Shown here one piece after another: positions 1 through 64,000 of a stretch of DNA of 64,000 bases. Source of the stretch: Kiritimatiellia bacterium (GTDB lineage Bacteria > Verrucomicrobiota > Kiritimatiellia > RFP12 > UBA1067). The first letter of the stretch is position 1. Every line of letters starts with the position of its first letter. Below the pieces are notes generated by a model. That model saw only the letters and a list, made by a program, of their open reading frames with translations, ran no database searches and had not been told where the DNA came from. Location of the stretch: assembly GCA_017525225.1 (NCBI GenBank), contig JAFXTB010000171.1:1-64000 (forward strand). Reading direction: 5' to 3'. Position numbers and translations under genes: made by a program.

Positions 1-379
1 ATCAGGGTATGACGGTAAGATCCAGCATTGAGAACTTATTCCGCACAGTATTCTCATTGAGACCAGGCGGCAGGGTAGATGCAGCCGTCTCGCGGCTGCA
101 TCGTAGGGAAACCGAAGGTATTGCCTATAGCGCGGAGGGCGGGACGGGGGCGGGCGCGCGGCCTAGCGACTCGCGGACGGCCCGCATCCGGCGGATGCGG
201 GGCGCGCCGCAGGCCGGACGCGCGGCGCGGCGGCAAGCGCGCCCGCCCCCGGAACGCCCGAACGCGCCAGCGCCAACCGCGCGGGATTTCGCCCCCGCCG
301 CGCGGAGCGAACGGTTGGGGCGAAATCACGCGCACGTTCGGGAGGAGCGCAGGGACTGGGAGCGAACAAAAGATAGAGG
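1..379. other. GC-rich non-coding stretch with hairpins
   Basis: I find no convincing gene in this stretch downstream of the thioesterase/reductase gene. Open frames exist on both strands, but they are Arg/Pro/Ala-rich readings of extreme GC sequence with no recognisable domain. The stretch contains three inverted repeats, listed separately, and may be a structured 3' region or an unrecognised RNA. I checked by eye for RNase P, SRP and tmRNA hallmark sequences and saw none. Confidence 0.5.
78..333. repeat. cluster of three inverted repeats
   Basis: Three hairpins are visible. The first has perfect 10-bp arms at 78-87 and 93-102 with a 5-nt loop. The second has perfect 9-bp arms at 181-189 and 193-201 with a 3-nt loop. 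The third has 17-nt arms at 279-295 and 317-333 that match at 16 of 17 positions, with a 21-nt loop. None is followed by a T run on either strand, so a classical intrinsic terminator is not supported. They could still end or stabilise the transcript from the gene at 380-1879. Confidence 0.5.
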
Positions 380-1879
380 TTAACCGATCATCGCAAGGGC
401 GGCGTTGAAGCCGATGCGGTCGAGAGTCTTGAAGAATCGTTCGCCCGGCTGGCCGTTATCGCGATAGAAGCAAAGTACGCGGTCGATGAAATCGAGCACC
501 TCGTCCTCGCTGCCGAAGATGGTGGGGACGACTGTACCGGCACCGCCCGTGCGCCCCCAGTGTCCGCCAAGCGTGACCTGGTAGCCGCGTCTGCCCCCGG
601 GAAGAACCGTCCCCGCCACTCCGATGTCGTTGAGGTTCGGCTTGACGCAGTTGTTCGGGCACCCGCCCACGCCAATCTTGAACTTGCCGGGAAGCGCCAC
701 TCCGTGCCAGCCGACGTAGAAACGCTCGTGTATCCTCCGCGAGAGCGAAAAGGTATCTATCAGACCTCGCGGGCACACCGTACCCTTGCACGAGGTGACG
801 GGCCTTACCCTGGGCCCCGTGCCGCCTACGGATAGACCGACGGACGAGAGCGCCGCCTCGAATTCCGCCATCCTTCCGGCCGGTACGCCAAGAACCTCGA
901 TGCCCAGACGTGAGGTGAACGTCACCTCGCCCGTCCCGAACTTCCGCGCAGCCTCCGCAACGCCCCGAAGCTGGTCGGCGGAGACCTTGCCGTTCACCGT
1001 GACCACGCGGGCGGAAAAAGTGCCGGTTCCCTTGTTGAGAAGCCATCCCTTGCCCTTGAATGCCTTGATCTCCTCCTGCGTCGGCAACGGAGCCTCTTGG
1101 GTCGGGACCGAAACCATCCCCTGCCCGGCACCGATGGCCGAACGTGGAGCGGTTCTAGCCAGGACATGGTCGCGTCCATCGGGAGCATATATGCGATGCA
1201 TGAAGACGCCCGGTTCCGGCTCAACCGACTCGACACGCACCTCTTCCCCTGCGAGCGTCTCGGACTTGAACACCACGTCCAACTCGAAGCATGGACCTGC
1301 CGTGTCCGGGCGTCCCTCCAAAAGCCATTCGACATAGTGGACGTTGTTGACGTGTCCATTCAGATCGATGTCGCCGCGCCGCGCCCGGAAGACAAGCGCG
1401 TCAGGGGATGCGACGGTGCATCCCCAACGCAGTTTAGCGAAGGGTTCGTCACCAAAGACCGGCGGCCGGACGGTATTCGCCGCGGCGAACACGCCTTCGG
1501 GAATCGCTACAATCTTGCGCGACGCGAGGTCGATGATCATCCATTCGCTCGTCGCACGCCCAAGCTCCTCGCCATCGGCGCCTGTCAGGACGAAGTCGCG
1601 CCATGCGACGATGCGGCGTCCACCGCGCGGAAAAGTGAGGATCGAGACCGTCTCGCCCCATTTCGGGAAACGCGACATCTTCACCTTCAGGCGCGTCAGC
1701 ACCCATGAGATGTTTTCGCCTGCGGACTCGAAGTTGGACTTCGAGAAAGCCAGCGTCTCGGCGTTCAGGCTTGCGGCCTCCTGCAACCAGTTGCAGACCG
1801 ACGCCATCGTCGCCGCACCATCAGCGGCGCACTCGTAGGTCCTGACCGTCCACGAATACGCCCCGAACACGTCGCCCAT
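380..1879 (-). CDS. acyl-ACP thioesterase fused to sulfite/nitrite reductase-like 4Fe-4S domain
   Basis: Residues 1-245 form a double-hotdog acyl-ACP thioesterase, the family that releases fatty acids from ACP. The signature DLNGHVNNVHYVEWLLE near residues 172-188 contains the catalytic Asn and His. Residues 265-499 resemble the ferredoxin-like plus siroheme/4Fe-4S half of sulfite/nitrite reductases. Four Cys lie at about 364, 369, 407 and 411 (CKGTVC and GCPNNC), the expected cluster/siroheme ligands. The first spacing is Cx4C, not the common Cx5C. The start at 1879 is preferred because GGAG lies 8 nt upstream; ATG at 1894 is the alternative, and the frame stays open further upstream. A Met at about residue 255 after GGCAGGGG could start a separate reductase gene if a sequencing indel hides a stop. 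The gene follows the amidohydrolase gene by about 38 nt. Confidence 0.8.
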   Translation of the reverse strand: MGDVFGAYSWTVRTYECAADGAATMASVCNWLQEAASLNAETLAFSKSNFESAGENISWVLTRLKVKMSRFPKWGETVSILTFPRGGRRIVAWRDFVLTGADGEELGRATSEWMIIDLASRKIVAIPEGVFAAANTVRPPVFGDEPFAKLRWGCTVASPDALVFRARRGDIDLNGHVNNVHYVEWLLEGRPDTAGPCFELDVVFKSETLAGEEVRVESVEPEPGVFMHRIYAPDGRDHVLARTAPRSAIGAGQGMVSVPTQEAPLPTQEEIKAFKGKGWLLNKGTGTFSARVVTVNGKVSADQLRGVAEAARKFGTGEVTFTSRLGIEVLGVPAGRMAEFEAALSSVGLSVGGTGPRVRPVTSCKGTVCPRGLIDTFSLSRRIHERFYVGWHGVALPGKFKIGVGGCPNNCVKPNLNDIGVAGTVLPGGRRGYQVTLGGHWGRTGGAGTVVPTIFGSEDEVLDFIDRVLCFYRDNGQPGERFFKTLDRIGFNAALAMIG

Positions 1880-1917
1880 GTCGCTCACTCCCATCTTCCT
1901 TGGCACACTCCGGTCGG

Positions 1918-2643
1918 TCAAAGACCGAACAGACTGGCTGCGTTGTCGTGGTAGATGCGGCGAAGCGCATCTTCCGGAAGGTGCGTCGCGCGAATCTTCT
2001 CGATCTCCACGCTTGGCTCGTGAAATGGCGAGTCTATGCCGAAGAGGACCCGGTCCGCGCCAACGGTCTCGTATGCCTCGCGAATCTTCACGCTCATGGG
2101 CGACCCGGAGGTGTCGAGGTATATGTTGGGACAGCGGCGGGCGGTTTTCAGCGCCGCATCGACATAGACGCCGTGGGCGTGCCCCATGTGCAGCATCACG
2201 ATGGGGACGTGAGGGTGACGCTCGGCGAGCCAGGCGATCTGCCATGGCAGCGAAAACGGCGGATGCCCGCTATGGATGAACAAGGGCACGCGCAGTTCCT
2301 CGGCAAGATCGAGAACCGGATCGACCACGGCATCGTCGGCGCAGTAGGCATCAAAGAGAGGATGCAGCTTTATGGCGCGAAATCCATCCTGCTCTACAAG
2401 ACGGCGAATCTCCGCAAGGGCATCCGGACCACCTGGCTTGACCCATGCCACGGGGACGAGAAGTTCGGGCGCTTTTTGGAATGCGTCCATCACCGATGCG
2501 TTGTCGTGGCATCCCGCGCCAGTGAGGAACGTCTTTTCAATGTTGAATTCTTCCATCTGCTCCCTAAGGCGAACGAGGTCGAAGTCGAACCTCGCCCATG
2601 AACCGAAGTTGCCGATGTGGGAATGTGCGTCTATTATTTTCAT
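1918..2643 (-). CDS. amidohydrolase-family metal-dependent hydrolase
   Basis: This is a 241-residue TIM-barrel hydrolase of the amidohydrolase_2 type. The N-terminal IIDAHSHIG gives the HxH metal pair. KLHP, IHSGHPPF and LHMGHAHG supply further metal or substrate ligands, and GIDSPF near the C terminus carries the catalytic Asp. There is no signal peptide, so it should be cytoplasmic. The substrate cannot be read from sequence. The start is supported by AAAGGTGG shortly before the ATG. A TATAAT box lies about 30 nt upstream of the start, so it probably has its own promoter and is cotranscribed with the downstream thioesterase/reductase. Confidence 0.8.
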   Translation of the reverse strand: MKIIDAHSHIGNFGSWARFDFDLVRLREQMEEFNIEKTFLTGAGCHDNASVMDAFQKAPELLVPVAWVKPGGPDALAEIRRLVEQDGFRAIKLHPLFDAYCADDAVVDPVLDLAEELRVPLFIHSGHPPFSLPWQIAWLAERHPHVPIVMLHMGHAHGVYVDAALKTARRCPNIYLDTSGSPMSVKIREAYETVGADRVLFGIDSPFHEPSVEIEKIRATHLPEDALRRIYHDNAASLFGL

Positions 2644-2673
2644 GGTACCACCTTTCTATCGCCTTGCCGCGAC

Positions 2674-2679
2674 ATTATA
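2674..2679 (-). promoter_or_regulatory. -10 box of the amidohydrolase promoter
   Basis: A perfect TATAAT lies 30 nt upstream of the amidohydrolase ATG, between it and the Gfo gene. The -35 region falls in the 3' end of the Gfo gene and is poor, so this is a tentative promoter. Confidence 0.4.
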
Positions 2680-2687
2680 CAACATGC

Positions 2688-3674
2688 CTACCGCCCTCGA
2701 AGCCCCTCGATCTCGTCGACGATGGCGAGCGTGTGGGCGTCCTCGGCGAAGGTGTATGGCGGTTCAACGCCCTTCTCCACGTAGTCGAAGAAGGCGCGTA
2801 TCTCGTCGGCATAGGCGTTCTCGATTATGTTCGCGTTGTAGCGGCCGTCCTGCACCACGTCGTCGTAGAGGCGCACGGGCTTGAGCGATTTCGACTCCAG
2901 GTCGTACGATGCAAGCGAATCGGGCGTACCCTCCCAGAAGATGTGGAGCTTCTCGGAGAACACCTCCAGCCGACGCAGTCCCTTGCGCGATACGATGTCC
3001 TGGCAGTACATCCCCTTCGTGCCGCCCTCGTGGCGGAGCGATACCATGTAGTGGTCCGGGAAGTCTATGTCGAGCGAGGTCATCCTTCCGCTCATCACGG
3101 ATATGGACTCCACCCTGCCGAACGCCTTTTCAATCCAGGGAAGCTCCACGCAGAGGATCTCCCGGCAGCCGTTAGTCTCCTTCCGGGCGGCGAAGAAGCC
3201 ATGATAGTCCTCCCAAGGATGCCAGTCCGGCAGATACTGTCCGCAATGGAACATGTAGCATACGGGCTCGCCGTGCACCGCATCGGCGACATACTTCATC
3301 TCGCGGCGGTAGACGGGCGTGGAGGAAATGAAGAGCTTCACGCCCTTGGCCGCCGCCCTTGCCGCCGCCTCGGCATACCAGTCGCCGAGGAGGTTGATCT
3401 CCATGAAGATATCCAGCCCGGCATCGATGCATTCCATGACCGCCGAACCGTGGCTCGCGGGGGCCGTGCAGAGGAACGCCACCTGCGGACGTGCGGCGGC
3501 GATCGCTTCTGCGAGCGTGGCGTAGGTGCGTATCCCGAATTCCTTCTCCACCTGCGCCCTACGCTCGGCGGAACGGTTGACGCCCACGATCTCTGGCGCA
3601 TCCGGCATGGCCTGCATGAGACGTATTCGCCGTCTGCCCATCGAACCAAGGCCTATCACTACAGCCTTCTTCAT
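2688..3674 (-). CDS. Gfo/Idh/MocA-family oxidoreductase
   Basis: The protein has 328 residues with an N-terminal Rossmann fold (VVIGLGSMGRRRIRLM) and the C-terminal alpha/beta domain typical of NAD(P)-dependent sugar or inositol dehydrogenases. The usual EKP motif, whose Lys takes part in catalysis, reads MEINLLGDW, so the Lys is missing. The enzyme may have altered chemistry or bind cofactor without the standard activity. There is no signal peptide. Its start lies 13 nt after the FG-GAP gene's stop, so the two are probably cotranscribed. The substrate is unknown. Confidence 0.8.
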   Translation of the reverse strand: MKKAVVIGLGSMGRRRIRLMQAMPDAPEIVGVNRSAERRAQVEKEFGIRTYATLAEAIAAARPQVAFLCTAPASHGSAVMECIDAGLDIFMEINLLGDWYAEAAARAAAKGVKLFISSTPVYRREMKYVADAVHGEPVCYMFHCGQYLPDWHPWEDYHGFFAARKETNGCREILCVELPWIEKAFGRVESISVMSGRMTSLDIDFPDHYMVSLRHEGGTKGMYCQDIVSRKGLRRLEVFSEKLHIFWEGTPDSLASYDLESKSLKPVRLYDDVVQDGRYNANIIENAYADEIRAFFDYVEKGVEPPYTFAEDAHTLAIVDEIEGLRGR

Positions 3675-3687
3675 CTGCGGAACCTCC

Positions 3688-6516
3688 TTATTGCTGGAAG
3701 GATATTTCCACCTTCGTTATTCGAGGCGTCCGCAGCGAGAGCGTGGCACCAAGTTCGAGACGGTACTGCAGATACGCACCCGACCTGACCGACACCCCCT
3801 CGGGCGCGCGCCATGCGGCCTTTTCGAGCGCATCCTTGGTGTCCGCCACGCGAACAACCACCTTGACCCATGTCTTCGGCGGAATCTCGCCGGACACCTC
3901 TGCGCCCTTCACCTTCAGATCCTCCTGGGCGCGATATGGCTCTGAATAGTAGTATTCCTCCGGGCCGCGCGTCATCTGGTTGCCAGGCTCGTACGTGCAC
4001 ATGCCGTGGGGACCGCATGTCGGCAGGGCGGTGCGGCGCGTGGGCACGAATCCTTCCGGACCATTCCACCACACGTACGAATTGCCCACATGGTCGCCGT
4101 AGACCTTGTGGTTTGCGACGGCTAGATCTACGTACCCGTCCCCATTGAAGTCGCCGGGGATGCAGCCCGAAACAGCGTGCGTAAAAAGCTCCTGGCGGTC
4201 GAACTCACTGAAGCGCCCCTTGCGGTTCCAGTAAAGGAAGGAGTTTATGTCGCGGTCAACCTCGCCCAGATAGCTACCCACGAAGATGTCCAGCGTACCG
4301 TCGCGGTTGTAGTCGGCGAGGGCCATCGAATCGCCGGCGTCGCATCTCAGGATCGTCTTGCGCGATTCGGAAAGACCGTCGGGACCATTCCAGTATATGT
4401 GGATGTATGAATGGTGCGGTTCGCGGAAAGGTCCTTCGCCGCGATGCTGGCTGGTATGGCCGCCCAGGATTATGTCTGGATAGCCGTTGCCGTCAAGGTC
4501 CGCCGCGCGCGCCGAGACGCAGTTGTAGGCCGCCAGGTCCTTGCGGCGCGCCATGGAGTACCCTTCCGGACCTCCCCACAGGATGTGCGAACGGCCGAAG
4601 CCGATCATCGGAACCACGATGTCGAGCCAGCCATCCATGTCAATGTCCACCGCGATGGGCCAGCGTGCGGCGCCGCTCTTCTCGTGGCGGATGCGCGAAA
4701 GCGGGTTCCCCGACTTCTTGTTCAACTCGCGGCGGCGCTTCTCGGATTTCAGCATCTCGGGGTCGTCGTCCGGCTGCACCTCGATGTCGTGGAAACCCTT
4801 GAAGCCGTCCGGTCCGCCGCGGAAGTAGCGCAGCGCGAACCAGTGGTCGGCGGATGTGATGATATCAAGGTATCCGTCCTTGTCGAAGTCGCCTGCGATC
4901 GCCCCCCATCCACCGTCCGTGCGCAGCAACGTGGTCTTGTCGGGCAAGAATCCGCCAGGACCGAACTTGTGCAGGTGGTGGCCAGGATCCAGGTGCATCG
5001 AGTTCTCGGAGTTGTTGCATACGAGCAGCTCCGCCCAGCCGTCGTCGTCGAAGTCGGCAGGTAGTGTGTCGACCGCGCACCAGGCGGGCACCTCCAGCCT
5101 GTCGCCGGCGTTGTAGCCCTCCTTGCGTCCCCAGTACACGAATGCCTTGTCGAACCCTACCGATGAACGCGAGAAGTGGTTGACCAGGAATACGCCTGTG
5201 TCGCCATTCGGCAGATCCACGAGGAAAGCCCGGCGCATATCCTCCCCTTGGAAGCGGCGAGGCTCTGACACGAGACGTCCGTCCTTGAAGGTGAACAGCA
5301 GCGCGTCGTTCGTGTAGCGGCGCCCTGCCGCGCACTGGCCAAAGAGGGCCATCCCCGGCCGCGCGTCAACGCAGCATGCCGACGCGGTATCCACGGCAAT
5401 CCGGTTTGCCGGCTTGAAGCCTTCCGCCGAATTGAGCCAGATGAAGCTGCTCTGCCGCTTCGCGTCGCCTTCCGACTTCACCCGGCATGCCAGCGCGAGA
5501 TCCGTGAGGCCGTCGCCATTGAGATCCGCCGCCGCCACGGCGAGCGTCATGGGAACCTCCAGCTCGAACTCGCGATGGAGCTTCCTGTCCTTGCCAGCAG
5601 CGAAGAACATGATCTTCTTTCCTGTGGAAAGCGTGAAGCATGGTCTGCCGTTCCACACGACCGTCTGCAGGAGGCGTGGCGACTCGAACTTCTGCTCCAG
5701 CTCGGATTCAAGCGTGGCCTCCTCCTCTGGCTGGAGCAACTCGCCCGGATCCTGTTCCGGAAGCACGGTCCGCCGCGAGGCGTCCAGTCCGCCCTTTCCG
5801 CCCCAGAACACCTCGGTACGGGTCTCCTCGCGCTTGCGCGTCACGAGGTCGTCGTAGCCGTCGCCATCGAAATCGGCCGCGGTCAGAAGCTCCGCATCGA
5901 TGTCGAGATCCGTGAATCGCTCCCATGCGAAACCAAGGTCGTCCTGCGGATATACGCGCACGATGCGATACCTCGGCAGGGCGAACACGAGCGACTGACG
6001 CCCAGAGCGGTCGAAATCGCCATGCCAGCAGTCTGAGGCGAACGGCGTCTGGATCCGGATGTGGTGGCGCTCGGAGTATTCGCCGTCCTTGGAGCCGTAG
6101 TAGATGTCCGAGGGGGCGAACGGCTGCACCATGTCGAAATTGCCGCAGACGACGATGTCCAGCAGACCGTCGCCGTTCAGGTCGAGCGCGGTTCCGCCCA
6201 CGGCACCTGCGCCCGGCAGGCTGGCGAGGCGCGTGCCGTCGAGCGAATAGATGTAGCTCGGCGCGCTTTCATGGTGGTCCTGGCAGTTGGCATACGGCAG
6301 ATCGAGATAGCCGTTGTGGTCGAGGTCGAACAGGTGGATCCGCTGCAGCACGCCCTTCCGGGAGACGTACAGGTTCTGTCCCGAGTTGCCGAACGTCCCT
6401 CGGCGGAAGGCGTCGAAACCCTCTGTGATCCAGGAAGCTGGCGCAGAATGCGCCACACCGCCATGCATGCAAGCCGCGGCCAGCATTGCCGCGACCGTAC
6501 TAGTCGCTGTTTTCAT
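3688..6516 (-). CDS. secreted FG-GAP/VCBS repeat protein
   Basis: This is a 942-residue exported protein with a Sec-type signal peptide (MKTATSTVAAMLAAACMHGG, Ala-rich, cleavage around HSA-P). It carries at least seven calcium-binding FG-GAP/VCBS loops, such as DLNGDGLLDIV, DFDGDGYDDLV, DFDKDGYLDII, DIDMDGWLDIV, DLDGNGYPDII, DYNRDGTLDIF and DFNGDGYVDLA. These build beta-propellers. Proteins of this class in PVC bacteria are usually surface adhesins or carbohydrate-associated scaffolds. The C terminus (about 70 residues) is a separate beta-rich segment. A good promoter ends only 6 nt before the ATG, suggesting leaderless translation. The Gfo/Idh/MocA gene follows closely. Confidence 0.85.
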   Translation of the reverse strand: MKTATSTVAAMLAAACMHGGVAHSAPASWITEGFDAFRRGTFGNSGQNLYVSRKGVLQRIHLFDLDHNGYLDLPYANCQDHHESAPSYIYSLDGTRLASLPGAGAVGGTALDLNGDGLLDIVVCGNFDMVQPFAPSDIYYGSKDGEYSERHHIRIQTPFASDCWHGDFDRSGRQSLVFALPRYRIVRVYPQDDLGFAWERFTDLDIDAELLTAADFDGDGYDDLVTRKREETRTEVFWGGKGGLDASRRTVLPEQDPGELLQPEEEATLESELEQKFESPRLLQTVVWNGRPCFTLSTGKKIMFFAAGKDRKLHREFELEVPMTLAVAAADLNGDGLTDLALACRVKSEGDAKRQSSFIWLNSAEGFKPANRIAVDTASACCVDARPGMALFGQCAAGRRYTNDALLFTFKDGRLVSEPRRFQGEDMRRAFLVDLPNGDTGVFLVNHFSRSSVGFDKAFVYWGRKEGYNAGDRLEVPAWCAVDTLPADFDDDGWAELLVCNNSENSMHLDPGHHLHKFGPGGFLPDKTTLLRTDGGWGAIAGDFDKDGYLDIITSADHWFALRYFRGGPDGFKGFHDIEVQPDDDPEMLKSEKRRRELNKKSGNPLSRIRHEKSGAARWPIAVDIDMDGWLDIVVPMIGFGRSHILWGGPEGYSMARRKDLAAYNCVSARAADLDGNGYPDIILGGHTSQHRGEGPFREPHHSYIHIYWNGPDGLSESRKTILRCDAGDSMALADYNRDGTLDIFVGSYLGEVDRDINSFLYWNRKGRFSEFDRQELFTHAVSGCIPGDFNGDGYVDLAVANHKVYGDHVGNSYVWWNGPEGFVPTRRTALPTCGPHGMCTYEPGNQMTRGPEEYYYSEPYRAQEDLKVKGAEVSGEIPPKTWVKVVVRVADTKDALEKAAWRAPEGVSVRSGAYLQYRLELGATLSLRTPRITKVEISFQQ

Positions 6517-6522
6517 GGCGAC

Positions 6523-6551
6523 AGTATATCAAACCCGTACCTGTTCATCAA
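6523..6551 (-). promoter_or_regulatory. promoter of the FG-GAP gene
   Basis: TTGATG (6551-6546) and TATACT (6528-6523) are separated by 17 nt. The -10 box ends 6 nt before the ATG, so the transcript would begin at or next to the start codon. No Shine-Dalgarno is visible. Confidence 0.6.
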
Positions 6552-6566
6552 CGGGAAAGAGTCGCG

Positions 6567-7514
6567 TCAGAAACCAGGGAGGTCGAGCTGTCCGGCGACG
6601 GTGACCTTTCGTCCGTTGGCGAGCGAGGCGTCGCTAGTGTCGTACACGACGAACTTCACGGACCCGAATCTGCGGGCGAGTTCATCGCGGATGTACTCCG
6701 ACACGGCGTTTACGTTGCCGGAGTCGTCGTCGGAGAAGCCCACGGACATCGGCCGGCGCAGCTCCAGTCCGCCTGTGCGTTCGAGCATGTGCACCAGATG
6801 CTCCACGAAGTCGCGGATGGCGAACTCCTTGGCCAGCTCCGGCCGCCGCTCGGACGTCGCCGCGGCCACGCGCGCCCCGAAGTCCGCATCGTCCGCCATC
6901 CTCTCCTTGAAGCCGGGGCTTGTAACGGCGTGGTAGCGGCACATGGAAAGGTAGTAGTCGAGCTCCTCGGCGTCCGTGCCAAACGTGGTGCGGTTGTCGA
7001 GCCACCAGCGGTAGCCGCGCAGGTTCGCCATCATCTCCTCGCGCTCCGCGGGCGTGAGCGCGCTGTCGATGAAAAGCCTGACGGCCTCGCGTATCGTCTC
7101 CGGAGCGTGTCCGCGCGCCGTGACAATGGCGAAGATGCGCCCTTCCCGAAGCGTCTTGCGCATGGTTTCGAACGAGGGGCCTGGCGTCTCGCCGGCCGCT
7201 ATGCGGCGGAGGGCCGCCTTGGTGTCGCGGATGAAGGACTGGTTGGCGATGTCGCCCGGGACGTCCTGGAAGTCGCGGAACGCCGCCGCGCGGCCGCCGT
7301 TGCGCGGCAGGCGGTAGTGCGCGGAGTCTCCCCGCACGAGGGAGTACGTGGAGGTGGACACCGACGCCGGCCGCCACACGCCGTCGTCGCAGAGCTTCTC
7401 GAGGTAAATGCGCGTGGGCATGTGCAGGATGTTGTCGTCCCAGTCGAACACATAGTACTTGAAGTCGCGCCCGGCGACCTGCGTGTTCACCCTCCTGCCG
7501 TCGATCACCCGCAC
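6567..7514 (-). CDS. HAD-superfamily hydrolase-like protein
   Basis: The protein of about 315 residues carries the HAD phosphatase motifs. Motif I is YVFDWDDNIL with the DxD pair near residue 30, motif II is the Thr in IVTARGH, and motif IV is GFSDDDSGN. Upstream codons stay open but have the composition of a shadow of the amidase gene. The GTG at 7514 is chosen because GGAG lies 8 nt upstream and it sits just after the amidase stop. It overlaps no other gene and completes the asd-smc-amidase run. The substrate is unknown; small phosphorylated metabolites are typical for the family. There is no signal peptide. Confidence 0.75.
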   Translation of the reverse strand: MRVIDGRRVNTQVAGRDFKYYVFDWDDNILHMPTRIYLEKLCDDGVWRPASVSTSTYSLVRGDSAHYRLPRNGGRAAAFRDFQDVPGDIANQSFIRDTKAALRRIAAGETPGPSFETMRKTLREGRIFAIVTARGHAPETIREAVRLFIDSALTPAEREEMMANLRGYRWWLDNRTTFGTDAEELDYYLSMCRYHAVTSPGFKERMADDADFGARVAAATSERRPELAKEFAIRDFVEHLVHMLERTGGLELRRPMSVGFSDDDSGNVNAVSEYIRDELARRFGSVKFVVYDTSDASLANGRKVTVAGQLDLPGF

Positions 7515-7519
7515 CGCCG

Positions 7520-8500
7520 CTACTCCATCATCCAGTCGAGGACGCCCAGCGCGACAGCCTTCGCCACGCGGCGATGGCGCGCCGGATCCCACGATTCCGC
7601 CTCGCCCTCGGGCAGGTTTATGAAGTCCACCTCCAGCAGGCAGCTTGCAACGGCAGGATTGCGGCATACCGCAAGCGACTTCTCCTGCGCGCCACAGTCC
7701 CTGATGTGGCCCAGCTCGCGCGCGATGTGCCGCTGGATCGCCGCCGCGAGCGGCAGTCCCTTGGCGTTGGAGACGTATGTCGTGGTGTGCCTGACGAGAC
7801 GCGGGTTGCTGTCGGCCGCAGTGGCGTTGTGGTGCACCGATATGAAGGCGTCCACCTTCATCCGCCAGGCGTTCCGCGGACGCGAATACAGCGGGGGGTA
7901 GGAATCGTCGTCGCGCGTCATCACCACCTTGAAGCCGACCCGACGCAGCTCGTCGCGTATCGCGCGGGCCTGCATGAGGTTCACATCCTTCTCGTACCAT
8001 CCGTGCGGAGAGATCGTCCCCGTGTCACTACCGCCATGTCCGGCGTCCACCATCACCAGCACGTCGCTCGGCTTGCGTCCGCGCGGCGGCGAAGCGGCGA
8101 AGACGGCGTTCGTAGGGATGCCGAGGTCCTTGTATGGATCGTGCTGCGACCTAGGCTGCGGCGCGGCGCCCTTGTCAGTCGGCTGCGGGGGGGGAGGCTG
8201 TGCCACGGTGAACATCCTCTTCAGGACGTTCGTTCCCCAGACGGCCGCTATCTCGTTTGTGCCGGAGCGCACCGGTACCATGGCGAGGAAGGCACCCGTG
8301 CGGTATACGTCGGTGGTGGCGCCGTTGACCGTGAGCGTTGCGCTGATGTTCGTGGCGACGGCTCCGATGCAATATACGTTCGTGATCGCAGGCAGGCGCG
8401 CACCCGCGCGCGGAAAGGCGATCGAGATCGCTGGCTCCGCCGACATCGCGGCGGTGCCTACGCCCGCCAGGAGGATGCATGCGAACCGTCTCAGGGTCAT
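7520..8500 (-). CDS. N-acetylmuramoyl-L-alanine amidase (Amidase_3)
   Basis: This is an exported peptidoglycan amidase that cleaves the bond between N-acetylmuramic acid and L-Ala. A signal peptide (MTLRRFACILLAGVGTAAMSA) precedes an Ig-like segment of about 90 residues, a Pro-rich linker, and the Amidase_3 domain from about residue 145. Zinc ligands are visible in VDAGHGGSDTG, in the Glu of YEKDVN, and in SVHHNA. The ATG at 8500 has GAGG 6 nt upstream. A GTG at 8512 that overlaps the smc stop as GTGA is an alternative start. It lies directly after smc and is probably cotranscribed, linking chromosome segregation with wall remodelling. Confidence 0.9.
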   Translation of the reverse strand: MTLRRFACILLAGVGTAAMSAEPAISIAFPRAGARLPAITNVYCIGAVATNISATLTVNGATTDVYRTGAFLAMVPVRSGTNEIAAVWGTNVLKRMFTVAQPPPPQPTDKGAAPQPRSQHDPYKDLGIPTNAVFAASPPRGRKPSDVLVMVDAGHGGSDTGTISPHGWYEKDVNLMQARAIRDELRRVGFKVVMTRDDDSYPPLYSRPRNAWRMKVDAFISVHHNATAADSNPRLVRHTTTYVSNAKGLPLAAAIQRHIARELGHIRDCGAQEKSLAVCRNPAVASCLLEVDFINLPEGEAESWDPARHRRVAKAVALGVLDWMME

Positions 8501-8508
8501 GGGAAGCC

Positions 8509-11500
8509 TCACTTCGCGGACTTGACGCCTATATCGGAAAGCTTCATGGAAAGCACCCTCGAGACGCCCTTCTCCTGCTGGCTGACGCCGTACACCAGGT
8601 CCGACCCGGCGATCGTATGCTGGTTGTGGGTGATGATGAGGAACTGCGAACGGTCCAGGAACTCCTTGAGAGCATCCACGAAGCGCCCGATGTTGGCGTC
8701 GTCCAGCGCGGCGTCAAGCTCGTCCAGCATCGTGAACGGCGCCGGCTTGATGCGGAAGATGGCGAACAGCAGCGCCACGGCCGTCATCGTGCGTTCACCG
8801 CCGGAAAGGAGCGTAACCGACTGCGGCCTCTTGCCGGGCGGGCGGGCGATGATGTCGATGCCGCATTCGAGCGGGTCCTCCTTGTTCTCAAGCAGCACCA
8901 GCCTCGCCTCGCCGCCGTTGAAGAGCTTGGTGAACATCTTCTGGAAATTGGCGTTGGCCTGCTCGAAGGTCGTGCGGAAGAGATCGCCGGACTTGCCGTT
9001 GAGGCTATCGATGAGCGCGCGGATCTGCTCCTTGGCGGCCAGCAGGTCGGCCTCCTGCGCCTTCTCGCGCGTGTAGCGCTCCTCCAGCTCGCGGAACTCC
9101 TCGATGGCGACCATGTTGACGGGACCTATCTCGGCGATCTGCGCGTTGAGCGTGTTCACCCGCGCCTCCAGCTCCTCGGTGGACGGCGGCTCCTTGCGCT
9201 TGCCCCAGTCCGGATCCGGTTCGCGCAGCACCGCCGAAGGATCGAGACCGTACTCCTGGCTCAGATGGTCGTATACGTTCTGGCGGCGCATCGTCGCCTC
9301 GGTCGCGGCCACCTCTAGCCGCCCCTTGAACGCGCGCGCCTCGTCGAGGGCCTGCCTTCTGCCGCTGACGGCCGCATCCGCCTCGGCCAGACTGGCCTGC
9401 AGGTCCTGGCGCTCCTGCCTGCCTTCCTCCACCTGGCCACGCACGAGTGCCGCCTTCTCGCGCAGGGGATCGAGCGACGCCATCAGCTCGACCGTCTCCT
9501 CCTGGAGCCGCCTGATGGAGTCCTCGTATCCGCGTATGCCGCTCTCGCGGCCTTCGATGGTCTTCTGCAGTTCGGTGCGGCGCCTGGCCGCATCCTCGGA
9601 CTGGCGTGCAGTAAGCTCCAGCTCCGACTCCATGTGCGCGGCGGCGATGCGCTTCTCGGTGAGGCGACGGCTCGCCTCAACGTTGGCGGACTCCAGTGAA
9701 ATCTGCTCGTCCTGCATGCGCGCCGTCGCATCCATAAAGGTATCGCGCCTCGCGATCGTGTCCTCCAGATCGCGCGCCAGCTCGCCGCGGCGCGTCTCGT
9801 CGCCGGCGTTCTCGTCGCGCACGCGCTTGAGATCGGCCTCTACCGCGGAAAGCCTCTGGCGCACGGCATCGAGGTCACGCGCCACGCTCGTATGCTCACC
9901 TTCCGCCTGGGCGGCCGCCCTGCGCGCTTCGGTGAGCCGCGCCGCCGCGATGCGCGACTCCTCCGCAAGCGCCGCCGTGCGTTCGGCGCCCGTGGAAAGC
10001 GTCTCCTGCGCACGGGCGATGCGCTCGCGCAGGTCGGCAAGCGCCTGCTCCGCCTCGGTGATCGGCGAACGGTGCCCGGATGACGGCGCCACGGCCGTCG
10101 ACGGCGACCACATGCCCCCCTTGTCGCCCACCAGCACGATGTCGCCCAGAAGGCGGTCGGCAGTCTCGCGATCCGTCCCGTCAAGCGCCAGATGCTCCAC
10201 GAGCCTGTCGCCTTCCGCAACCGTCACTCCCTCGCGGCCTGTCTCCACGACCGCCAGCTTCACATCCCCCGAGTCGTCCTGGAACGCCTTCTCCAGCACG
10301 GCCTTGGCGGCGGACTCGTCCTTGAGCATCTCAAGCTGCGCCTCCTTCGTGGCGGCGGCAGTCTGCATCTCGCCAAGGTTGTCGCGCGCCTCGGCTATCT
10401 CCGCGCGAAGGGAGTCCAGCGCGGCCGTGGCGGCATCGGCCAGGCCCGCGGCCTCGGTCTCCGCTGCACGGGCGGCGGCAAGCCTTGCGGACACCTCGCC
10501 CGCGACCGTCTCGGTTCGCTCAACGGATTCCTTCAGCTGCGAGCATTCGGAGACAAGCCTTTCGCGGGCAAGTATCGCCTCGCGGGCGGCGGATTCCAGC
10601 CGGGCGATCTCGTCGCGCAGCCCGGCGGCGTGGCGGTCGCACTGGGCGGAGCCGGACCGGCTCTCCTGCAGCTTCTGGCGCAGTTCGTCCACGCGCGTGG
10701 AGGATGCGCTGAAATCGGCCTCGGCGGACTCGAGCGCCGCCTGGGCCGTGGCCAGTCCTTCGTCCAGCAGCGCGCGCTTCTGCTCCAGCGACTCCACCTG
10801 CATGCCCAGCTCCTCGAGGGCCTGGCGCGTCTCGGCGATCTCGCGCCCGTCGCGGTCGGCGAACATGCGGTATTCCTCGATGCGCTGCTCGTTGACGGCC
10901 ATCACCTCGCGTGCGCGGGTGAGCGCGTTCTCGGCTGCTGCGGCGTCGCTGGCGAGCGCGGCAAGCCTCTCCTCGATGGCGTGCATCTCGGCATGCAGGC
11001 GCTGCGTCTCGGCCTCGGCCGCGCCTACCGCCTCGGTCGCGGCCTGGATCGCGTCGTCGGTCTCGCGCTGGCGGAGTACATTGTTCTCCAGCGCCAGGTT
11101 GAACGCCTGTATCCTGCCCTTGGAGAGATATACGTCCAGTCCACGAAGCTCGTCGCGCAGCTCCTTGTATTTCTGCGCCCTACCCACCTGGCGCTGCAGC
11201 GAGTTTATCTGCCGCTTCATCTCGCGCAGCACGTCCGCCTCGCGCAGCAGGTTCTGCTCCGTCTGCTCGATCTTGCGGATCGCCTCCTTGCGGTCCGCCT
11301 TGAACTTGGTGATGCCGGCGGCTTCCTCGAACACGGCACGGCGGTCCTCGGGCCTGGAGGAAAGGATGAGGTCGATCTGGCCCTGGGCCATGACGGAGTA
11401 CGACGTGGTACCGATGCCCGTGCCCATGAAGAGCCGCTTGATGTCCTTGAGACCGCAGCGCGTCTTGTTGATGAAGTATTCGCCTGTGCCGTCGCGATAC

Positions 11501-11811
11501 ACGCGGCGCGTGACGGTGACCTCGTGGTACTCAGTCCCAAGCTCCTTCTCGCAGTCTGCGAAGGTGATCGACACCTCGCACATCCCCAGCGGCTTGCGCG
11601 TGTCGGTGCCGTTGAACACCACGTCCGCGAGCTTCGAGCAGCGAAGCGCCGTCGGGCGCTGCTCGCCGAGCACCCAGCGGATCGCGTCGGACACGTTGGA
11701 CTTGCCGCAGCCGTTGGGCCCTACGATCGCTATCATGCCCGGCTCGAACGTGAGCCGGGTCTTGTCGGCGAACGACTTGAACCCCAGTATGTCTAGCTGC
11801 TTGAGATACAT
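8509..11811 (-). CDS. chromosome segregation protein SMC
   Basis: The 1100-residue SMC ATPase acts in chromosome condensation and segregation, normally with ScpA and ScpB, which are not in this window. The N-terminal Walker A is GPNGCGKSNVSDAIRW near residue 30. Two long coiled-coil arms rich in Glu, Ala, Arg and Leu flank a hinge at about residues 500-570. The C-terminal ABC signature LLSGGERT lies near residue 1000, and Walker B (FTMLDELDAALDD) follows. Length is slightly below the usual 1150-1200. It starts 1 nt after the asd stop and overlaps the region of the amidase start, so it belongs to the asd operon. Confidence 0.96.
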   Translation of the reverse strand: MYLKQLDILGFKSFADKTRLTFEPGMIAIVGPNGCGKSNVSDAIRWVLGEQRPTALRCSKLADVVFNGTDTRKPLGMCEVSITFADCEKELGTEYHEVTVTRRVYRDGTGEYFINKTRCGLKDIKRLFMGTGIGTTSYSVMAQGQIDLILSSRPEDRRAVFEEAAGITKFKADRKEAIRKIEQTEQNLLREADVLREMKRQINSLQRQVGRAQKYKELRDELRGLDVYLSKGRIQAFNLALENNVLRQRETDDAIQAATEAVGAAEAETQRLHAEMHAIEERLAALASDAAAAENALTRAREVMAVNEQRIEEYRMFADRDGREIAETRQALEELGMQVESLEQKRALLDEGLATAQAALESAEADFSASSTRVDELRQKLQESRSGSAQCDRHAAGLRDEIARLESAAREAILARERLVSECSQLKESVERTETVAGEVSARLAAARAAETEAAGLADAATAALDSLRAEIAEARDNLGEMQTAAATKEAQLEMLKDESAAKAVLEKAFQDDSGDVKLAVVETGREGVTVAEGDRLVEHLALDGTDRETADRLLGDIVLVGDKGGMWSPSTAVAPSSGHRSPITEAEQALADLRERIARAQETLSTGAERTAALAEESRIAAARLTEARRAAAQAEGEHTSVARDLDAVRQRLSAVEADLKRVRDENAGDETRRGELARDLEDTIARRDTFMDATARMQDEQISLESANVEASRRLTEKRIAAAHMESELELTARQSEDAARRRTELQKTIEGRESGIRGYEDSIRRLQEETVELMASLDPLREKAALVRGQVEEGRQERQDLQASLAEADAAVSGRRQALDEARAFKGRLEVAATEATMRRQNVYDHLSQEYGLDPSAVLREPDPDWGKRKEPPSTEELEARVNTLNAQIAEIGPVNMVAIEEFRELEERYTREKAQEADLLAAKEQIRALIDSLNGKSGDLFRTTFEQANANFQKMFTKLFNGGEARLVLLENKEDPLECGIDIIARPPGKRPQSVTLLSGGERTMTAVALLFAIFRIKPAPFTMLDELDAALDDANIGRFVDALKEFLDRSQFLIITHNQHTIAGSDLVYGVSQQEKGVSRVLSMKLSDIGVKSAK

Positions 11812-11812
11812 T

Positions 11813-12826
11813 TCACACGAGGCCGCGCGCTATGAGTTGTTCCGCGATCTCCACCGCGTTCAGAGCGGCGCCGCGAAGCAGCTGGTCTCCGGAGACGAAC
11901 ATCTCCAGGCCCCTGCGGTCGCTGCGGCTGATGTCCTGGCGTATGCGCCCGGCGAGGACGTCGTACTTGTCCGTCGCGTCCAGCGGCATCGGATATACGT
12001 TGTTCAAAGGATCGTCCACCACCTTCACGCCCTCTGCGGCAGAAAGGATCTCGCGCGCCTCCTCGGGGGTTATCTCCTCCTCGAACTCCAGATTCAGCGA
12101 TTCGGAGTGCGCGCGCGGGATCGGCACGCGCACCGACGTGCAGCTTAGCATGAGATCCGGCGCATGGAGCATCTTGCGCGCCTCGTTGCGCATCTTCAGC
12201 TCCTCAAGAGTGTACCAGTTCGTCTCGTCGAACTTGTCGATGTGCGGGATGAGGTTGTTCGTGAGCTGGTGGGCGAACGCCTTCACGGTAAGAGGCTTGC
12301 CGGCGACCATCTCGCGCATCTGCTCCTCGAGCTCGGCCATGCCCGCCGCGCCCGCGCCGGACGCCGCCTGGTACGTGGAGGCCACGAGACGCTTCAGCTT
12401 CTTGGCCCTGTGCAGGGGTGCGACCGCCTCGAGCATGATGGCCGTGGTGCAGTTGGGGTTCGCGATCACGCCCTTGTTCCAGTCGAGATCCTCGGCATTC
12501 ACCTGCGGCACCACGAGCGGCACGTCCGGATCCTGGCGGAAGGCGCGCGAATTGTCGATCATCTTCGCGCCGGCCGCCACCACGGCGTCCTTGAGCTGGA
12601 TCGCCACGTCCGTCTTGCCAGCGAAAAGCACTATGTCCAGACCGGCGAAACCGTCGGCCTCGGCCTTGCGGACGTGGTACGTCTCGCCGCCGATCACCTC
12701 GTCGCGCTCGCGCGAGGCGAACACCTGCACCTTGCCGCAAGGGAAGTTGCGGGCCTTCAAGACCCGTATCATCTCGGCACCGACGGCTCCCACGCCGACC
12801 AGCCCTACATTGTATGTCCTGCTCAT
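11813..12826 (-). CDS. asd: aspartate-semialdehyde dehydrogenase
   Basis: The protein reduces aspartyl phosphate to aspartate semialdehyde with NADPH, the branch point to lysine/diaminopimelate, threonine and methionine. The 337-residue length is normal. The N-terminal Rossmann motif is GLVGVGAVGAEMIRVL. The catalytic Cys lies in NPNCTTA near residue 127. STYQAASGAG and the RVPIPRAHSESL segment carry further active-site residues. AAGGA 5 nt before the ATG supports the start. It has its own clear promoter and leads the asd-smc-amidase-HAD run, so it ties wall precursor supply to chromosome segregation. Confidence 0.96.
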   Translation of the reverse strand: MSRTYNVGLVGVGAVGAEMIRVLKARNFPCGKVQVFASRERDEVIGGETYHVRKAEADGFAGLDIVLFAGKTDVAIQLKDAVVAAGAKMIDNSRAFRQDPDVPLVVPQVNAEDLDWNKGVIANPNCTTAIMLEAVAPLHRAKKLKRLVASTYQAASGAGAAGMAELEEQMREMVAGKPLTVKAFAHQLTNNLIPHIDKFDETNWYTLEELKMRNEARKMLHAPDLMLSCTSVRVPIPRAHSESLNLEFEEEITPEEAREILSAAEGVKVVDDPLNNVYPMPLDATDKYDVLAGRIRQDISRSDRRGLEMFVSGDQLLRGAALNAVEIAEQLIARGLV

Positions 12827-12868
12827 TTTATCCTTCCATCCTCAATGCCCGTTTCAACAGGCACAGAT

Positions 12869-12897
12869 ATGATACCAAAACGCGGAACGGGGGTAAA
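12869..12897 (-). promoter_or_regulatory. promoter of asd
   Basis: TTTACC (12897-12892) and TATCAT (12874-12869) are separated by 17 nt, and an AAGGA Shine-Dalgarno precedes the ATG at 12826. The leader is about 35-40 nt. Confidence 0.6.
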
Positions 12898-12903
12898 GCG
12901 AAG

Positions 12904-13500
12904 TCAATAAATATTTTGCGGCGGCGCGGTCTGGAAGTCGCCGGTGGAAAGCCTGCGGCGGAGCTGGCGCCAGCCAGGCAGACGGGCATCCATGAGCGCC
13001 TTGAAACCCGGTCCGTGGTCATGCGCCTTGAGATGGGTGAACTCGTGCACCACGACATACTCGACCAGCTCGCGAGGGACCCGTGCCAGCTCTGCGTTGA
13101 GCGTGATGAGCCGCTTGCGCCAGTTGCACGACCCCCACTGGCTCTTCATCTTGCGAATCTTCCATGTGACGCCCGGCTCCTGCAGCCTCGCGGCCCACAC
13201 GGGCATGAGGCCGTCTGGCTCCCCGTGCGCCCCCAGAAGCGCCAGCAGCGCCGCACGCTCCTCCGGAGAGAACGGCCTCTGTCGCGCCACAGGATGCGCC
13301 AGGGCCTTTCTGCGCGTGTCGACCACCCATTTCCACTTCGACCGCAGAAACGCCTCGCCCTCCGCGAGCGTGGCCCATCTGAACGGTACCGAGAGATGCA
13401 CGCGGCCATCAGAGTCGATACGGAGGTTGACGCGCCGTATCCGCTTGCGCTCCACCTCGATCGGTATGCCGTCGATGAAATTGATGCCTGTTCTGAACAA
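12904..13500 (-). CDS. YgjP/M48-like metal-dependent hydrolase
   Basis: The 198-residue protein belongs to the YgjP (DUF45) zinc metallopeptidase-like family. The HExxH motif is VVHEFTHLKAHDHGPGFKALM, with the third ligand expected in the downstream HGPGF region. The conserved KSQWGSCNWRKRLITLN segment sits upstream as in the family. There is no signal peptide, so it should be cytosolic. Family members are widespread but poorly characterised and often neighbour restriction genes; here the neighbour is folE, 16 nt upstream. It is probably cotranscribed with folE. Confidence 0.85.
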   Translation of the reverse strand: MFRTGINFIDGIPIEVERKRIRRVNLRIDSDGRVHLSVPFRWATLAEGEAFLRSKWKWVVDTRRKALAHPVARQRPFSPEERAALLALLGAHGEPDGLMPVWAARLQEPGVTWKIRKMKSQWGSCNWRKRLITLNAELARVPRELVEYVVVHEFTHLKAHDHGPGFKALMDARLPGWRQLRRRLSTGDFQTAPPQNIY

Positions 13501-13516
13501 GGAGTCCGCGTAGGTG

Positions 13517-14086
13517 CTAGGGACGGTCTATCAGTGAGAGGAACTCGGCGCGGACCTTCTCGTCCTCGCGGAAGCTGCCCAGCATGGCCGAAGTAACCAT
13601 CTCGGAATTCTGCTTCTCGACGCCGCGCATCATCATGCAGAGATGCCGGCACTTGAACACTACCCCCACGCCCTCCGCGTGCACGGCATCCAGCACGGCC
13701 GCCGCCACCTGCTCGGTAAGGCGCTCCTGTATCTGCAGTCGGCGGGCGTAGACATCCACAATGCGCGCGAGCTTCGACACCCCGAGCACCTTGCGCTGGG
13801 CTATGTAGCCGATGGCGCATGTGCCGAAGAACGGCAGCATGTGGTGCTCGCACATCGAATAGACCTCGATGTCCCTGAGCACGATCATGTGGTTCACGCC
13901 CGCGTCGAACACGGCCCCGTTGATGGCGGTGCGCGGCGTCTGGCGGTAGCCGCGCGTGAGGAACGCGAGCGATTTCGCCACGCGGTCGGGAGTCTTTACC
14001 AGCCCTTCCCGGGACGGATCCTCGCCCAGCTCCACGAGCAGCTGACGTACCAGCTGCGCTATCTTCTTCTCGTCTGGTGCTTTCAT
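13517..14086 (-). CDS. folE: GTP cyclohydrolase I
   Basis: The enzyme converts GTP to 7,8-dihydroneopterin triphosphate, the first step of folate or queuosine-type pterin synthesis. The 189-residue length fits the family. Zinc and active-site residues are visible in [12 protein letters not shown] and [32 protein letters not shown] and QIQERLT are the usual signature blocks. An extended -10 box lies 8 nt before the ATG with no Shine-Dalgarno, so the message is probably leaderless. The metallopeptidase-like gene follows after 16 nt. Confidence 0.96.
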
Positions 14087-14094
14087 GGCGGTAG

Positions 14095-14103
14095 ATTATA
14101 CCA
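14095..14103 (-). promoter_or_regulatory. extended -10 promoter of folE
   Basis: TGGTATAAT is a TGn-extended -10 element with a perfect hexamer, 8 nt upstream of the folE ATG. The -35 region is poor, as is common with extended -10 promoters. Transcription would start at or within 1-2 nt of the start codon. Confidence 0.55.
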
Positions 14104-14108
14104 TATTT

Positions 14109-15845
14109 TCAGCGCGTGGGACCGGAATGAAGCACAGGAAGGATTGATTGCGCCCGTGCACCAAGGTCGAAGAAGCAGAATCCGTCAAGCCCGGCAGCAC
14201 GCACCGCCAGGATCTCGCCCACCGCCATGCGCACGTCGCGCGCGGGATCGTGCCAGCAACTAAGGCCGATGCCGGGACGCAGAAGCGTTTTTGCGCCCAT
14301 GCCCGCCAACGCACGCTTCTGCGCGAACACGACGCCCTTGAACGCCACCGGCGAATCGTAGTTGTAGTCCATCGGACATACGAAGTCGAGATACCCCGCC
14401 CTGCACCACGCGGCCCAGTCCTGCCCGATGCCGTTGGGGTTGGTCTCCGGATTCTGGAACACCGCCGCGGAGATCTTCACGCCTGGCACCTCCTTGCGGA
14501 TGAGGGTCGAGGCGGACCTCACGAGCGCCGTGATGTTGGTTATCCTGAACTCCCTCCACATGGCCTTGATCTCGGGATCCTGCCGCACCTGCGCAGGCCA
14601 GTTCGTGAGCGAAAGCCCGCTAGAGCTCTCGAAGCGCCGGCGGCACCCGGCGCAGAAGCAGTGTGATTCGTCGGGATAGCGGATGTAGTCGAGATGTACG
14701 CCATCCACGCCTCGGCGCGCCAGCTCGAGGAATGCGCGAATCTCCATCGCGAGGTTGTCGGGATGCGAGGGACACAACCACCCCGGCCGCGCGGTTCCGT
14801 CGAAGCGGACCTGTGTGCGTCCGGCGGCGGATAGCTCGTCCATCTGCCCCTTCGTGGCATGGTGCCCGAGGTTCCAGCATATCTTCCACACATGGCACTC
14901 TATGCCATGCGCGCGACAGGCCGAAAGACATTCCGAAAGCTGGTCGCCGATGCGCCCGACGACCGGCGCCACCCGCAGCACATCGGACTTGTAGAACGCC
15001 GTTCCCGCCCATGCGAGGTTGGGGAGCAAGGCCGTGAAGCCGTTATCCTTCAGCAGGCGGACCGTGTCGTTCCACGTCTTCCCGCCGCCAAGCCCGCGGT
15101 AGTTGTGGCACCAGAAGCCGCGCCATTCACCCTTCCTGGAAGGCTGGCGCGCGGCCCATTCGCGGTCCTCGCGCTCCCTTGCCGCCCGTTGCGCCTCCGT
15201 AGGAGCCGGCGGCGCGGCGGCGAACGCGAAATTCGCCGCCGCCAGCTGCGTGTCGTTGGTGCCGCCGCGCCACCCGCAGATGCGCACGGCGGAGATCGCA
15301 TTCCACCCCGCAGGCTTGCCAAGCACCGTCTTAACGCGCGATCGCGCTATGTCCACACGATGCCAGCGACGTTCCTCCATCGGCGAGAAATCCGCCTGGT
15401 ACCACCCTTCGCCGCTCTTGAAGTAGATTGAAAACCCTGTGAACTGCGTCACGTCCCCGCACCAGAAATCGAACGCAAGGGAGTGCTCGCGGCTGAAGTC
15501 CCCGGCCACTGCGAAATCCCAGCAGGCACGATCGGCGCGGAAGCACGAGAACCGGCAGGGTAGCTCCACGGCGAGCGGAGCTAGCAGACGCGCGCTCGCC
15601 GTTCCCTCGCGCGCCGTCACAGCCGTCTTGAGCGCTGCGGCATTGGTCACGGCAAACCACGAAGGCACGATGCGCGCCGCGCCTGGCGATGGTATGGCGG
15701 CGTATGCGGCCGCAGTCTCGGGATCCATCTCCGGCCCGGCATGCCGCGAACCGCAGCCGGCAATGCGCGCAACGAGCCAAATGCCAAGCACCGACGCCAC
15801 GGCACCAGCGCAGATGGCGGGAATTGTCCGTCTCGAGATCGTCAT
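14109..15845 (-). CDS. GHL10-type glycoside hydrolase lipoprotein
   Basis: The 578-residue protein has a membrane-targeting N terminus ending in a lipobox (VARIAGC near residue 31), so it is likely a lipoprotein. An N-terminal beta-rich part of about 220 residues precedes a GHL10/DUF187-like TIM barrel. The family motif is GVHLDYIRYPDESH. It is followed by CFCAGCRRRFE, a Cys pair that could bind metal. The barrel N terminus reads GFWCHNYRGLGGGKTW. The substrate is unknown; GHL10 proteins act on glycans of the cell envelope or environment. The start overlaps the rsmD stop as ATGA, so translation is probably coupled. The frame stays open upstream, but that part is rsmD shadow. Confidence 0.8.
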   Translation of the reverse strand: MTISRRTIPAICAGAVASVLGIWLVARIAGCGSRHAGPEMDPETAAAYAAIPSPGAARIVPSWFAVTNAAALKTAVTAREGTASARLLAPLAVELPCRFSCFRADRACWDFAVAGDFSREHSLAFDFWCGDVTQFTGFSIYFKSGEGWYQADFSPMEERRWHRVDIARSRVKTVLGKPAGWNAISAVRICGWRGGTNDTQLAAANFAFAAAPPAPTEAQRAAREREDREWAARQPSRKGEWRGFWCHNYRGLGGGKTWNDTVRLLKDNGFTALLPNLAWAGTAFYKSDVLRVAPVVGRIGDQLSECLSACRAHGIECHVWKICWNLGHHATKGQMDELSAAGRTQVRFDGTARPGWLCPSHPDNLAMEIRAFLELARRGVDGVHLDYIRYPDESHCFCAGCRRRFESSSGLSLTNWPAQVRQDPEIKAMWREFRITNITALVRSASTLIRKEVPGVKISAAVFQNPETNPNGIGQDWAAWCRAGYLDFVCPMDYNYDSPVAFKGVVFAQKRALAGMGAKTLLRPGIGLSCWHDPARDVRMAVGEILAVRAAGLDGFCFFDLGARAQSILPVLHSGPTR

Positions 15846-16471
15846 TGCGCCTCCTCGGCCGCGACCGCCAAATCCTGGAGCCTGTATACCGCAAGGCGCG
15901 TCTGCCCGTATGTGCGATCGCGGCAGAGTTCCCAGCCCGGCGAGATGTCTGGCGCCTGGCAATTGCGCATCTCGGCCACGAAGAGTCCGCCAGGACGGAC
16001 GATCCCACCTGCCGAGAGACGAGCGAGCATGTCCGCATAGCCATGTTCCGCGCCCACGGCATACGGCGGATCCGCATAGGCGATATCAAAACCAAGGCCA
16101 TTGATGGCACTAGGGGAGTTAAGGCCTTTAGTACGATCAGGAACGTAAGAAGCGGTGGAAAGCCATGCATACACGTCCGCCCTGACGATGCGGCAGCGCG
16201 CCTCCACCTTCAACATCGCCGCATTCAGTGCGATGCAATCGAGGGATGCTGGCGCGGACTCCACGAACGTGGCCGCCGCCGCCCCGCGGCTCAGGGCCTC
16301 GAAGCCCACACCGCCGGAACCTGCGAACAGGTCGAGGAATCTAGCGCCTTCGACCGCACCTTGAAGCATGGAGAATAGCGCTTCGCGCACGCGATCCTGC
16401 GTAGGCCGCACGTCAAGCCCCTTCGGGACATGCAGCTGGCGGCCGCGAAACTCTCCTCCGGCGATCCTCAC
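15842..16471 (-). CDS. rsmD: 16S rRNA (guanine966-N2)-methyltransferase
   Basis: The enzyme methylates G966 of 16S rRNA using SAM. Motif I is FLDLFAGSGGVGFEALSRG and the catalytic motif is DIAYADPPYAVG. The 209-residue length is a little above the usual 185-200. The excess is explained by about 20 extra residues (around YVPDRTKGLNSPSAINGL) between the VYAWL strand and the DPPY strand, where homologs run directly together. The GTG start overlaps the gatB stop as GTGA, and the stop overlaps the glycosidase ATG. It is therefore an internal member of the gat run. Confidence 0.92.
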   Translation of the reverse strand: MRIAGGEFRGRQLHVPKGLDVRPTQDRVREALFSMLQGAVEGARFLDLFAGSGGVGFEALSRGAAAATFVESAPASLDCIALNAAMLKVEARCRIVRADVYAWLSTASYVPDRTKGLNSPSAINGLGFDIAYADPPYAVGAEHGYADMLARLSAGGIVRPGGLFVAEMRNCQAPDISPGWELCRDRTYGQTRLAVYRLQDLAVAAEEAQ

Positions 16472-17901
16472 AGCGCGGCCAGCTTCTTCGCTACGAGCGG
16501 ACCGACTATCTTTGGATCGGCCTTGCCCTTGGAAAGCTTCATCACCTGACCCACGAAGAAGCCCGCAGCCGCCTTCTTGCCTGCCTTGAAGTCTGCGACC
16601 GGGCCGGGATTCGCGGCGATCGCCTGGTCGACGAACGCCTCGAGCTGGGCGGTGTCGCTAACGGCGCCGAGGCCGCGCTCCTTCACGATTGCCTCGGGAT
16701 CGCCGCCCTTCTCGAACACCTCGGGCAGAAGCTCCTTGAGAGTCGGGCCGTTTATCGTCCCCTTCGCCGCCATCACCACAAGCGAACGCAGCGCGTCGGG
16801 CGTGAGGGCGCATTCGCCGATCGTCTTGCCGCTTTCGTTGAGAAGCGCCATCACGTCGCTCATGTATAGGTTGCATAGCTGCTTGGCCACCTTCCGGTCG
16901 AGACCCTTGGCGGCGGCCTCGAAGAAGTCGGCATTGGCCTTGGCCTGCGAAAGTACGCCCGCGTCGTACTCGGCTATGCCGTACTCCTCGACCATGCGGG
17001 CACGGCGGTCCTCGGGCTTCTCGGGCAGGAGCCTGCGCCATTCCTCGATCTGTTCGTCGGAAAGCGCCACCGGCACGAGGTCCGGCTCGGGGAAGTAGCG
17101 GTAGTCGTGGGCGTTCTCCTTCGTGCGCATGGAGGCGGTCTCCAGCGCCTCGCCGTCCCACCGGCGCGTTTCCTGCACGGTCGGCATGGAATGCGCCATG
17201 CATTCGCGCTGGCGGCGCGCCTCGTACTCCAGCGCGGCATGGATGCCGCGGAAGGAGTTCATGTTCTTGATCTCAACCTTGGTCCCCAGCCTGGTCTCGC
17301 CGACGGGGCGGATGGAGATGTTCACGTCGGAGCGCATGTTGCCCTCTTCGAGGTTGCAGTCGCTCACACCCGCGTAGACGAGCATTTCCTTCAGGGCGGT
17401 CAAGTAAGCGATGGCCTCGTCGGCGCTGGCGATGTCCGGCTCCGACACGATCTCCATGAGCGGCGTGCCGCCGCGGTTGAAGTCCACACCGGAGGATGCG
17501 GCGTAGTGGTTGATCTTGGCCGCGTCCTCCTCGAGGTGGATGTGGTTGATGCGGATCGTCTTGGGGCCGCTGGGCGTCTCGATCGTCACGCCGCCGCCGA
17601 GGCAGAGCGGGCTGCCGTTCTCGGAGATCTGGTAGTCCTTGGCCATGTCCGGATAGAAGTAGTTCTTCCGGTCGAAGGTGGCGTGGCGGTTGATCTCGCA
17701 GCCGAGCATGAGGCCGCTCATCACCGTGAGCCGCACGGCCTCCTTGTTCGCCACCGGCAGCGCACCCGGGTATCCCAGGCACACGGGGCATACGTTCGTG
17801 TTCGGCTCGCAACCCGTCTTCAACAGGCAGCCGCAGAACATCTTCGTGCGCGTCTTGAGCTGGACGTGCGTTTCAAGCCCTATGGTATTCTCGAATTCCA
17901 T
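16468..17901 (-). CDS. gatB: Asp-tRNA(Asn)/Glu-tRNA(Gln) amidotransferase subunit B
   Basis: GatB is the kinase/tRNA-binding subunit of the GatCAB complex, which amidates misacylated Glu-tRNA(Gln) and/or Asp-tRNA(Asn). The 477-residue length is normal. The N terminus (IGLETHVQLKTRTKMFC), LGYPGALPVANKEAV and DYNLEEGNMRSDVNIS-type segments are typical, and the C-terminal YqeY-like tail is present. Normally gatB follows gatA directly. Here a secretin gene separates them, with 31 nt between the secretin stop and the gatB ATG. The Cys-rich stretch MFCGCLLKTGCEPNTNVCPVC may bind zinc, as in other GatB proteins. Confidence 0.96.
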   Translation of the reverse strand: MEFENTIGLETHVQLKTRTKMFCGCLLKTGCEPNTNVCPVCLGYPGALPVANKEAVRLTVMSGLMLGCEINRHATFDRKNYFYPDMAKDYQISENGSPLCLGGGVTIETPSGPKTIRINHIHLEEDAAKINHYAASSGVDFNRGGTPLMEIVSEPDIASADEAIAYLTALKEMLVYAGVSDCNLEEGNMRSDVNISIRPVGETRLGTKVEIKNMNSFRGIHAALEYEARRQRECMAHSMPTVQETRRWDGEALETASMRTKENAHDYRYFPEPDLVPVALSDEQIEEWRRLLPEKPEDRRARMVEEYGIAEYDAGVLSQAKANADFFEAAAKGLDRKVAKQLCNLYMSDVMALLNESGKTIGECALTPDALRSLVVMAAKGTINGPTLKELLPEVFEKGGDPEAIVKERGLGAVSDTAQLEAFVDQAIAANPGPVADFKAGKKAAAGFFVGQVMKLSKGKADPKIVGPLVAKKLAAL

Positions 17902-17932
17902 GTCTCTGACCTGGCGTTGCCTTGGTTTTTGA

Positions 17933-19486
17933 TCAGCGTTTCTTCGTGAACGGCAGCGGGAAGCGGAATTCCGTGTCGTCCACGCGGTTCGTCCATGCCG
18001 GGTCGGCGGCCTGCTCGTCGATCGGGCGGAGGTCGAGCGAGGTCACGCCGGCCACGCCAGCCCTGCGGTCGCCAGGCTCCTTGCGGAAGCCGGTGGTGTA
18101 CTGCCTGCCTAGAACGGCGTTCTTCGGCAGGCCGATGTCCTTCGACAGCGAGCGCGGCGATGCCAGGCCGACCGTCACGAAGACGAGTATCTCCTTCTGC
18201 ACCTTCTGGCGAGACTTGCCGCCGAAGAGCTTGTTGCCGATCCACGGTATGTCGCGCAGGTACGGGATGCCGCTGTCCATCTGCTCCTCGGTGGTGCGCG
18301 AAAGGCCGCCGATCACGGCCGTTGTGCCGTCGGCCATGGCGAAGTCGGTCACGAGGCGCTGGACGTCTATGACAGGATACTTCGCGGAATAGGAGCCGAT
18401 GTTGTCGGACTTCGTGGTGGATGTGTCGGTCGCGCCCACGGTCACCCAGTCGGACTGGGCCGAGATCGTCGGCACTATGGTCACGTTTATGAGCCCGTTC
18501 GTGCCAACGCGCGGAGTCACCTCCAGCTGGATGCCCCAGCTGAAGAACGCCTCCTTTGCGAACATGAACTTGTCCTCGCCCGGGATCTCGGCCATCTTCA
18601 TGTCGAGGTCGATCGAGTCGGAGTTGCTGTTGGAGGTGCGCTTCGCCGCCACGATCACGTTGGGGTACTTGGTCGTCATGTCCACCACGGCCTTCTTGCC
18701 GCTCGCCACTATGATGCGCGGGTTGGAGAATATGCGCGTGTCGTTCTCACGCTCGAGCGCGCTCAGGATCAGGTACATCTCGGAGAAGTCGAGGGTACCG
18801 TTCAGGTATGAGATCGTGCCGTCGTTGTCGCCCTTGAACGTCTTGCTGGCGCTGGTGGTCGTGCCGCCCACGAGCTTGTAGCTGGTGACCCCCGAGTTGG
18901 CCGACATCGTGTGCGTGAACTCCTCCACGCCCTTGCCCACGTTGTGCGCCCTTATGCCGGCGCCGATCGCGGACGAACCCTTCATGCCTTCGAGCATCGA
19001 CCAGTCGATGCCGAGCTTGTGCAGGGTCGTGGAGCCCAGTTCGACGAAGCGGGCCTCGATGTATACCTGCGGCGGGTCTATGTCCACCTCGCGCACCATC
19101 TCCTCGCACGCCTCAATGACGCTGCGCGGCGCCGTCACCATCACCTTGTTCGCCTCGGGGAACGGCTGCGCCACCTTGCCGATCTTCCACACTGACCCGA
19201 AATCGCCAGTCCAGGTGGCGTTTATGCGGCTTGCGAGCTCCTCGGCCCCGATGCTGTTGAGCTGGAAGGTCCTGGTAACAAGGTTCGTCGTCTCCACCAG
19301 GCGGTGGTCCTTGATCGTCTCGACCATCACGTTGGTCTTCACCACCGTCACCAGGTTGGTGACGACCATCGGCGTAAGCACCGTCAGGACGTTGGTGACC
19401 ATCGCCGGCTCTTCCTCCGCCCAGGCGCCGACAGGCGCGCCAGCAAGGACGCAAGACGCTAGACATGCGGCTATCGCTCTTTTCAT
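17933..19486 (-). CDS. secretin-family outer-membrane protein (GspD/PilQ-like)
   Basis: This is an exported 517-residue secretin. A signal peptide (MKRAIAACLASCVLAGAPVG) and a Thr/Val/Asn-rich segment precede an N1-like domain (about residues 70-140). The C-terminal secretin domain includes NPRIIVASGKKAVVDM, IQLEVTPRVGTNGLINVTI, TTAVIGGL, PYLRDIPWIGNKLFG and the terminal EILVFVTVGL. Secretins form the outer-membrane channel of type II secretion or type IV pilus systems. No other secretion gene is nearby. ATG at 19486 has AAGGGG 8 nt upstream; GTG at 19495, overlapping the gatA stop, is an alternative. Its place inside gatCAB is unusual. Confidence 0.9.
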   Translation of the reverse strand: MKRAIAACLASCVLAGAPVGAWAEEEPAMVTNVLTVLTPMVVTNLVTVVKTNVMVETIKDHRLVETTNLVTRTFQLNSIGAEELASRINATWTGDFGSVWKIGKVAQPFPEANKVMVTAPRSVIEACEEMVREVDIDPPQVYIEARFVELGSTTLHKLGIDWSMLEGMKGSSAIGAGIRAHNVGKGVEEFTHTMSANSGVTSYKLVGGTTTSASKTFKGDNDGTISYLNGTLDFSEMYLILSALERENDTRIFSNPRIIVASGKKAVVDMTTKYPNVIVAAKRTSNSNSDSIDLDMKMAEIPGEDKFMFAKEAFFSWGIQLEVTPRVGTNGLINVTIVPTISAQSDWVTVGATDTSTTKSDNIGSYSAKYPVIDVQRLVTDFAMADGTTAVIGGLSRTTEEQMDSGIPYLRDIPWIGNKLFGGKSRQKVQKEILVFVTVGLASPRSLSKDIGLPKNAVLGRQYTTGFRKEPGDRRAGVAGVTSLDLRPIDEQAADPAWTNRVDDTEFRFPLPFTKKR

Positions 19487-19491
19487 CGTTA

Positions 19492-20958
19492 TCACCCCTT
19501 CCTTGGCATTCCCAGCCTTGGTCCACCGATCGCATCCTCGAAGGCGCGGCCTATGGACAGAAGCCTATCCTCCCTGAACGCGTCGCAGATGAACTGCACG
19601 CCAACCGGCAGCCCGCCGGCCGTGAAGCCCGCCGGCACTGACATCGCGCAGTTGCCAGCGAGCGAAGACGGTATCGTGAACAGATCGTTGAGATACATCG
19701 TCAGCGGGTCCAGCACCTCGCCGAGCTTGAAGGCGGGCGTAGGCGCCACGGGCGTAAGCAGGGCGTCCACCTTCGTGAACACGTCCTCGAAGTCACGGCG
19801 GATCAGCGTGCGCACCTTGAGCGCGCGCCCGTAGTAAGCCTCCTGGTAACCGCTGGAAAGGACGTACGTGCCCATGATGATGCGCCGCTTGACCTCCGCG
19901 CCGAACCCCTCCGCCCGGCTGCGGGTGTAGAGCGTGAACACATCCTCCGAGCGCTCGCTGCGGTGCCCGTAGCGCACGCCGTCGAAGCGGGCGAGATTCG
20001 CGCTTGCCTCTGCGGGAGCCACGATGTAGTACACGGCCATCGCATACTCCGTGTGCGGCAGCGACACCTCCACCACCTCGGCCCCGGCCGCCGCGCATGC
20101 GGCTATCGCCTTGTCGGTGACAGCCTTCACCTCGGGATCGAGCCCATCGATGAAATACTCCCGTGGAAGCCCGATCTTCACGCCCTTTAGCGAAGCCCCG
20201 GCAAGCGCGGCGGAATAGTCCGGCACCGGCTCGGGCGGCGTCGTGCCGTCCATCTCGTCCTGCCCTGCGAGCGCCTGCAGCAGAAGCGCCGCATCCTCCA
20301 CGCTCTTCGTCATGGGGCCTACCTGGTCGAGCGACGAGGCGAACGCCGTCACCCCGTAGCGCGAGACGCGCCCGTAGGACGGCTTCAACCCCACGCACCC
20401 GCAGAACGAGGCAGGCTGACGGATGGATCCGCCCGTATCCGTGCCCAGCGCCGCGATGCAGAGGTCGCCGCCCACGGCAGCGGCGCTTCCGCCCGAGCTT
20501 CCGCCTGGCACGCGCGCGGTGTCGTACGGGTTGCGCGTCGGATGGAAGCCGGAATTCTCGGTGGAGGATCCCATCGCGAATTCGTCCATGTTCACGCGCC
20601 CGGCGCAGATGGCGCCAGCCGACTTGAGATTGCGTATCACGGTTGCGTCGTAGGGCGACACATAGCCCTTGAGTATCTTCGAGGCGCAGGTACAGGGCTG
20701 GCCCTTAACATTGATCAGGTCCTTGATCGCGATCGGGATCCCCAGAAGACCCTTAAGGCCGTTAAGGGCCTTGTCGGCCTCGACGGCCGCGGCGAGAGCC
20801 CCTTCCTCATCGAAGGTCAGATATGCGCCGATCTCGCCGTCCCTGGCATGCACACGGTCGATTACAGCCTTGACCAGATCCGCGCTGGAGAATTCACCCT
20901 TCGCCAGTCCCTCTTTCGCCTCCGCGATTCCAAGCTCGTAAAGTTCCATCTGCGGCAC
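19492..20958 (-). CDS. gatA: Asp-tRNA(Asn)/Glu-tRNA(Gln) amidotransferase subunit A
   Basis: GatA is the glutaminase subunit that provides ammonia to GatB. It belongs to the amidase-signature family. The 488-residue length is normal. The catalytic Ser-cisSer-Lys triad is visible as IPIAIKD (Lys) and the glycine/serine-rich PGGSSGGSAAAVGG and GTDTGGSIRQPASFCG blocks. It starts 1 nt after the gatC stop and its stop overlaps the GTG codon at the head of the secretin frame. Confidence 0.97.
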   Translation of the reverse strand: MPQMELYELGIAEAKEGLAKGEFSSADLVKAVIDRVHARDGEIGAYLTFDEEGALAAAVEADKALNGLKGLLGIPIAIKDLINVKGQPCTCASKILKGYVSPYDATVIRNLKSAGAICAGRVNMDEFAMGSSTENSGFHPTRNPYDTARVPGGSSGGSAAAVGGDLCIAALGTDTGGSIRQPASFCGCVGLKPSYGRVSRYGVTAFASSLDQVGPMTKSVEDAALLLQALAGQDEMDGTTPPEPVPDYSAALAGASLKGVKIGLPREYFIDGLDPEVKAVTDKAIAACAAAGAEVVEVSLPHTEYAMAVYYIVAPAEASANLARFDGVRYGHRSERSEDVFTLYTRSRAEGFGAEVKRRIIMGTYVLSSGYQEAYYGRALKVRTLIRRDFEDVFTKVDALLTPVAPTPAFKLGEVLDPLTMYLNDLFTIPSSLAGNCAMSVPAGFTAGGLPVGVQFICDAFREDRLLSIGRAFEDAIGGPRLGMPRKG

Positions 20959-20959
20959 C

Positions 20960-21259
20960 TCAGCTTTCCGCGCCTTCTACGATCTTGGGCAGCACGAACT
21001 CGGTGGCGCTACGCCGCGGGGCGTTGCCCAGCGCAAGATCGCGGTCCATCGACGGCCGCACCACGTCCTCACGCAGCGCGTTGACGATCGCGCGTCCGTG
21101 GAGCGTCGGCGGAACGTCGGAGACGTCCACCTCGGATATCTTCTCTACATACTTGACGATGTTCTCGAGCTGTGGCTGGAATACCGATTTCTCCTCGTCC
21201 GTCAGCTCCAGCCGCGCCAGCTCGGCGACATACGCCACATCGATTACGGCTTTTTCCAT
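20960..21259 (-). CDS. gatC: Asp-tRNA(Asn)/Glu-tRNA(Gln) amidotransferase subunit C
   Basis: GatC is the small structural subunit that wraps GatA and GatB. The 99-residue length is normal. The helical N terminus VAYVAELARLELTDEEK and the C-terminal ALREDVVRPSM are characteristic. An extended -10 promoter ends 6 nt before the ATG and no Shine-Dalgarno is present, so it is probably translated from a leaderless message. It is the first gene of the gatC-gatA-secretin-gatB-rsmD-glycosidase run. Confidence 0.95.
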   Translation of the reverse strand: MEKAVIDVAYVAELARLELTDEEKSVFQPQLENIVKYVEKISEVDVSDVPPTLHGRAIVNALREDVVRPSMDRDLALGNAPRRSATEFVLPKIVEGAES

Positions 21260-21265
21260 GGCCGC

Positions 21266-21274
21266 ATTATAGCA
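21266..21274 (-). promoter_or_regulatory. extended -10 promoter of gatC
   Basis: TGCTATAAT (21274-21266) is a TGn-extended perfect -10 box, 6 nt upstream of the gatC ATG. The best -35 candidate, TTCCCT at 17 nt spacing, is weak. Confidence 0.55.
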
Positions 21275-21301
21275 AAAATCGGAGAGGTAGGGAAGAGGGC
21301 A

Positions 21302-21871
21302 TCAGCCGTTGCCATTGATCTCGCGGAGGATGGCCTCGATCCCGGCCTTGCATCTGCCGCAGCCGCCGCCCGCCTTCGTGAAGTTGGTGACTTCCTCCAC
21401 GGTCGTGAGCTGGTTCTCGGTGATTACGCGCCGCACCTCGTTCTCGGACACGTTGTAGCAGGTACAAAGCAGCTTCTCCTCCAGGTTTCTGTCCGCGTTC
21501 TCGCCCGTCTCGTAGTTCCTGATCGCGGCCTCAAGGGCCTCGCGACCCATCACGCTACAATGCATCTTCTGGGGCGGCAGGCCGCCAAGGTAGTCGGCTA
21601 TCTGCTGGTTCGTGATCGCCTTGGCCTCCTCGAGCGTCTTGCCGATGACCATCTCGGTGAGGGCGCTGGAACTCGCGATGGCGGAGGCGCACCCGAAAGT
21701 CTGGAACTTCGCGTCGGCGATCCTGCCCTCGGCGTCCAGCTTGAACTGGAACGTCAGCGCATCGCCGCACGCAAGCGACCCAACGGTTGCCGTACCGTCC
21801 GGGTGCTCTATCGTCCCCACGTTCCGCGGGTTGCGGAAATGGTCCATCACCTTTTCTGTATAGTTCCACAT
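21302..21871 (-). CDS. nifU: NifU-like iron-sulfur cluster scaffold with BFD-like [2Fe-2S] domain
   Basis: Residues 1-125 are an IscU/NifU N-terminal scaffold with the three cluster-binding Cys in SLACGDAL, FGCASAIASSSALTE and MHCSVMG. Residues about 135-189 are a BFD-like [2Fe-2S] domain with LCTCYNV and GGGCGRCKAGIEAIL. The C-terminal Nfu domain of full NifU is absent; this two-domain form is common in anaerobes. The role is assembly and delivery of Fe-S clusters. It has its own strong promoter. No iscS/nifS gene is adjacent. It precedes the gat run by 42 nt. Confidence 0.93.
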   Translation of the reverse strand: MWNYTEKVMDHFRNPRNVGTIEHPDGTATVGSLACGDALTFQFKLDAEGRIADAKFQTFGCASAIASSSALTEMVIGKTLEEAKAITNQQIADYLGGLPPQKMHCSVMGREALEAAIRNYETGENADRNLEEKLLCTCYNVSENEVRRVITENQLTTVEEVTNFTKAGGGCGRCKAGIEAILREINGNG

Positions 21872-21903
21872 GACGTAGCTCCCTGCTCCTGCAAAGAGCT
21901 AGA

Positions 21904-21932
21904 ATTATATCAAAACCAGCCCCGCCGTTCAA
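21904..21932 (-). promoter_or_regulatory. promoter of the nifU-like gene
   Basis: TTGAAC (21932-21927) and TATAAT (21909-21904) are separated by 17 nt, close to consensus. An AGGAG-type Shine-Dalgarno lies in the leader before the ATG at 21871. Confidence 0.75.
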
Positions 21933-21935
21933 GTG

Positions 21936-24149
21936 CTACCGGGCGGTGACGGAGCGCAGGAAGAGGTTGGTCGGATGACCGCTACGGGTAAACGTGATGC
22001 GAATGCCCTCCAGCCGCTGACGTTCGAAGCGACATGTGTTGGGAATGCTGTTCACACCACCCTTGAGACGGCTTGCGTCCTTCACGGACACAAGCATGCG
22101 CCAGGAACCGCCCTCCAGCCCTTCCACCGTGAAATCCTCCGCCGGGCAGCTCGACTTCCACGCCAGATGTCCGGAGCAGACCTCCACCTCCGAGAGCGTG
22201 AGAGGCCGCGTGAACGTCATCGTCAGCACTGAATTGCTCGGCGAGATCGAGATGCCGTCCAGCCGGTCGGCCCCGTCGCCCACAAGCTCGTCGGCGACGA
22301 ACCGCCTGCCGGCGGCGTTCTCCATCACCGCGCTTTGCAGGGTGTCTACGGTGAGCAGCCCTGCTGGACGCGTCTTGTACGGCGCGCCCTCCACCGTCGG
22401 CGGCATCGCCGCAAGAGCGGCGGCGGTCTTCCCGATGGCGGGCCACACGTTGTGGATGTTCATCTCCTCGTAGATGCCGAGATAGTCCACGTCCTCCCTG
22501 GCCAGCGCTGTAAGCTGGCGGTATAGCTCGCCGCCAAGCTCCTTCGCCGGCCAGTTGCGGCAGACGGCCGTGAAGTAGAAGTCGAACCCTACGCCCACCC
22601 CATTCGCGCGGCAGACGTTGATGAGGCGCTTGACGTTGTCCGCCGTGGCGAAATGCCTTGGGTGGTCGCCGTCGCGCCAGCGCGGCTCGATGAGCATGTC
22701 GTCGCAGAGCCGTTCCTCCACGATCCTCTCCGGCGGCAGATACCAGCCACAGGTATCGTTGGCGTCCAGCGACGGATTCGGCGCCTGGAACATGCAAAGC
22801 CTCTTTCCCGCCGAGCCCACCACGGGCTTCACCTCGCGCAGCCATTCCATCACCGCCTCGCCATGGAGCGCGCGCAGCCTGAAAAGCTTGTAGTCGCCAT
22901 CCGCAGGCCTGCCCCAGCGCTCGTCGTAGCGCTTCAGGATCGCGGGATGGAAGAGGCATTCGCGCTGCGGAGCGTTGTCCATGCCCCACAGGCTGTTGTG
23001 TTGGTAGTGCGTCTTGAACGCGATCCCCGAAACGCCCTCGTACGACAATATCTCGCGCACGACCGCCGTCTTGTGGGCGCGAACCTCGGGACACGCAAAG
23101 CAAAGAAGCCCCCAGCGCGGACGCCCTTCCCGGTTCCTGCAGCGGAATTCCGGATGCTCCTCCATGAACCTGTCCGACCACATCTTGATCGGCGGCAGGC
23201 AGCGCCGTCCATCGTCGAACGGGTCGTACCAGGCATAAAGCTCGATACCATGCTTTCTGGCGGCCTTCCCGGCGAGAGCGAGCGAGTCGCCGTCCTCCGC
23301 CGCCCTCAGCACGCACGAGCCTATCCCGGAATAGCGCCGGTTGAGGACGTTGAAGCTGGCGATCTGGGGGAACAGACGCTTCCTCTCGTCGGGCGGGATC
23401 ACGGTCACGTCGCCGTTGAGCGTCACGAAGCGGGTGCCGTACTGGCTCCAGTCCGCCGGCTCCATCAGTTCGTCGACCTTCTCCATGTCGCCATTCGCCA
23501 GAAGTTCCCTGTCGGGCGAATCGAGCCAGCGCAGCGAAAGGCTGTCGACCACGAACACATGCGTACCCTCGGCGCCCGCAGAGAACACGCCCACATGGAA
23601 CGGACGCTCCGCCGTGAAGCGGACCTCCAACCGCTGCAGATCGTACCCGTGCACCTCTCCGCTCCTTGCAAGCGTTGCACCGGTCTCGGCGTCCTGCACG
23701 GCGAGAAACGCGCCGGACGGCAGGGCGTCGGAGCCGACCATGGCACGGAACATGAACTCACCGCGTCCCTTCGGCTTCACCAGCTGGCGGATTCCGCCGA
23801 ATCCACCCGGGGGATTCGGTCCCACCCCCACCTTCGCCGCGAACGCGCCATCGTGGCAGCGCGCGTCGGCGGCGGAGCGGATGCGCGACACCTCGGCCCT
23901 GGAATAGTTGAGCTTCGATGGATAGTTGGCGATCTGCGCCATGCAACGCCACGTGACGCGTCTGACGCCGTGCGACCTGCAGTCGGCGAAGAAGCGGTCG
24001 ATCCAGTTCGAGCCGCAGTATGGACGCACCCCTCCGAGATTGTCGAAGTAGTCAACGTCGATCAGCAGCTTCGGCTGTTCGGTGCGGCCGCAGGCCGCGC
24101 ACACGCATCCCGCAGCCAGCAGCACGGAAAACACAGGTTTCATTTGCAT
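21936..24149 (-). CDS. secreted TIM-barrel glycosidase with C-terminal discoidin-like domain
   Basis: The 737-residue exported protein has a signal peptide (MKPVFSVLLAAGCVCAACG, with a possible lipobox). A beta-sandwich-like region lies near residues 100-240. The barrel reads IELYAWYDPFDDGRR, GVSGIAFKTHYQHNSLW and VDYLGIYEEMNIHNVWP, where EEM could carry a catalytic acid. The last 170 residues resemble an F5/8-type sugar-binding module (DGISISPSNSVLTMTFTRPL, VNSIPNTCRFERQR, GIRITF). I cannot assign a GH family number. ATG at 24149 or 24143 are both possible; the frame upstream is shadow. It is the last gene of the operon that starts at 35373. Confidence 0.75.
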   Translation of the reverse strand: MQMKPVFSVLLAAGCVCAACGRTEQPKLLIDVDYFDNLGGVRPYCGSNWIDRFFADCRSHGVRRVTWRCMAQIANYPSKLNYSRAEVSRIRSAADARCHDGAFAAKVGVGPNPPGGFGGIRQLVKPKGRGEFMFRAMVGSDALPSGAFLAVQDAETGATLARSGEVHGYDLQRLEVRFTAERPFHVGVFSAGAEGTHVFVVDSLSLRWLDSPDRELLANGDMEKVDELMEPADWSQYGTRFVTLNGDVTVIPPDERKRLFPQIASFNVLNRRYSGIGSCVLRAAEDGDSLALAGKAARKHGIELYAWYDPFDDGRRCLPPIKMWSDRFMEEHPEFRCRNREGRPRWGLLCFACPEVRAHKTAVVREILSYEGVSGIAFKTHYQHNSLWGMDNAPQRECLFHPAILKRYDERWGRPADGDYKLFRLRALHGEAVMEWLREVKPVVGSAGKRLCMFQAPNPSLDANDTCGWYLPPERIVEERLCDDMLIEPRWRDGDHPRHFATADNVKRLINVCRANGVGVGFDFYFTAVCRNWPAKELGGELYRQLTALAREDVDYLGIYEEMNIHNVWPAIGKTAAALAAMPPTVEGAPYKTRPAGLLTVDTLQSAVMENAAGRRFVADELVGDGADRLDGISISPSNSVLTMTFTRPLTLSEVEVCSGHLAWKSSCPAEDFTVEGLEGGSWRMLVSVKDASRLKGGVNSIPNTCRFERQRLEGIRITFTRSGHPTNLFLRSVTAR

Positions 24150-24163
24150 GGCGAGCGCCGATC

Positions 24164-27100
24164 CTACTTGAAGTACAGCGTGGTTCCAAGGAGCGTGCGG
24201 CCGGTCACCACAAGTACGCCCGTGCCGGAGAAATGGACGTCGTCCACCACGTCCACCTCGCCTGCATGGTCGGACGAGCCATAGCGCCGTCCACGCCCGC
24301 GCTGCGGCATGCCGTCCAGCATCAGCGAGTCGATTGAAAGCGTCCCGGTTCCGCCAAGCGCCACGCGTCCGCCGGCATCGACCTTCAGCGCGGTCGTCGC
24401 ACTCACTGCCGGTGCGCTGGCGTTGCATGCGACGGACAACGTGGCATCTGCCGCGACCGTCACGTTCGTGACGTTCCTCAACCGGCCGGAGATCTCAAGC
24501 GTTCCCGCGTCCACGCTCGCCGACCCGGTCATGAGGGAACCGGTCGAAGATACGGTCATGGTGCCCTTGCCGGTCTTCTTGAGGAGCCCCGCCCCACGCA
24601 AGGGATTGTCCAGCGTGAACGTCATCGTCTTGCCTTCATCGACCTCGATCTCGCCGACGCCTGCAAGGTTGAAGTATGCCGTGAACGAAAAGGCCGTGGC
24701 GAGCGGGTTGAACACGCCTCCAGTGAAAGTGAAGGCCCGGTTGCCAGACATCGCGTTCAGCCGCATGCGGCCGCCGTTGAGGAATATCTCGCCGTTGCCT
24801 GTCGAAGTTGCAAACGTGCCGTTGCATTCGAAGAGTCCACCATCCTGGATGAAGACTCCATAGCCCTTGTTGCGCCTTATCTCCAGCGATTTATTGGCCT
24901 TGATGCGCAACGTACCGTTCACCAGGTGGTACGTACCAGTACCGCCGGCCGTAGCGGCCGCAGCGGCGAATCCGAGGATGCCGTGCACACCATAGCTGTG
25001 GTTCGGCTCCACAACGCCACCTTCCTGCCTGAACCGCCCGTTGCCAGGATCGGTCGCACTCGAATTCATCGCGTAGAGCGCCGTGGTGCCGCCGACCGAC
25101 GCGTTCTCACCGCGAATGACGAATTCCGGCGTATGGTCCGGATCGCTCCGGTCCGGTGCGGAGGGGACGAGCATGACGTTTTCAACGCTTCCCTCGGTGA
25201 TGACACGTCCAGACTCCACGTAGAGGTAGTTGTCCCTGCTGGCGGTGCCGCTCATGCCGCGCCGCAGCACAAGCGTACCCCTGCCGCGCTTGTACATCTT
25301 GCTTCCACCTCCGTCCAGATGGACAAGATGGTCGAGGACGAGCGTCCTCCCCTCCTCCACGAACACCTCGCCGCCGTTGAAGATGTTGAGGGTGTTGGAC
25401 GATTCCGCGGGGGACGAGTTGGTAAGCACACCATCCACGGCCGTCGGCGCGTACGTGAGCGACCTCAGCGTATGGCTGGCGAGGTCGAACTGGAGAGTTC
25501 CCGCGGCAAGCGAGAGATCCGCGTCCGCGTTGCTGCCGGAAGGCAGGACGCCGTTGACCCAGTTGCCGGACGACGACCATTGCCCGTCGGAGGCCTCGCC
25601 CGTCCAGCGGCCGAGGACCACCTCGCCCACCGCAAGGGATCCTTCGCCCGTGATGAAGGCGCAGTTGTTGGACGTATACAGCAGCCCGGCCTGCATCTGC
25701 GTGTCGCCGTACGTCAGGCCGGTTGCCGTGCTCGTACCTGTCAGATGCAGCGTTGCGCCATTCGACACCACTATGTCCCCGACGAGCGCCCCGGGCAGCT
25801 GGAGCGTACCGGCGACGACGGTGACGTCGTTGGAGTGCGCCACCGGGATGCTCAAAGCGCCCGCGCCCGCCTTCGTGAAAGAGCCTTCCCCTGTCGGCGA
25901 GCCGTTGAACGTGATGCTGGAGTTGGCGGGCACGTCGAACGTGGTGTTCCCCAGAAGCGACCAGGCCACCGGCACGACCAGCGCCGAGGCATGCGTGGTG
26001 AACGTGCCGCCGGAGAGGCGGAACGTGTAGCTGCTTGCGGCGGCGCCGGCCAGGGACATCGTACCCCCGTTCAGCTCCAGCCAGCCCACGCCATAGTTGA
26101 CGTTGCCTATCAGGCTCGTGCCGCCATCCTGGCGGAATATGCCGACCGAGGGCGAGGATCCCATCGTCAACGTCTTGTTGGAGAAGTTCAGCGTGCCCGA
26201 CACCAGATGGTACGTGCCGGTGGCGACACTCTGGCCGCTAGGCGCATCGCAGAGCTGCATGGCGGTACCCCAGCTCGAAGCTGGCGTCACAGTCCCGCCC
26301 AGCTGCGTGTAGATTCCACAGCCGGGATTCGGGAACGCCTCGGTGGTCCTGTTCGGCCCCGCGACGTATGTAGTGCCGTTGTAGACGGCATTGTCGAGGA
26401 ATACCGTCTCGGCTACGCCTTCATCGCGAATCGACCCCAGCTGCGCCGTGACGATCGATACGCTCGACATGGCGCAATCGATCTCGCAACGCCCTTCCTG
26501 CACGTACAGATAGGCATACGGTCCGCTGTTGACGACCGCCGTCGAGACCCCGCCGCAGAATACGAGCGTGCCCTTGCCGCGCTTGTAGAGTGTCGCGCCA
26601 TCTATGACGACAGGACCCGCCAGCGCCAGCGTGTCGCCCTCGCCCACGGTTATGACCGCACCTTCTGCGAAGTGCATGGCCGTGGCGGCCCTGTTGGTAA
26701 GCATGGCGTCGCCGGCCGCGTCATAACTGAGCGATGAGACGACAACCCCGCCATCCTGCGTGATCTCCCCCGATGCCGCCGAAAGGTCTATGCCGACACT
26801 CTGCCCCAGAGGCGATATGCCCGCCTGCCAGTTGCCCGGCGAAGACCACAGGCCGTCGTCCGCAAGCCCAGACCACGCCATCGTACCGACCAACAGCGTG
26901 CCGCCGCCGGTGACGAACGATCCCACTCCAGACACGTAAGCGCCATCGGCTACGGCGACGCCGCCAAACGTGACGTTCCTGAGGCTGCGCACCATGCCGG
27001 ACGGAATACGCACCTTGCCGTCATCTTCGATGACAAGTACGGTGTCGTCCGTGAAGCCAAACCCGTTCGACATGTCTAGTACGCCATTGTCGCGAACCGT

Positions 27101-28453
27101 CACGACACGCGCGTTGGCGGGGAGCGTCATCACGGACGCCGCCGCCACCACACCCGTCCCGCAGATAGTCATCGACTTGATGTTCGCAGGCACCGTGGCG
27201 TTGAGCGTGCCGCCGGCCACGGTGAAGTCGTTCTGCCCGGAAAGAGCGATCCCTATGGAGAACGTGCCGTTGCTGACCACGACCGGACCGGTGAACTGCT
27301 TTGTATGGCCACCCAGGACAAGCGACCCCGTGCCCGTCTTGATAATTCCACCCGCGCCGGGGGCATGGTTGCCGAACGTGCATGTGAAGGAATCCAGTAC
27401 GTTGAACTCCACGGTTCCTTCAATGTTCAGCGGGCTGCCTGTAGAGATCGTCATGTCGCCGAAAGCCCCGATCAGCGCATTGCTCGCCGTCATCGAACCC
27501 GCGCCCGCATACAATGTAAGCTTGCTGCCCAGCCACAGCTCTCCGCCCAGCAGCTCGTATGCTCCATTCCCGATATTCGTCTTGCTGTCCCAAAGATTGA
27601 CGGTATTCCACTTCGCCTGGCCACCGGTCTGGTGGACGACACCAGTGCCGTAGAACGATACGTAGAAGGTCTTGGTCTGTCCATCGATCACGCCGCCGGA
27701 TATGTCGACCAGACCGTATGAACCATGGCCATGCGCATTCAGGAAGCATCCTGCACTCCCGAAATTGGTGGCTACGAGAGTGCCGCCCCGCATGTCGATG
27801 ATAGAGCGTGAGCCGTCACCAAACGCCGGCTCCCAGTCGCTCACCACCTTGCTGCCGACCAGCGGGTTGGCTATGCACCCTTCCTCCATCACGAACCTAG
27901 CGATAGGCTTTGATGGATCGGAGCTGGTACGAAGCGACATTCCCTGCATGTTGCCGGTAGACGCCAGCGTTACAAGCCCCTCCTCATGCAGGAAGTTCCG
28001 TGCAGCATTGCCATAGCCCTTCAGAATAGCGGTAATGCGCCATTCGCCCGCACCGGACTTGTAGAGAGCGGGATATCCGGCCACCACGTTGCAGGCGGTA
28101 TCCAGCAAGGCCTGTTCGCCGACAGCCACCCTGGTTATGACGCTCAGCTGGCTGCCGGTGAAGGTGAGCTTGTTGGTGGCGCCAGCCGTGACAGCCGGGA
28201 TGTAGACTATCTCGGAGACCTCCTGCGCAGAACCGAGGTTCACGGTCTTGTCGCCGGTGATCACGGAGAAGTCGGCGATGTCGCCACTTCCCGGCTTGCT
28301 GCCTCCGACCCAGTTGGCGCCGGTCTTCCATTCGCCGCCGACATCCTCCTTCCAGTAGTATGTGTCGGCGGGGAGCATGCCGGCCGCCATCAGCATGATC
28401 GCTGCCAGGCATTGCCTCATCGAACGAACGAGGGATGATTCCGGTGTTTTCAT
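24164..28453 (-). CDS. giant secreted autotransporter-associated beta-strand repeat protein
   Basis: The 1429-residue protein has a signal peptide (MRQCLAAIMLMAAGMLPAD after the start MKTPESSLVRS). It is built of beta-solenoid repeats of the PATR type, such as GAGSMTASNALIGAFGDMTI, GTGSLVLGGHTKQFTGPVVV and LKKTGKGTMTVSSTGSLMTG. Two related blocks of about 370 residues can be aligned, each opening with a WSS-GNW motif and containing LYKRGKGTLV or MYKRGRGTLV followed by a YLYV(Q/E)EGR or YLYVESGR line. No C-terminal beta-barrel translocator is visible. The C terminus ends in TTLYFK. AGGA before the ATG at 28453 supports the start. It is likely a surface or sheath protein co-expressed with glycosidases. 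Confidence 0.85.
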   Translation of the reverse strand: MKTPESSLVRSMRQCLAAIMLMAAGMLPADTYYWKEDVGGEWKTGANWVGGSKPGSGDIADFSVITGDKTVNLGSAQEVSEIVYIPAVTAGATNKLTFTGSQLSVITRVAVGEQALLDTACNVVAGYPALYKSGAGEWRITAILKGYGNAARNFLHEEGLVTLASTGNMQGMSLRTSSDPSKPIARFVMEEGCIANPLVGSKVVSDWEPAFGDGSRSIIDMRGGTLVATNFGSAGCFLNAHGHGSYGLVDISGGVIDGQTKTFYVSFYGTGVVHQTGGQAKWNTVNLWDSKTNIGNGAYELLGGELWLGSKLTLYAGAGSMTASNALIGAFGDMTISTGSPLNIEGTVEFNVLDSFTCTFGNHAPGAGGIIKTGTGSLVLGGHTKQFTGPVVVSNGTFSIGIALSGQNDFTVAGGTLNATVPANIKSMTICGTGVVAAASVMTLPANARVVTVRDNGVLDMSNGFGFTDDTVLVIEDDGKVRIPSGMVRSLRNVTFGGVAVADGAYVSGVGSFVTGGGTLLVGTMAWSGLADDGLWSSPGNWQAGISPLGQSVGIDLSAASGEITQDGGVVVSSLSYDAAGDAMLTNRAATAMHFAEGAVITVGEGDTLALAGPVVIDGATLYKRGKGTLVFCGGVSTAVVNSGPYAYLYVQEGRCEIDCAMSSVSIVTAQLGSIRDEGVAETVFLDNAVYNGTTYVAGPNRTTEAFPNPGCGIYTQLGGTVTPASSWGTAMQLCDAPSGQSVATGTYHLVSGTLNFSNKTLTMGSSPSVGIFRQDGGTSLIGNVNYGVGWLELNGGTMSLAGAAASSYTFRLSGGTFTTHASALVVPVAWSLLGNTTFDVPANSSITFNGSPTGEGSFTKAGAGALSIPVAHSNDVTVVAGTLQLPGALVGDIVVSNGATLHLTGTSTATGLTYGDTQMQAGLLYTSNNCAFITGEGSLAVGEVVLGRWTGEASDGQWSSSGNWVNGVLPSGSNADADLSLAAGTLQFDLASHTLRSLTYAPTAVDGVLTNSSPAESSNTLNIFNGGEVFVEEGRTLVLDHLVHLDGGGSKMYKRGRGTLVLRRGMSGTASRDNYLYVESGRVITEGSVENVMLVPSAPDRSDPDHTPEFVIRGENASVGGTTALYAMNSSATDPGNGRFRQEGGVVEPNHSYGVHGILGFAAAAATAGGTGTYHLVNGTLRIKANKSLEIRRNKGYGVFIQDGGLFECNGTFATSTGNGEIFLNGGRMRLNAMSGNRAFTFTGGVFNPLATAFSFTAYFNLAGVGEIEVDEGKTMTFTLDNPLRGAGLLKKTGKGTMTVSSTGSLMTGSASVDAGTLEISGRLRNVTNVTVAADATLSVACNASAPAVSATTALKVDAGGRVALGGTGTLSIDSLMLDGMPQRGRGRRYGSSDHAGEVDVVDDVHFSGTGVLVVTGRTLLGTTLYFK

Positions 28454-28482
28454 GGTTCTGTCCTTCCTTTGCAATGTGTTCA

Positions 28483-29451
28483 TTAGACCGCTTTCACCTT
28501 CACGCACACCTTGCGATAGCCTTTCGGCGGCGTGGCGGCGATCGTGCAGCCCGGACGGTGCCCGCCGTACGGCGGGAAGAACGCCACGAATTCCCCGACC
28601 TTGAGCGAAAGCGGCTCGCACCTCGCCTTGTATAGCACGTAGTCGTCCTTCTCGTCGAACGGCAGCGACAGCTCGCGCTTAGTCATGGTGAAGGTGCCTA
28701 TCGTCTCCTCGCCGCAGATCGGGGCGTGTATGTCGATGTACCTGCGGTGGGCCTCGGCCTTGCCGTCGTCGCCGAACGGTGTCAGCGTCGGCGAGGAGAT
28801 GTTGGCGAACACGTTCTCGCCGTCGATCACGACCTTGCCGTCAGGAAGCGAGGCGAGGTCCGTCTCGCGGAGGAACGCGAACGCCTTCGGGAAATGCGGA
28901 TTCATGAACTCGAAGCGCCTCGAATCGGCGATGCGGTTCGTCAGGAACGGCGGAACAACATCGAGGTTCGTACGGATGAGGTCCGGTCCCCTCTTCGCCA
29001 GCAGCTCCTCGTATTTCCTGCGGCATAGCTCACGGTCCGTGTAGATCCATTCGTCGCAGACGGGTTCCGTACGGCTTTCCAGATCGTACACCTCCCAGAA
29101 TCCGGCGGCGGACAGCACGCGCAGGCACCATCCGGGGCAGTGGTCGCAATAGACCGGGCTCGCGCCGCCGTCGGAATCGAGCGCCTTCGAGAGCGACGGG
29201 CATTTGTTCATGCGCAGCCGCAGGTAGTCAGGCTTCAGGTCGAGGTCCAGATCGCAGTTCTCCTCCACCCGGATGCGGCAGTAGTAGGTGTAGACTCCCT
29301 TGAGCCCTTCGCGGCGGTACTGGTCGAGCGTGAAGTTGCCCTGCCGCGCCGCTACACGGGCATAGTAGCGGTCGAGCGCCTGCGGATCCTGCTTCGCGAG
29401 GAACTTGAACATCTCGTTGTAGAACATCACGAAATGGTCTGAAGGCATCAT
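28483..29451 (-). CDS. ATC-hydrolase-like domain fused to YhcH/YjgK/YiaL domain
   Basis: The 322-residue protein has two parts. The N-terminal 190 residues resemble the L-2-amino-thiazoline-4-carboxylic acid hydrolase family, with a Cys-rich core around NKCPSLSKALDSDGG and VYCDHCPGWCLRVL. The C-terminal 130 residues are a YhcH/YjgK/YiaL (TabA-like) cupin (FPKAFAFLRETDLASLPDGK, DGENVFANISS, VGEFVAFFPPYGGHRPGC), a family linked to sialic acid and uronate catabolism. There is no signal peptide. The start overlaps the upstream gene's stop as ATGA. The catalysed reaction cannot be inferred; the fusion suggests a sugar-linked function. Confidence 0.7.
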   Translation of the reverse strand: MMPSDHFVMFYNEMFKFLAKQDPQALDRYYARVAARQGNFTLDQYRREGLKGVYTYYCRIRVEENCDLDLDLKPDYLRLRMNKCPSLSKALDSDGGASPVYCDHCPGWCLRVLSAAGFWEVYDLESRTEPVCDEWIYTDRELCRRKYEELLAKRGPDLIRTNLDVVPPFLTNRIADSRRFEFMNPHFPKAFAFLRETDLASLPDGKVVIDGENVFANISSPTLTPFGDDGKAEAHRRYIDIHAPICGEETIGTFTMTKRELSLPFDEKDDYVLYKARCEPLSLKVGEFVAFFPPYGGHRPGCTIAATPPKGYRKVCVKVKAV

Positions 29452-29984
29452 GACGCGGCCTCCTTCCTCCTACGCAGGACCTGGCGGCACGAGAAGCCGC
29501 CCGTCTCCTCCAGGACGATCTCGAACGGCGAGCCCTTGCAGAACGCATCGTTCATGATGCGCGTGGCCCAGCACGTGCGTTTGCCGCCGGGTATGCCGCG
29601 CTTCTCGAGATGGCGGAGGGCGGGACATTCATTGACGGTCAGCGTGGCCGTCCCGTCCGCATTCTCCTCGAGCCTGAACGCGCCCTTCTCGCGTCCCAGA
29701 TAGTACCGCCACCATTCGATGAGCTCGGAGGTGTCGCCCGCCACGAGCTTTCGATGCATCTGCCGGTAGACCTCGGTGCCGGTGCTTTCAAGGACCTCGC
29801 GCGCCGCCGCCTCGCCGTATTCGTCGATGAGGTAGTTCACGCCGTCGAGGAACGACGCATGGAAGTCCTTGTGCACCTCGCCCTTGCTGACGTAGCGCAT
29901 AGTGCCACCGGCTGCCCACGCGCATGGCGCGGCTGCCGCGCAGCCCGCCATCGCCGACAACCTTATGAAATCCCTTCTGTCCAC
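29448..29984 (-). CDS. Tat-exported ATC-hydrolase-like protein
   Basis: The 178-residue protein starts with a Tat-type signal (MDRRDFIRLSAMAGCAAAA). The rest matches the first part of the next gene's product: NECPALRHLEKRGIPGG and a Cys-containing tail GGFSCRQVLRR parallel the CPSL and CxxCPGWCLRVL segments there. The GTG start at 29984 is preceded by AAAGGAGG. The two genes overlap as ATGA and appear to be a tandem pair with one exported and one cytosolic copy. Assignment to the ATC-hydrolase family is tentative. It is an internal gene of the operon led by the beta-helix protein. Confidence 0.6.
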   Translation of the reverse strand: MDRRDFIRLSAMAGCAAAAPCAWAAGGTMRYVSKGEVHKDFHASFLDGVNYLIDEYGEAAAREVLESTGTEVYRQMHRKLVAGDTSELIEWWRYYLGREKGAFRLEENADGTATLTVNECPALRHLEKRGIPGGKRTCWATRIMNDAFCKGSPFEIVLEETGGFSCRQVLRRRKEAAS

Positions 29985-30005
29985 GATCCCTCCTTTGAAG
30001 CCCTT

Positions 30006-33000
30006 CTACCGTCCGCGCACCGAAAACAGCCCGTTGATCGCCTTTGTGAGCGAACGCACCTCCACTGCCAGCACCTCGCCGATGCGCTTCTGCCCTTCCG
30101 GCGCGAGCAGCCTGGGCACCTCTTCACGCGGAACCGCCGCCGTGGCATCGGCCACGATCACGTTATGGCTGCCCTGCGGCAGATACGGATAGCAGAACGC
30201 GGGACCGGGAAGGAAGTGGCCGTCCTCCATCGGCGCGCCGGTCTCGCGGCAGATGCGCCCGTCGCCCGTGGCGTCGAAGACTACCATTCCGCGCACCGCG
30301 ACCTCGCGACCGTCCTCCATCCGCACCACCACGCCCGTGACGAACCCGGCGCGGCCGCGCTCGACCCGGAGCACCTCGGCATTCTCCACAAGGACCATGT
30401 CCATCCTGCCGTAGATGGCGCGCGTGGCGTCGGAAAGCTTCGCGCCCGGCACCACCACCGCGCAGTTGCGGCCTCGCGGATAGGTTGTACGGGCAGTCAT
30501 GGCGGCCGCGATGGAGTCGCCCACCACCAGCAGAGGACGGTCGGCCAGGACCGGCGTGCTGCGCGGCGGCGGGAAGTTGACCCCTTCAACCTTCCTGCCG
30601 AGGCACTGGTCAAGCGGACGCGTGTCGTGCGAGATGTACGCGCAATGCGAATCCATGAACACCACGAGCCGGCGCATCTCCTCGTCGGTCAGGCGCACGC
30701 CCTTGTGCCCGGCCTTGAGCTTCGCGTAGAGGGGCGACGCGAGCGCGCCAGCCTTCCCCGGCTCAGAATACGGCTGCACGAAGTCGTCGCCCTGCACGCT
30801 CTTCGCCCACCAATCCGCGCCAACGTACCGCCGCGTGTAGTAGTGCACGAGGCCGCGCCCCACAAGCTCGATGAACGACGTGTTGAAGCAGTAGGGGTTC
30901 AACCAGATGTCGCCGGCCCGTAGGTCCGGCATCTTCGCGGGGTCGCGCTTCTCGCCGTGGCAGGCTACGCACCTGGCGTCCAGCACAGGCTGTACGAGCG
31001 TAGGATAGTTGAATGGCCTGGAGCCTTCCGGCTCGGGCTTCAGCTCCGACGGCGGACGGCGGAATGCCATCGGCGCGGCGGCGGACGCGGCGGCGGCGCG
31101 ACCGTGGCGGGATTCGTGACAGCCGTTGCAGGTGAGCCTCTCGCCGGCCTGCGCGTAGGCGACTGTGCGCATCGTCTGCACGGCGCACCCGTTCTCGTCG
31201 AGCGCCTGGAAGTACACGGGCGTCTTCACCGGCACGTTGAAGTGCGCGCTGCCGTCCAGCTCCACGGGGACCGTCCCAAGGCACTGCCTGCCGCCCATCT
31301 GGTCCACTGCGCCAAGCCGCGGATGTCCGTCCATCGGCTCCAGCTTCGGGAACACCTGCCACACCCGCAGCGCGGATATCTTCGTGCCGGGCGGGAACGG
31401 GTAGCGCGAATTGTAGACGTTCACAAGCCCGTAGGCGGCGGTCTGCGGCAGCTGCGACTCGGGGATCGCCTCCGGGCGCCTGCCGTCCGCGTCCGCAGGG
31501 CGGCCGAAGAGCGTACGATGCGGTATCACCGGCGGCATTGGCCGCGCCTTCAGCGGCATGGCGTCGGCGCAGGAGATCGTTGGATGCTCGAAGATGCATA
31601 TCTTGTTGCCGAACGCGTCGAGGAGCGTGAGGCGGTACTTGCGCCGCTGGTAGTCGATGAGGCGCGAATACTGGTCGTTAGCGCCGCCGTCGTACGTGCA
31701 GATGTAGTATTTCTCGGAAAGCGGCCAGGGCGCGCCGTAGCAGCCAGACGGCCTGAGCGGCCAGCGCACGAGCTTCTCCGATTCAGGCAGGAGCTCGTCC
31801 GGCGTGAGACGCTTCACCTGGCTCATCTCGCCGTCGTCCGGGACCGATGGATCCAGCAGCACAAGCGAGCCTCGGTCGGGGGTGTGGTGGCCGCCCGATA
31901 CCCCCACGTACCTGCGCGAGCCGGGGATGGCGCGGATGGACTGCACGAGATGCGGCGCGCGCCGCTGGCTCTTGCGCGTATTGCCGTTGAGCTCGCGCGG
32001 GTCGCGTCCGTCCGGATACGTTATCCACGCATGGTGCGCCTGGTTGAAACCACGGTCGGTGTAGTCCCAGCGCGTGTATACGACCATGCCGTCGTTGTCC
32101 ACTGAAGGTTCCCACTCGTTCGTCTCGTGGGGCGAGAGGCATACCATGTCCGTGCCGTCGGGGAACATCGAATGCAGCGTGAAGTTCGGCACCTCGCGCA
32201 TGTGGCAGCGGCCGTATCCGCCGCGTCTCTCGGACACGAACATGATGCGTCCGTTCGGCAGCCAGCACGGGAAGAGGTCGTTGACGCCGCCCCATGTCAG
32301 CATCTCCAGGTGCGATCCGTCCGCGCGCATCTTCATGATGTGGAAGGTAGTCTTCTCGTCCCATTCGCGCGTACGGTGCTCGCCGGGCGTCCAGCAGAAG
32401 AGTATCTCCTTGCCGTCCCAGCTCACGTCGGGCGCGAGAAAGCCGCCTTCTGCGGTGATCTTGAGGTTGTTCCACTGCGGGTTCGCGGAATGTATCACCG
32501 TGCCCGCCGGCGCCATCTCCACGAGCCTTGGCTCGTCGCCGAACGGATCCTCGAGCGTCCACAGTCCGTTGCCGTGCGTCGAACCCTTGAGCGTCGCATG
32601 GAAGCCGAAGTACTGGTCGCACATGTGCGTGCCCCAGACCTTCTCCTCGGCGGTGGGCGTCTCGCGCGTGATGAAAAGGAGCTTGTCGATGTCCTTCAGC
32701 AGCGGATTGGAGAAGGCGATCCTGCGCCTGAGGCGCATGGCGCGCTCGAAGAGGGCGAACCGGGCATCCTCGTCCGCCACGGGCACGGCCTTCGCCTCCG
32801 ACTCCAGCGCCGCGATCGACGAGCGGAGCGTCGCGAACGCGGCGGCGTCCCCTTCCTTCTCGACCACGCCCGCCAGATCGTCGGCAAGAGCGCGCGTACG
32901 CCTGAGCAGCACGTCGAGCGGATCGCGGTCCTGCGGCCAGATGAGGGCATGCTCGTTCACCACCTCTTCCGCCGGAGGCTGGAAGAACGGCACGTTGGTG

Positions 33001-33203
33001 TTACCGTTGATGTCGCGCTCCTCGCGCGGCTGGGCATGGTAGCGTATGTCGCGCTCGAGCAGACGGAAGGTATCCAGCGTCTCCATCCGCTGCCGCACCG
33101 TCCTCGAAGGCGGCTCAGGAAACACCCGTTCCGCGGCAACCGCCGCGAATGCCGCGGAAACGGCGACCGAAAGTGCAAGGGAGAGGCAGTCTGTATGATT
33201 CAT
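30006..33203 (-). CDS. HzsA-like PD40/c-type heme protein with truncated FAD-oxidoreductase tail
   Basis: The 1065-residue exported protein has a signal peptide (LALSVAVSAAFAAVAAER). Residues about 200-640 are PD40/WD40-like beta-propeller repeats with ISCADAMPL and VWQVFPKLEP as in hydrazine-synthase-alpha-related (HzsA) proteins. Two CxxCH heme motifs occur near residues 691 (CNGCHES) and 746 (CVACHGE). From about 884 to the end lies a partial FAD-dependent oxidoreductase domain (VVGDSIAAAM, FDATGDGRICRETGAPM) lacking a normal dinucleotide-binding start. PVC genomes have many HzsA-like proteins without anammox; function is unknown. It lies 25 nt after the beta-helix gene. Confidence 0.75.
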   Translation of the reverse strand: MNHTDCLSLALSVAVSAAFAAVAAERVFPEPPSRTVRQRMETLDTFRLLERDIRYHAQPREERDINGNTNVPFFQPPAEEVVNEHALIWPQDRDPLDVLLRRTRALADDLAGVVEKEGDAAAFATLRSSIAALESEAKAVPVADEDARFALFERAMRLRRRIAFSNPLLKDIDKLLFITRETPTAEEKVWGTHMCDQYFGFHATLKGSTHGNGLWTLEDPFGDEPRLVEMAPAGTVIHSANPQWNNLKITAEGGFLAPDVSWDGKEILFCWTPGEHRTREWDEKTTFHIMKMRADGSHLEMLTWGGVNDLFPCWLPNGRIMFVSERRGGYGRCHMREVPNFTLHSMFPDGTDMVCLSPHETNEWEPSVDNDGMVVYTRWDYTDRGFNQAHHAWITYPDGRDPRELNGNTRKSQRRAPHLVQSIRAIPGSRRYVGVSGGHHTPDRGSLVLLDPSVPDDGEMSQVKRLTPDELLPESEKLVRWPLRPSGCYGAPWPLSEKYYICTYDGGANDQYSRLIDYQRRKYRLTLLDAFGNKICIFEHPTISCADAMPLKARPMPPVIPHRTLFGRPADADGRRPEAIPESQLPQTAAYGLVNVYNSRYPFPPGTKISALRVWQVFPKLEPMDGHPRLGAVDQMGGRQCLGTVPVELDGSAHFNVPVKTPVYFQALDENGCAVQTMRTVAYAQAGERLTCNGCHESRHGRAAAASAAAPMAFRRPPSELKPEPEGSRPFNYPTLVQPVLDARCVACHGEKRDPAKMPDLRAGDIWLNPYCFNTSFIELVGRGLVHYYTRRYVGADWWAKSVQGDDFVQPYSEPGKAGALASPLYAKLKAGHKGVRLTDEEMRRLVVFMDSHCAYISHDTRPLDQCLGRKVEGVNFPPPRSTPVLADRPLLVVGDSIAAAMTARTTYPRGRNCAVVVPGAKLSDATRAIYGRMDMVLVENAEVLRVERGRAGFVTGVVVRMEDGREVAVRGMVVFDATGDGRICRETGAPMEDGHFLPGPAFCYPYLPQGSHNVIVADATAAVPREEVPRLLAPEGQKRIGEVLAVEVRSLTKAINGLFSVRGR

Positions 33204-33228
33204 GGGGCTATCGCATCGCTAGCGCGGA

Positions 33229-35373
33229 TCAACGGAAGTTCAGCTGGAAGCCGGGGATGAAGTAGTACTCACAGCATCCGGCGTCGGCGGAAGCTCCACT
33301 CAACCGCCGCGACGCGTTGTTGCGCTGGATCGTGACGCCGTACTTGCCGGAGCTTGCGATGGTGTAGCCCGAGCCGAGATCCTGCGGGCCGTTGCGCTTG
33401 CCCGTCCCCATCCAGGTCTCGACAGGCGCCCTGTTGATGGCCTGCGAGTGCTCGGCAAGCCTGTAGTCGCGGTTCGCTGCGTCAAGGAAGAGTGGCTTGG
33501 ACGAGTCGGGGAAGCTGTTGCCTTCCGTGCGGGGATCGATCTCCCATGTCGTCTGCTTGCCGAATATCGAATAGTTGACGTTCGTTGTCGTAGAGTATGT
33601 ACGGCCATATATCTGCCCGTAGCCGCCCGTGTTGTTCACCACGATGCTCGACCTTACATATATGTTGGACGGCGCGGCATGCCCCCATGCACCTTCCTCG
33701 TAGCCGTGGATCATCCAGGAACTTTCTCCAATGGTGTTGTTGGCTATGGTGCAGTTCTCGAACAGCAGTTCGATGTTCGAATCATAGCGTGCACCTGTGT
33801 GCGCATATACCGATGCGGCGTTTTTCCCGAAGGAGTTGTCTGTGCAAAGGCAGTTGCGGAAACGCACCGTCCAGTGCCGGCCGGCGTTTGAATTGACCAG
33901 CCACACCCATCCACCCCATGTACAGACGGATGTGTCGTTGTCGGTGAAGTAGCAGTCTACGAAGTCGACCAGGGACTCCGCCGAGATGTTGCTGATCCAG
34001 AACAAGCCGCCATGGATGGCATTCGTCTGACGGTTGGCGCGGAACACGCAGTTGGAGACAAGGAACTTGGATGTGTCGTCATCCTTGAAGATGATCCCTA
34101 TCTTGGTCTTGCCAACGTTGCCGACGACCGCGCTGTCAACAAGCGTGCTGTTCCCCGCCATGTAGATGGCGGGCGATCCCCCTTGCCACGTATCTCCGGT
34201 ATTCCCTATGTTGCAGGTTATGAGACAGTTCCTCGCATTGCAGCGGCTGCCGAGATGAAGTCCCGTGGCATTGTTGTACTTGGTATCCGACAGGCACGCA
34301 TCGTAGTTGTTGGACGAAGTGACGTTCAAGACATCGATGTTCCTGTAGCAGTATATGGCCCCGCCATAGTGGTTGGTGCAATCGTGGACCAGGCAGTCTT
34401 CAAGGTACGCCTGGTACTTGGTTCCGTCCGCACCGTCGGCCAATCCGCTTCTGGCGTAGATTCCGGCACCAAGCCCACCGCCGGTGTGAGGCATGTCGAT
34501 CACGCACCCCGATACGACCGTATCGAACACGCCCATCCTCGGGCGCGAAGATTCGTATTTGGTGTTGTCGTCGCAGCCTACATAGATGCCTGCCCCCACC
34601 GGAAAGCAATCTCCTGCATTCATCCTGATCGCGCAGTTGCGTATGACGCAGTTCGACACCATGCCGTAGTAGTCGAAGATGCCAGCGCCGTACGCGTTTT
34701 TTCCGGCGACGCCGGTGGCGTTGGTGATGGAACAGTTCTCGATCGTGCAGCCCATAATCCGAGACCAGAATGCCGCTATTCCGGCCCCATTCGCGCTAGA
34801 GGCACCACCGTCCATGGTGATGTGGCAGTCGCGGACGATGCAGTCCACCACACGCCCCGTGGATCTAAGGAAAATGCCGGCGCCGGATGAATTCAGCGCC
34901 ACGCAGTTCGTGACGGTAAGTCCCTCGGCGGAGCTGCTCCATCCTCCGTACACCTGTATGCCCCTGCATTGTCCCTGCCCGTCCAGGACCACATCCTCCG
35001 GGTTGCCTGTCAGCGAACGGATGTGGATCTCACCGACCTTGTAGGTACCATCGTTGTCGGAAAGCCTTATTTCCTTGGTGAGCCGGTAGTATCCATTGGA
35101 GATGATAAGCGTATGCTGGCTTACGTACTCCGCGCCGGCTTCTGCCGATGCCGCGATCATCTTGGCAGGCACCAGCTCCGGTGACTTCATGGCTGTGGCC
35201 CAGCTAAGGCCGTCGTTTTCATCGTCTCCCCATGGAGCCACGTACCAAGTGGTGGCTGCGCCGACCATGCGGACCACGCCCGCCACTGCAAGCATCGCCA
35301 TCAGCATGGCTTTCGAGCCGCCATGAACCAGGCGTGCGCACCTGGACTTTCCATCGTCGCTTGTTCTTGCCAT
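33229..35373 (-). CDS. secreted right-handed beta-helix protein
   Basis: The 714-residue protein has a signal peptide with a long basic N region (MARTSDDGKSRCARLVHGG then KAMLMAMLAVAGVVRMVGA). Repeats such as VVDCIVRDCHI, MGCTIENCSITNATG, VSNCVIRNCAIRMNAG and FDTVVSGCVIDM are parallel beta-helix rungs (pectate-lyase-like/choice-of-anchor Q type). A C-terminal FLDAANRDYRLAEHSQAINR segment matches choice-of-anchor Q domains. The protein ends in GFQLNFR. AGGAG 7 nt before the ATG supports the start. It leads the operon controlled by the promoter at 35438-35466. It may bind or cleave a polysaccharide such as pectin or alginate. Confidence 0.82.
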   Translation of the reverse strand: MARTSDDGKSRCARLVHGGSKAMLMAMLAVAGVVRMVGAATTWYVAPWGDDENDGLSWATAMKSPELVPAKMIAASAEAGAEYVSQHTLIISNGYYRLTKEIRLSDNDGTYKVGEIHIRSLTGNPEDVVLDGQGQCRGIQVYGGWSSSAEGLTVTNCVALNSSGAGIFLRSTGRVVDCIVRDCHITMDGGASSANGAGIAAFWSRIMGCTIENCSITNATGVAGKNAYGAGIFDYYGMVSNCVIRNCAIRMNAGDCFPVGAGIYVGCDDNTKYESSRPRMGVFDTVVSGCVIDMPHTGGGLGAGIYARSGLADGADGTKYQAYLEDCLVHDCTNHYGGAIYCYRNIDVLNVTSSNNYDACLSDTKYNNATGLHLGSRCNARNCLITCNIGNTGDTWQGGSPAIYMAGNSTLVDSAVVGNVGKTKIGIIFKDDDTSKFLVSNCVFRANRQTNAIHGGLFWISNISAESLVDFVDCYFTDNDTSVCTWGGWVWLVNSNAGRHWTVRFRNCLCTDNSFGKNAASVYAHTGARYDSNIELLFENCTIANNTIGESSWMIHGYEEGAWGHAAPSNIYVRSSIVVNNTGGYGQIYGRTYSTTTNVNYSIFGKQTTWEIDPRTEGNSFPDSSKPLFLDAANRDYRLAEHSQAINRAPVETWMGTGKRNGPQDLGSGYTIASSGKYGVTIQRNNASRRLSGASADAGCCEYYFIPGFQLNFR

Positions 35374-35602
35374 TGTCGTACTCCTATTCCGTCCAACTTT
35401 CAAGACAACATGCAGGCAATCTTTGAAAGACGCTGACATAATACCAAATCGCCCCGCCCATTTCAAGTGGAACGACATCTGTAATATTCCCATCAACCTC
35501 CAGAAGGTGATTATCTGCCAATCGTATTATAGATTCTCAGACCTTGACACTAGCAAATCGTCGTTACACCGTATTCCGGAAAACGATAATCGCGCAGACA
35601 TG
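35374..35602. other. intergenic region with promoter, otherwise no gene seen
   Basis: This stretch holds the promoter at 35438-35466 and a second TATAAT-like box (35526-35531, minus strand) with TTGCTA at 19 nt spacing, which may be a weak upstream promoter. I see no coding sequence in it. Confidence 0.5.
35438..35466 (-). promoter_or_regulatory. promoter of the beta-helix/HzsA-like operon
   Basis: TTGAAA (35466-35461) and TATTAT (35443-35438) are separated by 17 nt, close to consensus. It drives the beta-helix gene and probably the five following genes down to 21936, which have gaps of 14-30 nt or overlap. Confidence 0.7.
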
Positions 35603-35696
35603 CTAGGCGTTCTCCCAATCGGATGATTCATCTGCGAATAGGTCGCAGTTTATCTGTCCGGCAAGTTCAGGCTGCGGTTCGGTGGTACGACTTCAT
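35603..35696 (-). pseudogene. possible remnant of an AbiEii-type toxin gene
   Basis: The antitoxin stop overlaps an ATG as TGATG and is preceded by GAGGAGG, the normal arrangement for a cotranslated toxin gene. That frame encodes only MKSYHRTAA before a stop. The next frame then reads a protein-like acidic tail, QINCDLFADESSDWENA, ending at 35603. This pattern fits a toxin gene that lost almost all of its middle. No nucleotidyltransferase motif survives, so the assignment rests on position and reading-frame shape. Confidence 0.35.
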
Positions 35697-36238
35697 CAGA
35701 ACACCTCCTCGTAGATTATCGACTCAATTGCGTCGTGCCGTGCAAAGTGGGCTAGATAATCGGCTATCTTGTATGCCTCCAGCTCGGACGACTTCCTCCG
35801 GAAGGAAAGTACAACCTCCTTGTACAGATCCGGTGCAAGCTTTCCCTTCATTCTCGCTGTCTCTATCAGAAGCCGTTCAAGGTCGAAAGTCCTCACCCTG
35901 TCGCCACAGTAGTCTATCGTTGTCACGCCGATACCTTCGGTACCACTTGGCATATAGAACTGCTTCACCAGCGGATCCCGAATCGGTCTTGCGCCGTGGG
36001 CTGTCGCCATGTAGTAGAACTCTGGTACCACGTCCGTAAGGTCATGGTAGAAGTACGCGCTGTCGAATGTCATGACGGCATTCGGATGCCGCCACTGTAC
36101 AATCTCAAGCTCGTTTTCCGCACCCGTGTCCGAATACACGCCGACGTCTAGTTTCCAGAGAATGCCAGACGCGACCGCCTTATCTATCTGATAAGGCGAC
36201 CCGAACTTCTCCTTGCACTCTGCGAACGAATACAGCAT
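35696..36238 (-). CDS. AbiEi-like antitoxin / transcriptional regulator
   Basis: The 180-residue protein has a short N-terminal helix-turn-helix-like segment (FAECKEKFGSPYQIDKAVAS) followed by GILWKLDVGVYS and a domain with DSAYFYHDLTDVVPE and RTFDLERLLIE. This layout matches AbiEi/DUF6088 antitoxins, which repress their own operon by binding an inverted repeat. ATG at 36238 fits the family N terminus; ATG at 36256 is an alternative. An almost perfect inverted repeat (36237-36287) covers the start region and the -10 box. The matching toxin seems degraded. It is separated from the operons on either side and has its own promoter. Confidence 0.65.
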   Translation of the reverse strand: MLYSFAECKEKFGSPYQIDKAVASGILWKLDVGVYSDTGAENELEIVQWRHPNAVMTFDSAYFYHDLTDVVPEFYYMATAHGARPIRDPLVKQFYMPSGTEGIGVTTIDYCGDRVRTFDLERLLIETARMKGKLAPDLYKEVVLSFRRKSSELEAYKIADYLAHFARHDAIESIIYEEVF

Positions 36239-36287
36239 TTTACCACCCGTCGGCATTTTCCCTGTTTTTGCCGACGGTTGGTATAAT
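36237..36287. promoter_or_regulatory. inverted-repeat operator of the AbiEi-like gene
   Basis: Arms at 36237-36255 and 36269-36287 match at 17 of 19 positions, separated by 13 nt. The core arm sequence is TGCCGACGGTTGG and its partner. The repeat overlaps the -10 box and the probable start codon, the expected place for autorepression by an AbiEi-type protein. Confidence 0.6.
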
Positions 36288-36311
36288 ACCACAATCCGAT
36301 CTTCACCGCAA
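36283..36311 (-). promoter_or_regulatory. promoter of the AbiEi-like gene
   Basis: TTGCGG (36311-36306) and TATTAT (36288-36283) are separated by 17 nt. The -10 box lies inside the inverted repeat. Confidence 0.55.
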
Positions 36312-36346
36312 CTGGAAATGTCCCCGAAGTGTGATAGGCGCACTAT

Positions 36347-36362
36347 TGTGCCATTAGGCACA
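36347..36362. promoter_or_regulatory. palindrome upstream of the AbiEi-like gene
   Basis: TGTGCCATTAGGCACA has perfect 6-nt arms around ATTA. It overlaps the end of the isomerase-like gene and lies about 35 nt upstream of the AbiEi -35 box. It could be a second regulator site. Part of it resembles the shared 26-bp block at 54269 and 61554. Confidence 0.35.
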
Positions 36363-37223
36363 TGAGGCGTATGCAGCCTTGATCTTGGGAAGCAGGTACT
36401 TGGCAGACTCTATGCACGGCATGAGCGTATCCGCCACGCGTTCGCATTCGATGACGTACCACTTGAAGTCAGGCTCCGTGGCCATGTAGGCCAGGACCTC
36501 GTCCCACGGCACCATCTTGCCGCCGTCCGTCGGCGGCTGCCCCAGTATGCCGTACGGTGAAGGGATGTTCTCCTTGGCGTGGATGGAATGGTGGCGGTTC
36601 CTGTACTTCTTCAGGACGGCCATGAGGTCGGCACCGGGATGTACGACCTGGCAGGTGTCTATCTGCTGCAACAGGAGCGGAGATGCGTTCTTGTAGATGC
36701 AGTCCCAGGCGGTGACGCCGTCGTAGGTCAGCTTGAACTCCTGCTCGTGGTTGTGCATGGAGAACGGCAGGCCGTACTTCCTGGCATCTTCCGCGACGAG
36801 GCTCATCTCCTCGCCCAGCTTCGTCCATTCCTCTGCGGTCTTGCGCATCGCCCACGGACATGTAAGCGACTCGAAACCCGCCTCGGAGCAGAACTCCAGG
36901 GTCTTCTTGAGGTCGTCGCCCTTCCAGCCAAAGGCGGTATGCGTGCCGCTGGCAGCCATCCCGGCGTTCGCAAGCATCTTCTTGAGCTCCTTTGGCGTGA
37001 ACCACTTGTCCTTCGACGGACCGTACTGGAAGAACTCGATACCGTCAAAACCGGCGGCGTGAAGACGTTCAAGGTTCTTCTCGGGTTCTTTCCAGAACAC
37101 CTCGCGAATCGAGTACATCTGCACGGACAGGCGCGGCATCTTCGCGCGCGGCGGCACGCCAAGAGAGGCGGTGCAGGCAGCGGCGGTCGTGGTGGATAGG
37201 AACGATCTACGTGTAACAGTCAT
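36354..37223 (-). CDS. Tat-exported sugar phosphate isomerase/epimerase-like protein
   Basis: The 289-residue protein begins with a Tat signal (MTVTRRSFLSTTTAAACTAS). The mature part is an AP-endonuclease-2/xylose-isomerase-like TIM barrel: LSVQMYSIRE, AAGFDGIEFFQYGP, MHNHEQEF (metal-binding His/Glu), QIDTCQVVHPG, HSIHAKENI and YVIECE. Metal ligands fit the family. It is the last gene of the operon led by the beta-strand-repeat protein at 51803 and follows the MBL-fold gene by 73 nt. It probably acts on a released sugar or keto-sugar outside the cytoplasm; the substrate is unknown. Confidence 0.8.
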   Translation of the reverse strand: MTVTRRSFLSTTTAAACTASLGVPPRAKMPRLSVQMYSIREVFWKEPEKNLERLHAAGFDGIEFFQYGPSKDKWFTPKELKKMLANAGMAASGTHTAFGWKGDDLKKTLEFCSEAGFESLTCPWAMRKTAEEWTKLGEEMSLVAEDARKYGLPFSMHNHEQEFKLTYDGVTAWDCIYKNASPLLLQQIDTCQVVHPGADLMAVLKKYRNRHHSIHAKENIPSPYGILGQPPTDGGKMVPWDEVLAYMATEPDFKWYVIECERVADTLMPCIESAKYLLPKIKAAYASCA

Positions 37224-37296
37224 GGCTTCTTGTTTCTCCTTTTCTTCTGTACTTCTGTACGCGGGCTGACTCGCCAGCGGGGTTTGATGATAAAGG

Positions 37297-38574
37297 TCAG
37301 ACTCTCGGCTCCAGGCAGGCCCTTACGCGCATCGACTCGTCACGGGCGTCGACAAGGTAGATCCTGTACCTTTCACCACCGGGCGCGACCTTCACGACAA
37401 CGTGTACCCCTTCCTTCGTCTCCGGCGGCACATTCCGCATGAACGGCATGTCGCAGAACTCCCTGGCGCGGTCCGTCGGCATGAAGTTCGGAATGATCAG
37501 CGGATCGAAGTCCGGATGCAGATCGCGCGACGCCATGCGTTCCATCGTGTCCTTGACTACGTGCCAGTGGCTCCACACGCAGGTGATGTACGCCTGCGCA
37601 CGGACCGAGCGGATGAAATCCGCGCTCATCGCATCGATGCAGCTGTGGTGGTTCGTCTTGCAGACCGTCACCGGACCAACGCGCCTGCCGACCTCCGCCT
37701 CGTAGTTGATGGGACCATCCTTGGTGGCGAAGCCCTGCTTCATGAAGCTCGGCTGGACGTCGCCACCCGTCCAGAACCTGAACTTGCCGTACTGGATGAC
37801 GAATCCCATCGAGAGCATGTTCTGGGGCAGATAGTCCTTGCCTGTCGCCGTCACGGTCTCGGCGGCGAAGTCGCGTTCGCCGTCCCTGCCGTCCCAGAGC
37901 CGCCCGTTCGCGCAGATGTTGCGGATCGAGAACACGCCCTTGTACTTCCCGGGGTCGCGCAACAGCGCGATCTGGTCGAGCGCGCCGACCTTGAACGGCT
38001 CCACTGCAAGCCCCTTCCTCTTCTGTTCCTCCACCCACGGCGCTACGAGATGCATGCACATTCCATGCGACCCGTACGTCCCGCGCGCCGGATACTGATG
38101 GTCGAAGTAGCGCTTGAAGGAGAAATCCTCCGCCACGCACAGAAAACCGTCGATCTTGCGTCCGTCGGCCGTCGTCCTGTATCGCCAGTCCATCTCCGGC
38201 GTGCTCTTCTGCCCGAATCCAGCGTGCCCTACGTGGTCTGCATGCCAATGCGAGAAGATCAGGTAGTCTATGGACTTCTCCGGGTACACACGCCCGATGT
38301 AACGGCTGACCCACTCGCCGCCGAGCCGTTCTGACGAAGGCAGCAGCGGGGTATAGGCGACATCCTTCGGACGATAGGCATCGCCAACGTCGTTCAGGAT
38401 CGCCGTGCCGTCTGGCAGACGGTAGAACATGTTCTCTCCACATCCCGTGTAGATGAAGTGCAGTTCCAGCTCGCCCTGCTTCCAAGGCGGCAGAGGGGTC
38501 CCTCCCACGGCTCCGTCTGCCATGCCTACGATCGGCACGGCCAGCGCGGACTTGACGAAATCGCGCCTGTTCAT
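37297..38574 (-). CDS. Tat-exported metallo-beta-lactamase-fold hydrolase
   Basis: The 425-residue protein starts with MNRRDFVKSALAVPIVGMA, a Tat-type signal. The MBL-fold metal motif is SHWHADHVGHAGF (HxHxDH). TGCGENMFYRLPDG precedes it and TNHHSCIDAM may carry a further metal ligand. The frame upstream of 38574 is open but has no protein-like character. It lies between the GH127-fusion and the isomerase-like gene, all transcribed in one direction with short gaps, so a role in processing glycan-derived esters or lactones is plausible but not shown. Confidence 0.78.
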   Translation of the reverse strand: MNRRDFVKSALAVPIVGMADGAVGGTPLPPWKQGELELHFIYTGCGENMFYRLPDGTAILNDVGDAYRPKDVAYTPLLPSSERLGGEWVSRYIGRVYPEKSIDYLIFSHWHADHVGHAGFGQKSTPEMDWRYRTTADGRKIDGFLCVAEDFSFKRYFDHQYPARGTYGSHGMCMHLVAPWVEEQKRKGLAVEPFKVGALDQIALLRDPGKYKGVFSIRNICANGRLWDGRDGERDFAAETVTATGKDYLPQNMLSMGFVIQYGKFRFWTGGDVQPSFMKQGFATKDGPINYEAEVGRRVGPVTVCKTNHHSCIDAMSADFIRSVRAQAYITCVWSHWHVVKDTMERMASRDLHPDFDPLIIPNFMPTDRAREFCDMPFMRNVPPETKEGVHVVVKVAPGGERYRIYLVDARDESMRVRACLEPRV

Positions 38575-38611
38575 GTTCGTTCGATCCGGTTGAAGCGCTG
38601 CGAGACGCATC

Positions 38612-41600
38612 CTATTCAGCGACGACCAGCACGCCGGCATTGGATTTGAGCGGGACGGACATCGTGCCGTCGGCGCGCTTTTCGACGGCGACGGCGCCGT
38701 TTCCGTCAAATGCCTTGACGATGCTCGTTGCCGACACGGGCCGGAAGACGATCACGTGCGTCCTGGGCGCGACATCCTCGGAATCGTCGCACGCGGCTAC
38801 ATAGGTCGCATAGCCGCCGGAGCCATCGCGCGACGCGAAATGTCCTACCGCCAACGCCGCGCCGTCGGTCGCCTTGACATCCGCGAATCCAACGCCCGTG
38901 GATGCCGCCAGTACGGGCTGGGCGACCTTCCCGGCGAATTCGGCGGCATTGAACCCGACGAGGTCCGTATTGATCCTGCGGTATTTCATGTACTGCGGCG
39001 AGATGCGATGCAGCTCGGCGTTGACCGTCTTGAGCATGTCGTAGGTGGCAGTCTTCATGCCGTTGGTGTCGACTGCGTTTTGCGCCCACCAGCCCTTTGT
39101 CCAGCAAGCCCACGAGATCACCTCCGCGCCATACGCGAGCGCGGTGTTCGCCTGGTAGCGGAGCGTGTTCACCGTCATCGCCCTGTTCTTCCTGCTGCCT
39201 TCCGCGTACTGGTTGGCCTGCAGGACGATCCAGAGGCTGCGATGCGTGGCCGTGCAGGCGTCGGCGACAATGCGCAGGTTCTCGAACATGCCCGGCACCT
39301 TGTTCTTCCAACCCCAGAGATAATGATCGTAGCAGATGTAGTCGAGCGGGACGTTCTTGCAGTATATCTCGATGTGCGTGCGATAGTCCTTGCAACCCAG
39401 CTGCGTCTTGGAGAGGTCCTGGCCATCCTTGCCCGGCAGCGCGTAGTTCGGGAAGAGGTTCAGGTACGGGAACTGGTTCGGGAAGTTCTCCGCCGTGCAG
39501 CGCACGACTTCGCCGTAGTGGGGGAAATCGAGCGCGGACGGCTCGTCGCCGATGTCGATGGCCCACACCGCCGGATGGTCCTTGAACTGCCTGGCGGCGT
39601 TTTCGTACTTCCAGATCGGATTGTACTCGTGCATGTGCCCGTTGCGCTCGTAGCTTCCGCCGCCCCACCATCCGGGCGTGACCCCGCCGAGGATCACGCC
39701 GACCTTGTGCTTGAGGCAGAGGTCCAGGGTCTTGCGATCCAGATTCTCGATCACAAAGTCGATTCCGCAGTCCGCAATGTCCTTGATATGCGCCTCGGTG
39801 CGGGCATACGGCTTGAGGCAGTATGTTCCGATGTTGAGCTTCGTACGATCCATGCGCTTCGCGGGCTTCTTCGCCTTGCGCCACCTCGCGGCCATGGCCT
39901 CCTCGTCGAAATCAAGCGGAATGAACGTGCGATAGCTGTTGCCGGGACGCCAGAGGTTGCCGGCGGACGCATAGTCGCAGAACCGGATGCGGGCCGGACG
40001 GCGCCCTTCCGGATTCTCGGCATGTCCGCCGATCGGCAGCGCCGCCGAGACGATCATGCGCATTTCGTCAGGACGCTCGGGCTGTTCGAGCGTGAAAGCA
40101 GGGAGCCTGTCGAAATTAAAGCAGTAGCGACGCAGCTCGGCGGAGATATCGCCGTCGCCAAAGCGCGAATCGCGGGCCAGCAGCACGGGACCGCGCGTGA
40201 ACGCCACGTGGTCATGGCTCACGTGCGCCTTCACAGGGAGACCGAAATCGAGCGTCACCACGTCGCCAGGCTTCCACAAGCGTTCATGCATCGTATAGCG
40301 TGGTCCCACGAGGTAGCGCGCCTCGACAGCGCACCCGTTCACCGTCATCCTGTTGTTGGCCGTGCATCCTGGAATTCGCACGGAGAACTTGAACTTCATC
40401 GGCTTGTCCAGACGGAAGCGGATGTCGACCTTCCCGTCGCGCGGATATGTCGTATGCACCTCGAAGCACGCCTTCTTGCCGAGGGATGGAACCAGCACCG
40501 ATGCGTAGCCGGAAGCATACCAGTTCATGAACACCTCGTCGTTCTTCGCCTGGAGGATCGAACGGAGAAACGCGAGGAAACCGCGCGGGCCGTTGGCGTT
40601 GCAGCAGTTCGTGTGCATGCGGCAATGGAGATGCCCTTCCGACCTGTAGCCTGTAAGGGGGGTGTAGGCGGCGAACAGCGAACCGTCATGGTTCAGCGAA
40701 GCGAGATAGGCGTTGTAGAACGTCTTCTCGAACTCTTCGGCATACGACGGATCGCCCGTTATCGCCAGCAGCTTCTCGCAGAGCCGCATCCATGTGATCG
40801 TCACGCACGTCTCCTGCAGCGCGCTGTACGGTTCATGCTGATGCTCGGCGCCATGGAACCAGAACTCATGCGAGGCGGCGCTGCCGGCCAGATTGATCTC
40901 GTCGCGCACTATGCTCGCCACCGTTGCGATCGTCGCGGAAAGCAGATCCTTCCTCCCCGTGACCTCGTAGTACTCCAGCAGCCCCTGGTAGCAGCTCATC
41001 ATCTCGTATGCCTTGTTGCGGCTCTTGATGAAGTCCTGCCAGAAGGAGTTGGGGGCTGGCGCCGGCGAACGGTTCGCCACAGGGCACGACGCCAGCTCCA
41101 GAAGCCGGGGACCGTCCTTGCGCTCCGTCATCTCCTTCACGATGAAGGCGGCAAAATCAAGGTACTTCTGCTCCTTCGTGCGGCGATAGAGCCACATCAC
41201 AGGCTCCAGCACACTGCAGCTGGGCATGCCGGAATAGTTGCCGGTGCCGCCGATCTTCAGCTTTGAATCCGGCCCGACGCTGCCAATCAGATAGTCGCAG
41301 AGCCGCCGGCAGGACGCCATCGACTTCGCGTCGCCAGTCGCGTCGTAGTAGTGCAGAAGCCCCATCATCGTGTACTTGATCCCCCACACGTCCCACGTTC
41401 CGTGCGCGCTGCGGCGGGATTCGATGTAGTTGCCAAGATAGCCATCCGCCTGCTGCGCAGACAGCAGATTGGCAATTCCCGCATCGAGCTTGCGCTTCAG
41501 GACGGGGTCCTTGGTCATCGACCAGAACGGCGCGGCGGAATGCATGTACTTGCCCCAGAACTCCGTCTGCCACAGGCCCGTCTCGGTGCGGTGCTTGAAG

Positions 41601-41782
41601 CATTCCGTGAGGTACACGGGGTCCTGCTCAAGCACGTGGTTGCGATACATCGCCTCAAACGTCTTCGCCAGCGGTCCTTGCAGCGATACGTCTCCGTCCG
41701 CAACGCCGACCCTTGGCGTGACGGCCTGCGCGGATGCCGTCAATGCGGCGGCGAGTGCAACAAGTACGATCCTTTTCATCAT
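38612..41782 (-). CDS. GH127-type beta-L-arabinofuranosidase fused to TIM-barrel glycosidase
   Basis: The 1056-residue exported protein (signal MKRIVLVALAAALTASAQA) has two catalytic-looking modules. Residues about 25-615 match GH127: YLTECFKHRTETGLWQTEFW, DGYLGNYIESRRSAHGTWD, VWGIKYTMMGLLHYY and HTNCCNANGPRG near residue 394. The Cys pair is the family's nucleophile/zinc site. Residues about 640-1056 are a TIM barrel (LNIGTYCLKPYARTEAHIKD, DIGDEPSALDFPHYGE, PLDYICYDHYLWGW). That barrel is homologous to the stand-alone protein at 47101-48450; the Glu of DEP is the likely acid/base. Together they could strip L-arabinose and a second sugar from one glycan. Confidence 0.85.
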   Translation of the reverse strand: MMKRIVLVALAAALTASAQAVTPRVGVADGDVSLQGPLAKTFEAMYRNHVLEQDPVYLTECFKHRTETGLWQTEFWGKYMHSAAPFWSMTKDPVLKRKLDAGIANLLSAQQADGYLGNYIESRRSAHGTWDVWGIKYTMMGLLHYYDATGDAKSMASCRRLCDYLIGSVGPDSKLKIGGTGNYSGMPSCSVLEPVMWLYRRTKEQKYLDFAAFIVKEMTERKDGPRLLELASCPVANRSPAPAPNSFWQDFIKSRNKAYEMMSCYQGLLEYYEVTGRKDLLSATIATVASIVRDEINLAGSAASHEFWFHGAEHQHEPYSALQETCVTITWMRLCEKLLAITGDPSYAEEFEKTFYNAYLASLNHDGSLFAAYTPLTGYRSEGHLHCRMHTNCCNANGPRGFLAFLRSILQAKNDEVFMNWYASGYASVLVPSLGKKACFEVHTTYPRDGKVDIRFRLDKPMKFKFSVRIPGCTANNRMTVNGCAVEARYLVGPRYTMHERLWKPGDVVTLDFGLPVKAHVSHDHVAFTRGPVLLARDSRFGDGDISAELRRYCFNFDRLPAFTLEQPERPDEMRMIVSAALPIGGHAENPEGRRPARIRFCDYASAGNLWRPGNSYRTFIPLDFDEEAMAARWRKAKKPAKRMDRTKLNIGTYCLKPYARTEAHIKDIADCGIDFVIENLDRKTLDLCLKHKVGVILGGVTPGWWGGGSYERNGHMHEYNPIWKYENAARQFKDHPAVWAIDIGDEPSALDFPHYGEVVRCTAENFPNQFPYLNLFPNYALPGKDGQDLSKTQLGCKDYRTHIEIYCKNVPLDYICYDHYLWGWKNKVPGMFENLRIVADACTATHRSLWIVLQANQYAEGSRKNRAMTVNTLRYQANTALAYGAEVISWACWTKGWWAQNAVDTNGMKTATYDMLKTVNAELHRISPQYMKYRRINTDLVGFNAAEFAGKVAQPVLAASTGVGFADVKATDGAALAVGHFASRDGSGGYATYVAACDDSEDVAPRTHVIVFRPVSATSIVKAFDGNGAVAVEKRADGTMSVPLKSNAGVLVVAE

Positions 41783-41812
41783 GTCCTTCTTTCTTTGCTG
41801 TGTTTATGAAAA

Positions 41813-44800
41813 TCAAAGCTCGACGATGCCGGCGGGGAGCTGCTTCTCCACCTTGATCCGACCGTTCTCCAGCCTCCATGAAACCAAGATGCGTCCCTTT
41901 GGCGTATCGAGATGTCCCTTCGCCCATGTGACGCCGGCGACGGCATACGGCGCGATGCGCACCTTGTCGCAGCCCACCGCGTCCTCCGCGACCTGGATGC
42001 CTAGGATGCCGCGCATCAGCCAGGCCGCGCACGACCCGAACATGGGATGGTTGTGCGAATATGTGTTGTCCGACGGCGCCCACGTCTCCCAGAGCGTCGT
42101 GGCGCCGTTGTCGAGCATGTTGAACCAGCCGGGGAAGCCCTTGTGCGAAAACACCCGGCCGGCGATCTCCGCATCGCCACGAGCCGTAAGTATCTCAAGA
42201 ATATACTGCGTGGAGAAGATGCCGGTGGACATCGCGTAGTCGTGGCCGGCCACGTTCTCCTTCAGGATGCGGTAGGCGGCATCGAGATCTTCCGGCGGCA
42301 GCATGCCGTGGTAGATCGCGAAACATTCCTCGCCCTGCCTGCCGTCTCCGACGAATCCCTTGGCCGGCACATATCGCGCGGCGGCGGCAAACGCCGCCTC
42401 CAGCTCCCTTGCCGTCGCTTCGAACTTTTCCGCGTCAGGCGTCTCGCCGAGAAGTCGTGCGAACTTCGCCGTCAACTTGAGGAACTGGTGGTAGTGGCAC
42501 TGCGCAGTCAGAACCTTGTCCGCCTTCTCCAGCGCCTCATGGTCGCCGATGCACGGCGGCACATGTCTTGTATCGAACGTCTCGGCGCAGCGGAACAGGA
42601 AGCGCCGCAGGAAGGGATAGGCCTCACGCATCGTCCGCCTGTCGCCATAGTAGCGCAGAAGCAGATCCACTACGATCGGCGCGTCCACGGCCCAGCCGAA
42701 GCGACAACGTTCGACGCACTGATTCGGAAACACCGACGGCGACGTGGTCGAGAACACGCCGTGCAACGCTTCCATGTCGCAGCGGTCGCGCACGACCTTG
42801 CGGTAGAACGCAGACATGTCGTAGTTGAGGACGAACGACTCCGCCGTAGCCGCCAGATCGCCGCCATATCCAAACCGCTCGCGCGCCGGGCAGTCCGACT
42901 GCACACCCTGCATGTTGGACCGGAAAGTCCGCCTGCACACGTCGCGGAGACGGTTTATCTTCGGATCCGAACACTCGAACGACGTAGAATCCTTCACGTC
43001 CGCACTCCAGGCAAGAGCCTCGAAATCCTCCGGCGACGGAGCTACGCGCAATCCCGCCACCTCCACATAGCGGAAGCCATGGAACGTGAAACGAGGCTCG
43101 TAGACGAACCGTTCCGCCTCAGGGCAGATGACGGTGTCCTTCTGTTCCGCGATCCCGGGTGGATCGATCTTGGCCTTCTTCTGCTGTCCGCAGACGCTGG
43201 TCATCACGTTCAGCTTCCCATCTGGATACAGTATCTCCCCATATCTGAACGTCACCACGTCGCCGTCATGCGAGCCCTTCACCGTCGCCCTGATCGTACC
43301 TGCGAAGTTGACGCCCATGTCGACGATCCACTTTCCGTCCGGCAGCGGCTTGACGTCCTTCGCCTTCCACCGATCGTACACAATCACGGGCGGCGCGTCG
43401 CCGCGCGGCAGCACTGCGCCCTTGGGCGCATCCGACACAACCCGCGCCGCCTGGCGGGGCGCACCGGCCCCGGCGCGCCGCCGCATGTCGCGCTTCTCGC
43501 CAAGATAGAGATTGTTGCGCAGCACCGGTCCGTCCGACGCGCTCCAATCGCGATCCGTGACGATGCGTTCCGTCGTGCCATCCGCATACGTCACCTCCAG
43601 TGTCGCCTTGGCCGTAGGCGTTCCGTGCGGAAGGGTCTTGCGCAGGTTGAAGCGCCCCCACATCTTCATCGGGAGCGGATTCCACCAGCCGTTGCCCAGT
43701 TCGATCGCAAGCGTGTTCCTGCCTTCCTTCACAAATGCCGTGACGTCGTATTCATCCTCCAGAACACGCCGGTCAAAGGCAGTCCAAAGCGGCAGGGCCA
43801 CGACATTTACGCGCTTCCCGTTAACCGAGGCATCGTACATCCCCGGCGAAGCGATGCGCCACACCGCACGCTTCACCGGCTTTGCCGCGAGCGTGAACTC
43901 ACGCTCCAGCACGGGAGCCGGAGCATCGGCGAAATGCGCCGCATAGTCGTCCTCGCCCGGCACTACGTACTGGCCAGTGATCCACTCCGCCTGTCCTGTG
44001 CCGGTCGAACGCGGACATTCAAGCATCAGTTCCCTGAAGCGCGCGATTTCTTCGTCGGTGATGCCACAGGCTTTCGCATATGCGACGCATTGCCTCTGAA
44101 CCGGCATCTTGGGGAAGGTCTCGTTCAGATAGCGCTTAAGACCGTCTATGTAGTTCCAGTGGTTGAACTTCACCAGATCATAGTTGAACACGGTAAGTTC
44201 CCAATCCTTGTCGAGATCATCTTCGGCCACGCCCAGGATGCCGCCCAGCAGCCAAGCGAGCGAACCCGTGCGATCCGCACCGCCGGCGCAATGGAATATC
44301 GCCGGCAGATTCGCCGGATTGTTCAATTCGCGGAAACACTTCGCGAACGCGGCCTTGGCCGTTTCAGTCTTCATTCCGTCATAGTTGGAAGAACTTACGT
44401 TCACCCATCTCGTCGATGGTCCTAACGGAGACGATGTCATCCCGTAGCTTTCCCAGTCGGTGCGAAGGTCAAGTTCCAACCGTATCCCAAACGTCGCCTC
44501 GGCCTCTTTCCTGGCGGCATCCGTAAGCAGGGATTCGCCGACCCGCCATTCCGACCTGGGCTGTTCCTTGCGCCCGTGCGCCTGACGGTTCAGGGCCGCC
44601 GAACGGTACAGCATCCCCTGCTTCACACGCCTGCCATCCAACGTCGCGTAGCCACCGATGTCGCGTACGTTGCCTACGCCGTCCATCCTGCAGATGCGCG
44701 GCACTCCGGCTTCGGTTTCGAACGTGCCCGTCCCGACCGTCTTGCCGCCACGCCGCGCGGTCCAGGTATAACGCGTTCCCACGAGAAGATTGTCGATGAC

Positions 44801-47080
44801 GGCAACGCCATTCGCCACCTTGATCGTGCGTACACGGTCACGCGAGACGCGTGACCCTACCGACACATCGCCTGCCAATGCGCGCAGCTCCACTTCGGTC
44901 GCGTCGCCGACTTTCAGCTCGAACGGCTTCGGACACGAACCCACCTTCTTTGCCGACACCCTGAAATCCTGATCCAACATGAGACCCATGCGTTCCCATT
45001 TCGGACGTTTCAGAAATTCACGCATGGCATCGGTAATTATCGGCACCTTCCTATCGCCCGCCGCCTTGAACAGCACCACCTTGGCCGTGCACGGCTTGTC
45101 GGCGCGGATCTCGAACGATCCGTCACCGGGAATCGTCCAGTTCTCCGAGGTGTCCACATCCGTGAACACATACATCTTCGCGGGGTCCAGTCCGCGCGGC
45201 CTGACGACGAACGCCGTCGTCGGGGTGTGCTTGCGCCTGAAGAGCTGGATGAAACCGGAACCGTCGTCGGCATCGACGAATTCCCATCCGCACCACAGGT
45301 CGCTTCCATTGTCGGAGCGCGTGAGCGGATAGAAGTCCTTCACGTAATAGCGCCTGATCTTCTCCCACAACAGGTAGTTCGCCTTGAGGTTGTCCCAGTT
45401 CACGTTTGCCGGCGCCAGGCCGGTCCCCACGTTGAGATATGGCATCAGACGGCTGCGCAACTCGTAGGGATCGGCGGTTTTCGGACGCCCACCGCCATAG
45501 AGCGGCACCCACAGGGATATACCCTGCGTCTGCATCTGCTGCTCGTCCAGGGGACCACTCGTGTCTGTGCGCCATAGCGGCGCCGAATAGGAAAGCGACT
45601 CCACGTCGTTCCTACAGCCGCCCTGCGAGCAGTTGTCGATACGCCTGCAGGACGGATTCGACGCCAGCACGGCCTCATACAGCCGATAGAAGCCTTCCAC
45701 GTGCTTCATTTCGGAAATGCCCACGCGGTTCTGTTCGCCGTTCCGCGCATCGTGCTTGCGCCAGAAGTGCAGAGGCGGGAAGTTGAAGTCGAGCCGGAAG
45801 TAGTCCGCATGCTCGCGCTTCAACACGGAATCCACCGTCTTGAACCCCCATTCCCACGCCTTGGGATCGCCAAGGTTGAGGAACGCGCCGCGCCCGGTGT
45901 TGCCGGCGTAGAAGTATTCGGGGTGCGCCTGATATACGCGGGCGGAAGGCACTACGCGCTCCAGCTCGAACCACAGGATGCCATCCTTCGCGCCAAGCTT
46001 CTCGCGGGCGTAATCGAACACCTCGCCAGGTCCCTTCGGGAAACGGACGGGATCCGTGTCGTAGTTGCCGGTCCAGCGCCAATGCGCCTCGCCGCCTTTC
46101 TTGTTCCACTGGCTCTTCCATTCGTACCATGCCGCATCTATCCACCAGTAGTCGATCTTGAAGCCATGCGCGGCATACGCATCCACACCTTCCTTGTGCG
46201 TGGCGCTCGACCAGCTGTCGCTATCGAAGCCGACGCTTCGGGCCGAGCACATTGTCTGGTACGGGATGACTTTGCCGTTCAGACGCGGCTCGTTGCATTC
46301 AAGAAACCACTGGCGCCAGATGTTCTGCCCCTCGATCCAGTCGCCACGCCTGTAGAAAAGCACCGTCGCGCGCGGACCGCGCACGGCCTCGCCGGGATTC
46401 AGGTAGAACCGGCTGTCATTCATGCCTGCCGTGAATCTGAGCGTCCCATCTTCCTGCGCCAGGAAATCAGCCTGCCACTGCCCGGCCCAGCCGATCGCGG
46501 CGATCATGCCCCGTCCGGCGTCTGGCGTCTCGACGTTGAAATAGGGCCAGGCCGTTTCACACGCCCTCCCGCCGGTAGTCTCTACATGGAGGCGATGGCT
46601 TTGAGGCCGAAGCCACCATTCGCGCGTCACCGGCGTGGTGAACTGCTGGTAGTCGTCGAGCGACTGCATCGCCCCAGCGGCATGGTGGACGACATGATGC
46701 TTGCGCTTGGACACGGCGGGAAGCAGGAAATCGAAATTGCGCACATTGGAGATGATGCCCGATTTCGCCGTCGACACGTTCCTGAAGCGCAGCAGCCAGG
46801 AGAGCGCTGGGAAGCCAGGATATTTCCGTATCTCCAACATTGCCTCGACCGTTCCGGACGGCTCGCGGAAGACATAGCCGGCATCGGTCTTCGTCCGAGT
46901 CCAGCCGCCGGCACGGAAATCCTTTCCGTTGTAGGAGAACGTGAACGGCAATTCCTTCAATTCGCCGCCAAAAACGTGAGCTGACCACTCCTCCGCCTGC
47001 TTAAGTTCGTCAGCGGTCGGTACGAGCGCATACGCCGCGGCAATGGCAAAAGCCACCGATAGAACGATCGTCTTTTTCAT
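41813..47080 (-). CDS. triple fusion: GH36-like glycosidase, tyrosine phosphatase, GH78 rhamnosidase
   Basis: The 1755-residue exported protein (signal MKKTIVLSVAFAIAAAYALV) has three enzyme modules in one uninterrupted frame. Residues about 25-730 are a clan-D/GH36-like alpha-galactosidase: FKIDYWWIDAAWYEW (~310), YFRLDFNF (nucleophile Asp ~434), and RIDNCSQGG with WRTDTSG (~483-503). A fibronectin-like segment leads into a Y_phosphatase3 domain at about 795-1030 with VGNVRDIGGY and the Cx5R loop HCAGGADRTG (~930). Residues about 1035-1755 are GH78 alpha-L-rhamnosidase with DCPARERFGYGGD (~1400) and NTYSHNHPMFG (~1675). All three sets of key residues are present. It sits 20 nt after the upstream glycosidase gene. 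Confidence 0.9.
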   Translation of the reverse strand: MKKTIVLSVAFAIAAAYALVPTADELKQAEEWSAHVFGGELKELPFTFSYNGKDFRAGGWTRTKTDAGYVFREPSGTVEAMLEIRKYPGFPALSWLLRFRNVSTAKSGIISNVRNFDFLLPAVSKRKHHVVHHAAGAMQSLDDYQQFTTPVTREWWLRPQSHRLHVETTGGRACETAWPYFNVETPDAGRGMIAAIGWAGQWQADFLAQEDGTLRFTAGMNDSRFYLNPGEAVRGPRATVLFYRRGDWIEGQNIWRQWFLECNEPRLNGKVIPYQTMCSARSVGFDSDSWSSATHKEGVDAYAAHGFKIDYWWIDAAWYEWKSQWNKKGGEAHWRWTGNYDTDPVRFPKGPGEVFDYAREKLGAKDGILWFELERVVPSARVYQAHPEYFYAGNTGRGAFLNLGDPKAWEWGFKTVDSVLKREHADYFRLDFNFPPLHFWRKHDARNGEQNRVGISEMKHVEGFYRLYEAVLASNPSCRRIDNCSQGGCRNDVESLSYSAPLWRTDTSGPLDEQQMQTQGISLWVPLYGGGRPKTADPYELRSRLMPYLNVGTGLAPANVNWDNLKANYLLWEKIRRYYVKDFYPLTRSDNGSDLWCGWEFVDADDGSGFIQLFRRKHTPTTAFVVRPRGLDPAKMYVFTDVDTSENWTIPGDGSFEIRADKPCTAKVVLFKAAGDRKVPIITDAMREFLKRPKWERMGLMLDQDFRVSAKKVGSCPKPFELKVGDATEVELRALAGDVSVGSRVSRDRVRTIKVANGVAVIDNLLVGTRYTWTARRGGKTVGTGTFETEAGVPRICRMDGVGNVRDIGGYATLDGRRVKQGMLYRSAALNRQAHGRKEQPRSEWRVGESLLTDAARKEAEATFGIRLELDLRTDWESYGMTSSPLGPSTRWVNVSSSNYDGMKTETAKAAFAKCFRELNNPANLPAIFHCAGGADRTGSLAWLLGGILGVAEDDLDKDWELTVFNYDLVKFNHWNYIDGLKRYLNETFPKMPVQRQCVAYAKACGITDEEIARFRELMLECPRSTGTGQAEWITGQYVVPGEDDYAAHFADAPAPVLEREFTLAAKPVKRAVWRIASPGMYDASVNGKRVNVVALPLWTAFDRRVLEDEYDVTAFVKEGRNTLAIELGNGWWNPLPMKMWGRFNLRKTLPHGTPTAKATLEVTYADGTTERIVTDRDWSASDGPVLRNNLYLGEKRDMRRRAGAGAPRQAARVVSDAPKGAVLPRGDAPPVIVYDRWKAKDVKPLPDGKWIVDMGVNFAGTIRATVKGSHDGDVVTFRYGEILYPDGKLNVMTSVCGQQKKAKIDPPGIAEQKDTVICPEAERFVYEPRFTFHGFRYVEVAGLRVAPSPEDFEALAWSADVKDSTSFECSDPKINRLRDVCRRTFRSNMQGVQSDCPARERFGYGGDLAATAESFVLNYDMSAFYRKVVRDRCDMEALHGVFSTTSPSVFPNQCVERCRFGWAVDAPIVVDLLLRYYGDRRTMREAYPFLRRFLFRCAETFDTRHVPPCIGDHEALEKADKVLTAQCHYHQFLKLTAKFARLLGETPDAEKFEATARELEAAFAAAARYVPAKGFVGDGRQGEECFAIYHGMLPPEDLDAAYRILKENVAGHDYAMSTGIFSTQYILEILTARGDAEIAGRVFSHKGFPGWFNMLDNGATTLWETWAPSDNTYSHNHPMFGSCAAWLMRGILGIQVAEDAVGCDKVRIAPYAVAGVTWAKGHLDTPKGRILVSWRLENGRIKVEKQLPAGIVEL

Positions 47081-47100
47081 GGGTTTACTACTTTAACCTT

Positions 47101-48450
47101 TCAATCTTTGACGCTGACAAGCATCACGGCAGAATTCTCCGCAAGCTGGATGGTATATGTCCCATCTGGTCCTCGCGCCAACTCAACCGGACCATTCGCG
47201 CCATACGCCTCTGCGCGTCTCTCGTGCGGCACGCCGAAAGAGAGCGTGCGCACGGCGGGCGCACTGTCGTACGGATCGCCCGATGCCACCACGAAGAGAG
47301 CGCGCGAACCGTCACCCTGGCATCGTGGAGACATTTCACCTACGACAAGCGGAGTGCCTTCCTGTGCGCGCAATCCGAAGAAGAAGCCAGTGTCCAGCCT
47401 GTCCAGCAGCGGCATGCCTAGCGTTTCCAGTCCATTCGTGGCGGCAAATCCGACGTAATGCGTGGCGGTGCTTCTGTAGCGCATGTAGCGCGGGCCGAAG
47501 TTGCGCAGTTCCATGTTGACAGTCTTGAGCCTGTCGTACTGGGCCGTCTTTCCGCCGGACGCCGTCAGCACGTTGTTGGTCCACCAGCCGGGCGACCAGC
47601 ACGCCCAGGTGACCACCTCCGCGCCAAACGCCATGGCGGTGTATGCCTGAAAGCGCAAGCGGTTCTCCGTTGTGGGCTCGAAGTCTTCGCCCTTGGGTGG
47701 AACCTGCGAGTTGACCTGCGGAATGTACCAGAAGCTTCGGCCCGTGCGACGGCAAGCCTCGGCTACGACGTTGAAGTTATCGTACATCTTTACGTAGAAT
47801 TTCCTGCGCCGCGCGGGCCGCGTCTCGTACGGATAGAAATCGTAGGCGATGTAGTCGAGCGGCACCGTGCGGCAGTAGACATCGATGTGTTCCCTGTATG
47901 TTGCCGTACCGAGCTGGTTGCGGGTTTCCTTTTCTGTGTTTTTGGACACGGAAGCGTAGTTCGGATACAGGTTCAGGTACGGCGGCGACTTCGGCGCGCG
48001 TTTGGCCAGCAAGTCGCAAAGCTCGCCAAGGTACGGCAGATCGAGTGCGCTCGGCTCGTCAGCGAGATTGAGCATCCAGATAGCGGGATGGTCAAGCCCC
48101 TCCGCCAACGCCGCCAGATCGCGCTCGTAGTCGGCTCTCGGACGCTTCTCGCGCATCTTTCCCGCCTCGGATCCGTTTCCGCCCCACCAGAACTTGCCGA
48201 CCCCGTCGCCGATTACGCCTATTCCGTACTTGGCAAAAAGATCCAGCGTCTTTCTGCTGCGAATGCCCACGCCGACGATGAAGTCCACGCCGCATTCCTT
48301 CACGTCGCGTATGTGCGCCTCGTCCTGCGCCACCCTGTTGAGGCAGTAGGCGCCTATCAGCAGCCTGGATCTATCCATCCGCGGTGCCTCAGCACCAGTC
48401 GTCATGGCCATGCATGCGGTTGCAACAACCATGGAACACATTGTCTTCAT
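47101..48450 (-). CDS. secreted TIM-barrel glycosidase (paralog of the GH127-fusion C-domain)
   Basis: The 449-residue protein has a signal peptide (MKTMCSMVVATACMAMTTGAEA). The mature part, RLLIGAYCLNRVAQDEAHIRD, LADEPSALDLPYLGE, PYLNLYPNYAS and VPLDYIAYDFYPYETR, aligns with the C-terminal half of the GH127 fusion. The Glu of ADEPS is the probable acid/base of a clan-A (GH2/GH42-like) barrel. I cannot assign a family number. The 99 bases of open frame upstream of the ATG belong to shadow sequence. It is the second gene of the operon led by the beta-strand-repeat protein and lies 29 nt after it. Confidence 0.75.
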   Translation of the reverse strand: MKTMCSMVVATACMAMTTGAEAPRMDRSRLLIGAYCLNRVAQDEAHIRDVKECGVDFIVGVGIRSRKTLDLFAKYGIGVIGDGVGKFWWGGNGSEAGKMREKRPRADYERDLAALAEGLDHPAIWMLNLADEPSALDLPYLGELCDLLAKRAPKSPPYLNLYPNYASVSKNTEKETRNQLGTATYREHIDVYCRTVPLDYIAYDFYPYETRPARRRKFYVKMYDNFNVVAEACRRTGRSFWYIPQVNSQVPPKGEDFEPTTENRLRFQAYTAMAFGAEVVTWACWSPGWWTNNVLTASGGKTAQYDRLKTVNMELRNFGPRYMRYRSTATHYVGFAATNGLETLGMPLLDRLDTGFFFGLRAQEGTPLVVGEMSPRCQGDGSRALFVVASGDPYDSAPAVRTLSFGVPHERRAEAYGANGPVELARGPDGTYTIQLAENSAVMLVSVKD

Positions 48451-48479
48451 GAAACACCTGCTCTCGCCGCGATGACGTG

Positions 48480-51400
48480 CTACCTTAGGATTATCTGGAA
48501 TCTCGGATAGGCCATGCGTACCTTCCTGCCGTTCAGGCAGATGACCCACGGCGGGGGAACGTCCGTGACCGTCGGGATCTGTCCGGAATAGTTCTCTGGC
48601 AGGAACAGCAGCGTATAGCCGCGATCGGCCTTCTCCGCAAGTTCGCCGTTCAGAAGGTTGAACGAGCTTGGAAGCGTCATCGCGGACGTCACGGTGGTGG
48701 CGTTACCAGCCTTCGCGGCGGCGATATCAAGAGCGCACTTGTTCGCGGGCAATGTCACGCTGCCAGCGTCGTTGACAACCGTGCCGCCCGCAAGCACCAC
48801 CTGCTCCACGGCAGTGAGGTCGGGGATGTCCTGCGTAGTCAGGTCGAGCGTACCACCCTCCAGCCTTAGCGCGCGTGTGGAAGTCAACGCGGCGGCGTTC
48901 GACGAGACGAGCGTTCCGCCTGCCACGACGGTGGCGCCCGTGTAGCTGTTCGCGCAGTCGAGGACGAGCTTACCCGCGCCTTTCTTCGTGAGACCGCCGG
49001 AACCATTCGCGGAAAGCGTGCAGGCTACGGTGAACGTATTCGTGTAGCCGCCCTTCGAGATCGTCGCCGTTGCGGACGTGTAGTTCTGTCCACGATTCAG
49101 CACGCGGAAACCCGTCACCTTGCCGGTCGTCGTATTGTAGATGGCAACGGCTGTCGCGCCGGTACCGGTGCCGGTTGGATCGGTGATCGTCACCGCCGGG
49201 GCCGCGATGTAGTCCCAGGCCTTGAGCGAAGCTATCGCGTTTGGAAGCGGAATGGATTCCACGCCGTTGCCCGTCGGCGCCTCCAGAGGCATGCCAACGG
49301 CGTTGTCGCGTCCGGCGGTGTCTATCGTCGCACCGCCGGAATGGATATAGACATGATCCGTCCCCGCCGTGAAGTTACGGAACAGCTTGCCCTTGCCGGT
49401 TGCGCTGGTATAATCTACCGACGTACGCAGAATGCCGTTGTTGAACGACACCAACGCCTTGTTGCCGGTCAAATCCGTCGAAACTTTGTTAAAGGTGGAT
49501 TTCAATATCTTGCTGAAACCGTTAGCTGCGATCGTTCCACCGTTGTTGATGTCGACCTCGCCGATGGAGTTGAACTGGCCGGCGAGCGCAATACCACTTG
49601 TCCACTGGATCGAGTTCGTCGCCGAGGCGTTCTCTCCGTCCACGGCGAAAATGGCATGCGATCCCCCCGTCTTGTTTTCGCCATCCTGACGCGGGAAATA
49701 CAGTATCGAGGATGAAGTGAGCGTACCGCTGCCCGATACGCAAATCGTCGCCTGGGCGCCAGCCTGGCCGGCGCCTATGTCCTGTGTCGCGAACACGCCG
49801 CCCTTGATGTCTATGAACGACGTCACGCCTACCCTGCGCCCCATGCGGCAGTTGTTGTTGTTGTTGACGAACCTGCCGCCCTCTATGCTGGCATACATGT
49901 TATGGTAGCTACCGAAATACTGGTAACCGCCCGGCGTGATGAACGTCCCGCCATGCTGGAAGTACGATCCCTGCCAGTCCGAGTACTTAGCAGGGAGAGA
50001 GGGGTCTAAGAGATGCGACGATATCCTGTTGACGGTATCGCCGCCATCGATCCTGTTGGTCACGACCGCGCCTTCGTACAGTTCGATGATCCCTCTTCGC
50101 GTGTTGGACGAGTCGAGATAGTTGCGGGCGGCATACAGACCCGCATAGTTGCTCACGGCAACACCGTTCGTCTTGCTCTCATTCACGTAAGTACCCTTCA
50201 CCACGAAGCGCGCCACTTCAGGATAGTCGGCCGCGACGAACACGCAGTTGGAGCCTTCCGCCTCGGCATACGTTCCGGCGGGAACCGTCACCGTGCCGCC
50301 GCGAACATCGATCCAGCCAACGCTCATCTTCTCGCCGGGCTGGCCCGCAAGGATCAGTTCGCCGCCTTCGTTGATGTAGTTCTGCCGTCCGTCCCCGGAA
50401 GATGCGATCGTGAGCGCATTCGTGCCACCGTGGTAGATCATAAGAGGCTCGTCGAGTGTGCGCGAAAATGTCCTGTCGGCCCCAAGCTCGTAGTTGAACG
50501 CAAAGAACTTGGTGCCTATCACGGTCGGCCACACGAGATTGTCGCTTACGCCCTTCCACATCGCATAAAGGGCATTGTCGGTGAGGTTCGTCGACGAGAG
50601 GTCGATGTTGAGGACGCTATTCGTTCCACCCGTCACCCTGCCGTCAAGGACGCCGTATAACGGACCTGCGGCGTTGACCGTCACGCCTTTGTTGATCGTC
50701 AGCGCACCGGTGGTCGTGTTGGTGGTACAATTAAGGTTGAGTGTCGCGGGATAGTTGGCTCCGCTGGTGGCAATGATATCGGCGCCGCCGGAAATGACGT
50801 TCGGGACATCAAACGAGCAGAAGATCCCCAGGTTGTTTGCCTCTCGCAGGTCGAAAGTCAGCGTCCCGCTCGCCGGGGTGGTGAGAGTACCCCAAATGCC
50901 GTAGCTGCCAGTCCACCCCTTGCTACTTGCTTGCGAAGTTGCAGACGAGCATATCGTGGCATCGCCTTCGCAGACAACGTCCCATTCACACTTTTTAGCA
51001 GTCTGTATGCGCTGAGGACCCTCCTGAATCTTCGCGTTTGGCCCAAGGCGGATGACCGCCTTGTCGCCCTTCCAGACATAGCCGGAAGGCGCCCTGTTCA
51101 TGTTGCCAGGCGTACTGTTCTCGAGATGCACCTTGCAGCTGCCGGTTGCATATATCTCACCCGGACCGTATATCGTATCTCCGCACAGTTCAAGCGTTCC
51201 GCCATCTGCGGTCAGCTTATGGCCGTTGAAATACATGGCTTGTGTCGCACGCGGTCCCACCGTGGGCGAACACTTGAAAAGCGTATCGGCCGTGAGATGT
51301 ACGGTACAGCCGTACATGATCTGGTTCTGGCTGTTTCCGATAGCACAGAGGGCGCCAGCACCCCCTACGCCCGTGCCGCCGATGTAGATGTTGTGCTGCC

Positions 51401-51803
51401 GGAGCAACGACCTGTTGGCGGCAACGCCACTTCCACCCAGTTCTATTGTCGCACCCGGTTCAAGGCGTAGCGTACGCGTACGAGTATTGTCATTGGTGCC
51501 GTCCGCCCATGACGTCATGAGGCGCACGTAGCCGTTGGATATGCCGAAATCCCCTTTCCAGTGCGACAGATCCCTGTTCATGACCAGGCGTCCGCCGCCT
51601 TTCTTTATGAGGGCATTCGACGTAGCGAGCGCATTCGCGTCGGCAGCGGTTATCGTATAGTCGCCTTCATTGTCCTCGACGGTTATCGTCACCTGCCCGG
51701 CGACCGAGGTATCGACCATCGCCGCAAGAGAATGTAAAGTGAAAGATGTAGAATGTAAAATGGCGAGCACGGCGAGCAATGGATACGTTTTCACGAATTT
51801 CAT
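48480..51803 (-). CDS. giant secreted beta-strand repeat protein with terminal RFQIILR
   Basis: The 1107-residue protein has a signal peptide (MKFVKTYPLLAVLAILHSTS, then FTLHSLAAM) and autotransporter-associated beta-strand repeats such as ALIKKGGGRLVMNRDLSHWK, LTKKGAGKLVLDCANSYTGA and TVVAGGTLVSSNAAAL. Gly/Thr/Asn-rich beta-solenoid sequence fills the rest. No translocator barrel is visible. The C terminus ends in YPRFQIILR. ATG at 51803 has AGGAG 7 nt upstream; ATG at 51806 is the alternative. Part of the signal-peptide coding region is made of heptanucleotide repeats. It leads the operon that encodes the GH36/PTP/GH78 and GH127 fusions. Confidence 0.85.
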   Translation of the reverse strand: MKFVKTYPLLAVLAILHSTSFTLHSLAAMVDTSVAGQVTITVEDNEGDYTITAADANALATSNALIKKGGGRLVMNRDLSHWKGDFGISNGYVRLMTSWADGTNDNTRTRTLRLEPGATIELGGSGVAANRSLLRQHNIYIGGTGVGGAGALCAIGNSQNQIMYGCTVHLTADTLFKCSPTVGPRATQAMYFNGHKLTADGGTLELCGDTIYGPGEIYATGSCKVHLENSTPGNMNRAPSGYVWKGDKAVIRLGPNAKIQEGPQRIQTAKKCEWDVVCEGDATICSSATSQASSKGWTGSYGIWGTLTTPASGTLTFDLREANNLGIFCSFDVPNVISGGADIIATSGANYPATLNLNCTTNTTTGALTINKGVTVNAAGPLYGVLDGRVTGGTNSVLNIDLSSTNLTDNALYAMWKGVSDNLVWPTVIGTKFFAFNYELGADRTFSRTLDEPLMIYHGGTNALTIASSGDGRQNYINEGGELILAGQPGEKMSVGWIDVRGGTVTVPAGTYAEAEGSNCVFVAADYPEVARFVVKGTYVNESKTNGVAVSNYAGLYAARNYLDSSNTRRGIIELYEGAVVTNRIDGGDTVNRISSHLLDPSLPAKYSDWQGSYFQHGGTFITPGGYQYFGSYHNMYASIEGGRFVNNNNNCRMGRRVGVTSFIDIKGGVFATQDIGAGQAGAQATICVSGSGTLTSSSILYFPRQDGENKTGGSHAIFAVDGENASATNSIQWTSGIALAGQFNSIGEVDINNGGTIAANGFSKILKSTFNKVSTDLTGNKALVSFNNGILRTSVDYTSATGKGKLFRNFTAGTDHVYIHSGGATIDTAGRDNAVGMPLEAPTGNGVESIPLPNAIASLKAWDYIAAPAVTITDPTGTGTGATAVAIYNTTTGKVTGFRVLNRGQNYTSATATISKGGYTNTFTVACTLSANGSGGLTKKGAGKLVLDCANSYTGATVVAGGTLVSSNAAALTSTRALRLEGGTLDLTTQDIPDLTAVEQVVLAGGTVVNDAGSVTLPANKCALDIAAAKAGNATTVTSAMTLPSSFNLLNGELAEKADRGYTLLFLPENYSGQIPTVTDVPPPWVICLNGRKVRMAYPRFQIILR
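51728..51762 (-). repeat. CATTCTA-type heptanucleotide repeats inside a signal-peptide coding region
   Basis: On the minus strand the segment reads CATTTTA, CATTCTA and degenerate versions of the same unit. It encodes the signal-peptide core ILHSTSFTLHSL of the downstream giant protein. The same unit occurs as perfect tandem copies at 63723-63750. Confidence 0.6.
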
Positions 51804-51850
51804 CATGACACTCCTTTGGATTGAACCGTTGGTAGAGGACAACGCGTTAT

Positions 51851-51879
51851 ATTATGCCAGATTCTCGTCCCTGTCGCAA
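51851..51879 (-). promoter_or_regulatory. promoter of the GH36/GH127 glycan operon
   Basis: TTGCGA (51879-51874) and CATAAT (51856-51851) are separated by 17 nt. It would start transcription near 51845 and drive the six genes down to 36354, whose gaps are 20-73 nt. Confidence 0.6.
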
Positions 51880-51961
51880 GCGGAAATCAGACGAACCTGT
51901 TTTATCACAGCCGCCACATTTCGTCCCCCGCATCCTTGGCGCATCAAGCGGAAACGGTAGG

Positions 51962-52090
51962 TCACTTGATCTCGATGACCGTCGGCGGGGCGAAGTAGCG
52001 GATCTCAAGGGTGGGCGAACAGCCGACGAAGACGCTGTTGGACGATATCGCGTCCTGGAGATGGACGGGAACGAACGCGATCCGCAGGCC
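51962..52090 (-). pseudogene. C-terminal fragment of a lost secreted protein
   Basis: The frame ending at 51962 encodes GLRIAFVPVHLQDAISSNS, VFVGCSPTLEIRYFAPPTVI and EIK, a protein-like beta-rich tail with no start codon. It begins exactly where repeat copy A (52091-52194) ends. Upstream of that the frame runs into repeat sequence and a stop. It looks like the end of a gene whose body was removed or replaced when the repeat arrived. Confidence 0.5.
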
Positions 52091-52194
52091 CGGGCGAATA
52101 GCGGCGGAACGGTGACTCCCCTCGCATCAGAAACGGTTTCCGCTCAACGCGAAAGTCCGAACCAGCATGTCTCGCCAGCGATGAGCTCCAGCGG
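52091..52194 (-). repeat. repeat copy A
   Basis: About 100 nt closely matching copies B and C, in the same orientation, running through GGCGAATAGCGGCGGAA and the reverse complement of a coding end (GETCWFGLSR). It lacks the inverted-repeat hairpin of the other copies. On one side it joins the fragment at 51962; on the other it lies 42 nt after the Gfo/Idh gene. Confidence 0.75.
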
Positions 52195-52236
52195 TAATGA
52201 ATTTCAGGAGTCCGGCGGCAAAAGCGCCTCCAGGCA

Positions 52237-53649
52237 TCAACTGTCCAGCGCCTGGCTGCAATCCAACTTGAACTCGGCAAGGTTGGCATCAAGGTTGAAC
52301 TTGCCGTTCGCGAACGGCTTCATGAGCGCATCGTACTCCACCTTGCCGGTCGTTTCGCGCTTTACGTCCCAGTTCAGCGAAAAGCCCTCCTTCCTGCCGC
52401 GCCCGAGCTCCATGCACATCATGCCGAGCGAGGAAAGCGCCGTGGAAAGATGCCCTTCCTCCGCGTTGGTGGCGGTTTGCGCCGGATCGTTCGCCACAAT
52501 CGCCTCCAGCCAGTCGTCGACATGCAGCTGCAGGCAGCTCTTCTCCATCTTCCACATCTTCGGCATCAGCTCCGGACGTGAGGCCTCCAACGGCCCCATC
52601 TCGCCCGGCTTGACGACGGGATCTGGATCGGTGGGCGTCACCTTGAACGCACCTCTCGTGCAGAAGATCCAATCACCTTTCTCCCCGATGAATTTCACGC
52701 CAAGCTGGAATTTGTCGGACACATGCACGTCCGTCTTGCCGCCGTTGAACGCAAAGTGGAGGTCGTAGGTGTCATGGACGTTCCAGAGCTTCCCGCCGCT
52801 CGTGTCGAGCCACGTGCACGTACCGGACACCGATTCCGGACCCGCCGCGCCCAGTCCCCATCGCGCGATGTCCAGATGGTGCGCGCCCCAGTTCGTGATC
52901 ATGCCCCAGCCGTAGGGCATCAGCTCTATCCAGCCGGGACGGGCGCGCTGGTTCGTCTGGGAATGGCAGCGCGATTCGCAATAGGGCGCAGACGGATCCG
53001 TCGGCCCTAGCCAGGTCTGGTAGTCGAAGGTGGACGGAACCTTCTGCGGTGTACTCGATCCACCCGCAGGGTCTGTCCCCAAACCGACCTCCACGCGCCT
53101 GATGTCACCCAGAACGCCAGCCCTCACGGCCTTGACGGCGGCCTGGAACTGGCTCCAATTGCGCTGTTGGGAACCGACCTGGAAAACGGTGTTGTACCGC
53201 TTGGCCAGATTGGCGAGAAGCCGGCCTTCCCTTATCGTCTGCGCAAACGGCTTCTGCAGCCATACGGCCTTGCGCGAGCAGATCGCGGTCGTCGCCACGA
53301 GCGCATGCCAGGAGTCCGGCAGGCAGATCATCACCGCATCGACATCTGTCTGCGCACAGACCTCCTTGTAGTCCCGATAGATGCGAATTTTCGTGCCGTC
53401 GGCATATTCCCGCTCGACGCGCGATGCCGTCAGCTTCGCCCGTTTCATGTCAAGGTCGCAGACCGCAACGATGCGGGCGATGTCCTTTCTCGCCAAAACA
53501 CCTGGCACCTCGAACTCGGTTGATATCCGTCCACACCCGATGATCGCCACGTTAATTTTGGAATTACCGCGGAACGTACGGCATCCGCCGAACAGGAACG
53601 GCATGCCAGCCGCCATGGCCGCCGTCTTGATAAATTCACGTCTTTGCAT
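52237..53649 (-). CDS. Tat-exported Gfo/Idh/MocA-family oxidoreductase
   Basis: The 470-residue protein has a Tat-type leader (MQRREFIKTAAMAAGMPFLF) followed by GGC, possibly a lipobox. The Rossmann motif is NVAIIGCGRISTEFE, and LQKPFAQTIREGRLLANLAK includes the catalytic QKP form of the EKP motif. The C-terminal sugar-oxidoreductase domain includes GWIELMPYGWGMITNWGAHHLDIARWGLG with the conserved His. Members of this exported subgroup are common in PVC bacteria and often act on carbohydrate-derived substrates. AAGGA precedes the ATG. Repeat copy A lies just downstream. Confidence 0.85.
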   Translation of the reverse strand: MQRREFIKTAAMAAGMPFLFGGCRTFRGNSKINVAIIGCGRISTEFEVPGVLARKDIARIVAVCDLDMKRAKLTASRVEREYADGTKIRIYRDYKEVCAQTDVDAVMICLPDSWHALVATTAICSRKAVWLQKPFAQTIREGRLLANLAKRYNTVFQVGSQQRNWSQFQAAVKAVRAGVLGDIRRVEVGLGTDPAGGSSTPQKVPSTFDYQTWLGPTDPSAPYCESRCHSQTNQRARPGWIELMPYGWGMITNWGAHHLDIARWGLGAAGPESVSGTCTWLDTSGGKLWNVHDTYDLHFAFNGGKTDVHVSDKFQLGVKFIGEKGDWIFCTRGAFKVTPTDPDPVVKPGEMGPLEASRPELMPKMWKMEKSCLQLHVDDWLEAIVANDPAQTATNAEEGHLSTALSSLGMMCMELGRGRKEGFSLNWDVKRETTGKVEYDALMKPFANGKFNLDANLAEFKLDCSQALDS

Positions 53650-53679
53650 TGTTGGTTTCCTTGTGATTTCAAATTGGTT

Positions 53680-53754
53680 TAGGACTTAGGACGTCAGACG
53701 TCAGGACTGAGGATGTCGGACATGAAGAGGTTGGAAGTCTTAAGTCCGAAGTCC
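53680..53754. repeat. GGAC-rich heptanucleotide-like repeat region
   Basis: Units such as GGACTTA, GGACGTC, AGACGTC, AGGACTG and AGGATGTC follow one another, then AGTCTTAAGTCC and GAAGTCC. The region spans the end of the broken enolase-superfamily gene. It is degenerate in unit sequence but keeps 7-8 nt spacing. Confidence 0.55.
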
Positions 53755-54169
53755 TTCGTAGAACTTTTCGTATCTCGGCATCGGTTCGAGGATGCCGCCG
53801 GATTTGGCGTAGTAGTCGGCGTCGCACTCGAAGACGCCCTTCTCCGTGCGCGTCCAGTGCGCGTCGGGATAGGCGAGATCCTTGCGCATCGTCTCCCAGT
53901 TGCGGAAGTTCATGTGGCCGTTCGTTTCGACGAGCCCGAGATCGCCGATGCCCGGATGTCACGCGCACATAGGCGGAGACGATCCACTCTTCCGTCATGT
54001 ATCCACCCTTGAAGCCGAACGGACGCACCATCGGCTCGCGCTCGAAGCCACAGCTGGTCTTCGCTATGGTGATAGGTCTGGCGGCGGTCTGTGGGCTGGC
54101 GGCCGCAAACGACATCCTCGGCGCGGCGGCGGCGGCAAGCCCTGTCACGACAAAATCCCTTCTGGTCAT
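53740..54169 (-). pseudogene. broken Tat-exported enolase-superfamily protein
   Basis: The N terminus is a Tat leader (MTRRDFVVTGLAAAAAPRMS) followed by REPMVRPFGFKGGYMTEEWI, which matches the start of enolase-superfamily epimerases such as L-Ala-D/L-Glu epimerase. After AYVRV the frame shifts; a different frame then encodes GIGDLGLVETNGHMNFRNWE, DADYYAKSGGILEPMPRYEK and FYEGLRT before TAA at 53740. Both catalytic barrel halves are missing, so it is a remnant with internal deletion and/or frameshift. The original frame continues to 53669 without protein-like sequence. It has its own promoter and an AAAGGA Shine-Dalgarno. Confidence 0.65.
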
Positions 54170-54243
54170 TTATGCAGTTCCTTTCTGGTTTGGGCGCATG
54201 GCCACATGCGGACGCCCCAGATGTGGCAATTCACCGAGGCAAG

Positions 54244-54272
54244 ATTATATAGCACAGAAGGCTGTCGAGCAA
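54244..54272 (-). promoter_or_regulatory. promoter of the enolase-superfamily pseudogene
   Basis: TTGCTC (54272-54267) and TATAAT (54249-54244) are separated by 17 nt. The -35 box lies at the edge of the shared 26-bp block. Confidence 0.6.
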
Positions 54273-54294
54273 TATACCCAAATGGCACCATTGC
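54269..54294. repeat. 26-bp block, copy 1
   Basis: This block is identical over 26 of 26 bases to 61554-61579. It begins with GCAAT and ends with ATTGC, so each end supplies a TTGC -35 core when read outward. In this copy the minus-strand end is the -35 box of the promoter at 54244-54272. Confidence 0.8.
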
Positions 54295-54304
54295 GGACAT
54301 TCTA

Positions 54305-54441
54305 CGTCACGAAATATGTAAATGTCAGATTTCGTGACGGGCGAATAGCAGCGGAATGGAAATGATGCCCAGTATCAGAAACGGTTTCCGCTCAACGCGA
54401 AAGTCCGAACCAGCATGTCTCGCCCGCTATGAGCTCCAGCG
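54305..54441 (-). repeat. repeat copy B with inverted repeat
   Basis: The copy starts with an inverted repeat whose perfect 11-nt arms (CGTCACGAAAT) lie at 54305-54315 and 54329-54339. It continues through GGCGAATAGCAGCGGAA to a coding end matching copies A and C. It is a direct repeat of copy C on the far side of the ATPase gene. Confidence 0.8.
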
Positions 54442-54553
54442 AAAGGATTCCGTCTGCTGTCGGCTCCAGTTTCCCGGTCTTGAGATTCACTATAGTGGCG
54501 GAATACGGCAAACGGAACTCGTATCGGCCAGGTGCCAGGCAATGAAAGTGTTT
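54392..54553 (-). pseudogene. C-terminal fragment of a lost glycosidase-like gene
   Basis: The codons directly after the ATPase stop, in the same frame, encode LAPGRYEFRLPYSATIVNLK, TGKLEPTADGILSLELIAGE and TCWFGLSR before TGA at 54392. This looks like the last 50 residues of a glycosidase-type beta-sandwich domain. No start codon or upstream part exists. The last 12 codons are part of the repeat shared by copies A, B and C. Confidence 0.6.
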
Positions 54554-55996
54554 CTATATGCCAAGCAACTTTCGCGCGGGAATCAAGGCGGCGAAATATC
54601 CGTCCGCCTCGACTCTTGGACTGATCTCGCCGTCATAGACCAGCACGGGGCGCTTGCTGACATTCTTCCTGACGTGCAGCAGCTTCATCTTCTCCTCCAC
54701 ATCCTTCTCGACACCGCCATCGATGTCCTTCCTTTTCACTTCCACGACATACGCCGTACGCGGAGTCTGGACCAACAGGTCGATTTGGCAAACCCGACGT
54801 CGACCAGATCGGTCTTTGCGCACGCTTCGGAAAGGTGCGGCAGATTCGATCGTAGTTCCGCCGATACCGAGATGCGGGTACAGCTCCACGGCATTGTTCA
54901 CAATGAGATTCTCGAACGCGAGCCCCATGACCGCGCTCCATTCCGGGAGCGCCGACAGCGTTGTGAAGCGATACGCCCCGCGCTTGATCTGAGCCTTTCG
55001 CGGCTCGATGAATTTGAGATAGAACCTCGAGTAATTGTCGCGCAGCCGATATCTGGACACACGGGACTCCTCGCCTGTTTTAGGGTTGATGCCCGGATCC
55101 GAATCGACAAAGCCGCCTTCGGACAGTTCACGAAGCATCTCGGCGATGCGCCCGTTACGGTCTTCGCCCATCTTCTCGGCAATCTCGGCACCGCTCATTG
55201 CTCCATTCGCCAATAACGACAGAATACGCCGCTGTTTCATGACCCGTTCGCCGAAAATCGGGTTGAAGATGGCGTCGAAATCATTATAGAGTTCCCCCTC
55301 TTTTCTGAAACACAGTCGCCGGATGTTTTCCTCGGATGTCAGCCCAGGATCAACTTCCTCAAGATACCGCGGCACACCTCCAGTCACCGAGAGGACGTCG
55401 AATATCTCGCGCGGAACAAGATTGTCGACATGAGGTCGCCAGAATTCCGCGCATTCCGCCAGCGACAGCTCCGTCAGCACATAATCCCGCGAAAAACGTC
55501 CCGTGAACCCGGTGCTGCCAAGGATGTTCTCCTTTATCCACGCCGAAACAGAGCCGCATATCACAAAGATCAACCTGTCGTGACGGTGAAACAACGATTC
55601 CCAGGCATTGCGAAGGATGCCGGAAAAGTTTGAATCCCCGCTGCCCATCCAGGATATCTCGTCCAGCATGACAACCGTCTTTCTTTCATCGTCAATCGCC
55701 CGGTCCAGCCAGAAGAAGGCGTCGTTCCAACTCAGCATGTTCTGCACCGGCGAATTCGTAAGCCGGGCGAGACGCGCCGCGAACTCACGCAGCTGGTCTT
55801 CGTTCGTCACGGGTTTTTCGGGATTCGGCGGCAACCCCTCGAATTCGTAATACACATCCGCAGTTCTGCGGGCAAATTCCCGGAAAAGCGTCGACTTGCC
55901 GATGCGCCGTCTGCCGCGGCACGCTACCAGCGATGATGTTCGCTTGCGCCAAAGCGATTCCAAGTCACTTAACTGATCTTCTCTGCCTATAAACAT
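54554..55996 (-). CDS. AAA+ ATPase of the archaeal-ATPase/DUF234 type
   Basis: The 480-residue protein has an N-terminal ATPase domain: FIGREDQL, Walker A GRRRIGKST near residue 33, Walker B TVVMLDEISWMG, and sensor region VICGSVSAWIKEN. A winged-helix segment (SGAEIAEKMGEDRNGRIAEM) precedes a DUF234 domain (YRLRDNYSRFYLKFIEP) with a PD-(D/E)xK-like pattern, QIDLLV then VVEVKRK. Family members are frequent in anaerobes and archaea and lack a settled role. The gene lies between direct repeats (copies B and C) and below two inverted repeats of related sequence. There is no conserved neighbour, so it may be a selfish or mobile cargo gene. Confidence 0.85.
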   Translation of the reverse strand: MFIGREDQLSDLESLWRKRTSSLVACRGRRRIGKSTLFREFARRTADVYYEFEGLPPNPEKPVTNEDQLREFAARLARLTNSPVQNMLSWNDAFFWLDRAIDDERKTVVMLDEISWMGSGDSNFSGILRNAWESLFHRHDRLIFVICGSVSAWIKENILGSTGFTGRFSRDYVLTELSLAECAEFWRPHVDNLVPREIFDVLSVTGGVPRYLEEVDPGLTSEENIRRLCFRKEGELYNDFDAIFNPIFGERVMKQRRILSLLANGAMSGAEIAEKMGEDRNGRIAEMLRELSEGGFVDSDPGINPKTGEESRVSRYRLRDNYSRFYLKFIEPRKAQIKRGAYRFTTLSALPEWSAVMGLAFENLIVNNAVELYPHLGIGGTTIESAAPFRSVRKDRSGRRRVCQIDLLVQTPRTAYVVEVKRKDIDGGVEKDVEEKMKLLHVRKNVSKRPVLVYDGEISPRVEADGYFAALIPARKLLGI

Positions 55997-56064
55997 AACT
56001 TCCCCTTCTCAGCAAGAACAATAAGTATTATTGCATATTCCCCGTCGGAAAACAACCATAAACT

Positions 56065-56097
56065 GTCACCGAATTACAAAAAGTAAAATTCCGTGAC
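56065..56097. promoter_or_regulatory. inverted repeat IR-1 upstream of the ATPase gene
   Basis: GTCACCGAATTAC (56065-56077) faces a related arm GTAAAATTCCGTGAC (56083-56097), with a 2-nt mismatch bulge. It shares the GTCAC-GAA core with the inverted repeat at 56118-56152 and lies about 70 nt before the ATPase ATG, a likely regulator site. Confidence 0.5.
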
Positions 56098-56117
56098 GGA
56101 CGCCACTGTCGATTTTA

Positions 56118-56243
56118 CGTCACGAAATATGTAAATGTCAAATTTCGTGACGGGCGAATAACGGCGGAACGGCGACTTCCCTCGCATCAGAAACGGCACC
56201 TGGTCAACGCGAAAGTCCAAACCAGCATGTCTCGCCCGCTATG
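56118..56243 (-). repeat. repeat copy C with inverted repeat
   Basis: The inverted repeat has perfect 11-nt arms (CGTCACGAAAT) at 56118-56128 and 56142-56152. It is followed by GGCGAATAACGGCGGAA and a coding end equivalent to AGETCWFGLSR, immediately downstream of the stop of the glycosidase gene at 56248. Confidence 0.8.
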
Positions 56244-56247
56244 CGAA

Positions 56248-58179
56248 CTACCGTGCGGCTGGGGCGAGCCGCAAGAAGGATACACCTATTGGATCCAAGT
56301 AGAGTCTGATTTTCGACAGACCATCCATTGTGGCTGGGCTACCGACTTCTGGGCCGACCATGCGCCACTCGCCGCCGGAAAGGTCTATCGCCGCATAGAG
56401 GGGCTTGTCGTCAATGTTACACGCGAGCACGTACAGGTCACCGTCCTTGATCCATGTTCGGCATACGAGCGAGTCCGAATCCGGCTTTGCGCTGGGGGCG
56501 CGATCAATGGAGAGCAACACTGGAATCATACGCGCAACCTCACGATAGGATTCCACGGTAACCGCCCAGAGTGGACGCCAGTCTTGACGGTTCAGGGGGT
56601 AGAAGAAACAATGGTAGGCGAATGGCATCAGACCATTTGCGCCAAGCGCGATATGTTGCCAGTTGATGGAACGCAACTCCGCGAGGGTCGGAAATCGGCC
56701 ATTAACCTGAGTAAGATCAGCATTATACCACAACCAGGCGAACGACTGAGGTACACTCCAATGTGGGAGTGTGTCAAACACTGCCTTGCGCCCATCACGC
56801 ATGAATTCCGTAATCCGCCTCACCGGAAGTTTTGGTACCGGATACGGGTCAAGACCGATGACATCTGCCGCAACGGCGAAGGCATCCAGATCATATACGC
56901 GATCCTGTACAAGATACGTGGGATGGTCGGGATCACGTTCGGCGATGAATCTGTTGAGCGCGGTCACGTTCTTGGCCTTGCGTACATCATATTCGTCACC
57001 AAGGTACCAGCCAAGGAGGGCAGGATGCCCTTTGATGGCGGCGATGGCGGTTTCGAGTTTGGCCTTTGCGACATTGGCTTCTGGCATCTGTGCCGTAGCG
57101 GCCACGTTCCACAGTTTGTGGTCGATGGCGGAGAATGACATCAACCCAGCCTTTTGGCAGAAGTCCAGCCGATTCGAGGTCATCATCTCGTAGTGGATCA
57201 CACAATTGAACGGACCGTTCGTGTAGGCCGCCATCTGCTTCTCGTTCGGATTCCAGTACATGCCGAGCGGGAAGAATGGTTTGCCGTCCACGATGCAGCG
57301 CCGGTAGCTGTCGATCCAGACGCGCCTCCTGGGAAGCGCCGCCACGCGCGTGAAGTCGATCGAGGCGGCCCCCAGCGCCTTGCCGTCCGCAAGGAGTTCG
57401 AAGACGATCGTCTGCCGCCCCATCGTGAAGCGCGAGACGTCCAGATCGACTGCGGCCTCACGGTCGGTGAGCCGCGTGGCCGGCGTGCGCACCTTCCGTC
57501 CGTCGGCATCCGTCCAGATGAACGCGGCGGAGATCGCCTTGCCCTTCGCATCGTTCGGCATGTGGATGCTGGCGTGGAAATCAGCCATGCCCTCGGCGGC
57601 GGTGTTGCGATAGACCGAGGTACAGACGAAGGCGACGGGATCACCACGCTTGAACTTCCGCACCACGATGTTGTCCCAGCTCACCTTGCCATCGCTGTCG
57701 CCCGAGACGTAGATTACCACAACGGGATTCTTGGTCCCTTCTGGGACTTGGCCCGACGACTCGATGAGCGTCCATTCGCCGTCTGGCTGGGTCTTCTTCA
57801 TCGTCGCATAGAGCGCGAGGATCCACTTGTTCGTCTCGTCGCGCATCTCGATGCTGAACACCGATCCCTGGTTCGCGGCCGTCTTGAACCCATCCTTCTT
57901 CACGAGCGCCTGATACTCCAGGATGTCGCCCGGATTCACGCCCTCGAGCCGTTGCCTCGCCACATGGAGCTTTCCGCAGGGTTTATCCGACTCCCACACA
58001 AGCCCGTCCGAACCGTTATGCCCTGCGCCCTTGGCGATGCGGAAGTTTCCGGACACGATCCAGCCGACCGGCTTCCCCTTCTCGTCGAACTCATCGAACG
58101 ACGTGTTCTGAAGCAGCGTCTCCTCGGCCATGGCGGACATGGCGGTGACGACGGCGAAAGCGAACGCGATCTTTTGCAT
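56248..58179 (-). CDS. secreted glycosidase with N-terminal carbohydrate-binding module
   Basis: The 643-residue protein has a signal peptide (MQKIAFAFAVVTAMSAMA). Residues about 20-175 form a CBM4_9-like beta-sandwich (ETLLQNTSFDEFDEKGKPVG). A linker beta-domain precedes a TIM barrel: PFFPLGMYWNPNEKQM, GHPALLGWYLGDEYD (the Glu of GDEYD is a likely acid/base), VIGLDPYPVPK. A short C-terminal beta-sandwich ends in GVSFLRLAPAAR. The upstream frame is shadow; GGGAGG just before the ATG at 58179 supports the start. It follows the beta-strand-repeat gene by 11 nt. Repeat copy C begins directly after its stop. Confidence 0.8.
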   Translation of the reverse strand: MQKIAFAFAVVTAMSAMAEETLLQNTSFDEFDEKGKPVGWIVSGNFRIAKGAGHNGSDGLVWESDKPCGKLHVARQRLEGVNPGDILEYQALVKKDGFKTAANQGSVFSIEMRDETNKWILALYATMKKTQPDGEWTLIESSGQVPEGTKNPVVVIYVSGDSDGKVSWDNIVVRKFKRGDPVAFVCTSVYRNTAAEGMADFHASIHMPNDAKGKAISAAFIWTDADGRKVRTPATRLTDREAAVDLDVSRFTMGRQTIVFELLADGKALGAASIDFTRVAALPRRRVWIDSYRRCIVDGKPFFPLGMYWNPNEKQMAAYTNGPFNCVIHYEMMTSNRLDFCQKAGLMSFSAIDHKLWNVAATAQMPEANVAKAKLETAIAAIKGHPALLGWYLGDEYDVRKAKNVTALNRFIAERDPDHPTYLVQDRVYDLDAFAVAADVIGLDPYPVPKLPVRRITEFMRDGRKAVFDTLPHWSVPQSFAWLWYNADLTQVNGRFPTLAELRSINWQHIALGANGLMPFAYHCFFYPLNRQDWRPLWAVTVESYREVARMIPVLLSIDRAPSAKPDSDSLVCRTWIKDGDLYVLACNIDDKPLYAAIDLSGGEWRMVGPEVGSPATMDGLSKIRLYLDPIGVSFLRLAPAAR

Positions 58180-58190
58180 GGTCCCTCCCA

Positions 58191-61100
58191 TCAACGGAAA
58201 TTCACGGTGAACCCCGCCGGCACAAACGAGATTCTGTCCGTCTCCACCTCCACATACTTGCGCGTCGAGCCGCCGCCGCGCAGCCACATGGTGCCGGTCG
58301 TCTGCACGCCGCCTCCCGCCGTGAGAACCGTGACCGGCGCGCCGGTCACGGGACCGATCCCTGACGGCGCGAAGTAATGCATCACCGAAGCCAGCGTGGC
58401 CACGCCGCTCACCGGCAACAGCGTCGCGCCCGAGGTGGCCAGCGTGGCGCCCTCGGCGAACGTAATCGCGCCCACGGTCGTGTTGGCCGCGTCGAACGGC
58501 GCGGAATCGTAGGTGCCGTCCGCACGCACGCTGATCGCGTTGATGGTGAGCGCCTTGGGCGCGCCCACCGCGTCGGTCGCCCGGAACCCGCCGCCCGGTG
58601 CGCCCAGCGTGAGCGTCGCGAGCGTCGCACCAGTCGCGTTGGTGTTCACCACCACGCCCACGATGCCGTCCGCGACGACCTCCGTGAGCTGGCCGTTCGT
58701 GAACGCGTTCATCACGAACGACTGCGCCCCATTGCCCTTGATCGTGAGCGGCCCGTTAAGCTCCCAGCGCGGTCCGCGGCTCGGCACCGTATCGCCAGAG
58801 AATCCGGCGGGGTAGGTTGTCAGACTCGCCGGGTAGAGCGAATCGGCGACCATGTTCGAGTACACGGAGCAGACCGTCTTCGCCTCCGAGAAGTCGAACG
58901 TACCGCCGTTCGGGCCGATCGTCACCTTCAGGTCAACCGTGTAGCCGCCGTCGAACGTATCGGTCCGGCTCACGTTGGTCGCCCTGCGCCCCACGAAGAG
59001 GCGATTGCCGGTCGAGCCGCTATGCGCATAGTCGGGATCGTATCCAAACCCGCTGCCCAGCTTGTAGGTACCGCCGTCAAGCGTGACGAACGTCCCGGAT
59101 TCGTACGGCACACCATAGTGAGCGGAGGAATCTAATGTGTGCGTAACGGGTGCCATCACATATGCGCGATCCGTCTCTAGCACGCCGCCGTTCACGACCT
59201 TGATGTCAACCATCGGGCAACGGTCTGCCGCATCGTTCTTGAGCTGGTTGGCCGGCCATGTGCTGAAGATGAACCGCCCGTCGGGTTCCTTCAGCGTCAC
59301 CGTGCCGCCGTTCACGAGAAGCGTGGAATGGCTGCGCCAGTAACCACCACCGATCGAGAACGCACGGTAGCGTTCAAGTGTGAGACTTGCGCCGGACGCC
59401 ACCTCTAGCGTGCTGGGATCGGTGCCTCGCGTGGCCACCGAGACGCCTGTGCCGTCTGTCCCAGAGGAGAAAAGCACCTCTACGCCATCCGTGAGCAGCG
59501 CATGACGAGCTCGTTCGATGATGGTCATCGTGGCGTTGCCCTCGAACTTCCACTTTTTGCCCGCGCCGGAAAGCACAAGATTGCCGAAGTGCAGGTACAG
59601 ATCCCCAACATCCTCCTGTACGTCCGCCGCCTTCACAGTACCGCCGCCCGTGAACTTCACGCAGCCGGACGGCCACACGTCTTTACCATCGACCAGCACG
59701 GCGTCCGTGACTTCGTTCGTCACTGACAGTCTTCTCTTCAGCAGAACCGCGCCGGCGACCTCGCCGGTGACGTTCAGCGCCGAACCGATCCGCGAACTAG
59801 AATCGACCGTCAGGGAAGACGAGATCGTGCACGGACGGGCAAAGTAGATCATGCCACCGTCGAGAACGAGATCCGTTGCGGCAGTGAAGCCGTCACCGCC
59901 AACGACAAGCGTCTCGCCGACGCCCACGGTGATCGTCCCGGCAGGCTCCGTGACGAGGCCGCGAACACTCGCCCGGTAGTTGCCCGTGCCGAGGATGCGC
60001 GACGCGTCAACGACCGAGCCGCTCGGCAGATAGAGGATCGCGCCGTCCGTCGTGGTGACGGTCATGTTCGCGTTCCAAGTGTTCATCGCCGGCAGAAACA
60101 GCGTACCATTCCCGGATACCGTGATGTTCCCCGTATATCCGGAAAGGTCGTCGATCTTGATCCGCCTCCCGGAGAACACCACCGCGCCAGTGATGCCGGC
60201 CGGCATGGCGGAGAGGTGCTTGTCGTCGCCCGTCACCTTCACCGTACCGGAGAAGCCGTTGAAATTGATCTCTTGCGGGGAACCTTCCGCGATCTCCACC
60301 GTTCCCGCGCCAGACACGGAAAACCGCCCAGAGGCAGGCAGGCTTGCCAACCTCACCGTCGCGCCGCTCTTGACTTCAAGCGGCTGCGTACCGCCGTTGG
60401 CGACGTAGTAGGCCTCGCAGTCGCCGATCGTGCTCGTCGTGCCGTTGCCAGTGACGGTGATGGAACCGAGATCGAGCGTCACACCCTCGAACGTCTGGGA
60501 GGCCTTGAGCGAGGCGCCATTGGCAAGGATGAGGTGATCCGTGTAGTCCGCGCCCAACGTAAGCGCATGCGTCGCCGAATCGAAGATGATGTACGTTTTC
60601 GCGTCGGCCAGGGTGATGGACTTCGCCTTCACCGAGGCAACGGATGCCGAGAGCTGAAGCTTCGCGCCATTGGTGAACACCATGTCGCAACCAGAAAGGT
60701 CGTTCGCTTTCGAGAATCTGTATTGCCCGAGCGCGGCGGTGGCGTCATACTTGAACGTCCACGTCACATCGTCCTCGGTCGTCACGGGAAGATTGAAATT
60801 GACGCCCGTGTTGGAATCCCACATCTGCGACGCGGTGATATGCAACCCGCCGGAGAAGAACATGGACATCACCGCGTCCCACGCTCGGGGCGCGGTGAAC
60901 CCTCCCGCGCCAACCTCCATGCGCCCATTGCCGGTCCAGTTGCGTGCGCCTGAGGCATACTTGATGCCATAGGGTTTTATCGTGATATCAGCATTGAGCG
61001 TACCAGGATCCATCCCCGTCACGGCCGGCGTGAGCCAATCAGGAGTGTAGGCAGTATAGACGCAGAACCAGTTGCCGTCCACCCAATCCACGCCCGTGCT

Positions 61101-61250
61101 GCCGTCTGTCGCAAGACGATACGCACCAGATGCGGAGATCGCGTTGTTCCTCGCCCCGTTCACATTCGCCGTGAACCAATAGTCAATCGGATCGGCGCGA
61201 AGACCGACCGTGGACAACAGTACCAGCGCAAACAGTCCCATCTTTTTCAT
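58191..61250 (-). CDS. giant secreted beta-strand repeat protein with terminal GFTVNFR
   Basis: The 1019-residue protein has a signal peptide (MKKMGLFALVLLSTVGLRA). It consists of autotransporter-associated beta-strand repeats, for example LPVTTEDDVTWTFKYDATAA, ANGASLKASQTFEGVTLDLG and EVASGASLTLERYRAFSIGG. No translocator domain is visible; the C terminus reads ISFVPAGFTVNFR. The frame stays open to 61529, but that part has no signal-like or repeat sequence and lies just below the promoter, so the ATG at 61250 is preferred. It leads the operon with the glycosidase at 56248. A 5' leader of about 270 nt precedes it. Confidence 0.82.
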   Translation of the reverse strand: MKKMGLFALVLLSTVGLRADPIDYWFTANVNGARNNAISASGAYRLATDGSTGVDWVDGNWFCVYTAYTPDWLTPAVTGMDPGTLNADITIKPYGIKYASGARNWTGNGRMEVGAGGFTAPRAWDAVMSMFFSGGLHITASQMWDSNTGVNFNLPVTTEDDVTWTFKYDATAALGQYRFSKANDLSGCDMVFTNGAKLQLSASVASVKAKSITLADAKTYIIFDSATHALTLGADYTDHLILANGASLKASQTFEGVTLDLGSITVTGNGTTSTIGDCEAYYVANGGTQPLEVKSGATVRLASLPASGRFSVSGAGTVEIAEGSPQEINFNGFSGTVKVTGDDKHLSAMPAGITGAVVFSGRRIKIDDLSGYTGNITVSGNGTLFLPAMNTWNANMTVTTTDGAILYLPSGSVVDASRILGTGNYRASVRGLVTEPAGTITVGVGETLVVGGDGFTAATDLVLDGGMIYFARPCTISSSLTVDSSSRIGSALNVTGEVAGAVLLKRRLSVTNEVTDAVLVDGKDVWPSGCVKFTGGGTVKAADVQEDVGDLYLHFGNLVLSGAGKKWKFEGNATMTIIERARHALLTDGVEVLFSSGTDGTGVSVATRGTDPSTLEVASGASLTLERYRAFSIGGGYWRSHSTLLVNGGTVTLKEPDGRFIFSTWPANQLKNDAADRCPMVDIKVVNGGVLETDRAYVMAPVTHTLDSSAHYGVPYESGTFVTLDGGTYKLGSGFGYDPDYAHSGSTGNRLFVGRRATNVSRTDTFDGGYTVDLKVTIGPNGGTFDFSEAKTVCSVYSNMVADSLYPASLTTYPAGFSGDTVPSRGPRWELNGPLTIKGNGAQSFVMNAFTNGQLTEVVADGIVGVVVNTNATGATLATLTLGAPGGGFRATDAVGAPKALTINAISVRADGTYDSAPFDAANTTVGAITFAEGATLATSGATLLPVSGVATLASVMHYFAPSGIGPVTGAPVTVLTAGGGVQTTGTMWLRGGGSTRKYVEVETDRISFVPAGFTVNFR

Positions 61251-61528
61251 GTCATGGCAGATTCGAGCCAAGACAGGCAACGAACATCTTGCGACATCAA
61301 GGATAGATGCCACCATGTGCATTGCGTTCCTGAATAGGCAAGAATGCGAAGTTTGCGCGTCGTGGGATAGAGTCCAGCGACTCGGTGCTGTTGATGCAAC
61401 TTTTCCCTCATCAAACCGACCTGTGTCATCGTAGCATCGCGGAAACGCAACGTACGGATTTCCCGCATGCGGCGTCACGTGATGGACGGTTTGGGCGTTG
61501 TGCGAAAGGCTATTCATACGTGGCCTCA
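61251..61528 (-). other. long leader of the GFTVNFR protein gene
   Basis: The promoter at 61529-61557 lies about 280 nt upstream of the start codon. I see no known riboswitch core or clear small protein in between. The open frame through this stretch has no convincing domain or signal and no good ribosome-binding site before its Met codons. Confidence 0.45.
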
Positions 61529-61557
61529 ATTATACACCACGTTTGGTGAGCGGGCAA
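61529..61557 (-). promoter_or_regulatory. promoter of the GFTVNFR protein operon
   Basis: TTGCCC (61557-61552) and TATAAT (61534-61529) are separated by 17 nt. The -35 box overlaps the end of the shared 26-bp block. Confidence 0.6.
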
Positions 61558-61579
61558 TATACCCAAATGGCACCATTGC
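61554..61579. repeat. 26-bp block, copy 2, between divergent promoters
   Basis: This block is identical to 54269-54294. Read on the minus strand, its end gives TTGCCC for the promoter of the beta-strand-repeat gene. Read on the plus strand, its other end gives TTGCCG for the sensor kinase gene. Confidence 0.8.
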
Positions 61580-61605
61580 CGCAGGCCGGCGTATTATGAT
61601 AAAAT
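61576..61605 (+). promoter_or_regulatory. promoter of the sensor kinase gene
   Basis: TTGCCG (61576-61581) and TAAAAT (61600-61605) are separated by 18 nt. The -10 box ends 7 nt before the ATG at 61613, with no Shine-Dalgarno, suggesting a leaderless message. TATGAT at 61595-61600 is an alternative -10. Confidence 0.45.
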
Positions 61606-61612
61606 ACAGGCT

Positions 61613-63676
61613 ATGCTTGCTGGATGCCTCGCTTCCATAGCCATCCTGACGAATCTTCTGGACGTCATCTCCGCCGTTTCCGCCGGCGATACGAATGTGC
61701 ATTTTGACGTCACCGGCGCGATAACTGCGGTCAATCGCTCCCAAAGCGCCCTCTTCAATCTGAAAACGGATACCGGCTTCATGGTTTTCAGGGACGCTAC
61801 GGAAAATCGCCGGAGTCTCTTGTTCAAGCCAGGGAACATTGTCCGGGCAAAAGGGCGTGTATTCCTCAACGAATACGACTACCCCGCCGCCAATTGCCAA
61901 GAGCTGTCGTTCCTCGGCGAAGGCCGTTCGCCACGAATAACCGATGTGTCCGCAGACGACCTCTCGAAAAATGCAAGGGAATTGAACGGCGAGCTTATAC
62001 GTGTAAAAGGCATCGTCAGGGAGGTGTTTCGCGACGAAATCGACCCGAAGTACGTCTATCTGACGCTTGTCAACAACGGCTTCTTATTTACCGTGTCAAT
62101 CTGCGACGACATGGAGAACGAGACATTCCTGAATTCGCTGATCGACGCCGAAATATCCGTCGTCGGACACTATACGTCCGACAGAATCGGGCTGCGCAGG
62201 ATGCTGCGCTGGACACTGGCAACCTACACGACGGACAACATCACCGTCCTGAAGCCCGCCCCGGCAGATCCATTTGACGCACCCTTGCTTTCCGGACGGG
62301 AACCGGCGTCCCCGCCCGAGCTCGCAACGCTGGGGAAGAGAAGGATCTCCGGCAGAGTGATCGCCACGCGAAACGCCAAGGATTTTCTCGTCGTCGATTC
62401 CCAGGGTTCAATTAGGCGCATAAGACCAAGAACGCCAGAGTATCCGCGCTACGGCGACATCGTCGAAGCCGTCGGCTATCCAGAGACGGATCTCTACCGG
62501 CTCAACCTGGGCGACGCAATCTGGCGAAAGACCGGGGTGGCGACAAATGGACTGGATGCGCCCGTCGCCACGGACATCCGGCGCATCCTGACGGACGGCA
62601 AGGGGAACCGCAAGATCAACCCGCTGTTCCACGGCAAGGCGATCCGCGTTGCCGGAATCGCCATAGACGCTAGCGGCACCGGACAAATGGAAACCATCAC
62701 TCTCAAATGCGGCGACCTCTCGATTCCGGTGGACATCAGCTCCCATCCCGACCTCGCCGCCGCCATGGCCATCGAGAGCCGTCTGTCCGTCGCCGGAACC
62801 TGCATCGTCGAGACGGAAGACTGGCGGCCCTGCTCGGCTTTTCCCCACGCCACCGGCATCACGCTTGCGGTGCGCGTGCCAGAAGATGTGACGGTCGTAT
62901 CGCGTCCGCCTTGGTGGACGCCGGCCAAACTGCTCTTCGTTGTCATGTCCCTCCTGTCGGCCTTGATCGCATTCTTCGTCTGGAACAGGATGCTGAACAG
63001 GCTTGTCGCCAAGAAAAGCCGTGCGCTGGTCAAAGAGCAGCTTGCGCTTGCGGAAGCGGAACTGAAGATCGGCGAACGGACGCGGCTGGCCATCGAACTG
63101 CACGATTCGCTTTCGCAGAATCTTGCCGCCGTCGCGTTCCAGATCGTCGCCGCAAAGAACGCCGCCGCCGTCAGCCCCGGCGAGACGGCCGACAACCTGA
63201 ACACCGCGGAACGCATGCTGCTTTCCTGCCGAACGGAACTCAAGCGCTGCCTCTGGGATCTGCGGAGCGACGCGCTGGACATCAAAAACATGTCCGACGT
63301 GATCCGCCGAGTGCTGGCGCCGGTAAAAGGGAACGCCGATCTGAGCGTGCGCTTCAACATCGCGCGGTCGCACTTTGACGATTCGACGCTGCATGCCACC
63401 ATCTGCATCATCCGCGAACTCGTATCCAACGCCATCCAGCACGGCCACGCCACGCATGTCGGCATCGTTGGCGCGCTGAAGAACGACGTACTCTCCTTTT
63501 CCGTAAAGGACGACGGGACCGGTTTCGACATCGAGTCCGCGCCAGGCCCGGCAGACGGCCACTTCGGCCTTGCGGGCATCTCCGAACGCGCAAAGAGACA
63601 CGGAGGAAAAATGGCAATCGAATCTTCACCAGACCAAGGAACGCGCGTATCCGTAAACCTAAAAATCAAACATTAA
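61613..63676 (+). CDS. NarL/DesK-type sensor histidine kinase with periplasmic OB-like domains
   Basis: The 687-residue membrane kinase begins with a hydrophobic export segment (MLAGCLASIAILTNLLDVIS). The periplasmic part up to about residue 435 contains repeated OB-like beta domains (HFDVTGAITAVNRSQSALFN, RISGRVIATRNAKDFLVVDS). A transmembrane helix lies near 440-462 (AKLLFVVMSLLSALIAFFVW). The HisKA_3 phosphoacceptor is in RTRLAIELHDSLSQNLAAV (His ~495). HATPase motifs are RELVSNAIQHG (~600), DDGTGFDI (~632) and GHFGLAGISERA (~646). It is one of only two plus-strand genes, is divergent from the GFTVNFR operon, and precedes its cognate regulator by 79 nt. Confidence 0.88.
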   Translation: MLAGCLASIAILTNLLDVISAVSAGDTNVHFDVTGAITAVNRSQSALFNLKTDTGFMVFRDATENRRSLLFKPGNIVRAKGRVFLNEYDYPAANCQELSFLGEGRSPRITDVSADDLSKNARELNGELIRVKGIVREVFRDEIDPKYVYLTLVNNGFLFTVSICDDMENETFLNSLIDAEISVVGHYTSDRIGLRRMLRWTLATYTTDNITVLKPAPADPFDAPLLSGREPASPPELATLGKRRISGRVIATRNAKDFLVVDSQGSIRRIRPRTPEYPRYGDIVEAVGYPETDLYRLNLGDAIWRKTGVATNGLDAPVATDIRRILTDGKGNRKINPLFHGKAIRVAGIAIDASGTGQMETITLKCGDLSIPVDISSHPDLAAAMAIESRLSVAGTCIVETEDWRPCSAFPHATGITLAVRVPEDVTVVSRPPWWTPAKLLFVVMSLLSALIAFFVWNRMLNRLVAKKSRALVKEQLALAEAELKIGERTRLAIELHDSLSQNLAAVAFQIVAAKNAAAVSPGETADNLNTAERMLLSCRTELKRCLWDLRSDALDIKNMSDVIRRVLAPVKGNADLSVRFNIARSHFDDSTLHATICIIRELVSNAIQHGHATHVGIVGALKNDVLSFSVKDDGTGFDIESAPGPADGHFGLAGISERAKRHGGKMAIESSPDQGTRVSVNLKIKH

Positions 63677-63677
63677 C

Positions 63678-63755
63678 CTTCACCCCCTTCCCACCCTTCC
63701 CACCCTTCTCACCACTCCCCTTCATTCTACATTCTACATTCTACATTTTACACTC
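63678..63755 (+). repeat. C-rich and CATTCTA tandem repeats upstream of the response regulator
   Basis: A C-rich run of CCCTTCCCA-like units fills 63678-63722. Three perfect CATTCTA units and one CATTTTA follow at 63723-63750, ending 5 nt before the ATG. The space contains no Shine-Dalgarno and separates the kinase stop from the regulator start. Confidence 0.7.
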
Positions 63756-64000
63756 ATGAAAAAGACCCGCATCCTCATCGCCGACGACCACACACTCGTG
63801 CGTGTCGGACTCAAAGCCATGCTCCACTACCAGCCGACCATGACCGTTGTAGGAGAGGCGACAAACGGAGAAGAAGCCGTAGCGCTTGCCGGCAAGCTCA
63901 AACCTGATGTCATCATCATGGATCTGATGATGCCTGTCCTCGGCGGCGCAGAGGCGACAAGACGCATTCTTGAATCCGATTCGGCAACAAGGATCATCAT
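63756..64000 (+). CDS. response regulator, receiver domain (partial)
   Basis: The visible 81 residues are the receiver domain of a NarL-type regulator: RILIADDHTLVRVGLKAML with the acidic pocket Asp pair, then KPDVIIMDLMMPVLGGAEAT with the phosphoacceptor Asp near residue 55. The gene is cut by the window end, so the expected LuxR-type DNA-binding domain is not seen. It follows its likely partner kinase after the heptanucleotide repeats and may control the glycan operons. Confidence 0.88.
   Translation, partial: MKKTRILIADDHTLVRVGLKAMLHYQPTMTVVGEATNGEEAVALAGKLKPDVIIMDLMMPVLGGAEATRRILESDSATRII

Follow-up and report, generated by a model that had tools for sequence, protein, structure and literature searches.

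In the gut of grazing animals lives a bacterium with a single exported protein that carries three enzymes: a GH36/melibiase-like glycosidase, a PF13350 phosphatase preceded by an FN3-like domain, and a complete GH78 module. Its gene lies in the 64,000-nucleotide stretch of Kiritimatiellia DNA analysed here (the window). We propose that the product is secreted and works as a hydrolase with three enzymes, its phosphatase taking off phosphate monoesters, probably those of a phosphorylated carbohydrate, and we give this reading a probability of about one half. What is new is a multimodular CAZyme bearing a phosphatase whose subfamily is found repeatedly as a module. In related gut bacteria the unit of FN3-like domain and phosphatase repeatedly shares a chain with other carbohydrate-active enzymes, which supports the proposal, while the occurrence of the exact trio in one genome alone counts against it.

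Results

The fusion gene (41813-47080, minus strand) starts with ATG and encodes 1755 amino acids. The N-terminus, MKKTIVLSVAFAIAAAYA, is by inspection an evident Sec-type signal peptide (aa 1-19, 47024-47080 (-)). It is followed by the GH36/melibiase-like module (aa 20-672, 45065-47023 (-)), a short helical lead with the phosphatase's accompanying FN3/Ig-like domain (aa 679-795, 44696-45046 (-)), the PF13350 (PtpB-like) phosphatase (aa 796-1021, 44018-44695 (-)), an eight-residue linker, CPRSTGTG (aa 1022-1029, 43994-44017 (-)), and the complete GH78 module (aa 1030-1755, 41816-43993 (-)), which opens with QAEWITG. The sequence-only reading had described a single 1755-codon frame holding three enzyme families with their key residues intact, and Pfam placed all three: PF02065 Melibiase at aa 338-539 (E 9.8e-14), PF13350 Y_phosphatase3 at aa 799-1021 (E 1.2e-25), and the GH78 families PF08531, PF05592, PF17389 and PF17390 at aa 1067-1751 (best E 3.2e-70). 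Each module also has sequence matches in the PDB.

That reading had also taken the protein for a true fusion, and the joints bear this out. The frame is uninterrupted, neither joint shows a stop or a frameshift, and GC and GC3 along the gene stay within the range of the remaining frame. Free-standing phosphatases of the same kind consist of a signal peptide and TVPILTADMKAYL, run to FRSIMLE and then stop; the corresponding unit in the window extends from VPIITDAMREFL (aa 679) to FRELMLE (aa 1021), the point at which these relatives end. The nearest GH78 relative, 79% identical and found in a genome from another family of the order (G050), begins MKRAEWITG and has no signal peptide, so the GH78 part, by this comparison, is now exported while its nearest relative lacks an export signal. 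Compared with their free-standing relatives, both fusions are clean end-to-start joins of whole genes.

A misassembly that joined two or three genes is very improbable. The draft genome comprises 180 contigs, and a many-copy REP-like palindrome (44836-44861 (-), 5' GGTAG) lies in frame within the FN3-like domain, which would favour such an error, yet the joints (43994-44017 and 45047-45065) are away from this palindrome and from any other repeat, and both are in frame and precisely on module borders. The region 43700-45500 occurs in full only once in the genome. Misassembly is improbable because the joints coincide with the ends and starts of free-standing relatives and this region is single; moreover, fusions of the same style occur in independent assemblies.

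The palindrome is itself of some note. GGTAG plus GGTCACGCGTCTCGCGTGACC is translated as VGSRVSRDR, which lies in a loop modelled at pLDDT under 50. At two or fewer mismatches the genome holds 37 copies (control 0), some of them within other long open frames, and it encodes one Y1_Tnp (RAYT-type) gene.

The predicted catalytic residues of all three modules are in place. In an alignment to the GH36 alpha-galactosidase LaMel36A (2XN0), the two catalytic Asp residues are matched by D431 and D506 and the CSxGGxRxD stretch aligns as well; both features are likewise shared with NPCBM-bearing melibiase-like proteins. The module scores 51.5 bits against PF02065, over the cut-off of 27, whereas Glyco_hydro_36C reaches 19.2 bits, below its Pfam cut-off of 27. 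The sugar pocket differs: 2XN0 has DDGW, the window module reads DYWWIDAAW, and close relatives have DAGW. Because the second Asp of the galactose-pocket pair is absent from this alignment, we call the module GH36-like rather than an alpha-galactosidase, and it may not act on alpha-galactose.

The GH78 module shares with the alpha-L-rhamnosidases 6I60 and 3W5M the four Pfam domains, the acid/base region and the TTLWE motif. Its 6-hairpin catalytic domain and the N, concanavalin-like and C domains all score above the Pfam cut-off. Its motif DCPARERFGYGGD (aa 1396-1408, 42857-42895 (-)) is one residue shorter than the DCPxRDER form, as in its close relatives, where forms of the same kind (DCPAREKFGYGAD and DCPGREKFGYGGD) occur. 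The acidic catalytic residues are kept in this motif and in TTLWETW (aa 1661-1667), both with counterparts in close relatives, and their roles are assigned from the known structures. Unlike 6I60 and 3W5M, the module is joined to a phosphatase.

An AlphaFold model of aa 677-1029 (pLDDT 91.5) consists of an FN3/Ig-like domain and then a PtpB-like phosphatase. Its best fold matches in the PDB are the C. difficile PTP (8dhj, Z 20.0) and M. tuberculosis PtpB (1ywf, Z 18.8); inositol-pyrophosphate phosphatases are also in the list, and SEX4 and laforin are distant fold matches only. Glucan phosphatases such as SEX4, LSF2 and laforin are PTP-superfamily enzymes that dephosphorylate a glycan and are coupled to a carbohydrate-related domain. 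They differ from the window enzyme in belonging to another PTP subfamily, in being intracellular and in being joined to binding modules rather than glycosidases. The likeness to PtpB (1YWF), the C. difficile PTP (8DHI/8DHJ) and Pho16B is closer, comprising a PF13350 match over the cut-off, the fold (Z 18.8-20.0) and a Cx5R active site with Asp before Arg. The window enzyme departs from these proteins in its preceding FN3-like domain and in being embedded in a multi-enzyme glycosidase.

A further departure lies in the P-loop, HCAGGADRTG (aa 930-939, 44264-44293 (-)). Among 25 phosphatase modules, 21 columns are invariant, and those of the His, Cys, Asp and Arg in the P-loop are among them. The usual loop of the unit is HCxxG[A/Q]DRTG, without the Lys of PtpB-type phosphatases: in 84 relatives, gathered by similarity to the window sequence and thus not a random sample, the Lys site holds Ala in 54, Gln in 21, Arg in 4, Lys itself in 3, and Val and Gly in one each. 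The atypical lipid phosphatase (ALP) signature is HCXXGKDR[TA]G (PMC6409689), and the window P-loop departs from it with Ala in place of Lys. Since this Lys is described as important in substrate binding, its loss suggests a non-phosphoinositide substrate for the window enzyme. Ten viral contigs (L219-L228) carry the same phosphatase type, HCxAGADRTG, in proteins of 610-790 aa with a shared C-terminal part; these form one clade near a Bacteroidales protein, and the three tested had no PHROG family.

How widespread is the architecture? The sequence-only reading had named recurrence of the three-module order in other genomes as support for a true fusion, and for the exact order this prediction failed: it did not turn up in 60 relatives, in 115 genomes of the family (queried with the GH36-phosphatase joint) or in a phylum sample of 388 genomes (queried with the phosphatase-GH78 joint). 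The latter query matched 204 of the 388, some of them through its GH78 end. In plasmid records no place covered 80% of the fusion protein, and the matches listed were to GH78 alone.

The narrower pairing of this phosphatase with a carbohydrate enzyme did recur. The window's own genome contains 11 PF13350 stretches, some of which are two stretches of one protein. The FN3-phosphatase unit is common and in many proteins carries a further module. It occurs, free-standing or fused, in rumen and herbivore-gut Kiritimatiellae, Victivallales, Clostridia and others. A second phosphatase-GH78 fusion is present in another genome (G026), a GH31 fusion in the window's own genus, and a GH106 fusion is kept in three species with 90% identity over the whole length. 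Further partners are GH5, GH29, GH127, DUF4838, CBM9, SASA and BD-FAE esterases, metallophosphoesterase and PD40; the arrangements include DUF4838 with the phosphatase, and an amylase-like C domain with a metallophosphoesterase and the phosphatase. A quickly built tree of 146 phosphatase domains, whose deep forks are weak, places the GH78/GH29, GH106, GH5/DUF4838 and window fusions apart, which points to carbohydrate partners having been gained more than once. The pairing recurs in at least four lineages, and once in three species. Several genomes of the family, the window's among them, also carry a fusion of metallophosphoesterase, FN3 and phosphatase (L044, L052, L053, L112, L113, L114, L333, L327).

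These patterns bear on whether the window protein is a recent neutral fusion, formed through loss of stop codons and leaving three uncoupled enzymes to act on unrelated substrates. Such a history would agree with the single occurrence of the trio, with modules whose relatives stem from different families, and with the surroundings of the nearest GH78 relative, a lone gene without a signal peptide: only this gene of G050 matches the window in a synteny comparison, and the genes around it are unrelated. We nevertheless consider it unlikely, as all three modules are full and keep intact active sites despite their divergence (nearest phosphatase 41-50% identical, nearest GH36-like module 39%), and the FN3-phosphatase unit has entered independent, conserved fusions with carbohydrate enzymes.

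The fusion gene sits in a glycosidase-bearing stretch, with its neighbours on the same strand. Downstream, 30 bp away, is a gene for a GH127 enzyme fused to a GH-A-like barrel (38612-41782 (-)); upstream, at 20 bp, is a gene for a predicted TIM barrel with a beta domain and no Pfam family (47101-48549 (-)). The tail of the GH127 protein (aa 641-1056, 38612-39871 (-)) is 42% identical to the whole of this upstream protein, so a second fusion directly adjoins the first. The model of the upstream protein (pLDDT 89) resembles barrels of the GH30/GH35 type (best Foldseek E 3e-10, TM about 0.45), and its family, with members in about one third of the relatives searched, has an invariant D-E-P motif. 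With its predicted GH-A type fold, it is a candidate new glycoside hydrolase family. The window also encodes large PATR (autotransporter-associated repeat) proteins at 24164-28621 (-) and 48480-51842 (-), one of them two genes upstream of the fusion gene, and a 1065 aa protein (30006-33203 (-)) that matches the hydrazine synthase alpha middle domain (PF18582, E 1.9e-19), a domain that is odd in a gut fermenter.

The flanks of free-standing phosphatases had no excess of carbohydrate genes (101 flanking versus 99 random frames from the same genomes, 25 families listed), which weakens the glycan reading. Metallophosphoesterases numbered 3 in these flanks and none among those listed in the random frames, too few to use.

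The lack of carbohydrate specificity in these neighbourhoods agrees with a phosphatase that is a general secreted scavenger, releasing phosphate from inositol phosphates, nucleotides or other small esters of plant feed and sharing no step with the glycosidases. The inositol-pyrophosphate phosphatases among the fold matches and the very diverse partners of the unit would fit this role, as would Pho16B, a PF13350 enzyme that uses phytate and many other substrates (PMC6409689). We regard the scavenger role as less likely, though, given that the P-loop Lys linked to substrate binding is mostly replaced by Ala or Gln and that carbohydrate-active enzymes are the most varied kind among the partners that Pfam can name.

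Discussion

Why place a phosphatase on the same chain as two glycosidases? Sulfatases and esterases, which take off substituents, are common companions of carbohydrate-degrading enzymes, and a phosphatase on the chain of such a degrading enzyme would play the corresponding part for phosphate. In our preferred reading, that of a secreted hydrolase acting on phosphorylated carbohydrate, the phosphatase would be an active cysteine phosphomonoesterase that works through Cys931, Asp936 and Arg937 of the P-loop. It would strip from a carbohydrate or glycoconjugate the phosphate esters that would otherwise block glycosidases, after which the exo-acting glycosidases on the same chain could resume trimming terminal sugars. 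The GH78 module would take L-rhamnose and the GH36-like module a galactose-like or another sugar, and fusion into one protein would let all steps take place at one and the same chain end and outside the cytoplasm. The target may be a phosphorylated galactose/rhamnose-containing glycan, as the sequence-only reading had suggested; candidate substrates are phosphorylated bacterial rhamnans or plant glycans. Where the unit is paired with a metallophosphoesterase, the two may form a phosphodiester-then-monoester pair that would convert a diester to a monoester and then to free phosphate. The substrates of the unit may extend beyond glycans, given that its partners also include esterases, metallophosphoesterases and PD40 repeats.

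The multimodular CAZymes of gut bacteria likewise place several catalytic modules on one secreted chain. The titles and abstracts of the literature found describe no phosphatase module in them, and the portions of the open-access literature covered contained nothing relevant on phosphatase-glycosidase fusions in this bacterial group. The change in the P-loop marks a testable subfamily within a group otherwise known from pathogen phosphatases.

A broader view is possible but tentative: herbivore-gut PVC bacteria may possess a mobile, secreted FN3 and HCxxG[A/Q]DRTG phosphatase that is specialised for glycans and repeatedly fused into exo-glycosidases, marking a class of phosphorylated glycans, dietary or microbial, that these bacteria digest and that has so far gone unrecognised. 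The repeated phosphatase fusions hint that these microbes eat phosphate-decorated sugars, and, having arisen independently, they offer a ready set of test proteins for the phosphorylated glycans used by gut bacteria.
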